Origin: Siphonodentalium dalli
Lineage: Eukaryota; Mollusca; Scaphopoda; Gadilida; Siphonodentaliidae
Direction: 5' to 3'
Assembly (NCBI GenBank): GCA_032622095.1
Contig: CP136064.1
Location: 262,549,863-262,613,862 of the forward strand
DNA: 64,000 nucleotides
The position numbers were made by a program, and so were the translations under genes. Under the pieces are notes generated by a model that did not search any database, was not told the origin of the DNA, and saw only the letters and a list, made by a program, of their open reading frames with translations. This document shows, one piece after another, positions 1 through 64,000 of the stretch. Position 1 is the first letter of the stretch. Each line of letters opens with the position of its first letter.

Positions 1-111
1 ATAGGTTACTACGGCACTAGAATGTGTCTTTTTCCATCAAGTGTCCTGTTGTCAGATCCGTTGTTTCGATTATATGTGTGTGTATATATATGTATGCATA
101 TATATATATAT

Positions 112-262
112 AGAGGATCTCACATGAGTTTCTATTTTATACGGAATATATCAACCGAGTTCACTAAATTCGAGTTGAGCCGAGGTTTACCGAGGCTCAA
201 ATATAATTTGGTGGACGAGGTTGATAAATTATGTATAAAATAGAACGAGTTTGAGATACCTT
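112..262. repeat. Palindromic MITE, family 1 (AGAGGATCT), copy 1
   Basis: Inverted arms: the left GTTTCTATTTTATACGGAAT pairs with the right TTATGTATAAAATAGAAC, and an inner pair TTGAGCCGAGG/CCGAGGCTCAA. The start TAGAGGATCT and the downstream flank TTTTATCACATGAT recur at 13202 and 16198. It follows a TA/TG microsatellite (72-112). Confidence 0.6.
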
Positions 263-1164
263 TTATCACATGATCATATAAAAGCGAACCAACGCGATTT
301 ATTGGTAGAAAACAGCAATCATAAACTTCAGCAATAGCAAGTCATTTAAATAATGGCGTGACGTCATCGCACGCGCTAATATTACACGTGTGTCTTACCA
401 ATAATTATGAAGTTGGTTTTATGGGTCAATTATGTGATAAATGTATATATAAAGAGAGAGAGAGATATATGGTGTGTACGGGTGCGTGTGTGACTATGGC
501 AGACATGCTTTGAAGTAAGAATGTCTCGACTTACAGTATTGCTATACTTTTATTATTTCGTTGAAAATAAATTATATATGGCGTTATGTCCTATGTGTGT
601 ATATTTTTTTCCGTTGATTTATTTGTTTTTGTGTAATTTAATTGTATATGTATCAATGATCTCCCATCAGGAGGAAATAAAGATATATCTATATAGTTTT
701 TGGGCTATCCGAAACATTTGCAATAGCTATTCGTTATTCTGATCAGTATACATGTAGTTCATTACACGAACGGTGTAAAATTTCGTGACTTATACCACAC
801 TCTATAATATCCAGATATAATAAACATTGATTTCATCCGGCCCTTGAATTTCTGCCTATATAGTCACGCTAAAGAGAGCTGAGTTTATATGAATGCAGGT
901 CAAGTATTGAATTAACTACTTCGATACTATAAGATACGCTATACGGTAAAACATATGTTTCGAGTGGAAAATTCGCTTCTCTACACATTTCTTCCTGGTG
1001 TAACCATCTCACATTGACATAATGAAACCACATATGTAGATCCTTCGGCATCATTGGCCAATGTCGTCAATAATCACATGATATCCGTTTCCGGATATCA
1101 CTTGTAGCTCTAATAGACTGACTGAACGTGCCCGTATACTTATTGCAATTGATTTGAAGATAAG
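263..1164. other. Upstream region of exon 1, no gene recognised
   Basis: AT-rich sequence with a short GA/TA simple repeat (452-470). Several short ORFs appear, none with recognisable homology. The last about 100 bases before the ATG are shared with the decayed exon-1 copy at 3525, so they may contain the core promoter or 5' UTR. No TATA box at a convincing distance was seen. Confidence 0.4.
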
Positions 1165-1237
1165 ATGGCAGGGATTATTATCACATTAGTGTTAGTTAAT
1201 TCGATCTTGTGTGGAGTGTGGATATACGCAGACACAG
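1165..1237 (+). CDS. Exon 1: signal peptide
   Basis: The ATG has a purine at -3 and G at +4 (AAGATGG). The 24 complete codons give a short N-terminus and a hydrophobic core rich in Ile, Val and Leu, with a plausible cleavage after Ala22 (sequence IYA-DTA). The exon ends at CACAG/GTAACT in phase 1, which fits the LDLa exon at 17767: the split codon reads GCC (Ala). Upstream sequence shows no recognisable coding region. A diverged copy of this exon and its upstream flank lies near 3525-3640. An alternative signal-peptide exon lies at 18389. Assignment of this exon to the distant LDLa exon, 16.5 kb away, rests on phase and domain logic only. Confidence 0.68.
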
Positions 1238-4200
1238 GTAACTAACACACCCCCCCCCCGCGCCAGTACCAAGCCTATAATCATCTGACCCCCACTCCAT
1301 TCGGTACCAAGCCTATAGTCAGTTGCCCACCGGTACCAAGCTTATCGTAAGCTGCACACCACCGACGGTACACAGCCTACAGTCCATATTCAGTTGCCCC
1401 CTGGTACATATATTATAGTCAGTTGCCCCACCGGTACCAAAGTTATCGTCGGCTGCACACCACGGCCGGTACCCAGCCTACGGTCTATATTCAGTCCCCC
1501 CAATGGTACCAAGCTTATAGTCAGCTGGCCCCGCCGGTACCATGCATGCAGTGAGATGACCCCGGCCGATACAAAGCCAATATTCAGCTGCCACACCCGC
1601 GCCGGTACCAAGCTACATTAAACTGATCCCTCGTCGGTACAAAGCATATAGTCAACTGCAAACCAAGCGTCCATCGGTACCAAGCGTAGACATATGAACT
1701 GACCGCCTCCGGTCGGTACTAATGCTATATTCAATCTGCCCCCACCGGAACCAAGCATATGCAGCTGCCTCCCCCACCCGTGCCAAGCCTATAGTCAGAC
1801 GACTCTCACCCGCCGGTATCAAGCATATAGTCAGCTGGTCCTGCTACAATGCCTCGGCGCTGGTGTCGCCCTGAATTATGGTCTATTCGCATACATGGAC
1901 GCCATGTGATTAGACCCGGCGAGTGGGGTTCATGCGAAATAACATAAAAGTATGTAAACAACTATCTTCAAGTACACGAATAAATAGATTGACTTTTTTT
2001 ATTTCAAATAATAACTCTCCAATAATAATAGTTCACATGTCAACACCAATGTTATGTGAACATTACCATACTGTTACCGTGGAATTACCAAATAATAACT
2101 GTCCAATAATTCTATTTCACATGTCAACACCAATGTTATGTGAACATTACCAGTATACTGTTACCGTGGAATTACCGATAACAGTCCATTAGTCTGGTAA
2201 CATACCAAAGTGTAATCCAAACTTGGCGGTAAACACTGGAAAATTTCAAATTATTGAACAATATTTTGAAAATCATATTCAAACTAAAATATGTTTACTT
2301 TGTACACGGTTAGTAATTATTGTTGACAAATCCAAATGGTTTATTTACATAAGAATGATTTCAACAAGTGAAACCCACTTAATTTTCGAATGCCCAGATC
2401 ACCTTATGCACAACATATTCCATATTATATACCATTTGAAAGAAGAACCAAAGTGATATCGATTCTCAGATACACCCAAGGCTTCCCTCGTTATTTACCC
2501 AAGAATGCATCATAATTCACAACTAAGAAATATAGTTATACGCCTCCCATTGAGAATAATGAACTGACAGTACAGACCAGATCGAAATTATGCACCAAAC
2601 ACACGTCAGTCCCTTGATAAAAAAGGGAATGTTCACGATTTATTCGACCGGATATGTTGATAACACAACGTTTTGGACCTTCGTCTGTCAAATGGTATAC
2701 TATGGAATACGTTGCATATAATGTGCTTCGTGATTCGAAAATCAAGTGGACCTTTAAGTATTGGAGAACGATTTATTTATCCGTGTTCTTCTTGGCGGTA
2801 ATGTTTTTACAGACTTACATAGTTTTGTCACATTTTCCCACTGTGAGTACCTTGTGTCCATATAAACAATAACGGCACATTATTCTTAACAGCATCAATT
2901 GGATACGTGATCGAACTCGATTTCCCACACAATAGAGATTATTTTAAATATAACATTTCAGCGTACACGCGTCGCCATGTCGTCAATAACAATTTTGTTA
3001 TGATCAGCCCGGAGGGAATTTTGGGGAAAATACATACCACAGATGAGCTTGAACAGGTCTCACTGTACCACCTGTTCAATTGATGAGTTAGTATGGGAGG
3101 CCAAATTCACATTTAATATTGAATTGAGCTTTAAGCGCAATCATTTTTGTAAATCCAGCTCCTGTTTTGATTGAGAACTGACGAACACCTCTTTTGGCCA
3201 ACCGGTCGGACATCACAAAACTTAGTTCCTTAAAATTCGGCCTGCTCTAAACGGATTATCGATGAGCGATATAAATAAAAATTGTTAAATATAAAATATA
3301 TCCCCTGATGCAAGTGGAGAACAGATATTAAACCCTGATGTAAACCGATAGCGAACATATACGAGAAGACCTCCAATTTAAAGAAACCGCATTACTACAT
3401 TCCTATCGGAAAACAATGCGCTGTCAATCCATGTTTAACTCTATTGCTACCGGGCAGACCGCTCGTAAGTGACTTGCTGGCTTTAGGCAAGCAATGTAAT
3501 ATATCGTTTCCGGGCACTTTAACTGTGATAGTCGAACTGAACATGCCAGCATGCTTATTATAATTCATTTGAGGACAAAATTGCGGGGGCTATGATAGTA
3601 CTTGTGTTCGTTGAATCGATGGATACACAGTTAATGAGATATATTAAAACGCGCATGTACATGATGTGGCGAATAACATAGCATCACCGGTATTTTCCTT
3701 ACATTTTTATTTCCGGCAGGGTTTTGATTTTGTTTAGAATTGTCAGTTGTAAATTTATAATTATTGTATCTAGTGTAAAGTATGTGTAGATCAAATATCG
3801 AATATGAGACAAAAATTGGCGATCATAATGTTCCATGATAACCAGGGGGAAGCATGTAGAAAAACATAACATGAATAAAAATCCAAACAGAATGGTGCAT
3901 TTGTATATATGTGTATGGTTCGAAATAGAAAATTAACTTGTGATGTAAATGCTTCTGATCAAAATATTTATCAAATATTAATTAGGTATCATAAAATATT
4001 TTATTATATCGCTTCGCTTTAGTCGATTTTCAAGAAGTAATACAACCAGTATTAAACATATTTCGCCATAAACATGTTTTTGAATGGCTTTTTCTTGGAT
4101 TTGTTCAAGGAATCGGAACACCGCGAAAAGACAAATTAAAAACATATAACGGTACTTTTTTAATCAGTTTGCCATAACAGCATCATAGCAATTCAGCAGG

Positions 4201-7200
4201 ACCCAACCGCATCATAGCACATTAGTAGTCTTTCTTAAGAGTCGACAAGTTTCTCAATTATATTTTTCGCGCATCTGTCAGAATTATTTTTCGTCACAGA
4301 AACACCAAAATGACCGGATTGCCATAAAAAAATTTAATGGTATTAAACGTCACAATTTCCATGGGTGCATCAGAAATTAAGGATATGTTGATGAAAAACT
4401 GGTTAACAATGTTGTCTCACTTACAATTATGTGATTTAATCGCTCGTGTCATATGTATAAATCCTATAAATATTATTGACATCTAATCACTAACCCCCAC
4501 AATAGTTATCTTCCCCATAAACATGTAATTATTAACACCGACAATAGTTATCTTCCCCATAAACATGTAATTATTAACACCGACAATAGTTATCTTCCCC
4601 ATCACCATGTAATTATTAACACCGACAATAGATATCTTCCCCATAAACATGGTAATTATTGAAACCGACAATAGATATCTTCCACATAAACATGTAATTA
4701 TTAACCCCGACAATGGTGATCTTCCACATAAACATGTAATTATTAACCCCGACAATAGATATCTTCCCCATAAACATACGAGATTTGCGATCCGAAACAT
4801 TTGGAAAGTGTATTTTGATTGTTTACCGCGCGAGGGGCGTTGTATTTTGATCGCGCGCACACGAATCGTAATTTACGACAAATTTAAAACACAAAAAGTA
4901 GCCCATGGAACAACTTTAATGGAATAGATGTAATGTGACATGGTAAGATATTACATAATGTCAAATAATATGAAAGAAAATGAACTGAATAGATCTAAAA
5001 TATTTCTCGAAATTGAAATAGATAAGGATGACATAAATACAGAAAATAAAGACGAATTACTGGAAAGAATACAAAAGATTGACACTGACCTTTACGAAAT
5101 AAGAAAAGAAGACACAAGGGGGGCAATGGTAAGATCAAGAGCCCAATGGATTGAACAAGGTGAAAAACCAACAAAATATTTCCTCAATCTTGAAAAACGC
5201 AATTCTATATCGAAAACTCTATGCAATCTCACCGACTCCACCGGGAAAAACATTGACAATCAATCAGACATAATGCATGAAGCTAGAAGTTTTTACGAAA
5301 ATTTATATGCATTAAAAAATACAAACAAATCTGATATTCAGGCTATTCTTGAAAAAGACCATACAGTATTGTCACAAGACACTGCCAAAAGCATAGACGG
5401 GCCAATAACTCTAACTGAACTGACGTGTGCACTGAAACGATCACAAAGTGATAAATGCAGTGGACTAGATGGATACCCATATGAGTTTTGGAATTTTTTT
5501 TGGATTGACTTAGGCCAAATTCTATGTGAATCACTCAATGAAGCTTTTGATAAAGGGGAACTTTCAATAACCCAGAAACAAGGACTTATTACTCTGATTC
5601 CCAAAAAAGACAAAGAAAGAAATCATCTGAAAAACTGGCGACCAATTTCACTCTTGAATATATCTTACAAATTAGCTTCTTCATGTATAGCTGAAAGATT
5701 AAAGCGTGTCCTACCTGATATAATAAGTGAGGATCAAACGAGATTCTTAAAAAATCGCTACATCGGAGACAATACTAGACTTACCTATGATCTTATTCAC
5801 AAGGCAAAATTGGCTGATAAACATGGGTTACTGCTCCTCCTAGACTTTGAAAAGGCCTTTGATTCAGTATCATGGAAATTTATACATAAATGCCTTAACC
5901 TTTTCAATTTTGGAGATGACATGAAAAGGTGGATTTCTATATTTTATACGAATATCAACTCATCTATTTTAATAAATGGGCATATATCTCAGAGTTTCAA
6001 ATTACATCGTGGCTGTCGACAGGGTGACCCAGTCTCGCCGTATATTTTTTTGATATGCGCAGAAATCTTAGCTATTATGATAAAATCTAATGACCGCATT
6101 AAAGGTATCAACCTCGGCAATTTAGAATACAAAATTACACAGTATGCAGACGACACGACGCTTTTCTTAGACGGCAGCGAAGAAAGTCTTAGGGAAGTAT
6201 ATACTGTTTTAAACTTATTTGCAGATTATTCAGGCCTAAAAATTAACCCTAGCAAGTGTCAGGCGTCGTGGATTGGATCTTACACGAAACGTACAGATAT
6301 TATGTGCCCAGACCTTGGACTAACATTCGATAGTACTTTCAATCTCCTTGGAATACACTTTGATACAAACCTTGAGAAAATGAATATAAATTATGATAAA
6401 AAACTTGCTGAAGTCAAACGTTTGATAGAAATATGGAAACACCGGTTACTTACACCCATTGGTCGAATAACTGTGATAAAATCACTAATACTCCCAAAAT
6501 TAACACACCTTTTTGTAGCTCTCCCAAATCCCGGTAATGTTTTTATGAAAAATCTTGACACAATGCTCTTTAATTTTCTTTGGAACTCGAAGCGTGATAG
6601 AATCAAACGCAAAGTTATATGTCTGGATTATAAGAATGGCGGATTAAAAATGGTTGATGTTAAACATTTTATGATGTCCATGAAAATAACTTGGGTTAGG
6701 CGCCTCGTGACAAAAAGTGCCAAGTGGACTCCATTAATAGATATACCTTTATTTGATGACCCTATGTTCCTTACTTATGACTACCCTTACATAGAAAAAC
6801 AGGCAAAGAAATTAACCAACCCTTTTTGGCATGATGTCTTGATGGCATTTACAAAATTTCTGGAGAAAGATAGAAACAATCGCAAATTATCAGCATGTAC
6901 GTTATGGAATAACCCAAATATAAAGCAATATGGAAAAGTATTAAATTTCACCTCCTGGCGAGAAAAGGGGGTTATCTTTTTAAACGATATGCTGGACAAT
7001 ACAGGATGTTTTCTTACACGAGACGATCTACTAAGGATCTATAACATACATACAAACTTCATCACTCTTAATAACATCCAACATCAGATAAAATTACTTG
7101 CAAAAAAACTTCAACAACCTATAACTCGAATAGTCACTCCCCTTTTACCAAATAATTTCATTAAATTGCTTAAAAACTGTCGAGGAGGACAATACTTTTA

Positions 7201-10200
7201 TAAAATTTTAATCGACATTCCAACATCTACTGTAGCACACAAAAAATGGCAAGTGTTATTTCCCGACAACATAATTAATTGGTGCAAACTGGATAAACTT
7301 CCCTTTCTCACGACGCCGGACACAAAGCTGCAATGGCTACAATTCCGAATAAATTCACGAATATTATCAACCAACAAGTTTCTCAAAATGTCCAATTTAC
7401 GACAAGATGATAAATGCGAAAGATGTAAAAGCGAGACAGAAGACATCTCCCACATATTTTGGAACTGTGTTCACGTTCAGAAATTCATTAAGGAACTCAG
7501 CGATTGGGGTAAAATTAACAGCATTGATCTCTGTCCCCAACAAACGACAATGATTATCGGCTCTTCACCAACGGATCCTAACTTTACAACTAACATGCTA
7601 TGGCTCCTAATTAAACAATACATATATAGGACTAAATTCAAGCCAATTAACTTATCGCTAAATGTTTTCCTCAAAGAGTTGAATTATAGATACCAATGTG
7701 AGAAGTATACCGCACGATGCCAATCGAAACAAGAAGAATTTTCGAAAAACTGGTTCCTTTTAGAAAAGGCTTTACATGTGTAACATATACCCACAAGTCA
7801 ACAATAATCAACTTGAGTGTCCTGGAAGTGATCTCTTCACCAACTCGAAAACTCACTTAGTTATTCTAACCGGAAATACGATATCCCCGCCAATATCACA
7901 ATGCCGTCTATGGTTAGATGTCGTGCCGATACGCCGTACACAGGAAGAAAGTTGAAATATTTAAAATCTGAAGTAATATATTAATTTGAACATATATTCC
8001 ATTAATTCCAACTTACATGTCAGTCACTGGGAGTGCATGTGGTGTACGAAAGACGTGTAAATGAAGCGAGCGAGATGTGAGCGAATTGGAAGAATGTCAC
8101 TTGATATATAATAATATGTACCTCTGTTTATGTTTACATTCCTTCATTGATGTATGTTAATTCCAATAAAATATTTAAAAAAAAAATTATTCGGTTACAT
8201 TGAGGCTGGAATAAAATTGCCAAAAATACAATTGAAAACATATGCCTCGAGGTGCTGTTTTTTCACTACATGTCATCTGATAACTCTATTTTGTAATGTG
8301 TTATCGGTGGTTTGGGAATAGAAATGCAATAAAACTGACAAAAAATATAAGTCTGCGCACCTTTCGGCTTCTCTTATCGGTCACCATTAATTCGTCTATC
8401 CGATTTGCAAATTCCGCGCCATCGCGCAATGCCGAAATATTTTTAACAAACGTTTTCTCGAGCATGGTGAAACAAGTGTTATGATTACAAACTCTATTTC
8501 CTGGCAGCCCAGTTTTCCCGGAAGTGTGATCTATAGGGATGTTTATTTTTGTTGTACATTTACCCACTGGGAGTTTCTTGGATCCCTTTAAAACGAGATT
8601 TCGGTGTCGCATCAGAATTATGTCGGGTAGGACTACCCTGCCAAAAGAAACCGTGCTAATAACCATTGGTTCACAAGTACAATAGAAACCAAAGTGCTAG
8701 TATTTACACAGAAATGATACTAACAGTCGACATATAACATGTACACGAACACATGCACGCCAATTATGTGGTCACTTGCCACTAGCCAATCAAACAGATG
8801 AATTGATGAGGCTATTCTTGAGCAAACAATAATGAGAGGCTTGAGTTAAAATAAAGGATTCTTCTCACTTATGTTAGTAATCACAGCATCCAAGCCCATT
8901 AATGCAACATTTTAAGAGTATACTTCATGGTGGATATGTTATAGATATAAAATGTGAACTTTATACGGTTTAAAACAAAAAATTCTAGCAATATTCCAAA
9001 AACACAAAGTCTATATCTAAGAAAAAATATGGGAATGTGTACTGAACACTGTGAAGAATGATAAAATATAAAAACTATTCAAATTTCTTGTGTATTCTTT
9101 GAAAACGTTACTCAGCACCAGTTGTTGACAAATTATACATTTACTTAGTCAGCATGGCTGGCAATATATGGGTCACCTTTATCATAGCTTATGTGCAGTT
9201 CCATGTGAATGGTTATAAGCTCATGTACACTGGCGCATGGGAGACCATCCCATGAGTTGTGACCTATTTACTAGCAATGGTCTGGTGATGTAATTGTTTG
9301 AAGCTTATTCCCTAAACATTATATTGTCAACATATGTCACAGCAGGCCACATTGACCACTGATAACCAATACCTGTCAGGCATGTTAAGCAAGTAAATAT
9401 ATCATTTGTCAACAACTGACTCTAAGGGTGGATACACACATGCATGTAATCTCTGTAAATATCGTGTATTTGGCGTTTTACATGGATCATACAGACCATG
9501 TAATATGTGTCTGCTGATAACCCAATCATTGCGGCTATGTTTGACCACAGTGAGTAACGCTCTGAACGTGTAGAGTGTCGTTGACTGGACGAAGTCGTCA
9601 GGCCGCTTAAAATAATTGTTGGCGCGATAACCCAAATGTTGGACGTTCTGTTTAAATCATTGTCAGTCTTCTCTTGGTTGTATACCAGTGATGGTCCCAG
9701 GATTTCCACAACGCAGGGGCTATATTATACCGGAAGCTACCGGACTGACCATTACATATTTCATCGACCGGAGGTGGGGGCATGCAGCAACATGAGGCCT
9801 ACCCCCCTGAAGCCACGAAGCCACTCCTGATTTGTAAATATTGTAGTTGACAGTCATATCTGCCGTGCCTGTTTGCTACGAGTGATTAATCTCATATGCA
9901 GCAATTGATGCTATTCATATAATTATGAACATATTATTACAGCTTTAAATTTGAAGGTATACAGAAGGTGGTGTTGCTGCATGTGTGTCTTCATTCGGGA
10001 AAAGGGTTGTCCAGCTACGAGTCCACAACTACGTCACCTTTCCTCTCTTGTGTTATATACACACAATTTACAACTATGGAATATTTAAGTAAAACATTAT
10101 GTTGTACATTCTTGCCCAGATAATCCCGGCCGATACATTCAACTAAATCCCTTAATTATTCGAAACTTTCGAGAACCAGCCCCCTCCCCCAATGATGGAT

Positions 10201-13200
10201 TATAGTCCAAAATGTGATAATTCAAGCCTGTACAGGCTAAAATGGTGACAGTTAGGAACTTGTTCATCCTTTGGCCTGAGATTCTGGGTTAAAATGGGGG
10301 GGGGGGGTGACTCTTTTTTCTTTCAACGTTGTACCTGCATTAATGTTTTGGCGCTGTAATGGATATATGCAAAGAAATCCCAATTGAAAGTTATCACATG
10401 AGCTCGCCATCAAATTATCCGAGCAATCTCAACAAACTGGTATTGTCTGTCTTAATGTTCCAATGCCTGTATTCAAGGCATGAGAGCACCATATCGGATT
10501 GTTAAAATTTGAACTGAGGCCATGCATAGTCGAGGAACAAATATCCTTATCCTGACTCGATTCGGCGTTGTCCGATTAGGCTAAATCACTTTATAACATG
10601 GAATTCACCATGTATGAGTTAGTTGATTGCCATGTGTATTAATATAGCACTTCCAAAATGTGGAGCCAGAAAGCCGTTCGGGTTCTGCTGGACGAGATCA
10701 AATTGGGAGTCAGTGTGTGGGGCATTAAACACCCATGTATCACAATCGTCCTAAAATAGCTTCAAAAGTCTACACATTTATTTTTATTTTGGATGACCCT
10801 GTTTCCAAGAAATGACGAGAAACAAATCAAGTATAAAATCGACAGACTCAAATCCACTTTTCGAAATGAACTAAAACTCGTGAAAAACAGCAACATATAT
10901 CAGACAGGATTTATTCATTTCGGCACCCATGAAAAAAGACATGTTTATGACTGGCCTGAAATCTCTTGATAACAGTTAGTTTGATTTTGGCTTATAACTA
11001 CTCACCGGTCTCGCCTGTTGAAATGGAACGATCGCGCGCAGGCGATTAATGCTATCAATGATTGGTGTGACCATGTAAAATACATGTATTTTACATACAG
11101 ACATTACATGCATGTGTGTATCCACCCTAAGTAATTTTTTTCAAAAAATGCCTGATAAATATGAATAGATTTTTTAATAGTTATCTTTCTTCACAGTGTT
11201 AAAGGGGTACTGTACGCCATTTTCAATAAATTCCCGGTGATAACAACGATCTATTATCGATACTATATAGAAATATAAGTAATTTGAGTCGAAGATGTAT
11301 TCTGTAAACGCTCAGGTTAATAGGCTATCTTAAAATTTAATAATTTAAAAGTTAATAATTTAATATAAATTGATTTTATGGCTCCAGCCTTAAAATGGCG
11401 TCTCTTAAAATTGGAATTTCCGTGTACAAAACGTAATCAAATTATAATTGAGGGATACTGGATTAATAAAACAATTGCACACACGATCGTTTGAAACATT
11501 ATGCTTATACGGGGAGAAAACCCAAGCCACTCATTGACTAGTGACCATACACTAACTTAAATGAGTATATGGGACTACTAAGCATATAATATAATGTTTA
11601 TTTGATTCATTTGGTTGAAAACTGTACAAAAATTACTCGACAACGACAATTTGTATTTTTGCATTCCGGTAAATTTGCCATCCGTAACAATACTTCGTAC
11701 TCAACAGACTTTCAAAAAATGGAAAAGTTGTTACCTTATTCTCCGACTCGGGGATTATAGAAACCAACAACAACATCTTGGGTACAGTACCCCTTTAAGA
11801 ACACATTCCCATGTTTCTTATATATGGACTGTGTATGTTTGTTGGACCAATGTAAGAAGCAATACTTTTAAAAAACCTCTATAGAGTTCACAGTTTGTAT
11901 TTATAATGCACCATGACTTATACATATATATTATCCAAGGCTTGGATGTTGTGACTAATTCTATAAGTAAACATAATTCTTTAATTTAATTCCGATAAAA
12001 TTTGGGGGAAATGGGTCCACAAAGCCCTTAAGTTTGTGAGTAACAGCGGAACAGTTTGAAGACAAATTTACTATAATGGGCTAACGCGCTATGTGCTTTG
12101 TAGAACTTGTCTTCAAACTATTCGGTTATCTCCATAACCCGTTCTATACTAAATGGATTTTCCCAGTCAGTTAAAAAGATTACATCAGAATTGCCAATTA
12201 TTGATTTGGGGATATTAAGGTGTAACAATCAGACCACAGATACATAAGAGTACAGAAGGAGCCCTATTTGTCGAAGGAATTGTTTTAGATAATAAGTTCA
12301 AAAGTGATTTATTGATCTTATTATCTGAATATTCCATGGGATAACTACCCACCAATTATGTTTTAGTATAGAAAGGGTTAACGTATTGTCTGAATATTTC
12401 CCATGGGATAACTGCTCACCAATGATGCTTTGGTATAGAAAGGGTTAAACTTATGATATGAATATTTCCTATGGGATAACTACTCACTAGTGACGCTTTA
12501 GTATATAAAGGGATAACTTATTATCTGAATATTTCATATGAGATAACTATATACACGTCAATGATGCTTTAGTGTAGAAAGGGTTAACGTACATGATGCT
12601 TTAGTACAAAGTTGTTTCTTAAAGGGGGACTGTACACAAAATCCAGCCATTTATGTGACCATATCCAATTATACTCAACATAATACATGCCACAGATGAA
12701 TGAATTTGAGCCATGGATGAGTGCAAAATACACCCATGGTAATACAGTCCCCCCTTAAATAAATCAAACCAACTATTGATAAAACTGAACGAATACGTGT
12801 TTTCGTCACCTGGATATAATTTCACACAAACAAAAACGTGCATGTAAAATCGGCGTGAATTACTCAGATAATCATAAATAAATATAGCAACATATAACCG
12901 TAGAATGACCTGCCGATAGTCAGCTCTTCCTGCCAAGAATTCGTTGTGGGTTGGTACATTCCATTGTGATCATGCGATATTATCTAGCATCTTATATAGA
13001 GCATGTGAAGCCACGTCCGGTGTTTTGATGATGCTTCCGGCTTGCACTTGATTTCTACAACTTCTTTGCATTTCTTCATTCTGATGAACAGATGGGATGG
13101 GTATCAGCATTATTATTGACAAATTTAATGCTGAGTATGGTATGGCCAGGTGTCCTCGATTTATATATATTATTGCATACCCCAGAATGTACATTGTATA

Positions 13201-16200
13201 CAGAGGATATCTAGTGAGCCGCAATTCTATACGAAATTTATTAGCTGAGTGCACTAAATTCGACTCAAGCCGAGCTCTATCGAGGCTCGAATCGAATTTA
13301 GTGGACGTGGTTAATACATTTCGTATAGAATTACGACGAATTGAAGATCCATTTTTATCACACAATTACATTTTAGCAAGGGAAATACGATCTCGAACGG
13401 CTGGGGTTAAAACAAATTAATATTGATTTGCGGAATTGAATGGAATGGAATTGTTTATTAGCAAAGTCAACATCTAAGTTGCAATATGCTATACAACTTA
13501 TATACATATATACAAACAATACATAACATACATGTACATCAATAAATGAGTCCATCATATTATATGATATTAATAATAAATACAAATAATGCTAATACAT
13601 TCAAGAATATTTTTTCTTAAATGGTATAACTCATATAATATTTACATTATATATAATATAATGTAATACTTGCGTCATGGTAACTTTATAAACGATAATT
13701 TTAAGAATATGCTCACACTTTTCAATATACTTATATTAAGCAGTGGCAGCATTATGTATAATTTATTTCTGTTAGGATTTTCCCAGTAATACTTCGGGAT
13801 ATAGGTTTCTCGCAGGTCGATAAGTTCTGTACACAAAATAACAAAATGGTATTCATCACAAAATGTTTCGCCACATAACGGGCATTTCGTGTCTTTACAT
13901 TTACTTTTATTCCATCTGCATTGCTCCACCGGTAGTCTGTGATTGGCTGTTCTACATTTCAGTAAATAAGTAGCCAGATGAGAGGGCATATATACTAATT
14001 ATCGGCTCAACCTGACAGAATCCTTTATGTTTCGATAAAATATGGCACAGGTTGAGATAGACATATTTAGATTGCCGAAGAGGCAACCTGCGTGTTGTTT
14101 TATTACTTTCGCTTTTATGCGTTTCATGTCTGTCGTGCTTAGTGGTGACTGATTCTGCCACGCACTTTCCATATTTACTTATCGCAGCGTTTCTTCGATA
14201 AAAGAAATCAATTTAATCTTGTTTTGTTATATGGCATCACTATCATTGAGATACCTGTGTAGAAGGAATACATTCTTAGCTAGTTCCGATCCTTCGTGTG
14301 ATACTAGTTTTGACCAATATGATATTGCTCTGCACTTAATTTCGATCATTACGGGGTATCCCAATTCTGCATATATCATGTAATTTGGTATTCTAGACTT
14401 CATTGTTGTGATTATGAGAATTTAAGATGAATGGTCTCCAAAATTTGAGTTTTCTCGAAACACCAAACTTCACCACCATACAGCATAATCGGCATACTCA
14501 TAGATTCAAACAATTTAAAATAGTTCAAGTTTGAGGTTGCGCAGTCGCTCAGAAAACTTTGTATATCGTTCACAAACAAAGAAAATAAAAGAGGTGACAT
14601 TGGTCATCTTGAAGTAAGCCAATCTGGCTATAAAGAAGTCTGATTGCGAATTATTATTTTTCACACATAATTTTGTATTGTCGTACATGCTTCGTATTAC
14701 CCGTAGAATATTACCGTTTATATCTGCTTGCATAAGTTTGTTTATCACAACCAAAGACGAAGTAAAGACACCTTCAAAAAATATTGTTTCATTTTAAATG
14801 TGTCGTTTTTCGTGGTGACAAATTATTCAACCACTCTTTATCTCCCGTGTTTATCTCACAACACAAATCGAATTTCATAATTATGTTCTAATTGACATAA
14901 TATTAACGTTCCGGCATTGACATCGACACATCATTTCGCTAAGCTCTTATTCCAATAGACGCGCCGATAATACACATGTGTCTTACTAAACACATGATGC
15001 CGGGTCTATGGACTAATGATGTGATAAAATACCTTATGGGACGAGATAGAGCATCTTCAAGCAATTTCCTGTTTATATATCTCCATTGGAGCTTCCTAAT
15101 AACTTCGTTCATGATGTACATTCAGTGTAGCCCTACTAAGTTTTCATATATGTCAGTTAACTAATGCCAACGTTAGCCGTAGCTTTGAACTTTCATTAGT
15201 ACTACCAATCAACTGCCTTTTGAAACATTGCTGTATCCTCATGCAAATAGGTTCATGTTGGACGTAAATATTTATATTGGACGGATTTCGTTCTCAAATA
15301 AACCCACCGTGAGCGTATGCCCGTTATTCCGCTTCATGGGTGCGGGCCGCAGGGAAGACAAATTATACAGAGCGTGCATTTGGATGGTTGTCGATGAAAA
15401 AAGGTAGATTGAATGTCAACATGGACGTATTTCGTATGGAAATAGTACCATATCAGATGTTTTAACACCTCCGTTTTATTTCCATATTGATGTTAAATAA
15501 TGCCAATATGAGCACATGTTGCTCATTAAAATACGCCCATTGTGTACTTATTTTGATGAGAACATTACTGTGCCATAAAGACGACTGTTTTTAGATTATA
15601 ACATTTATGCAACTTATTAAAGCATTGTTATGAAATACAGTCTACTGTGGACGAACGGAATATTTGTAGTCATTATTGTAATACTGTATACTTCGAGGCG
15701 GAGTGTTATTATATAATGTTGGTACAGAATATGCTCGATTATGAAATTCGCGCACATATTTCGTGAAGGATAGTTGGTATGTTGATTGGAATTGTGTACT
15801 GATTCAAAAAATAATAAAACCATTTCGGTACAATTTTTGTCTAGGACAACCCCTATTTTGACATGGATTAACATGATCTTATGAAGTTATTGTAACAAAT
15901 CCATCCAGTTTGAACATCTATGCTGCACCGCGGATAACTGAATGTATTATAAAACCCAAGTTCGGTGTGATTTATACCACGAATGGACATCTATGCAACA
16001 TCGGCGATAACAGAAAGTATTATAGAGCCCAGGTTCCGTGTGAATTTATGCCGAGACACCGACAAATAGCTGTTTGGAAACAAATATTGCTACTCGTTTG
16101 CGCGAATTTATATTGTTCGAGCGTTGGACAGTTCAGAGTACGTACCTGTTTCCAGGAGAAAGTTGTTATAGAAATATATTTTATCGTATACCATAAATAG

Positions 16201-19200
16201 AGGATCTACAACGAGTCCCCAGTTTATAGCGGAATTTACAAAAAGGCTCGGTCCAGACCTAATTTACTGGACAAGTTTTGTAAATTCCGCTATAAATTGG
16301 GGACGATTTGTAGATGTTATTTATTACATGATCCAAAACCTCGACAAAGCATACTTAAATCAACAAATGGGACGCATAACTAACATCGGCTTCTATAAGG
16401 CATGCGATGACGTTTCACGTAACTATACATTGTTTGAACGCGTAAAGAAATAGTCCCAGATAAATAAAGACTCTTTGGCGTATTTAATGGCGTATAATAA
16501 TGACATAACTTTTCAAACTCTTCATTCATTATAATCTGTTGGACAAATATTGGAAACCATAGTATTTGGAATCGTAGCGTTCGGAGGTTATTTATAGGAT
16601 TTTATCGGAGAGTGTAACACAGTTCTACTTACTTTCTCTTTCTCAAATTGCAAGTACTAATAAAACACGTACAAATAATTAATTACGTTCATCTGCAGAG
16701 AATATTGTTGATGAATTAAATTGATATAGTAATTGCTTGAATTCGGTCAGGCTCCAATTAAATGGGATAATACAAACTTTCATACCCCGACTTCGTATGA
16801 TCAGACGGACTAATTGAAGTAATAGATAAAATCTCATCAAAGAGACAAAGTAGGTCTCAGTTAGTATACAGCATGCACGTGTAACAATGAAGTGTGTTCC
16901 ATGTTAATTTTGTCCTGACATGGGAACAATAAAGAGAATATTGAATTTCATAATAAACTGTATTGTTTTGGAGTAGATGCCAAAAATGTATTAATTCATA
17001 AAACAATTATTTCGCTCGTGGCACGTCGCGCGCGAAAAAGAACATTTGTATCGGCCACCAATGAGACATTGCTTTAGGTGTCCGCTCAAAAACACTACTA
17101 CATATCCTCTAAATACACATGAATGATAGATTTTCTGTGTTCTGTGATGTAATTTTCTGAAGCATACGTCTGACGTTTAGAACGAAGTGACTTAAATATA
17201 TAGCCCTGGGACTTAGATCTACGACCTGACGTTACAATACACATAGAGCTTATCACCCATGTTTAGCGCTTTGTCGTCTGCAGTCTTAATTTGGTTATAA
17301 TGGCGGCATGACGTCATTTAATTGCGTCGCATTATTTTAGTTGATATTCACACTCCAAATAATGACCAGGTGCATGAATGTTAGTGGTAGGCGGTACATT
17401 ATACCTTACGTTATTGAATTTGGAATTCAATAATCCGCTCAAATAAATTGAATATAAAGGATATCAAATCCAATGTTTATTTCCTTCTTAATTTAATTTT
17501 AAGGTTTATACAGAGAGCTGTGCGTTAGAATAATAATACAAGCTTGTGTCTAACGTCATCAACTTACGGGGAATGACATACTGACGTAGATTCAAATGGG
17601 GAATTTACCCTCAATCCGGCCATTTATGGGACCATCTCCCTTTATAGACAACATAATATTTGCAATAAATGAATGATTTTGAGCCAGCTAATCCTCGCTG
17701 CTTGTCGGAGTTTTTTTTAGATGCGGCAGATCTCCTTGTGATAACGTATATCGTATTTCCTTTCAGCCTCCACTTGCGGGGATGGGAAATTCAAATGTCG
17801 AACATCTGACCAGTGCTTCACAAATGCCATCAAATGTAACGGTGTCAGTGAATGTGATGACGCAAGTGACGAGGAACGATGCCGTATGTAATAGTTACTA
17901 ATAACCCACCAACTAGAGAGCTTTTGCAAAATCATGATCACAATTCTATATACTTTATTGCTTAATCGCTACTTGACATAATATATGGCAAGTCAAACAG
18001 CCTTATACGACAACAAATAAACAACTACGAGGAAACATTAAAGGGACACAAAGCATTCGAAGTGGGTGAATGTGCAAAATATAAAAATGTCTGCAGAATG
18101 CCTATAAATATAACATGAGAAATAGATTAACTCTGTTCGTATAAACAATTCAATTCAATTCAATATTTGAAACCATTGTTATGTAAACAAAACCTTTACC
18201 GTGATGTGTCAATAAACATCACCAATCATGTAGTAAGTTGAAATTTGTTAATATGAATATGATTTTCAGAAGACAATATATATGCTTTGATTTTGTCCAA
18301 TATTATTGCACTCATTCCGCTCTAACAGAAATATTTACATAACAATGGTTTTGATATGCGAATTAACGTTATTGTTGAGTTGCTAATAATGAAAATTAGA
18401 AGGAAATCGAACCATTTTTGCTTGTACTTATTGATGCTAGTTGTATTACATAGTCTTATCACATTTAACGGTAAGAAATATGTTGTGTTCCCTGGGCTGG
18501 TTATTTCCGCGGGAGATCTGAAACTTGCTCAATCACTAGGAAGACATGCCACTTATATCAAATCTGAAAATAAGGAGATTTCACTTTCGAATGTTCACAA
18601 GCGATCGGTTTTCCGTACCTTTTAAAACAGTTACGGTAGTCAAATTATGCGGAGCAATCCAGTGCCATCAGACTTCATGGTTTTCAGAGTTTATGGCAGC
18701 AATGCATGATTTAGTCCGCTTGAGCACGTAATTGCTCATTTTAACCAGTTTTCTGTGTGCAATAACTTTCTTGATTTTCACTCCCTGTATATTGGCGACA
18801 TGTAACTATTTATCTTCAATACAATTGCTACCTATATATATATGTTTAGCCTATATTGCACTGGATAATTATATATAATATTATATGTTTATAATATATT
18901 TTTGTTTCCCTTATCGCGCATCTGCGTCGCATCCGGTGCACTGTTGTTCGCGTTTTTTCTTACTATTCTGATACGGTTGTCCTCGACATAATGCTGTATT
19001 TGTCCTTTGTTGCGATATGTTGGATGGTGGTGTGACTGGTCATAATTAACATGTATCACATTTTAGATTAAAAAAAAAACATACCAGGCAGATTTTTAAA
19101 ACATTCATTTTGAAATATCGTTATGTTTTTGGAAAAACTTGAGTTGAGGCCATAATTTGCTGAACGCGGAGAGCGCCGATGTTGTATTAATTTTTAACAA

Positions 19201-22200
19201 AATTGACGCACAAAACCGTTCTAAAACGAAATATAATCTTTTAAATACAGAACATATCTTGCATGACACTAAAGCCGCATGGATTGTTGCCAACAGAACA
19301 TGCCACGACAAAGGAGGAAGATTGGCCGCCCTTCCGACTGAACATGAGGTGATGCGTGCGGCGCGGAAACTGGCTGACGGAGACTCCGCGTGGATCGGAG
19401 GACTCAAAAACAACACTGGCTGGGAATGGCGGAGTGGTGAGTGTCCATCGTGCCGTATGAGAAACTAGCTTCGGTTATGCGCCTGCATGTGGGCTAAGTT
19501 AGCTAGCATTGTACCCTAATACATCTAATTACTATAATAAGTCCAATGAACAAATTTATTAGAATCGCATTGCCACACAAACGTGATATTGACCATCGCG
19601 CTCGTTATTACGCCACCTGTGGTGTATCTAGCTGCTGAGATTTTGATATTGCGTGGTGGACAGGGCGAATGCATTGTGGGGCTTTTATTTATAGAGTTGG
19701 AAATTCCGTTTATTTAAAAGTCGGAACTACGCGACCAGTAGGCCAAGTCCAGTAAAACGGTTCGTTATAGGTGCTGGTTGTTATTGTTATTTTAACGGAA
19801 TTCTGAGTTGGTCATTCGCGAAACCAATATATTTTATATTCTATAATTAAAACCGTGGGTATATAATATATGATCCTCTTTATGGATATTGTAGGAAGGT
19901 AAATTTAGCTAAAGCGGTGGGATATCTTGCAAGACAACACATTTCGGTTCGCGCTATAACTGCTCAATGTTTTAACGTGTTACACAACGTCTGATAAAAA
20001 GAGTTCTATCTGGAATATTCACACTATTTTTTCAGAGAACATGCATAGAGTAAACATAGTCCCATCGGACTATCGTAAAGTAGTTCCGTTTAATTCGGGA
20101 TTAATTAACCCTCAGACTGCCGAAACTGCCGACAATAAATTCGCTTGTTCGTGTCCCCCGAAAATCAAACTTGCCTGTTTAGAGGTCCCATTTTCGTGGC
20201 TAATGGTGATAGAATCACAATTTTCAGTCAAGTTCATGGATAAATTACATTACACTTAATCGGCTTATGTCCGCGGCCATAAACCTGCGTTTTGATAACA
20301 ATTTATTCGAGACAAACTGTTGCGCGGGTATCAGTCGGCGCTTATCGGTTGAAGTTATTATGATCGTGCAGCCTGCACGTGCAACAAGTGTTCAAATACA
20401 ACAGAAGAAAAAAATACTATGTCAAATAAATAACGTGATCAATGGACAGACAAGTTTCATTTCCGTGGGACACGAAAAAGCGAATTTAATGTCGTCAGTT
20501 TCGGCAGTCTGAGGGTTTTAATTAATCTCCTTTACGATATCCCGATAGGACTATGTTTACTCTATGTTCTCTGAAAAAAATTGGTGTGAATATTCCCGAT
20601 AGAACTATTTTTATCAGACGTTTTGTAACACATTAAAACATTGAGCAGTTAGCGCAATTTTCTGGAATTTCGGACTATTTCGTCTATAAAAATACGATGA
20701 GCAACTGAAAATGTTTTTCAACATTCTGGAAGGGGTATATGTCCATGGTATATATGTTTAAAATTTCACGCATAAACTATGACAGATAACAAAGTTATAA
20801 TTAGTTTTGTAGGCCCACCATAAATCCCCTATAATAAACGCATGCCTCCGTAAGCACATGGCTTTGCTGTGGATACTTTCGTTCCCAGCATGGATCATTC
20901 TCGCTATCTGTAACATGTCTATGAACAATGGCTGTGCCATGCACTCTTAGCTTTGATCCGCATTTAGAAGCATTCTGGTGTGGCGAATGAGAAACCTGCA
21001 GTAATTTATAAGCCGTAGTTCATTGTAATAATTTGAAGAATTACTTATCTTAACGGAATTCTGAGGCGGTCCATTCATTTAACCAATATATTTTATATTA
21101 TGATTTATATTTATGGCTAATAATATGATCTTGGTGGCGTTACCATTTCTGACTATGGTTTTCTTGTTATTATTTTGTTCCCGCGATAAATTACTCGTCA
21201 TCAGTACGTGGAGGAAATGGCTGTGCGGATGCGCGCGCATTCATTGTACCATGCGATTTTTTACATTAGCTTAATTCGCTTCATTCCTGCGAATAGCAGT
21301 CGAAGTTATTATCCTATACTAATACAAGTATATATGAAATGCAAGCCATCTATGCAATTATTTATAGTGATACTTGTTTCAGGGGGTAGCAGGAAGACAG
21401 CCCGATAGGGCTAGGCCAACCCCCAACAATATATACAGCATTTACTTTATTATATGTTACTGCCATTGTATTATTCATGTGTATATTGTAAATAAATTAT
21501 CCTATCCTACATCTGATTGCTCATAATCTAATAAGACTAATGGACTTAAATTTATTAAAGTCGCATTGCCACACAGGTATTAGAGCGCCATTCGCGTATC
21601 ATTTTTAACATTATTGTGTTTATATAAGGATTAACTGTCATGTGGACTGTTTTTATGGAGATGTAGCCGCGAGCTGAGTGGTCCCCAAGAAAGTCTGGAA
21701 ATAGTGTTTCTGTCATTTGCAGAATGAGGTCCTCAGAGGGTGAATTTACTGATGCTATCCGAAGGGTTTTACATACAAGTTATGACCACTCACCTCGCGG
21801 TTACATCTCCATAAAAACAGTCCACATGACAGTTAATCCTTATATTTATATACATTTAGCGAAAAAGCCACTCTTGTAAATGTATTTAAATCGAAAAGTG
21901 TATCGTGACAAAACCAGCCCAAAATATCCCATAGCACCCTTGGCAAAAGTTAACAGGAACCATTTCTCTTTATATTGAAACCCGATGATTTATTAAGTCA
22001 ATCCTGCGCGAGTCCAAATGCGCCCAAAACATTACGCGTTCGTCTTTCCAAAACCAATGGCGCGTCGATGTAATTATGAGGCTGCAATTATGACCTCTTG
22101 CGCGTTCACCGAGAAATAATTACAACTAGCCACGTGGGCGCCGACTAATCGGAATGCTGGCTTTAGTGATAATCACACTAAGTATGTAAATATATGAAGA

Positions 22201-25200
22201 TATAGACAGTACCATGCAACGAATGCTCTCTATTCAGCGGTTTGTCTTTGCTCGCCCATAGGAAAATAGTATGTAACCACTCACAAACCACATATTATCT
22301 TCGATGTCACATACGTATGCTCTATCGGTTATACCAGCTTATCCTTCTTTGTTTTCAGACAGGAGCAAATTGTACGATCGAGTTGGCTGCTTTACCGAGA
22401 AGAAACTCACACCACGTCCAGTCTACGATACGAAGAATTTTGGAAAATGCAAAAGTTATTGTACTAATTATACTTACATGGGCATCAAGGTGAGTGCACA
22501 TACACACTGACTTCGACAAATACATCACGTGTAGTTTTCTTCATCTTTTCAAACATGGACAGGGATGTGGTGACATGACACTTGGGGGTCTGAGTGTCCC
22601 ACTCAAACTTATTATGTAAGGTAATATGATGCCATGTAATTTTAGGACACATATAGCTCGGATTTATCCTTTATGTTGGTAAAGCAAAGCGATGCTGTGA
22701 AGAACATTTACAGCTATTTACTTCACAGTTTCATTTTAAGTAGGGAGTTAACGACATCCAGCAGTTTAATTATGTTGGTAAAGATTTTTAGCACATGGGA
22801 AATTCATGTCTGCCATAACATCAGTTGGAAATATGACTCACTTTTGGATCGTTATCCCTTATTTGAAAGAACTATTCTTTCGGCCAATTTGACCCCATAG
22901 CTGGGTGGCCCGCCCCAAATACCCAATATAAACTTCGCCACCCTTCAACTCCACACAGTAGGGCCATACTGATAGTAGGACCTGTTATGGACCATTTCCG
23001 AGGATAGTTCGGATTTTTGACCCCATGGTTTGCCTGCCCCGATGGTGGGGCGAAAATGGCACCAAGCATTCTAGAATCGTTCGGATATCGGTAAAATTTG
23101 TCCCACGGCACCGGGGGGGGGGTGGTGAAGGGCGATGTTGTTTCTGGTGGATATGCGGGGCATGCAAGCCACACTTGTCTTCAAATTTGCCGAATTCGGA
23201 ACAGTTCTCGTAAATGGTCCATAGGCCAGCCCACACCGCATGTGTCACCCTGGAACTACCACGCGCATATCTTTTTTACACTCTTTACAAATATAATATT
23301 ATTTTATTAGAAAATCGGCTTTGATCATAAGATAAGGCATTTTCCTTGATTAAGTGAAAAGCATATGAATTGTGCGAACGTCAAATTATATGTCTACCAA
23401 CAATTCGCTGATGAGCAGAGTCCGTGAAATTTAAAGTTCAGTAATGTCAAATTACATTGTTTTGTATGGATGTTTGTATCTGCTTTCAGTTGTCCGTATG
23501 TATGTTGAGTGCTCTTCATTTTACATGTATAGTACGGATATGTAGCAATAATTGTTAGTGTAATATATTGTTTTCTAATCAAGAAGCGTGCTATATTATT
23601 ACGACGATGATCCATATATTAAGCATGCGCGAAGTAGTGAGGACTGAATTATGTTTTGAAAGACTATATTCCGATCTTGGTAACGCAGACAAGCGACCTT
23701 AATTCAAGACGTCTAATTCTTGATATTACATAACGAATTTTCTCACAATATGTGTGTGTTTCATTCTGAAATATGGTACATAAATATATTATTAATGTGA
23801 CATAAACTTTAAGAACTATACATACATTGGCACTACTTATAAGTCAACTTTCGATACTATATGACACGAACATTCCTTAAAATGTCACTGTCTTCAGACC
23901 AATACTATGTACAAAATAGCATTCTTTCACGAGTGAAGTTTATATATCTATGACAACCTATCTGAAGATCATGAGATGGAACTTGATTAAAAACAATGAT
24001 AATTATTTTCATCTAGAAAGCTAATACCCATACATGATATATTTGAGAATTGTCCTACCGTGCATGTTGGTCGATGAACAATTGGGTTGAGGTGAGTTAA
24101 AAACCATAATATATTTAACCTCTCAAACGTATAAAACAATCATTATTTTTGTCTTCTCTTCTCACCAAGAACTTTTGTAAGATATAACTTTTTCAACAGT
24201 GCAGTTGATATATCCACGATTTCATTTCTGAAGGTCAAGAGAGGAGATTTAGTTGAATTAAATATTCCTTGATTCAAGGTTTTTCAGAATTATTTTCATT
24301 TGGAGAGACAGATACTGTTCAAATCAAGCCTGTTGTTCAATATAACTGGTCTCATATGAGTTTTAGGTCACATGTCAGTTTCCAAATATCCGGCTGAACA
24401 GGTATATCTAATAATGTGGCTTATTTCCAGTTGATATCTTCCTGTTTGAGTGCAATAGGCTGCATACCAACAGTTGTTTTCATTGGGCTGAAATATTTGC
24501 GACTGCTGTATTCTTCATTTTCATGTATAGGGGTATGATGTTATAGCATGCACTTAAAAACTTCAACCCAGTATTACGACACAAATAAAGCTTCCCTTGA
24601 TAAAACCAAGACAATAAGCTATTTGGTGATCGGATTGCTGTGTTAAATTATTAATTAGTTCAGCAGTTCTTCGTACATAAAGGGTCAATAATTTAAACAT
24701 GCAAGTGTATGGAACTCGATTGTGTTTGTCTTCTTTTATATTTGCTCAGATTTTATATACAAAGATGAGGATAGGTAAAAGTCTATATATTTCACCAGAT
24801 AATCAATATAAATTCTTTGTTGAAGATATCATTCAATTTTGCCTTGATTTATGCAAAACGTTCGTCTGGTCCTTAACAGTTTAAAAAAAAAATATCAGTC
24901 CATATTAATTCATCATTAGTACATTTGACCATTCTATCTCAATAGTTTGTAACTAGATCTCAATGAAAGTATATATGTAGATATATTGATAAATTGATCC
25001 ACTGCTTTATTATTATATCCATTAATGTGTTTTGTTTCGACTTATAAATCCTTGAAATTCCAACACCGACTATTTGCCACATGGGGTGTGAACCAAGTCA
25101 CTCCCATCTTATGTATGTATTGTCAGAAATGTGGAAACTCCCTAATTGAAATGCGATGTAAACTAATATACCCACAGTGTTTGAATTTCTATTGTAGATC

Positions 25201-28200
25201 GTGCCATAATAATGTCTAGGAAAGTCCTTCGGTTGTGAGCCCAGGTCTCCAAATCTAATATTTTGTTCTCAATGTACGCATCTATGTGGAGTAATTTTTT
25301 CTAAGATTACAAGTTCTGCACATATAGTCCGCCTTTATGTTCAACAGGGTGGACGAGAGAATTGTGTTTGTCCAGACGCACAACATATTAGACCGATGTT
25401 CCGAGGAACACGCTGTGAGGTTTCAGACAACAAAGAATATACAGTCTCATTGACTAAAAGTGGTGAGTATCTATTTCAACCTTACACCTATATCAGGTAT
25501 TATCTAGATGTAACTTCCTTGATTAATATATGTACATGCCACAATTCCTGCGTTGCAATTGGATGGTGAATATAAGTCCAAGCGCCGTAAACAGCCAGGC
25601 ACGCACTTAGCACGTGCGGGTTGTTTTATGGGTACCGTCAACGATCTAGGTATGGCATAAGACGGCTAGAAGAATACCTGTATACCAGCTGAGTCGTGTG
25701 GAAAGTAATATATACATTTAAGTTCCATTCCGCAAACTCTTCAACACATTACTGTTGTCCATATTATGATTTCAAGCAAGTTGGCTTGTGTCAAGTGGGT
25801 TTCATTAAATAATATTTCGCTGAATTTGTGTTTGTTTTATTATATTTTACCGAAACCAATTTTTTATGAAAATATGATTAGTGGTTATGCATGATTCACT
25901 GCTGCATATATACGTAATATTACTTTAATCCAAGGATTATGAAAGTTTCTATAAAGACAATGCCTCTCAAATAACTCTGGCTATTGAATATTGCTCAAGC
26001 AACAGTAAGCTTATGCTATAATAACATTATTTTCATAAAACCGTTTAATGTTATATTCATACGAAAATCAGCGCCGTGTAAGCACCGTCATTGAAACAGG
26101 AAAAAGAAGATAGATAATGTGAAAGTTATTAGCTCTATGTATGGATAGATCACCTCAACGAGTGTCTTCATAATTAAGACGGTCGGCGTGCGTCTTGATT
26201 GGGAGTGATAAACTCTACTCGCGAGCGCGGAGCGCGAGTGAGTAGAGTTTACCACTCACAAACAAGACGCATGCCGACAGTCTTAATTATGTAGACACGA
26301 GTGGGGTGATCTATCCAATTTAGACGATTATATATGCAATACATTAGTCCTGACTGCCACCAGTCACCAAGCCATATTTGCAAAATGACATCGGAATTTG
26401 GGAACTTTAACCCAGGACACCTTAGCCAAATTGATTTCGAACGTTTATTTTCCGAGTAAGAAATGCCACAGGAAACTACTACTAATCAGCAGTCGAGGCA
26501 CGCCGATCCTGTTACAGATACTGAGTTGAGACAGAATATCAACAATTGTGTGCCAGTGAAAACAAGGCGACAAAACCCTTGGTGTATGAACGCATGGATG
26601 GATACCAACCGAAATAACCAGGATATATCGAAATCGAATCCAAACTACCCTGTGCCTGCGGACATTACCAACGAGACACCCTTACACACATTGGATTACT
26701 GGCTGTCAAAATTCGCATATGAGGTTAGGCGCAGTGACGGACAGACGTATTCACCGGCCATATTGGATCAATTGTTTGCCGGAATTCAACGTTACATGTG
26801 GACAGAACTTGACCTGGTAGATATAAAATTCTTCCAACCCGATAACGTTTCGTTCAAAAATTCCAGGAGAGCCCCTGATGCACGTATGAAAGAGCTGACA
26901 GCCGCAGGGATAGGTATTAAGAAGAAACGAGCTGATCCTGTTCTTATAGAGGACGAGACAGCCCTTTGGGATAAGGGCGTATTCGACGAGAATACTTCTG
27001 TCCGACTGACAAACATTGTATTCTTTTATAATGGTAATGCATTCGGATTTCGGGCTATGGACGAGCACAACAAGCTACATGCTGAACAATTCAAAATTTT
27101 TGTGTTCAAACGTAAACTTCATTTAAATGCTCTTGTTTTCGCATGAACATCAAGGCAGACTTACCCAGCGTACAGTTGAACCGAAATTGATTGAACACGT
27201 TGCCCAGCCAGACAATCCACGGTGTTTGGTGAAGATTTTCGAGAAGTATTTGTCGCTTATTCCAAATGAGGGTCAATTTTACCGGCGACCTTTAGACCCC
27301 GGACCGGGAACCAATGTTCCCAGATACGGGAAACAAACAATTGGAGTAAATACACTTTCGCAAATGATGAGAACGGTTTTCAAATCGGCCAACATTGACA
27401 CAACCGACCGAGTGATTCGAAATGATAGTGGAATGGTCACATGTTGTACTACGTTATATAACGCGGGATTTGGGAATCAAGCTGTTACTAGTCGCAGTGG
27501 TCACCACAGTGATGCTGTCCAAAGGTATAAACGACCGTTGGAACCTCTTAAACAAGCGGTAAGTCAGAGTGTAAATCCACCGGTTCCGGATAGTGAACCC
27601 CTATCAGTGAAAAAATCGCGAAAGTGGAAACTCGTTGCGCGTGTGGTGCTACTTCAGTTCCAACTACTCGTAGCACGCCTAAACGATCATATTTACTCAG
27701 AATCAGAGTGCACGAACACTACAACTCTGTTCTCATAATTAAAGGCGACAAAGAAATTGAGATTGACTTGTGATTATAGATGTTCCTGAAATTGTATAAT
27801 AATTTATATACACTGCATTTTCATTGAAATTTGTTAGATGTTTTGTTTCACCCACCCCAGCCCACCCATTTCCCCAAGAAGAATGTCATATGCAACAATT
27901 TCGAGTAGTTGTTAAGACAGTCTCGCTTGTGTTTTTTTATTATTAAGCAATCGAACTGCAATCATTCGAGCGTCTGAACAACTCGAACCTAATTGTCTGT
28001 TGTTCAATGCTCGAATGTTGGTTTGTTGATTGCTTGGTAAGACAACCCAAGCGTAGTATCTTAACCATTAAGAGTCACACTTAGACAAAAGAACTTAGGA
28101 TCTGTATCGTCTAAGGACATTTGGAGGAAGTTGACTGAGACAATGGGTGACATAATTACACGTGTACGACATGAGTCGAACACACACATATGCAGGTCGC

Positions 28201-31200
28201 AATGAGCCATACAGCTATGGTGCAGTTGGATCGCTTCATGTGACTGAGTTCTGGTCCATGCGAAGTGAGAGTAGGACTAAATCATGTAAACGATAATTTG
28301 CACATAACAATGGAGCTTTCCACAGAGGCCACGCCCACAGCGTAGTCCCGCCCAATGGCAATTTATTAGAATATATTCGACCAATCAGATGCCGAGCCGG
28401 CCGCTCGCTGCGGAGATTTTTTCGACGCCATCTTTCTTCACCCTAATTTTGATATCCATGCATACATTCAGGGTTAAATTGGCTATATTCAAACAACTTT
28501 TTTGTTGTCAAATCATAATATACTGAGATTTATATTTACGGCATGATGTTATAAATTTATCCGTGATTATAACAATGTTTTTCGTTTAGCATGACACTTG
28601 TCATAATTTTCACATTTAATGGCAAAACGAATGTATGTTCTCTGGTTTAGATATATTAGAGTTCAGTTATCTGTCTGTCTGTTCTGGTGTGTATGCAATT
28701 TTTCTTCCAGAGCCCTTGATCGATTTTAACCAAATTTGGTGTGGTGTGGTGTGGTACTCGGGATAGCGCGGCAGATGTTATAACGAACTTATATTTTTAA
28801 TTAAATGTTTTTAAAAAATACAAAAAATTAAAATTTGTTTTTCAAATTTTTAAATTTTTTAGCAAGAAGTTTCAATCTAAAAATCTAAAAAGAAAATTTT
28901 AAAATTAAATTAAAAAAAAATTTAATTAAGTAAAAAAAAAAAAAAAAAAAAAAATAAAAACAAATTTTAAAGATTCAATCTAAAAATCTAAAAAGAAAAT
29001 AAAAACAATTTAATTTAAAAAACAAATCAAAGCAGATCAAAGTTCAATCTAAAAAAAAAAAAAAAATTGAATCTAAATAATTTTTTTTAAATCAAACTGG
29101 GTAAAAGATCAAATTTGAACGAATCATATACATGAGTCTGTTTCAGCTAGTTAACATAAGGGCAAGTGCTGATATGTTCACTTCTACGGAAGCCTATTAG
29201 GGCCATTTAATTTTTGTTATATATTCATTAAAATATTTCCTTTTTTATTTAATTGTTTATATATATTCATTAAAATATTTCCTTTTTACTTTCTTTTTTT
29301 ACTTTCCACCTGGGATATAACTTTTCTCCCTGGAAATAACTTATCTCCCAGGGAGATAACTTTGCTCCCGGGAATTAACTTATCTCCCTGGGAGAAAACT
29401 TTTCTCCCGGGAATTAACTTTTCTCCCAGTGAGATAACTTATCTCCCAGGGAGATAACTTATCTCCCAGGGAGATAACTTTTCTCCCGGGAATTAACTTT
29501 TCTCCCAGGATATAACTTTTCTCCCGGGAATTAACTTTTCTCCCAGGGAGATAACTTTACTCCCTGGGAGAAAACTTTTCTCCCGGGAATTAACTTTTCT
29601 CCCAGGGAGATAACTTATCTCACAGGGAGAAAACTTTTCTCCCGGGAATTAACTTTTCTCCCAGGATATATCTTATCTCCCAGGGAGAAAACTTTTCTCC
29701 CGGGAATTAACTTATCTCCCTGGGAGAAAACTTTTCTCCCGGGAATTAACTTATCTCCCAGGGAGAAAACTTATCTCCCAGGCAGAAAACTTTTCTCCCG
29801 GGAATTAACTTTTCTCCCAGGGAGATAACTTATCTCCCAGGGAGAAAACTTTTCTCCCGGGAATTAACTTTTCTCCCAGGGAGATAACTTATCTCCCGGG
29901 AATTAACTTTTCTCCCGTGGTGGAAAATCACGTGATGTGATAGGTTTCACGTAACCGATAACATTCAAACATATCCTCCTACGGTTAAAATACACATGTC
30001 ACGTGTCATTGTCTGATGTCCTGGCGCGAAATAACATTTTGACAGTCAATATATAACGCCTGATGTCACAGGTCCCCTGTTGCGACAACACTACCATAAG
30101 TATATACCTTAATACAAGGTTTATATCTATCAGACCTATATTGAGCATAAACTCACTTGTAATCTAAATTCATCAATATCCTCTGTACATAAGATAATGT
30201 CACATCCCCAGTTCTTTAGACCATATTCACACCTTTAATTTGGTGTATCTCTTGCATCGATACGTGTACGATCACCAAAGATATATCTGAATGTGTGCAC
30301 ACTTTCAAATCCAGACAAACCCTTGAACAGATTCCCATCAAATATAGCATAGTACTACTGCAGAATTCCACTTGTCACAATGATTCACCATGGATGGTCC
30401 TGTCTGTGTGACCTCAGCGGAGTAAATTCTGCAGTGCTACTGTGCTATATTTGATGGGAATCTGTTCAGGGGTTTGTCTGATTTTGAAAGTGTGCACATA
30501 TTCATATATATCTTTGGCGATCTTGCACGTATCGATGTGGGAGATACACCAAATTAAAGGTGCGAATATGGTCTAAAGATCTTGGTATGCGGCATTATAT
30601 TATACACAGGGGATATTGATGAATTTTTATCGCAAGCGAATCTATGCTCAATATAGGTCGGATAGATATAAACCTTGTATTAAGATATATACTCATGGTA
30701 GTGTTGTCACACCAGGGGACCTGTGCCTGGTGTAGCATTCTGTAGTCGAAACAGAAACCAGACCTGTGCCTGGTCGTAGAAGACATTCAGGAACTGAGGA
30801 TATGGCTGGAGTGTTTGACTGTCGGAGTGTTTGACTGTTTATAGTATTGGACCATGTTATGTTGTTATGAAATCATGATATTTCGCCATTAACTATAAAG
30901 TTACCTTCGTATCGAATGCTGCCTATTCCGATTGATTATTTTATATTTTTTTGTGAATATGTGCCATGGCTGTCGCGGACCCTGGACTCTAGTCTAAAAT
31001 ATACTGACCATCGCTAGTATAGTGGTGGGTCCATTTTGGACTACCGGTGATCGTGAAATGCACCAACTCGCTCTAAATTGGACCTATAGCACATGTTTGT
31101 GGCGAAACAATGGGTACATATCATTAAACGCTCTTTATAATGACATGGCGAAACGATTCTATTGAATGCATAAAGTATCCACGGCATCCTTAAACACTCT

Positions 31201-34200
31201 TTATGACGTGACGCAACATTAAATTGAAATAAATAGGCGGACCCCCGGATAACATCGAGGTGGTAAAATAATAATCTAGCGTGCATTGCCCTATACCCGA
31301 GATCACTGCCTGTGTTATTTAACTCAGATTCTATAGCCGATAGCACATCCATAATGTCATCCTTGAATTTTCTCCGTGTCAGGCCCATCGATTTCATAAT
31401 TCTCTTCAAATGTCGCAAACTCATTGTTATGCCATGGTACAAATGAAGAAAACATAATATTTCGATGTATTCAAATCCATGGCTAAAATATCTTTCTATC
31501 ATCCATTCTCTACTATGGTTCACTGTGTCCAAAGGTATGTATTGTGGTGGGTGTGCTTCACATATCACTATAAATAACATCAGGAGAACTTTAAAGGTAC
31601 GGTTGGCCTTGGCGGTGGGTATCCTGTGAAAATATTTCCACCCGTCAAAAACCGCCACAAACAGAAAGAACATCAAAATGTAGACAGACTTTGTCCGTAT
31701 ACAAATAAGAAATATCGCATAAACAGTATGTTATTGTCATATATTTGACCATTGTTATGTAAACAAAAGCATAAAAAGTTACTTTTCTGGTGTTTGTTTA
31801 TATTATGATGGTAAACAAAAAGAGCGTTATTTGTTGGTCAATTCCTGATATGGAACTAATAAAGAGCGTGTATGTCATTTGTGTGTGATTAGCCAGTAGC
31901 ATTGTGCTGTCTTCTGTAACACAATCAGGCTCTAGCTTAGGTAAACTATAGTAGGTCTTTATGATAACATGCTGTTTACGCGATGGTCATGGTATATATG
32001 AACGAAACTGTATGCGTTTTAATGTTTTTCAGTTTACGGTGTTTGGAACAAATTTGAATATTTTCGACAATTAAGGCCTCCCGTACCTTTACCTTTAACA
32101 CCGTCATACATACATCCATGATACGAAAGACTTGCGATGATAATAACAATGAAAACAGCTGGAATGTCGAGTGTAATCCACACTACACCTGTCACGTGAT
32201 TTTCCACCGGTGGAGAAAAGTTTTCTCCCTGGGAGATAAGTTAATTCCCGGGAGAAAAGTTATCTCCCTGGGAGAAAAGTTCATTCCCGGGAGAATAGTT
32301 TTCTCCCTGGGAGATAAGTTAATTCCCGGGAGAAAAGTTTTCTCCCTGGGAGATAAGTTAATTCCCGGGAGAAAAGTTATCTCCCTGGGAGATAAGTTAT
32401 CTCCCTGGGAGAAAAGTTAATTCCCGGGAGAAAAGTTTTCTCCCTGGGAGATAAGTTAATTCCCGGGAGAAAAGTTTTCTCCCTGTGAGATAAGTTAATT
32501 CCCGGGAGATAAGTTATCTCCCTGGGAGAAAAGTTAATTCCCGGGAGAAAAGTTATCTCCCTGGGAGAAAAGTTAATTCCCGGGAGAAAAGTTTTCTCCC
32601 TGGGAGAAAAGTTAATTCCGGGGAGAAAAGTTATCTCCCAGGTGGAAAGTAAAAAAAGAAAGTAAAAAGGAAATATTTTAATGAATATATATCAAAAATT
32701 AAATAAAAAAGGAAATATTTTAATGGATATATATAAAACATTAAATGGCCCTAATAGGCTTCCGTACACTTCGGAAGTCGATCTCGGGTAACAGACAATA
32801 TTTATGTGGATAAAGTATTTTTACCAGTGGGCGGGACTACCGATGTGGGTGTGGCCTCTGTGGAAAGCTCCATTAGGAAGCAAGGAGCACATGCCAAGCA
32901 GTGCGTTCACACATTATGATATATCTACACGTGAAGTGCAATATCTATATGGATTCATTCAGTCTGTAAAAGGGTGACCCGATTAAGGCATCTATGCACT
33001 AAAATATGTCGATTGATCACCACTGGAAGGTTTATTGTGGCCTGTAGTACTTATGCACCTTTTATACAAACTAAATGATACATAGAAATGATGACGTGGT
33101 CACACCAAAATCTCGCACACGCCTTTCTCACGTCGGTGGTGAGTTTTCATTCTCGATAGTTGTGTGAGTAGGTCTGTGGAAACTACATTGTATGCACACG
33201 GGCCCGTAATTGCGAATTTAAGTTTAAACCGGGGATTTCATTATACAAACAACACCGTCGACGCTATATTTGTATTATATCGAGGGTTTTGCATAATATG
33301 GGCCGATTATATATGGAATCCATCAACCGGTTACACCGAGTTTTCGCTTTGAGCCGATGTTTCCGATGTTCAAATCGAACGTCGTGAACAAGACCGCCAT
33401 ATTACATATGCAATTTTGAGCTAAGGTTAGATTATCTGGTTATTGCTTGTTTGATGTTCTGAAACCTTTGTTGAAAGTCATTATGTGCCATATTGATGCG
33501 TGATAAAAACTCTTCGCACGCATACCTGAAATTCAACTCTGCGATAAATACCTTCATACATAAATTATCCTGGGTTGAATTTTGTCCTGTATATGTATTG
33601 TTTTATAATCTTAATTAAAAGTGTGCACCACGAAGAGAGGACATGATTCCAGAATTGTTTTTTCATTCGACGTAGATATACTTATATACCTTATAATTAC
33701 CTCATATGCTCAGATATACCAGTGATTCTAGTTCGAAATAACGTGAATATTAAAGGTGTAGTACTATACCATTCTGAATTTAAAATCGCACAGTACGCAG
33801 ATGAAACAACTATTATTTTAGATGGGTCTGAATCTAGTCTCAGTGAGGCGTATTCAAATATGGATGTCCTTGCTCAGTTGTCAAGATTGCGTGTCAAACC
33901 AGAGAAATGTCAGGCTTCCTGGATTGGCACCCTTGCATCGTATATAAGACTATCTGCCCAGAGCTGAATTTGTCATTGTCTTCATATGTTACTCTTCAAG
34001 AAATTCGCTTCAGAACATGTTTGGAAAAATGATGCAAAATTATGAATCAAAATTAGCAGAAATCGGAACAGTAGTACATGGAAACACAAATTGTTGCCTC
34101 CTCTTGGTAATACTAATTATAACACTATTATTCCAAAATTGACCCACTTTCTTATCACTTCAGTCACTTGCACTCTAAATCTAAATACTATATTTTGTGT

Positions 34201-37200
34201 ATGCTGTATGAAAATCTAAGCGTGACCGAATTGAACGCCGACAGTTATGCCAAAACCATAAAACAGGTGGATTGAAATGGTAGATATAGAACTTTTCAAT
34301 ATGTCGATGAAAATAGTTATCACTGTGTGAACTTCCGCTTGACAGTGGCAACTTATTTTAACTTATGAACCTGAAAACCTGAACCCATACGTTACTATAG
34401 AAACTCAATACAGTCTTTTACACTTTCAAATCTGCAGACGGCGGAACTGATACCTATCAAGGCTGTTACATCGTCGACGACGCAAACTTTATTATAGATG
34501 ACAATTCCCTGCAGAAATGCCAGATGATGTGTGGGTCTTATCCCTTCATCGGTCTTCAGGTAGGTCACTTACCATTTTAAATATACTCTATAACTGCGAA
34601 TGTACCAATAGCGGCCAACCCTCATTTCGTACGCTGTATTCCGGGTGCTTTAGAGCCGGGCGCAGGATAAACCGGACTCTGAATGCATAACGCTGCCGTC
34701 ATGCAAGTTTGATCTTTTGCCACGGGCTGGTGTCCGCCGCCCGTGTACATGTTCATGAGTCCGTGTGTCAGTCAACACTTTCATTCGGCCCACCCTGCAC
34801 GCCACATTCCTTATCCGATCATCACCAAACTTCATACTGATCTTCGGTGCGCCCTCTAGATGGGAGGCATCAAATATGTTGGAAAATCGATAATAAACGT
34901 GGCCGCCAGGGGCCATTTTGAATTCCAAACCATCGGCACACATTGCAGCGCACATATATTGGATAAATCTCTTAAGAATGTACCGGCATGTTTAGGTTCA
35001 CCTCTAGATGGAAGCTATCTGAGTTGGACTTTCTATAAACACCGGCAGCCATCTTGGAGTTCACTCCGGGGTGACATATACATGTAGATGAGAGCCGAAT
35101 ATCGTTGGAAAATATGGCGGCCAGCAACCATCTTGGATTTAGCATTATAGTCAATTGACACACTGCAGGTCGCATTTCTTGGAACAAATGTTTGCAATGA
35201 ACACAGTTTCATATGTGCACAGTACAGCCCCTTCACTAAAACATTTTGACTTTCCTTTTTCTTTGTCATCCCATTGACTGTTCTTGCAGCATATCATTAA
35301 CGCCTATCCAAAGTGTCATTATCGGTATAGCATGCCGAGTAAGATGAGTATTATCAAAGTTTGCGTCGTAATTATCGGGGCAAAAACATTTTTATTTTAA
35401 ATTACTGAGGTTATACATGATGATCATATTTTGAACTCCCACCATATAATTCGTTTCACTTTTTGTCACGAAATATTAAAACAAATCTTCTTTATTTGAG
35501 TAATGTTATTTATTTAAAAGATCAATCTGTTACACTCTCTCAAAATTAGTTGATTTCTCAGTAACGGCTTCGTGATTATTACAATCTCAACAGAGAAATC
35601 AAAGGTCAACATCAGTCTAATTATTTTTTTGAAGTCTCCTAACTATGCATTCTCAGAAAGAAAAAAATGTCTTCGAACATCGTCAGAATGCTCGAAAAGT
35701 GACACATATGCGAGGCGATCCTAAGTCCAGTTCTTTTTTGAAGTACAATATATCATAATATATAAAGTATTTACTGTCCGATTTTCACGGTTAATGGGTC
35801 AAATCTTACATAATTATTTGTACAATTAAAATTCTGCTATTGATTAAAACGTATACTTCAAAATTGAAAGATATAATTTGAGCTGCGCACTGTAATTGTA
35901 ATTTGGGAATGGACAATATGCCAGGTTATGCAATCCCGGCCGTTGACAGTAGTATCGCAGCATTCAATTAATTAGAAATCGTGCATATGCATGTAGTGCT
36001 CCAAGTTACAATGGGTACTGATGGACTGCTGGTTATGGTATGTATATAAATGTATGACAACCCACATATATAGCTATAGGTGTCGTCTGAGTCGCAAATA
36101 ACTCAACCATTCGCATATGTGCGTGTTCAGTACCGGCAACTATTTGGATCGTACAAATGACCCAATTAGTGTGAGATTTTGGAGGCCAAATTTATAATTC
36201 CTTATTGAACAAGGTTGTTTATATTCCACAATGTTAAATACCTGAAATCAACGCCATTCGTACGACACTGGCATCGCGATAATTCACACAACCATCCGTG
36301 GGTAACGCCTCGAAAACAATAAAAATAATATGACATAGGTGAGCCCGCTCTTTATGGTTCACTTCTTGTGGGTGAGGACAGCATAGACGCTCTGTATACG
36401 AATCGAGTATTGGAATGTTTGCTGGGCACACATAAATTCTAATTTTTAAATTCAAAGCGCTCCCCGTGGGAATGGGTCTTTTGGTCATTTCTGAATATAT
36501 TCTGGTATATATATTTAAAACGAACAGACGGCGGTTTTATGATGTCTTATCAACGGCGCACCTTTAAGCTATAATTGATACGCTGCTCTGTCTGAACAAT
36601 CAAACCCATGTTTAGACAATGAATCAGATTGATGTTTTTAAATATTGCACAAAAATCAAATTCATGAAAACCAGGAAACGAACTGTAGGGTGGATATAGT
36701 TCTAAATTAATTAATATTTGTTGTCAGTCCGAGACCGTTGCCGCGAGTAAAAGCCATTCATCTGACCATTATTATACCAACACATCATATCGTAACTGCT
36801 CATTGTGTTATGGTCGTATAGGATTTAAGCATTAATCTATATATATATATTTCACCCGATCTCCATGGAAACTTGGAAGTCAATATGTACGGATTCGATT
36901 ACTACATACGCACATGTATTCGCTACAGACTACCAGACCCCTGCCATTGGAATTACGGAACGTTGCGTAATAATCACTGGCAAACTACGAGTTAAATTTG
37001 TTGTTAAAATTTGACCTTTCTAGTTTGTTGTTATGCATGTTAATAAATAGCGTAATTCGAATTCCACATGCAAATATTTATGGGTTGACGCTTCAAAATT
37101 GAAAATAAAATCGCCATTGCACTCCTTGTGTAAATGGGCCCATGGTTCGATCTGAATATGTTCTGATATATAAAACGAGATGATGTAGCTTTATGGTGTC

Positions 37201-40200
37201 AATTCGGTCAGCGCATCTCTAAAATATAATATACAGTAAACACAGAATTTAAAGAAATATATTATCGCCAACAGCTCGTAAACGAGAACGCTTTTTATTA
37301 CCCATCGCTTTTGTGCGACACACTCATTAAGGCTCTTTATAATGGAACTCCAATCTAATTGGTCCAATCTAATTATTTTCGGACATTGAACTCATACATT
37401 GTTATGGTGTTATTGTGTCGAATCGGACAGGTCATCTTTGTAATTAAAACCAATATCCTACAGTTTATATCCTATAGTCTCCCAGTAATGGTGTAGTAGT
37501 GCATGTTAAGACATGTTACGGAATACATTGTTGTCCACATTCTCCACCTTCCTCTACTGAAAATTGCCAGATAATTGATGAAAAGTACGGGTTATACGAT
37601 TAATATCATTGGTAAATGAAATTGATTTAAATTGTCTGCCAATTTGCCATAATTAGAGACAACTTTTTTGAAAGTTATAGATTTGTATATAATTACTTTT
37701 TTATAACGTCTATATGAACAAACTTAGTTATGACTCAATATCACACTGTTGGACTTTTGGCAATTTGGCGACAATGGGAGTTTAATATCGCAGTTTTCTT
37801 CGGTTAATATCGCAATATTATTCGCTCAATATCGCACCATTAAGCGCGATAAATGTTCTGTATTGCGCTATAATCGCTTCCTTTTATAAATTAACTGCGC
37901 TCAATATCGCAATAAAGGTGCGCATCAATATAACACTTCATCTGACTGGTACTGTATCATATCATAATTTGCCGTTGTTGGCTCGATGATTGCATGCACA
38001 GCTCGCCGCATGATGGGCTTCTCGTAATCGTAACTACGGGTATGACAAAAACAACAACAGATGTAAAGAACACAGATTGTAGTGATGTACATGTAGTACT
38101 CAATTCGGAATTCTTATCAGTGGTTATTCATTATGCGAAAGGTATCTTTGCCGCGATGCGCAATACAGTCCAATGGCAGCATTGGCAGGTAACCAAGATG
38201 ATACGGGTAATTATACCCTTTCCGTCTTAGTTACCACACGCACATACAAGTAACCCTGCAACAGAACCGTATTATGTGTACATGCAGGGCGGGTCATGCT
38301 ACTGCTATATGGATTTCAATCTGCGACAAGACGAACATGCCTGCAACATTCCGTGCCCCGGAGATCCTGGCCAATCATGTGGTGGTGAGAACAAGACGAT
38401 GGCGATATACAAACGACACGGTAAGTATATCGTTAATATTGTGCATTGTGAGATCCATGTTTGTAGGACCGACATGGTGTTTGAGCTGTCATACCCAAAC
38501 TCTTGTCGTAAGATTCAACTTCAAGCCCAAATCAACTGCAGTTGGAAATTTCAGACGTACTTTAAGATGAGATGGTTCCGATAGTTTTGAGTTTTTCAAC
38601 AAATTTCTAGGATAAAATAAGTGGACTTTATACCAAGATTATGACATGTTACTTCCTTGAATTAAATTGTGGGGCTGAAATGGACATCAGGTGGAAATTT
38701 CCAGTCATAGGATAATTTTTTATTGTAAAGTTTGAAAGTTCGATATATCCGTCAGAAGACACCAACTGACGGGCGTGCATGTTTGGTCTTCAAAAGGGGT
38801 TCACATTTTACCACCAAAAACACCTACCCGCGTCCCGGATATGCTACAGTCTGCTTTCGACGAATCCGCCTGTCGGTGACATATCAGTCGGGTAGATTAC
38901 GTGTCCGTTTGGCACACTATATTAGCGCAAATGCGAGTGTCGCTGGTGCAATTCCCAAACCAACCAAGCCTATATGATAGTGCAGTAGTAAATATTACTG
39001 ATGCAAGAATTTTTCAGCGTCGACACCTCGAAAATGGGGGGTGCTGAATAGGTAATGTGCATCGCTCGGCGAATTTACAATAAGTAAATGGAGATATCAA
39101 CCTGGCAACTGACGTAGACATGCAAGCGTCCAACAATCAGGCAACACAACTGTTCATATTTCCCTTTACTACTCCGGTGTTTGGCACTCTGTGGCCATCA
39201 TACTTACAAATATTTCATGTCATAGACCACAGGAAAGGTACGACTTCACGGCGGTGTAAACATTTGGATATTCTGAAGAACATCCAATCTGCAAGCACGA
39301 TAAGCGGGTGTCACCACATTATATATGGTGCTCGAAATTCGGGTGGTTTTTAAGTGATTGTGTCTTAACACATTGTACATATAAACATATACTTCAGAGC
39401 AAAGAGTAGCATTTAAACATAATCCGATAAAGGAAAATGGAATATTTCTATTGTGTTTCAGAATTCGGCTAGAATCCATAGGCTGAACTGAAGTTGTCGC
39501 CCCTCCCATTATCTAAACCGCTTGATTGCGTCTCAGCACATATCTTGTATTTGCAGTATCAAAATATGTCGGCTGGGGTCAAGGGCAGCCCTTAGCAGCA
39601 AACAAGTGTGCATGTGTTTCTGACTTTGATGATGAGACATCTTTTAGTTGGAAGGCATATGCATGTGGTGTCAAAAGGCCAGCCTTGTGCACTAACTATA
39701 GTAATGCTTACTCAGGAAATCCACAGGTAAATATAATTAGTTACTAATTATCTATTTATTACTCTATTTGCGTCGTTGTGAACAATTTAAAGCGACACTA
39801 AACCAATCTATATATGCCGCGGTGTATACAATATCCAGGCAATGTAAATAGCTAAGTACTGGAGTCAATGTACAGGTAAATTGTATGCTTCTTTATCGAA
39901 CTTCCTGGACGGTTTTCATATTAGTTGTATATCTGGGTCCTCGACTACATTTGCAGATGACATCACTCTCCTTGCTTTGACTTCTTCATACTTGTTCTTA
40001 TAGTTGTAGATGGATCGTTCCCATACAAAGTAAAGTCATGGTCTTTAATAAGAAATCTAACAATTCCGAACAACATGCATCATATAAAATAGGTCACTCA
40101 AACATGCGTGTTGTCCTGTGTACGTATCACTATAGACATCTGATAGAGGGATTATTAATCATTACTGCAGGATCACGCCGGCGTTTGCAAGTGATTAGTA

Positions 40201-43200
40201 AAAATAGCTCAGTGTTATACACAACATGTTTTTGTGCCGAATTTTTGGTTTCCTTTAACAAACACTTTGGTTTGACTATTGTATGCTAATATGCTATACG
40301 AAAACTTTGCTCGCCAGTGCGATTGGCTAACCCCGTGTGGCTAATACACAATGGGTGCGATTGTCATATTATACTGTACCACTATAAGTATAGGGAGATT
40401 GTTAACTCATACTGATATGATCACGATTTGACATAAATTGATTTATTACACTCATATGCGCGATTTCAATTGAAAACACCGTTAATTAAAAATGGTAATG
40501 TCGCTAGTGAATTATGTTAGTTCTCATGACGTCTTGACGTTACATCGCTTACTGATCTAGACTGAATTTTCGATGGTTGATCTTTCTCCACATCGGAACT
40601 TTCGTGCATTAATTATGGGTGTTTTAATCATATTTGGCGAACCAAATTGATGCAGAAGCGTAATAAACAGAGTAACCAATTAGTTCCGTGAATTGCGTTT
40701 AATAGTTCACTAGAGGCGAGAGACGTTAAGTTAAGAAACTCGTGCGCTAACGGGTACTCGTTATTACCGACGTCTCTCGCCTCTCGAGAATTATATAGCG
40801 TAATTATCGGAACCAATTGATTACTCTCGACATACTGTATCTGTAAGTGTTACCGATTTATACATGGGTGCATATAGATACCAATACTTGTAAATTAGTA
40901 TCATTATCAGAGGCCTTAGTTCGTGAGATGATTATGTTTAATTTAACTCTGTACACAAGGGTTCGTAAAAAAGGTTGACCTAGTTTCGCGATAATTAGGT
41001 ATAGTCCAGGAGATATTGGTCGACTTCTAGATCTGCACCCCCCCCCCCCCGCAGGACTCAACTTCACCCCACTAATTTTCTTTCTTAATGTCTCCTCTAA
41101 TTACAAGAAAAAAAAGAGGCCGCAGAGACTCCAGACAAGATGGCGTCCATCATGGCGGTCATTTTTTTTATATGCACCAGGTCTCTTTGATCGCCATTAT
41201 ATTAAAGATAATAGCACATGCGGTCTTGTTTTCCGCTCGATTCGTTATGCTAATATACAACCCTTACAAATTAGCCAAAAATCCGACGTCAGAATCCAAT
41301 ATGGCGGCCAAGATGGCCGCCGAAATATGAAAATATGCTATTTTTCTGACATGTTACCACATTTCGTTTGTCTCTGTGGGAAAATGTTGGCATCTTTGCG
41401 TCATGTTATACACTTATCGTATAGAGGAGTCACTGCCGAACACATGGGGACCATAACATACATTCATTGTGGGATATTTTTGTCCGATATCACGTTTTCC
41501 CAAATGCCGGTATTATAGGTCAAAGCCGAATCTACGTTAATAACGCGATGTAATGTTTCGAATCAATGACTGTTATTGCTATTATAACAACACACATGCA
41601 TATATATGTGCAGGAGATACTTAAAGCTAGGATTCCTCTTTTACCCGAGTTGAGGAATATTCACCCAAATCCAAGATGTCGGTCAAAATGGCCACCAGAA
41701 ATAGAAAAATCGCCGAAAATAGCTGATTTTAACACCAGTGAGCATTATTGTCATGCCAACTCCACACCTGATTACTATTGTAAGTTGGGAACACTTAGGC
41801 GAAGAACTCTCCTTGTACCATATCCAAATAAAAGTCCCCCAAATCCCAAATGGCGCCCACAATGGCGGACAGATTTTGAAAAATTACCGAAATTCCCTCA
41901 TATTCACATCATTGGGCATTATTGTCGGGACAACTCCATCCATGCGTACAGTTGAGTTGGAAATACTGAGGTGAAGTAATTACCTTACATTTCATGCAAG
42001 AAATGGTTTTCCAAATCGAAGATGGCGGCCAAAATGGCGACCGAAATTTGAAAACACGCCTACATTCCTTTACTGTCTTAGGATGGGCGTTATTTTTTCG
42101 CGATTTCTACCCACCATTACATGTTGATATGTATGAATTATTCATTAGGGTTTGGCAATTGATACTCACAGTCAATAAATTGAAAAGAAGCCGATATTAT
42201 CACATGCTAATTTGAACTTTTTTGTCATAATATCGATTTGTATAGACGAAACTGTACATAATATAAGCCATCTATTAGTTCCAATGTAAGTCGTAGCCTT
42301 TTGGAAGGATGAAAACCCACAATCGTGATGTGGCATTTCAAAATCTATTATCCAATAAGGGCTCATACTGGCCGTAACCGTATATAGGTGCGCCGAATAG
42401 TCATATTATGACTTCCAAGAATCAAAACAACAGTACCTGAGCTTATTCGGAATTGCCACGTTCAGCATTATCTAGACCCGTTTCCGTCTCTTCGTCAGAA
42501 TAATCTATCTCACTCACAACAACAGTTTACTACACTTTTTTGTAGAAGGGTGCCACTAATCGGAATGTTTCAAACAATGCATATGCCGGTGTCCAGCTCA
42601 CGTGTTTGTTTCGAAATTTTGGAATTCTTAGCGAACTTCATTCGTGGTATTGCTTATGGTATAATTCAGATGCTGCATATGGGGTATAGGCGTCATCTTG
42701 TGCGATACACTAGAAAGGTATTCGATCGATGCGTATACTAGCTTTCAGAAGGACCTATCTATCTGCGTATTCAGCTTTGGTGACCTAATGGGGATAACAA
42801 CGTGTACACCTGGTGATCTTCCCATTTGACATTTGACGGGTGCATTTCTGCTAAGGCGTAGAAGACCATAATGCATAATATACCCAAACTCCTTGAACAT
42901 GATCATAAGAACAATCTTTTTGGCGTCCAGCAATCGTCTCACCGTCTCACAGATCCAAGCAGATGATAACAATACACACGGTGCTAGTTTGTGGGTATGT
43001 GTCATGATAGTGTAAATGAAATTGGACTATGACTGCACCGCCCCTTATTTTGTTATGTTTTAGATTCAGACAGGATCTCATGTGTGGCTTTGCTTTCCTT
43101 GTGTGCTAAGAGTGTATGTTCCCATCCGTTTGGAAGCCGTTCTCAAACAACTGGACCAGGCGTGTGCCATTGGCTACTGCTGTATAAGCCCCACCAAGAC

Positions 43201-46200
43201 TGGGGTGTAGTCTTAAAAGTGATACCTTTGATAGTTGGTTGGTATGTCATACTCACGCTGGGTGGTATGGTTCAAGAAAGTACAAATGCCATCAACAAAA
43301 GGGTGAAATGTTCAACGCAAAGAACATCCAGAGGAATGTTACGTTGATGAGCTCTTGCATTCAGTTCAACAAACATTGGTACACCAAGTGATTTCTTGGT
43401 AACATCACCATTGCGACCATTTTCCTGCATGAGACATTAACTACTATATTCTAAAGTTATATATATATAGCTATATGATCATAAAGGCCGCATTCCCCAA
43501 CGTCCACAACCATTGCCATCGAGACTGTAAATTGTTCTTTAAATACATAGTGAAATAAATGCACCACAGTTCCTGACATTTTCTTAAATAATACCGCCCA
43601 CATACTGACACTAACCCTGAGAGATAACAAAAAACGCATACATTCATTCTATAAAGACATTGTCCTTTAGTACATCCGACTGTTTTGAGGGAAGCTAGCA
43701 TAGTATCACCCAGACAGAATTGTACGTAGTTGAATCAGAAAGGCTTCGAAACGGATGTGGAAATACAATCTTACCACACCAAATAAAACCGACACGCATG
43801 ACATTCTATACCTTAAACATGCACCAGGTGTAGGGGTGGTGTATACCATGGCCCATTTCATTCCCACTATCATGGCGCATGTCCACAAACTAGCACCGCG
43901 AGCATTGTTCTTCTCTGCTGGGAAATATTCGACGAGACAATTGCGGGGGTCACACAGTTTGCTTCGGATCATGGTCAAGAAGTCTGGGTAGTCTGTACAC
44001 TATGGTTTCTCCTTAGCAGATAGACATCTGTCCAAGGGAATGAGACAGCTAGCAACATTCGAAACTGTCGAAGTTGTCCACATATGCCAATGCGTTCGCT
44101 GAGTTTGTGAGTGGACGATCCATCTATTGTGAAGTGACTAGCTAACTGGTTCGCCAGGTGTACATGTCGTTATCCCCATGGGTATGAGACACATACATAG
44201 AGATGGCCTGTATACTCATCGGTCATATGCCTTCCTAGTTCAAGATGACGCACAAATATCATATTTATCGAATATTTAAAATCGTAAGCTAGACACCAGA
44301 AAATGAATTGTTTGAAACGTTATGATTAGAGGGACCCTACTCCCAGGACGTGGTGAATACTTTGTCGGTGTGAGCGACCTAGATTTAGCAGACAAAGAAA
44401 TGGAAGCTGGTCCAGATAATTATGGACGTGACGTGGCAAATCAGAATCTGTTATCAGGTAATTGTTCTGATATAACTATTCGGCGCACCTACGCTTACGG
44501 CCATTATCGGCGCTAAGTGGAGAATGGATTTCGAAATGCCACATCGCGATATTAATTGTGGTTTTTCATCTTTCCAGAAGGATACGAGCTATGTTATGCG
44601 TGTTGATACCATTAAGTTGAACTAGTAGATAGTTTATGTACAGTTTCGTCCATACATACCGATATTATGACAAAAAGTTGAAATTAATATGTGAAAATAT
44701 CGATTTCTTTTCAATTTCTAGCCGCCAATTTAGCAGCGATCTTGGCTGTGAGTATCAATTGCCAAACCCTAATGAATACTTCATGTCACAATTCCATATC
44801 AATATGTAATGGTGGAAAGAAATCGCGAAACAATAACGCCCATCGTAAGAAAGTAAAGGAATATGGACTTGTTTTCAAATTTCGGTCGCCATTTTGGCCG
44901 CCATCTTCAATATGGAAAACACTTTCTTGCATGAGATGAAATGTAATTACTTCACCTCAGTATTTGCAACTCAACTGTAAGCATGGGTAAAGTTGTCTCG
45001 ACAATAATGCCCAATGATGTGAATATGAGGGAATTTCGGTAATTTTTCAAAATCTGTCCGCCATTGTGGGCGCCATTTTGGATTTGGGGGACTTTTATTT
45101 GGATATAGTACAAGGAGAGTTCTTCGCCTAGGTGTTCCCAGCTCACAATATTAAGCAGGTGTGGGGTTTTCATGACAATAATGGTCACTGATGTTAAAAT
45201 CGGCGATTTTCGGCGATTTTTTATTTCTGGTGGCCATTTTGGCCGCCATCTTGGATTTGGGTAAATATTTCTCAACTCAGGTATAAGAGGAATCCTAGCT
45301 TGAGTATCTCCTGCACATATATATGCATGGGTGTTGTTATAATAGCAATAACATTCATTGATTCGAAACATTACATCGCGTTATTAACGTAGATTCGGCT
45401 TTGACCTATTATACCGGCATTTGGGGAAAACGTGATATCGGACAAAAATATCCCGCAATGAACGTATATTATGGTACCCATGTGGTCGGCAGTGACTCCT
45501 CTATATGATAAATGCATAATATGACGCAAAGATGCCAAGATTTTCTCACAGAGACAAACGAAAGGTGGTAACATGTCAGAAAAATAGCATATTTTCACAT
45601 TTCGGCGGCCATCTTGGCCACCATATTGGATACTGATGTCGGATTTATGGCTAATTTGTAAGGGTTGTATATTAGCATAACGAATCGAGCGGAAAACAAG
45701 ACCGCATGTGCTATTATCTTTACTATAATGGCGATCAAAGAGACCTGGTGCATATAACAAAAATGACCGCCATGATGGACGCCATCTTGTCTGGAGTCTC
45801 TACGGCCACTTTTTGTTCTTGTTAACAAGTGAACAAAATTAGAGGAGACATTAAGAAAGAAAATTAGTGGGGTGAAGTTGAGTCCGGGGGGGGGGGGGTG
45901 CCGAGGTCGACCAATATCTCCTGGGCTATAATTATGCTTTAATTGTTAACGCTGCAAATTAATGCAGAACATGGATATGTACATATATACAATGGGGTCA
46001 CTTACATCGTCATCATCACCACCATCGTCAACATCCTCATCGTCGTCGACATCATCATAATCATCATCATCATCATCATCATTATTCATATGCATCATCA
46101 TCACCATCATCGTCATCATCACCAACATCATCATCACCTTCATCATCATCATCACCTTCATCATCATCATAATCGTCATCATCAACACCATCGTCATCAT

Positions 46201-49200
46201 CTTCATCATCCGAATTTTTGTCGCCGTCTTTATACTTCTTCGTCATCATCTACCGTCATCATTATCTCATCATCAACATCGTCGACGTTGTTATCGTCGT
46301 CGTCAATCGTCATCAATGTCGTTGCCGTCCTAGTAAAAATCGACGTAATTTTTGTTTTCTCATTTTGTAGATTAGGTACACATGCTGACATTACACATGT
46401 GTAATGCCAGCATGTGTACATGTTGTTAATCGAATCGCGTTGTGTCATCTCTTGTTTTTTCGTGAATCTTCATACACGCCTTAACAAATATCGCTAAACT
46501 TTTCTGAATAGCTGGGTTTTGGCTACCGAGTAAAATATAAAATCGTGCTCTAGATGGCTCTTGCCAAAAATTAGCCGGGATATATCTCATTCTTAGATCC
46601 AAGTATTTTGGACAAATCATCACAACGTGGTACTCGTCTTCTATGTGGGTCCTGCATTTTTGACAGGCTCGAGATGTTTCTTTATTTTTACTCCACCTCC
46701 CAGACTCACAACGCAGTTTGTGATTACATGTTCTTAGTCGTAATAGTTCTTGGGCTAGATCACGCGGTAGATTTTGCAATAGGATTCATATTTCATTGTC
46801 CGTTTAAAGGCCCACTTAATTTTCGAACCCCAAGATTATTTTTTGTATAGTGACTTGATATATGGTTTTAATAACAATCTATGCCATAAAATATGATTAA
46901 AATACTATAATTCATCAGTATTTGAAACATCTGTGTCTCAGAAGATGCCCTCAGAGAAATAGAAAACTGCTGAAGACTTCCCCCCTCTTGCATCCAGAAT
47001 GCAACATAATTCAAACTTTTTTAATGAAAGGGGAAGAACTCTATCTTTAATATATAGTTATTCCCCCTGCATTGAAAATAATAGTGATTTTTACTTCAAT
47101 CTCGATAACAAAACTCAACAAAAACAACATGTCCACAGTTTATTACACCGGATTTGTTGACAATACAATGTTTTGGAGCTTTCTCTTTCAACTGGTATAT
47201 AATATGACATATATTTTATATAAAGTAATCTGGGGGTTCCAAAATTAAGTGGGCCTTTAAAGTTCATGTATAATTTACCACGAGAGGAGTTGTACATGTC
47301 CCACCACCAAGACTGAATAAAATGATCTTTGAGTGTGCTTTCGATGGCCATTATTTCTTCGGAATAAATTTTCTGACATGTCCATATATAACTCATGCCG
47401 ACGGAATCCAATGTGCCTTTAACTGATTGAATCCACGTTTTCACCTTGTTCGTCCTACCCAGCTCCCCCAATCTGACGAAAAGTAGATAAAGTTCCCGAG
47501 CTAGAGGCGAACTCTTGCCCTTTAGTATGCGGTTCCAATATTGAATAATTCTCATCTTACATCTGACACTGACTGGATATCTGCCAATTTCTCCGTACAC
47601 CATGAACGTGGGACGGTGGGAGTGCTGGTTTTCATATTAAGAATATGCTTATAAAATCTCAGGATTACTTTGTCTATTTCTGATGTGTTTTCTATACCCC
47701 ATATTTCACTTACATATAGAAGAATTGGTTCTATAGTTTTGTCGAAAAGCGTTAATAGTTGGTCGTTGGTCAAATTTAGGTTGTTGATATTCCATAAAAA
47801 CCCATGCATCGCTTTATTCCCAATCACCGATATGGCTTTGACTGCTTTGCAAAATATGCCTGTAAACTCGATTCCGAGATCATTCATAGTGTCAACATAT
47901 TCTATTTTATTGCCACCTAGATACAGATCGTCAAAATCTTATGGTTTTCGGTTGCAGAAGAGAATTTCTTTTGTATTTGAAGTGTTTACGTTTAGTTTCC
48001 ACGACGATGTATAATCCCCAAACGCCTCGAGGGCTCTTTGCATACTTGCCTGGTTGTCGACAAACAACACAGTATCGTCCGCATACAACAAACACATGAT
48101 TATAATATATACTCCTAGTTTTTGTGTGAATTGATCGCCTAGGAATTTCAACCCGTCGATAGCACAATCTTTGAGGAATGGTTCGAGGTCATTTATAAAC
48201 AACGAGAACAATAACGGAGATAGTAAACCCCTTGTCTAACACCCACACTGCAAATAAAAAATTCTGACCGCTCGCTATTCTGAACTACACAAGTTTTATG
48301 GTTTCCGTACATGCTACGAATAATTCTTTAAAATTTTCCGTTTATACTGGATGTCATAAGTTTAATCCAAAGTCCCTCCCTCCATACTGTGTCGAATGCC
48401 TTCTTAAAATCGATAAAACAGCAGTATATTTGTTTTCCTCTTGCAAGATAAAAGTCAATAAGACTTTTCATAATGAATATATTGTCGGTAGTTGAATGAC
48501 TTTTACGGAATCCTGCCTGAAACTGTGTTGGTATGTCCTCAGCCTCACAAAATTATGTGAGTCGATTATTCAGGACGGATGTAAATAGTTTGCCAAGTAC
48601 AATGAGAAGAGTTATCCCTCTGTATGAATCGGGTTTTTTCGTGTCGCCCTTTCGTTTATAAATTGGCTGAATCATACCTTCGGTCCATCTAGTAGGGAAG
48701 CAACCTGTATCTAAAATTGCGCTAAATAGCTTACAGTAAATTTTAGACATTATATTTATTGTGTGTTTTCGATATTCTGGGCATATATTATCTAGACCCG
48801 GCGATTTAACAAGTTTAAGTTTATCAACAGCCAATAATATTTCGTCGCTAGTGATATGACAATTTAAAGGACCTTGTGCATCAATATCAAACATGTTTTC
48901 AAGTAGCATACTTACATTGTTGTCGTCGTGTGACTCGGCGAGGCCTTTGAAGTGTTCATAGAATAGGTCAATTGATATCGTAGATTCTTTCTTGGGCCCG
49001 GTATGTTTCCCTTTCATAACTTTTAACGTTTTCCAGAACTCACTCGGATTTATAAATGCATTGCGTAGTTGATAACATCTCTTTTGGTTATGTTCCGCGA
49101 TTTTCCTTGTAATTACGCATCTGTAGAGTTCACGAGAGTGCGATTGTGCGATGTTTTCTGTCGTCGATATTTGTTCCTCGATTTATGAAAAACATTTCGC

Positions 49201-52200
49201 ATTCGATCGCATTCGCCGTCATACCATTCTTTCTGTTCCTCCCGTTTACTAATCCGCGAAACTCCCCCACCCTTGTATGCTTTATTTTCGTATATATGTG
49301 CTCTATATATTATAACGCATGTGCGTGAATATATATATTATGTATCTGATTCTGTAATTCTAAAATCTGTAATATCACTATATGATGACCATAATAAATT
49401 GAATTGAATTGAATTGTTAGAAATTTTACACCAACAATGGGTTGATTTTCCAACAATCTGTTATGGGGAATGCATAATTTCCTATTTTTGGTAAAAATGT
49501 TGGACTGGAATGGCAATCAGTTGGACATTTTCCAAACTCAGAGGCGGTGGCAGATCTGATATTTACAACAATTGGAAAGCTTGAGGCCAGTATAGATGCT
49601 AGGGTTAAGAAATGTTCATGTTTATATATCACAATTTCCTGGTACCCATCCCTCCCAAAATAAAACTGCGAAATAATAAAGAACAAATGTAGTTGTTAAT
49701 TTGCTGGGCGTTTGACCACTAGATGTTAGGAATTTGCAATTGTAATGTTCAGATATCAAAATATTCTCATACCATGGTCGTCCAGTGGATTATGCCCCTA
49801 CCCCCGGCAAGTGGTCACAAGACTACTGATCCATTTAGAATAGCCTATCACCCAGGAATTTGAGGGAAGAGTTGGAAAGAACCAAAGCCAGGAGTGGTGC
49901 AATGGAATTTATCAAACAAAAGTTGTGACTTTTGCGAGGTTCAAATGAGAGGGGTGAAGCTGGAAGTGTTTTCGAGATCGTCGGTCGGTAGAATATTTGG
50001 CATATATGTATTTCACTGGGACCGTATTGGCAGATTCCTATTTGATGTAAATATTAGTTCTATATCATGGTGACGCATTTGTCATGAGGTAAATAGACAC
50101 AAATTATATGGGATGTCCATATTCGTCCTGTATTCACTATATATTCCTACATTCACAACCATTTTATAATTCAAACATGGTAAGTACACAATGGTCCATA
50201 ACAATCAAATGAATAATAAACTTGATATCCCAATCACCACTCATCAAATAACTGGACTGTCAACACGGCCCAGTGAATTCCAGTTCAAAGCGATAATTAG
50301 GATTTGTGACAATGCCTTGGCAAGCGAAGTCGATGCAGCGAGGACGCACACTATCAGGCCAAGCAAACTAAATGTTTGTTGTAGTTGGAAGGTGTCCATG
50401 CTGTTAACACATATGCACAGGTGTCAGCTAGACTTCCACCCATGCGTTATCTGAGATCTAACATCATGTGAGTCAGAAATATTGTGTTTATTGGTTTATA
50501 CATGCACAACCAAGTAGTACATATCGCAGGATTGAGCATTGTTCATGGGCCGGGGGGGGGGGGGGTCGATTGACACATTTTTAATAACGATTTCAATCCC
50601 AAATCTCCGGATCACTATTTAAAGTGGCAACTTAATTTGCGTACAAATCTTTATTAGTCTGACAGACTCGGAACTTGTTTAATGGCCATGTTCATATTTT
50701 TCGTTAAAATTTTTATTGACTTTTAGTTAAATATATCATACATTGTAATAACATTGACAAATTTCTAAGTAAAATTATAGCAAACATTTTAAATTTCGCC
50801 TTGTTATTCTTTAAATACTGTGGTTTAAGATTGATATTCCCCTCGCTGTCGGGCATTCGTCCAAATCACACCTCGGCTTCGCCTCGGTGAATTATGTGTC
50901 CGAATGCCCGACAGCTCGGGGAATATCCTATACATACACCAAGTGTCGAGTGTTATACAAAAACATGGTAGCATCTGAAAGAGATGGTCCTGGAATGCAA
51001 TCCAGGACCCGAAGAACGTTAGAAAATAAGTATAGGCCTTCCAATTTCCCACATCAATCGAAAAAATCATAACGATTTGAAGAATTTATACATTCGGAAT
51101 ATCATGGTTGTTGATGATGTTCAAGAGAGGTTGCGCGTTGGCCGATTTGGTTGGTCACTTCCGTTTACAACTTCCGACATTTCTCTCCCGTTTTCTGAAG
51201 TTAAAAGGCTCGTATTATCTATATAATTGGTGACGTCACAAACTAAAAATGTTCGCATAAAGTACGCCATGTGGTCGTTATTGGTAAATTGAATGCTGCT
51301 GGTTACCAAAAACTGGACAAACTTTATCAGATTAGTTATACAGCTCACAATTCTTCCATGCAGAGAAAACTAGTTAACTGAAGCTTAAAATGTCGCCATA
51401 ATATATGATCAAGGTTTTTATCATAATCAAAAGACATTACAATTCAGATCAAACTATTTTTAATTCGAAAGAACCTTATCTGAAAAAAAACACGGGGACA
51501 TTCGTTAGTGGTACAGAACAATTACCTTTTCGTCACCAAGCGTTGTTGTTAAGGATTGGAAACATCTTTCCGACTTCATAGTTGAGACAGAAGATTCGAC
51601 TCAGTTCAAAGCATACCTGGGCTACTCGTGAGCACTGTGCCAGGTCATCTACTTTCTTCTGAAACTGTTACCGGGACATAACGTCGCGAGATTTATTTTG
51701 CATGTTGATGATGATTAATGGCACGTGTATTTTGTTCCAGAATGAGTTTATTGTTGCTTCTGGAAATAAAAACTGGACGAGCTCTATCGGAGTATGCTCA
51801 GATAAAGGTTCCGGTTGGATATTAGATGAATTTGGTATGGATTTGTCTGTGAATTCAAGCGATTTCTATAAAGACTGCTATTGGATCGGACTACACAGAA
51901 ATTACAGTTATATATGGACTAATGGTGAGAATTCCTTAAGATGTCACTATCCCATCCAAATTTAAACCAAATTAGTTGAACACTTTTCAGACAAGTTCTG
52001 CTCACCAGGGAAATAAAAAAGAAATTACTTACAATTAGCATTCCTTAGTAGTCCACATACATCTCGCCGAGTCCAAGAACGCCAAAGTTAATTTGATGAA
52101 AGTAGGTATAAAGACATTTGTATTATATTTCCATCAACTTTTAACATCAAAATCGTATCCTCAATTCCCAGAATACCGAGCGTATTATTCCACTCTCAGC

Positions 52201-55200
52201 ACTGCGCCATTACGTCATATTTTTGCGTCATTCGTTATCCTTGTGCTTCATTGAGGTCCGGGTCGTAACTAGCCGGTATCGAAAATATAATAAACACAAT
52301 AGTTAAAGGGGGAAAGGATGCCTACATACTGTGGGTTTCGTCCATTACTTTTGACATTCTGACGGCCCTTGTTGAGCTTCGAAATTTGTAAATATTGTGT
52401 CTGTAAGAACATTTCAACTTGTAAATTTGAAATGAATCATCCGAGTTGGTTGTGATTTGGTATCTCGATAGCTCAGTTTAATGGGGAATGATACTAGCCT
52501 ACTATGGGGTTCTTTCATTTAGTGTTACCCGTGTTATGACTCTGTGTGGACATTTCACTATGCGGACATTTTGCATTGTAACTCCAGTATCAATGGTCAG
52601 GCTTGAATGTTATTTGGAATGATAATAGACCAGGATTGGCGGAAGGATGCTGATATGTGTTGTCCATGTGTGAGAGTTAGTGCCCTTGTTGGAAATAGAA
52701 AGATTTAGCCATCTTTGCTTCACATTTAGCATTGTTACTCAAGTACCAACAGTTGGAATAGTGTTACGTCAATATGAGTGAAGTACATGCATAAATATTA
52801 ATCGGCATAATATATAAGATGTCAATTAACCGCACACATCGCTTGAAAATGTTCAATGCGAATATATCAGTATTCATGTTGCCAAGAAAGACAAGCGCAA
52901 CGACAATCGTAGCATATGCCCCCAACGCTCAGTTTAGAAAGTGAGCAATACCAACTATGAATGGACAATTGTGTTATTTTCTGAATTGAAAATGGTCCGT
53001 CACCTGAACGAAATTGATGGATGTTATGTGTTCTGAATTAGAGGAGTTTATGTGTTCTGTCATGTTCTAATCATATTTATAATGGGCATGGTAATTAGTC
53101 ATCCCGATTATATTGTATTGGGGCGTATTTGAAAAAATATATATCAGTTGCTAACTACGACTGTATACTGATATTTATATGTGTTATTGTTATTAGCCCA
53201 ATTTTACTGCACAGGGCAACAGGTGGTATTGCAAGTAACAGAACAAAAGTCCCATGACGTTGAAGCAAACTGTCTTATACTGCGCAGAAATTCAACTGGT
53301 GGATTTGGTATTCACGACGCACCATGCACTGAACACCACACCTTCCTATGCGAACAATACACTCAAGGTGAGCCCACATTAGATGTCCATACAATTATTA
53401 TTGCTCGCAAATTTGTGAAACTTGTGATTGAACATTATTTCGCTTCCACATGTTTAACTTCCACATGGTTTATCATCCACATGATTTATCATCCACAAGA
53501 TTTATCGTCCACGCATGAGCTCTATGCATATGTAATATGCTGAAAAACTTCTCTTCTCTAGGACACTACTCATTCCTAGTGACTCCAACAGAGATCTTAA
53601 TTTAACATTAATATGTTACACCCACCTGCTAATGCATGTATCTAACGATACACGTTATGCATATGTAATATATGTCGTTTGAAAGAGGCAGTAACGTTGT
53701 TTCACGCGTTAAACTATTATAACGTCCATTTGATGTGGAGTTCTGTATATGTATGTTCCTTATCAGATTGATTTTATGCAACGAATTGAGATATTTTATT
53801 GAAAATTCTTCACTTGTCTCACTTCTTCACACCATTGGTGGGAAATATGTTGCACATGTGGTGGTCATGTACGTGGTTTTATTCCTGTCCATTTCAATAC
53901 CTCCAAATTAACAAATAATACTAATAATACATCTCCCAACAAGGCACAACTCAACATTGTTTTTCTGTAACATGGAAACAAGGCATAATACCCTATTGTC
54001 TTTCTGTAACAGGGAAACGCAACACTAATGGTGGCCGCATCGGAAACTACCAAACGACTACACACACTGTCTAGGGTCCTACTGTCAATGTAATAAACTC
54101 ACCATGATCGGAACCTACTGACATAAGTTAATAACTATAACAATATAAAGACAATATACCTTTTCCGGGCCACATTTACACAACATTCAACTTCAACGTT
54201 TTATTCAGTCTTTTAACATTTTACATTGCATAAGACTGTATATATTCATAACATATTTACAATAATAAATGAGTCATGTGATATATAGGACAAATCTGTC
54301 CTAATTTGGAAAAACATTCCAAGAAATCCACCGAGGGCACAAACCCGGTCCGCCAACGGTTTTTGTTCAGGAACTATCACCATCAGAGGGCCGGGTCCCT
54401 GCCCTCCGCCGCCCTCCATGAATTGTGATTCCATGGTGCAATCACTGCACATAATCACCCCCCACAATATATAACACAAAGATCAAAATCAAATTATTAA
54501 GTAATATGTAGTACAACGTGTGGCACATTTATGGGCATATATAACACAAATGTCACATACATACATACATATGTACATGTACGAATCGACGCTTTCCGTC
54601 AACAGTTTATAAACTAAGTAAATATTGTGATCTAGCTCCATCTCCCATTTGAGGTACGTCACTGCATTCAGATATTTAGGTCAGTGGCCACGCTTAGCAC
54701 TAAATTGTGTCGCGCGTGTTTCTTAAAATAGAAATGATACTGTAGTCGGTTTCACGGTCACTGGGTCGGTACGTTCATCGTGCTTCGAAACGATTTCTTT
54801 CTGTTGGTTATTATGCAATTTGCTCGTAAGTTTGTTCACATTGAGGAATATTTGACATGGAATTACATTTTCAATATGTGCGCGTGTTCACTGAGGGGAT
54901 GGAGATAGAACAGATAGTGTCGGTAAGAACGTTATTTTTCTTTTCATAAACAATCTTGCATAGCCACCTTTTTGTTAGATCATGCCATGAATCTCCACCC
55001 AGCTGTCAGCTGGAGTAAGCTGTCAGCAGGAGCAGAGATTCATGTCATGATCTACATTTGTGTTAGCAGTCAGTGGATTTTTCTCCCTTTGCACATAGGA
55101 GCATCACAGGCTGATCTGTAGACTAAATACATTAAGTCTCCATATCACCTGGCTGGTCCATATGCAGTCATTGGTTCAAATTCAGCATACATTGATATAT

Positions 55201-58200
55201 GCTTGTATATGACACACACCAGAATAACTGCATAAGTACAGTACATGTCATATTGAAATAGATCTTTAATAGTAACCCAGTAAATGGGGAAGCTTTTGGC
55301 AAATTCGAAATATGATTTCATGTGTATTCCAACAAACATGTCATGTAGCCTTATCATTTTCTGGGTAAGATGTCGCTACTGTGATATAACATAGACTAGA
55401 GACTTATTTTGTATCCATTTGTTTCTCTAATAACATTACTTATCATTTATATAATAGTACTTTTCCAAATTCAAGTAAATAAATAGATATCATTTTACCA
55501 TACACTAATTTTCAAGCCAAACGTCTGACCTACTGATACAAAATTTCAAATTTACTATCACATAATGCAGTGTATATTGGTAACATATTGACATATGTTG
55601 TGTTATCTCCCTTTGACTGCACATGGGAACAGTTCCAGGCTGACATGGGCACTATATATAACTTTATTTAACTCAAAGTCATACATCAAGTCTACATGTC
55701 CCCTGGTTGGTCCATATGCAGTCATCGGTTTAAATTGGATATAACTTGTGCTATACATTTATGCACAACTGTGATACAGAAGTTGGTGTCATCTCTGAAA
55801 AAACTTACAAATGTAGCTTCCATTTGATGTCGCTGCTGTGATATAACATAGACTGGAGACTTATTTTGTATCCATTTGTTTCTCTAATAACACTACTTGT
55901 CAGTTATATAATAGTACTTTTCAAAATTCAGGTAAATAAATAGATATTATTTTACCATACATTAATTTTCAAGCCAAATGTCTGACCTACTGATACAAAT
56001 TTTCAATTTTACTATCACATAATGCAGTGTATAGTGGTAACATATTGACATCTATTGTATTATCTCCCTTTGACTGTACATGGGAACAGTTCCAGGCTGA
56101 CATGGGCACTATATATAACTTTATTTAACTCAAAGTCATACATCAAGTCTCCATGTCCCCTGGTTGGTCCATATGCAGTTATCGGTTTAAATTGGGCATA
56201 ACTGTATATAATAACATATCATGTTTAGGAGATCAAATGGTTGATTGCATGCTACAGGTTATTTCATATATATATATTTTGCAGGGAGGCGGGTGACCTA
56301 TAACAACCGCATCAGGCCACAAATTTTCATCCCTCAATAATATGGAGGAGATTTTCATTTCTACACTAATGTGAAACACAGATTGGTGTCATCTCTGGAC
56401 AAATTTTCAACTTCAAGTCTTAAACTTCAACTTCCACTTTTAACAATATAAGTAAAATATCATATATTGTATTTCCACCATCAGTGTCTCTACTGACACT
56501 GTTTCCCTGGTATAACGAGCAATCTAACAACCGCATCTGGCCACATATTCACATCTCTCAATAATATAGAGGGGTAGTTTCATGTATACACTACTGTGAT
56601 ACAGAAGTTGGTGTCATCTCTGAAAAAACTTACAAATGTAACTTCCATTTGTAACATTTAAGCAAAATTCATATATTGTGTATCCACCATCCACCGACAC
56701 TGCTTGTGGATACAATGTCAGGTATACCATACTAGTAAAACTCCAAATTAACGGTCATATATTACCATATTCTCAGCTTCATTCCAAATTTAACTATCAT
56801 ATATTACCATATCCTCAACTTCACTCCAAGTTTCCTCATAGTATAAGATTTAAATAAGTCTATGCCATGCACTAATATATCTTTCAGTTTATGTTTTATG
56901 AACTCCAGAATCACGTGTTCAGTCGACACACTGTTATTTCAATCATGCACCTCTGTTTCGTCTAGTCCTGTGAACATCAAGTTTCCCCTCATACTCCTTC
57001 CCTGTAAGTCTACCATTTTTTCTTTTAGCTCACTAAGTTTATTTGTGTGGTCTTCTAGTACTGATTTTATGGCTTTGTTTTCAGACTGGAGAGTTTTCAT
57101 TGCCTCATGTAACCTCATGTTGTCTTTCATTATTTTGGCAAAAGCTGGTTGGGTCATTTCATGGTCTATTGGTGTAGTTTATCCTTGCTGCGCATTTCCG
57201 TTTTCTATTGCTGTTTCTCGCGAATCAAGAGACGATACATTTTTTTCCACAATATCTACCCTTGTCCTGAGTGAGCTTACATCTGCCTTTACATTTTCAA
57301 GCACATGTAGTTGAAGTTGTATCGTTTGCAGAGCTGCCATAACCTCAAGCATGTCACTCTTCCTACATATTGGGTCTGAGGAAAAATCTTGGTTGTTGAC
57401 TGTCATTTAATGTGGCTTTAACGTTCTCTGTCTGTACAGTTGTGTTCAAAACTAGGTCAGTCTGATAATTTCCACTTTTCGAGGCACAAACGTTTTCAAG
57501 TTTACTCTTGGCTGTTTCACATTCTATTCCGTCGGGTATGGCGTTTAATAAAGATAAACTTGTTGTAAGTACTTGCGATATGTCGCCGAGTGAAGATTGA
57601 TGACTGTCTCTTCCATTGTCGTGAAATTCTTTCAATGGCTGACACGGCGGCTTCGGTAGTCAGTTCGGTTGACGCTTTGCGCTTATTTTCGGCGTCTTTC
57701 TCCATTAGAATGGTGTAATATGGCCTGCGATTCTATGCTTCTAATGTGGTTCTATCATATATGTAGCCGAGCATTGAATGTCTGTTATTTTTCCTGATTT
57801 TGATGGGAAATTTCGGCTATCAGTAAAAAGCACAGCCACCCGCCATTACCGCAATCACGTAACATATTTTACACTACCCGATTTCAAGACTACAACTAGG
57901 TTATTGTGAATAAAACAGACATCTCGGAATGTTGAGTATATTATATGTATATAACAAGGCGTAATCAATAAAGTCTTTTATTTCTTGAGTAGAAGGCGAA
58001 ATCTCTTAGATTTAAAAGTACTTTGGCTCTGGTGGACAGTTCTAAGAAGAATGTGCCGCCCCTTGCTACGCTCCGAACGTTTCCGCTTAGATGGTCTGAC
58101 GTGTCGGTTCTAAACATAGCCCAGACAACTGTCCAGAAAGGTTGGATGCATTGATACAAGTGTTTCCGTACATGTGTCTTCCATCCATATGTATTATTTC

Positions 58201-61200
58201 GTACCCCGTAAACTATATATAACTTGTCATGAAGAGATACACTATCTTTTAACATTAACTCTAATTACATTTCCACTAAATGTCACAAAGCAATCGGTAT
58301 TAATTGTCATGTACATGCGAATAAGCCATTTGGATTATTAAACTTTTGACTATGTCACTCCATCAGAGCACACAAGGCTTATCTTTAAATTGTTCGTAAA
58401 TATTGCATTATTGTAACACTATTTATTGTCTAAATAACACATCTACCATATTTGATTATCGGTCACCGATAGTGTTGATTGCATATATCATGAACTAAAA
58501 ATATTCATTACCACCCCCAATCAGGCATAAATAATGATTGTTTTTATGACACAGGAAATCACAGTACTGACGGCAACCACAGCGAAGTATATGACACGAC
58601 TGCAACAACTCGTCCATGGTCCAACTGTAAATTTAGTAAACATGAAGGTTTAATGAAATAATACCCAGATTATAGTTGACAGATCTTCGCGTAAATAGCA
58701 AGTTTGTAACTAAGACAAACGGTATGTTGACTTGCATGAATCGTTCTCCTATCATACTGACCTTCGAATTATATTGTGTTTTGCAATATTGTCACAATAT
58801 CCATTGCGTAAATAAAACATCAAAGATATTTCATGAGTCATACATCACGATTGTCGTTCTGACACATAGAATCACACTCGTGACAACCGCATGGTCCTAC
58901 GGTATGCCGATTAAACACATATGCAAAACACACACACCCGTTTAACGTAATAATACCCAAATTTGATTTGCAATATTGGAAAAATATATATTGCGTAAAT
59001 AAAACCTCAAAGATATTTCATGAGTCCTAAATCACGATTGTTGTTCTGGAACATGGAATCGCACTCGTGGCAACAGCATGGTCATACGGAATGCCGATTA
59101 AACATATATGCAAAACAAACATCCTCGTTTAACGTAATAATGCCCAAATTAGATTTGACATATCTTCGTGTAAAAGGCAAGTTTGTCGCTAAGACAAATT
59201 GACTTGCATGAATTGTTCTCATTGCGTACAGACCGTTCAATTGTGTTGTGTTTTGAAATATTATAACAATATATATTGCGTAAATAAAACAGCAAACATA
59301 TTTTGCTATCTGTCACTGATAGCGTTGACTGTAGACATCAGTGGTCATTAAATACAAACTATTAATTATCCCCAACCAGGCATAAATCATGATTGTCGTT
59401 ATTTGACAGGAACATACAGCACTCACGATGTTCACAGCGAATATCCGTGGACTACACCAGCTTTTACTGGGTCATACGGTAAGTTTAGTAAAAATAACAA
59501 AAAGTTTAACGTCATAGTACCAATTACAGATTTTATGTTTTTGTTTTATTGAGAACAAAGAATAAAAAAGGAGGAACAGGAAAAGTACACGCACACATTC
59601 ACGCTCTCAATTCAGGACACGGAAGAACAAAGCCCTGGCCTACATATTGCGTTCTGACAATTTTATCAGACACCATTCAACTTAAAAGCGAGAAGAAGCA
59701 GCGATACTAGGGTATATTTACACACTAAGTGTTGTCATCACTAAATCCAGCATTCTGATTGGTCGGCGCCCACGTGGCTAGTTGCAGTTATTTCTCGGTA
59801 AATGCGCAACGCCTCATAACACCAAGCTAATAACACCATCGATACGTCATTGGGTTTGGAAAGACGAACGCGTAATGTTTTGGGCGCGTTTGGACTCGCG
59901 CAGGATTGACTTAATACATCATCGGGTTTCAATATGAAGATAAATTGTTCCTATTAACTTTTGGCAAGGGTGCTATTGGGTATTTTGGGCTGATGTTGTC
60001 ACGATACACTTTTCGATAAATATATTTACAAAAGTGGCTTTCTCGCTAAATGTATATAAATATAAGGATTAACTGTCATGTGGACTATTTTTATGGAGAT
60101 GTAACGGTGAGGTAAGTGGTCATAACTTGTATGTAAAACCCTTCGGGTTTTACACAAGTTATGTCCACTTACCTCACCGTTACATCTCCATAAAAACAGT
60201 CCACATGACAGTTAATCCTTATATAACATTGACATATTATTGTCCGAAAATGGGCTTTCTTTAGTAACAACAATGGTGATAAAGAACAATAAATTGATTT
60301 CTTGTCTTCACAAGAACTAACACTTTCGCTTATTAGACAGCTAAGGTGGTGAATGATGTGTAATGTTTAAGGTTTACAGAGTTCCAAACATTATGTGCAG
60401 TATATGTGTGGATGTTAACTTTCCAAAATTGTTATTGTGTCAGTTAAATACCATTATGACTACTTGTTGCACTGTGGTGGTTTTGAATTCGTGTTGGCAC
60501 GGATCATCATTTGTGTTTATTTGTAACATGTTTGGAGAGTCAACATGAGAGTTCACACTTCGGCCTATGCACGGTGTCAATGATTTGATCACTGTACAAG
60601 ACATTGTAACGGATGGCTAGTTTTTTACGATATTCACACGATATTATGTCAACAATGGAAGTTCACAAAATCATGATTGACGTTCTGTCACAGGAAAACA
60701 CAGCTCATGACAGCCACAGCGAAGCATATCAGACAACTACACAATTTTGCATTGGTTATAATAAATAAGGCCAAACTATATATATATATATTCCAACAGG
60801 ACACAGCTTTGGTCTAGGGACATATAACAATTTTCAGATTCATCCACAAGATTTACCCATTTACCCTAACTACATGAAATTATTTGGTAATAGAATCGAT
60901 TCACCAAGATAGTTATAGCTTGCAGTACAGTCCAGATCCAATTTAAGCACAAAATCGCTCAGAGCACACATCACTACCTAAATAAAATAACGTGTTCAGT
61001 GACTGGATAGGTTGATAATACAATGTTTTTGAACTTCCTCATTCAAATGGCTTTAATGTGGAATATGTTGTATATAATATGATCTGGGGATTCGACAATT
61101 AAGTGGGCCATCAAAGTATATTTGTCCAAACGTGGTCTAAACCATCGTATTCTCTTTACAGGATCAAGTACAATTGGGACAAATAGTTCAGAGGATGATA

Positions 61201-63627: not shown

Positions 63628-63810
63628 TACCTAAACTATTGACCATTTGCGCTATAGCGAGTAATGTGTAAATCTGCACGATGAGTATCCAGCAGCATCG
63701 ATATGATGAAGCAGTGTGTCATGCATGTTTATATCACAGTAACTCGTAAAATGTTATCATACATCATTGTTGGATGATAGCTGAAAATAAATCCATGGTG
63801 GGGAATCACG
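63628..63810 (+). other. Probable 3' UTR with polyadenylation signal
   Basis: AATAAA stands at about 63786, 160 bases after the stop codon. No competing ORF or splice site is apparent between them. The exact cleavage site cannot be fixed. Confidence 0.55.
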
Positions 63811-64000
63811 TGGTTTCGAGGTTGGTGAGTACTACGAATTAAAATGGCCGAGGCGAGTGCTAATGCACAACAACTGACACGAAACATAGCATTTTGACTG
63901 TTACGAGCATATGCTAGTTTATTTTTTATAACAAGTTGATACCTTATTTGTTCGAAAATACAGTCGGATGTTTGTGGAATATACCAGTCCATACCTCTAT

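Follow-up and report, generated by a model that had tools for sequence, protein, structure and literature searches.

Can a C-type lectin domain (CTLD) carry WSC modules within its own fold? The locus that raises this question lies in a window of 64,000 nucleotides from the scaphopod Siphonodentalium dalli (contig CP136064.1), where a first-pass annotation had placed two WSC domains between the halves of a split CTLD. Our spliced gene model joins 12 plus-strand exons, from 1165 to 63627, into one 666-residue frame, and all 11 of its introns are GT-AG. The exons are:

Exon 1, 1165..1237, + strand: ATG, hydrophobic core and phase-1 donor; predicted start codon and signal peptide
Exon 2, 17767..17883, + strand: LDL receptor class A (LDLa) module, phase 1 to 1
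Exon 3, 19251..19436, + strand: CTLD1 N-terminal half, phase 1 to 1; donor G/gtgagt
Exon 4, 22359..22489, + strand: WSC-like domain 1 (WSC1), first half, phase 1 to 0; resembles exon 6
Exon 5, 25348..25462, + strand: WSC1, second half, phase 0 to 1; without cysteines 7 and 8
Exon 6, 34438..34559, + strand: WSC2, first half, phase 1 to 0
Exon 7, 38288..38420, + strand: WSC2, second half, phase 0 to 1
Exon 8, 39557..39726, + strand: CTLD1 C-terminal half, phase 1 to 0
Exon 9, 51741..51924, + strand: CTLD2 N-terminal half, phase 0 to 1
Exon 10, 53215..53367, + strand: CTLD2 C-terminal half, phase 1 to 1
Exon 11, 61162..61273, + strand: predicted transmembrane helix, hydrophobic run, phase 1 to 2
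Exon 12, 63123..63627, + strand: predicted cytoplasmic tail with tyrosines; stop TAA at 63625-63627

The order in the predicted protein is signal peptide, LDLa, CTLD1 N-half, WSC-like 1, WSC2, CTLD1 C-half, CTLD2, transmembrane helix, and tyrosine-rich tail. The LDLa exon scored 24.8 bits against Pfam Ldl_recept_a in the raw frame and, as part of spliced sequences, 28.4 and 30.9 bits (cut-off 24.1); with its six cysteines it belongs to the LDL receptor class A modules. One hydrophobic helix was read from the predicted protein, encoded by exon 11 and followed by RRRR in exon 12. Exon 1 is the weakest part of the model. Three separate sites in the window, exon 1 among them, passed the signal-peptide filter (ATG, hydrophobic core, phase-1 donor). 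Exon 1 joins exon 2 in frame, but its true frame is not the best by codon-position score. The first gene model had used 18389-18470 as the signal-peptide exon. Two observations led to its replacement by 1165-1237: the LDLa exon lies upstream of it, and of its frames its own had the worst codon-position score. Of these two candidates, 1165-1237 is the preferred but unproven first exon.

A Pfam scan of the raw plus-strand frames (3500-48501 and 49000-64000) recovered exons 2, 3, and 7 and missed exons 4, 5, 6, 8, 9, and 10; on the minus strand, five ORFs were covered. Since the plus-strand scan overlooked six of the nine exons that encode LDLa, CTLD, or WSC sequence, its silence about further CTLD halves is weak evidence. 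Searches of the window for Rfam families and tRNA found none.

Exon 3 alone matched Pfam Lectin_C with 24.9 bits (profile 3-59), which bears out its earlier assignment as a CTLD N-half. Exon 8 alone had no Pfam match; joined to exon 3 it completes the domain, giving a continuous Lectin_C match of 39.7 bits over profile positions 3-106 of 107 (cut-off 22.6), which places it in the family. In a PDB search, residues 10-109 of the 120-residue joined query aligned to a mannose-receptor CTLD. The continuity expected by the first-pass annotation was thus recovered, but its cysteine count was not: exon 8 encodes four cysteines instead of three, and the joined domain has five instead of four. EPN or QPD together with WND was taken as the mark of the Ca2+-dependent sugar-binding site II; none of EPN, QPD, EPS, EPD, QPN, and WND occurs in the 666 residues, which places the protein outside that class of lectins.

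The junctions 19436/22359, 38420/39557, and 19436/39557 are all GT-AG and, as had been proposed, phase 1 on both sides. The insert between exons 3 and 8 comprises 501 nt, or 167 codons, the length given earlier, with phase 1 at both ends; with every exon in use, its 167 residues would break up the CTLD1 chain. Nesting at the protein level is supported, provided that all exons are spliced in order.

The claim of two WSC domains holds fully for the second only. WSC2 (exons 6 and 7) scored 40.3 bits against Pfam WSC (profile 2-82 of 82, cut-off 27.8) and has the eight cysteines of the family, whereas exon 7 without exon 6 did not reach that cut-off (22.3 bits alone, 19.9 bits in the raw frame). 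WSC1 (exons 4 and 5) alone matched no Pfam family even at E values up to 10; it has six cysteines, C7 and C8 being absent, and we describe it as a WSC-like relative of WSC2, not a full member. Its assignment rests on similarity to WSC2, on the shared position of an internal phase-0 intron, and on cysteine spacing. The WSC1/WSC2 score was reached by none of 1000 full shuffles and by one of 1000 shuffles with cysteines fixed. The phase-0 intron falls at the identical aligned residue in both modules, and exon 5 has GG..C-x-C after this common junction. By phmmer, the similarity of exons 4 and 6 reached only E 0.17-0.27, and exon 5 alone did not match exon 7. The two cysteines missing from WSC1 are the counterparts of exactly the C190-C198 disulfide pair in Kremen1, for which PMC5014086 gives the WSC cysteine positions.

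Both WSC modules together had no PDB match at E values up to 1, and WSC2 alone matched Kremen1 weakly (E 0.066 at best). Prokaryotic genome contigs queried with the second half of WSC2 plus the CTLD1 C-half gave 23 pattern matches, none of them confirmed, and viral contigs queried with the joined CTLD1 gave no pattern match. These collections consist of viruses and prokaryotes, so the absence of homologues there says little.

How could the modules have entered the domain? CTLD2 (exons 9 and 10) scored 26.5 bits against Lectin_C, above the cut-off of 22.6 but over profile positions 37-107 of 107 only. Its intron, 51924/53215, is phase 1 and has no insert; in both CTLDs, as read from the sequence, a Trp precedes the intron by two residues (WRS/ and WTN/), in agreement with the first-pass annotation. 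A global alignment of the two domains, which are weakly similar, sets the junctions three residues apart because a gap is placed there. Overall the CTLDs are barely similar (13 of 500 shuffles reached their score), and a shared ancestral intron is accordingly inferred less firmly than it would be for recent copies. Other CTLDs repeatedly have an intron downstream of the WIGL motif as well (PMC514892), and the entry of class 1-1 modules into pre-existing phase-1 introns has been described as the rule (PMC3927616). The WSC1 unit, the WSC2 unit, and the LDLa exon are all phase 1-1, as exon-shuffled modules of this class are. Entry of the WSC units through a phase-1 intron, as suggested earlier, is supported, and CTLD2 still carries that intron empty.

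Our preferred reading, to which we give a probability of roughly 0.6, is a 12-exon gene for a putative type I membrane receptor in which the WSC pair was inserted into the phase-1 intron of the CTLD1 long loop and is normally spliced in. The two class 1-1 modules (exons 4 and 5, exons 6 and 7) would have arrived by intronic recombination; alternatively, one module may have been inserted and then duplicated. With the WSC exons included, the CTLD core would be built from two chain segments, and a WSC-WSC lobe would project from the long loop. This presumes that the exons are spliced together. Because EPN, QPD, and WND motifs are absent, the lobe rather than the CTLD calcium site may bind the ligand. 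A fuller version, in which the tandem WSC is a stable long-loop insertion, its glycan-binding lobe replaces calcium-dependent sugar binding, and unit-wise splicing may switch CTLD forms, seems to us evenly balanced between right and wrong.

The strongest competitor, though considerably less probable, is alternative splicing in which the main form joins exon 3 to exon 8, yielding 499 residues with an ordinary CTLD1, and each WSC unit is an optional cassette added as a whole. The frame permits it: without WSC1, without WSC2, or without either, translation still runs in frame to the usual stop (584, 581, and 499 codons), while the five other exon skips tried all led to early stops. The continuous Lectin_C match of exons 3 and 8 fits such a form, as do the acceptors of exons 6 and 7, which rank below those of exons 8, 9, and 10. 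Exon shuffling by itself, however, would produce symmetric phases, and such phases do not demonstrate skipping. Moreover, the mean splice-site strength of the four WSC exons is not below that of the lectin exons (3 and 8-10), which makes inclusion the default expectation; the exon 4 acceptor is in the top 0.31% of AG sites in the window and its donor in the top 0.03% of GT sites.

A different history for the same protein, which we consider improbable, starts from two ancestral CTLDs flanking two WSC domains; the first CTLD would then have lost its C-half and the second its N-half. The first-pass annotation had named a separate C-half exon in 19437-22358, or an N-half in 38421-39556, as findings that would speak against nesting. 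No usable C-half exon was found in the former interval, only a stop-containing stretch at 19461-19538, 24 nt after exon 3, that resembles the CTLD1 C-half (tblastn E 0.019) and could be a relic favouring this history. Its score of 50 was reached by none of 60 and none of 500 DNA shuffles and by none of 400 permuted queries in that intron, and somewhere in the window by 4 of 60 permuted queries. Against the relic, the stretch has no counterpart of the first 26 C-half residues, lies outside the frame of exon 3, overlaps a repeat at its end, and is only marginally similar to exon 8 in DNA (4 of 300 shuffles reached the similarity). Searches for an N-half in 38421-39556 gave scores no better than chance, reached by 18 of 60 and 17 of 60 shuffles, and this history would require both losses to share one intron position and phase. 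Elsewhere in the window, 47547-47627 gave a tblastn match to the CTLD1 N-half (E 0.046), also at chance level.

About equally doubtful is that the WSC exons form a separate same-strand gene within the CTLD intron, or that the region is misassembled. The introns between exons 3 and 8 are 1.1-9.0 kb long and contain repeats and mobile-element sequence, and one weak signal-peptide candidate occurs at 30454-30559. Yet a self-inverted repeat (30067-30725) encloses this candidate, which is downstream of WSC1; the filter used passed no signal-peptide exon between exons 3 and 4 (19437-22358), and phases fit at all five junctions from exon 3 to exon 8.

That the WSC exons are decaying relics, spliced out or ignored, is the least credible reading: WSC1 is degenerate relative to Pfam WSC and, by a codon-position score trained on exons 3 and 8-12, only exon 7 exceeds the 95th percentile of open intron frames, the other three of the four falling within that range, but the true frame scores best in all four, none has a stop or a broken splice site, and the cysteines missing from WSC1 make up one disulfide pair.

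In the usual account, exon shuffling adds complete modules between domains. In this gene, a phase-1 intron in the most tolerant loop of CTLD1 appears to have let symmetric modules enter a domain that is itself linked by disulfides. If true, this would be a route by which a recognition-type receptor could change its ligand surface with the scaffold unaltered, and it would raise the question of whether other CTLD genes with this intron hold nested modules annotated as fragments.

The earlier claim that such nesting is undescribed has to be narrowed. CTLD and WSC in one protein are already known: human PKD1 is reported to have both (PMC1934368), and for CTLD proteins of bivalve-specific architecture WSC is listed as one of the additional domains (PMC10140915). 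A WSC domain inside a CTLD was not described in the open-licence literature searched, among the matches listed, and the main text of a domain-insertion survey (PMC13114784) contains neither 'lectin' nor 'WSC'. The bivalve proteins have the same domain pair; the comparison is by text, in the part of that source that names the pair without order or nesting, and an identical nested protein among them is possible. Polycystin-1 (PKD1) likewise combines WSC and CTLD in one animal membrane protein (PMC1934368) but has several transmembrane segments, unlike the single helix and nested WSC predicted here; the Pfam list of the spliced protein has 11 families and includes none of PKD, REJ, GPS, and PLAT, which places the protein outside the polycystin-1 family.

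By sequence, the PDB entries closest to the joined CTLD1 were CTLDs of the mannose receptor and the PLA2 receptor (PDB 5xts, 7qsr), which also have several CTLDs in one membrane protein. Those receptors have cysteine-rich and FN2 modules, neither of which Pfam matched in the spliced protein, and in contrast to theirs, CTLD1 here is preceded by LDLa and interrupted by WSC. Kremen1 (PDB 5fws, 5fww) has an eight-cysteine WSC, as does WSC2, although Kremen arranges kringle, WSC, and CUB in series and not nested. Four of the seven cysteine spacings of WSC2 equal those of Kremen1 (4, 2, 4, and 8), and the other three are shorter (18, 13, and 13 vs. 25, 16, and 17).

A single reading frame of 666 residues was assembled from twelve exons (E1-E12) in what appears to be animal DNA, with GT-AG borders at all 11 introns and a TAA stop at 63625-63627. 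It models a type I membrane receptor with two C-type lectin domains (CTLD1 and CTLD2) and two WSC units (WSC1 and WSC2). The exons and the basis for each are as follows.

1165-1237, + strand: E1, signal peptide (gene model)
17767-17883, + strand: E2, LDLa (raw-frame Pfam scan)
19251-19436, + strand: E3, CTLD1 N-half (Lectin_C match)
22359-22489 and 25348-25462, + strand: E4+E5, WSC-like 1 (resemblance to WSC2)
34438-34559 and 38288-38420, + strand: E6+E7, WSC2 (Pfam WSC match)
39557-39726, + strand: E8, CTLD1 C-half (Lectin_C match once joined to E3)
51741-51924 and 53215-53367, + strand: E9+E10, CTLD2 (gene model)
61162-61273, + strand: E11, transmembrane helix (gene model)
63123-63627, + strand: E12, tail (gene model)

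The upstream LDLa exon, revealed by the raw-frame Pfam scan, agrees with the label "exon 3" that the first-pass annotation gave to the exon at 19251. The tail has ten tyrosines after a membrane-proximal RRRR, and inspection by eye found no classical ITAM or ITIM in it.

The lectin had been described as split into an N-half in E3 and a C-half in E8, and this was borne out by a continuous Lectin_C match found only when the two were joined (positions 3-106 of 107, 39.7 bits). E3 alone matched positions 3-59 (24.9 bits), and E8 alone matched no Pfam family. The top PDB matches of the joined CTLD1 were the mannose receptor and the PLA2 receptor; their alignments run across the E3/E8 junction, with a two-residue length difference close to it. 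The joined form had been called a four-cysteine CTLD; the continuous match stands, but CTLD1 has five cysteines. Each CTLD (39557-39726 and 51741-53367) has five, one above the usual four. The odd cysteines, C310 or C312 with C395, could be mutual disulfide partners.

As for the two WSC domains claimed within this lectin, WSC2 exceeded the Pfam cut-off (40.3 versus 27.8 bits), whereas WSC1 alone had no Pfam match even at E up to 10 and is supported by its resemblance to WSC2; in the full protein, Pfam WSC appears as two stretches. BLASTP aligned the two units with an E of 3e-5 over 29 residues covering the internal junction. Among 1000 shuffles none equalled their global score, and among 1000 with cysteines held fixed one did. 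The phase-0 intron inside each unit occupies an identical aligned residue; E5 alone gave no phmmer match to E7. The Kremen1 WSC has the disulfides C122-C186, C147-C167, C151-C169, and C190-C198 (PMC5014086). WSC1 matches its first six cysteines in order, with equal C-x3-C and C-x-C spacings, but lacks counterparts of the last two. On this mapping, WSC1 would retain three bonds and have lost one whole bond; because the two missing cysteines sit close together, both could have gone in one deletion.

With E3 and E8-E12 as the training set, the codon-position score of each of the four WSC exons and of E2 peaked in the true frame, whereas that of E1 did not. The WSC exons scored 0.018, 0.100, 0.103, and 0.160, and only E7 lay above the 95th percentile of open 120-nt intron frames (0.139; mean -0.084). 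Of the GT sites in the window, the E4-E7 donors fell within the best 0.03-0.35%, and of the AG sites their acceptors fell within the best 0.31-5.9%; the E6 (5.9%) and E7 (5.1%) acceptors were worse than those of E8 (3.7%), E9 (4.0%), and E10 (1.1%) and better than that of E3 (20%). Dropping either WSC unit, or the two together, kept the frame, and five of five other exon removals tried gave early stops. Judged from sequence alone, constitutive nesting appears likelier than alternative nesting, in which E3 could also be joined to E8.

The first-pass annotation named as evidence against nesting an extra C-half exon beyond E3 and an N-half exon in 38421-39556. On both strands of the window, the only strong match to the E8 peptide was E8 itself. 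The second best, at 19461-19538 (score 50), lies 24 nt past E3 and shares 14 of 27 aligned positions with the latter half of CTLD1's C-half. This score was reached by 0 of 60 intron shuffles, 0 of 500 local shuffles, and 0 of 400 permuted queries in that intron, and by 4 of 60 permuted queries anywhere in the window; the DNA-level similarity score was reached by 4 of 300 shuffles. The stretch has an in-frame stop and a frame other than that of E3; the opening 26 residues of the C-half are missing from it, and its end runs into a repeat. In its present state it cannot act as a C-half exon; its resemblance to the C-half can be explained only in part. The N-half search in 38421-39556 gave chance-level scores, which 18 and 17 out of 60 shuffles, respectively, also attained. 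The anatomy first proposed was right, with small corrections.

The CTLD2 intron is empty and shares the phase of CTLD1's, and it lies two residues past the matching Trp, in keeping with the equal place and phase reported for it. Since an intron 3' of the WIGL motif also recurs in other CTLDs (PMC514892), and class 1-1 modules are described as entering pre-existing phase-1 introns as a rule (PMC3927616; such modules are also treated in PMC8001218), insertion of the WSC exons into CTLD1's existing phase-1 intron would be the simplest history. The phases and the empty CTLD2 intron support exon shuffling into the CTLD as the probable mechanism, as was suggested when the WSC units were said to have entered an ancestral CTLD intron.

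The WSC strand order, beta1-beta5-beta3-beta4-beta2 (PMC5014086), makes the two terminal strands neighbours, an arrangement well matched to insertion within a loop. For CTLDs, the long loop has been reported to vary strongly and perhaps to evolve independently (PMC7618208). Calcium-site motifs of CTLDs were absent from the 666-residue protein. A fungal lectin that binds beta-glucan is among the WSC domains, single WSC domains may bind glycans weakly (PMC9024836), and the Kremen WSC makes protein contacts (PMC5014086). The WSC lobe may be the main binding surface of the receptor, and the tyrosine-bearing tail a putative driver of signalling or uptake.

Proteins with both WSC and CTLD are already known (PMC1934368, PMC10140915). 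Among the matches listed for the main text of open-licence literature, we found no description of a WSC inside a CTLD. Since annotation may give nested cases as two lectin fragments, an unremarked relative may exist.

The introns also contain repeats and mobile elements. Intron 1 has a 949-codon stop-to-stop frame at 4934-7783 (RVT_1 127.8 bits, zf-RVT under cut-off), a LINE-type ORF. Between the WSC units, two overlapping frames at 26460-27738 matched QRICH1 (30.7 bits) and DUF3504 (26.6 and 16.9 bits), all just or well below cut-off; we take this region to resemble a tyrosine-recombinase-type element. The same intron has two minisatellite arrays (29312-29917 and 32212-32639) with short palindromic GGGAGA...TCTCCC units. 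The intron between CTLD1 and CTLD2 carries an inverted repeat (41000-42602 and 44283-45930) with 83.6% identity over 1687 aligned positions.
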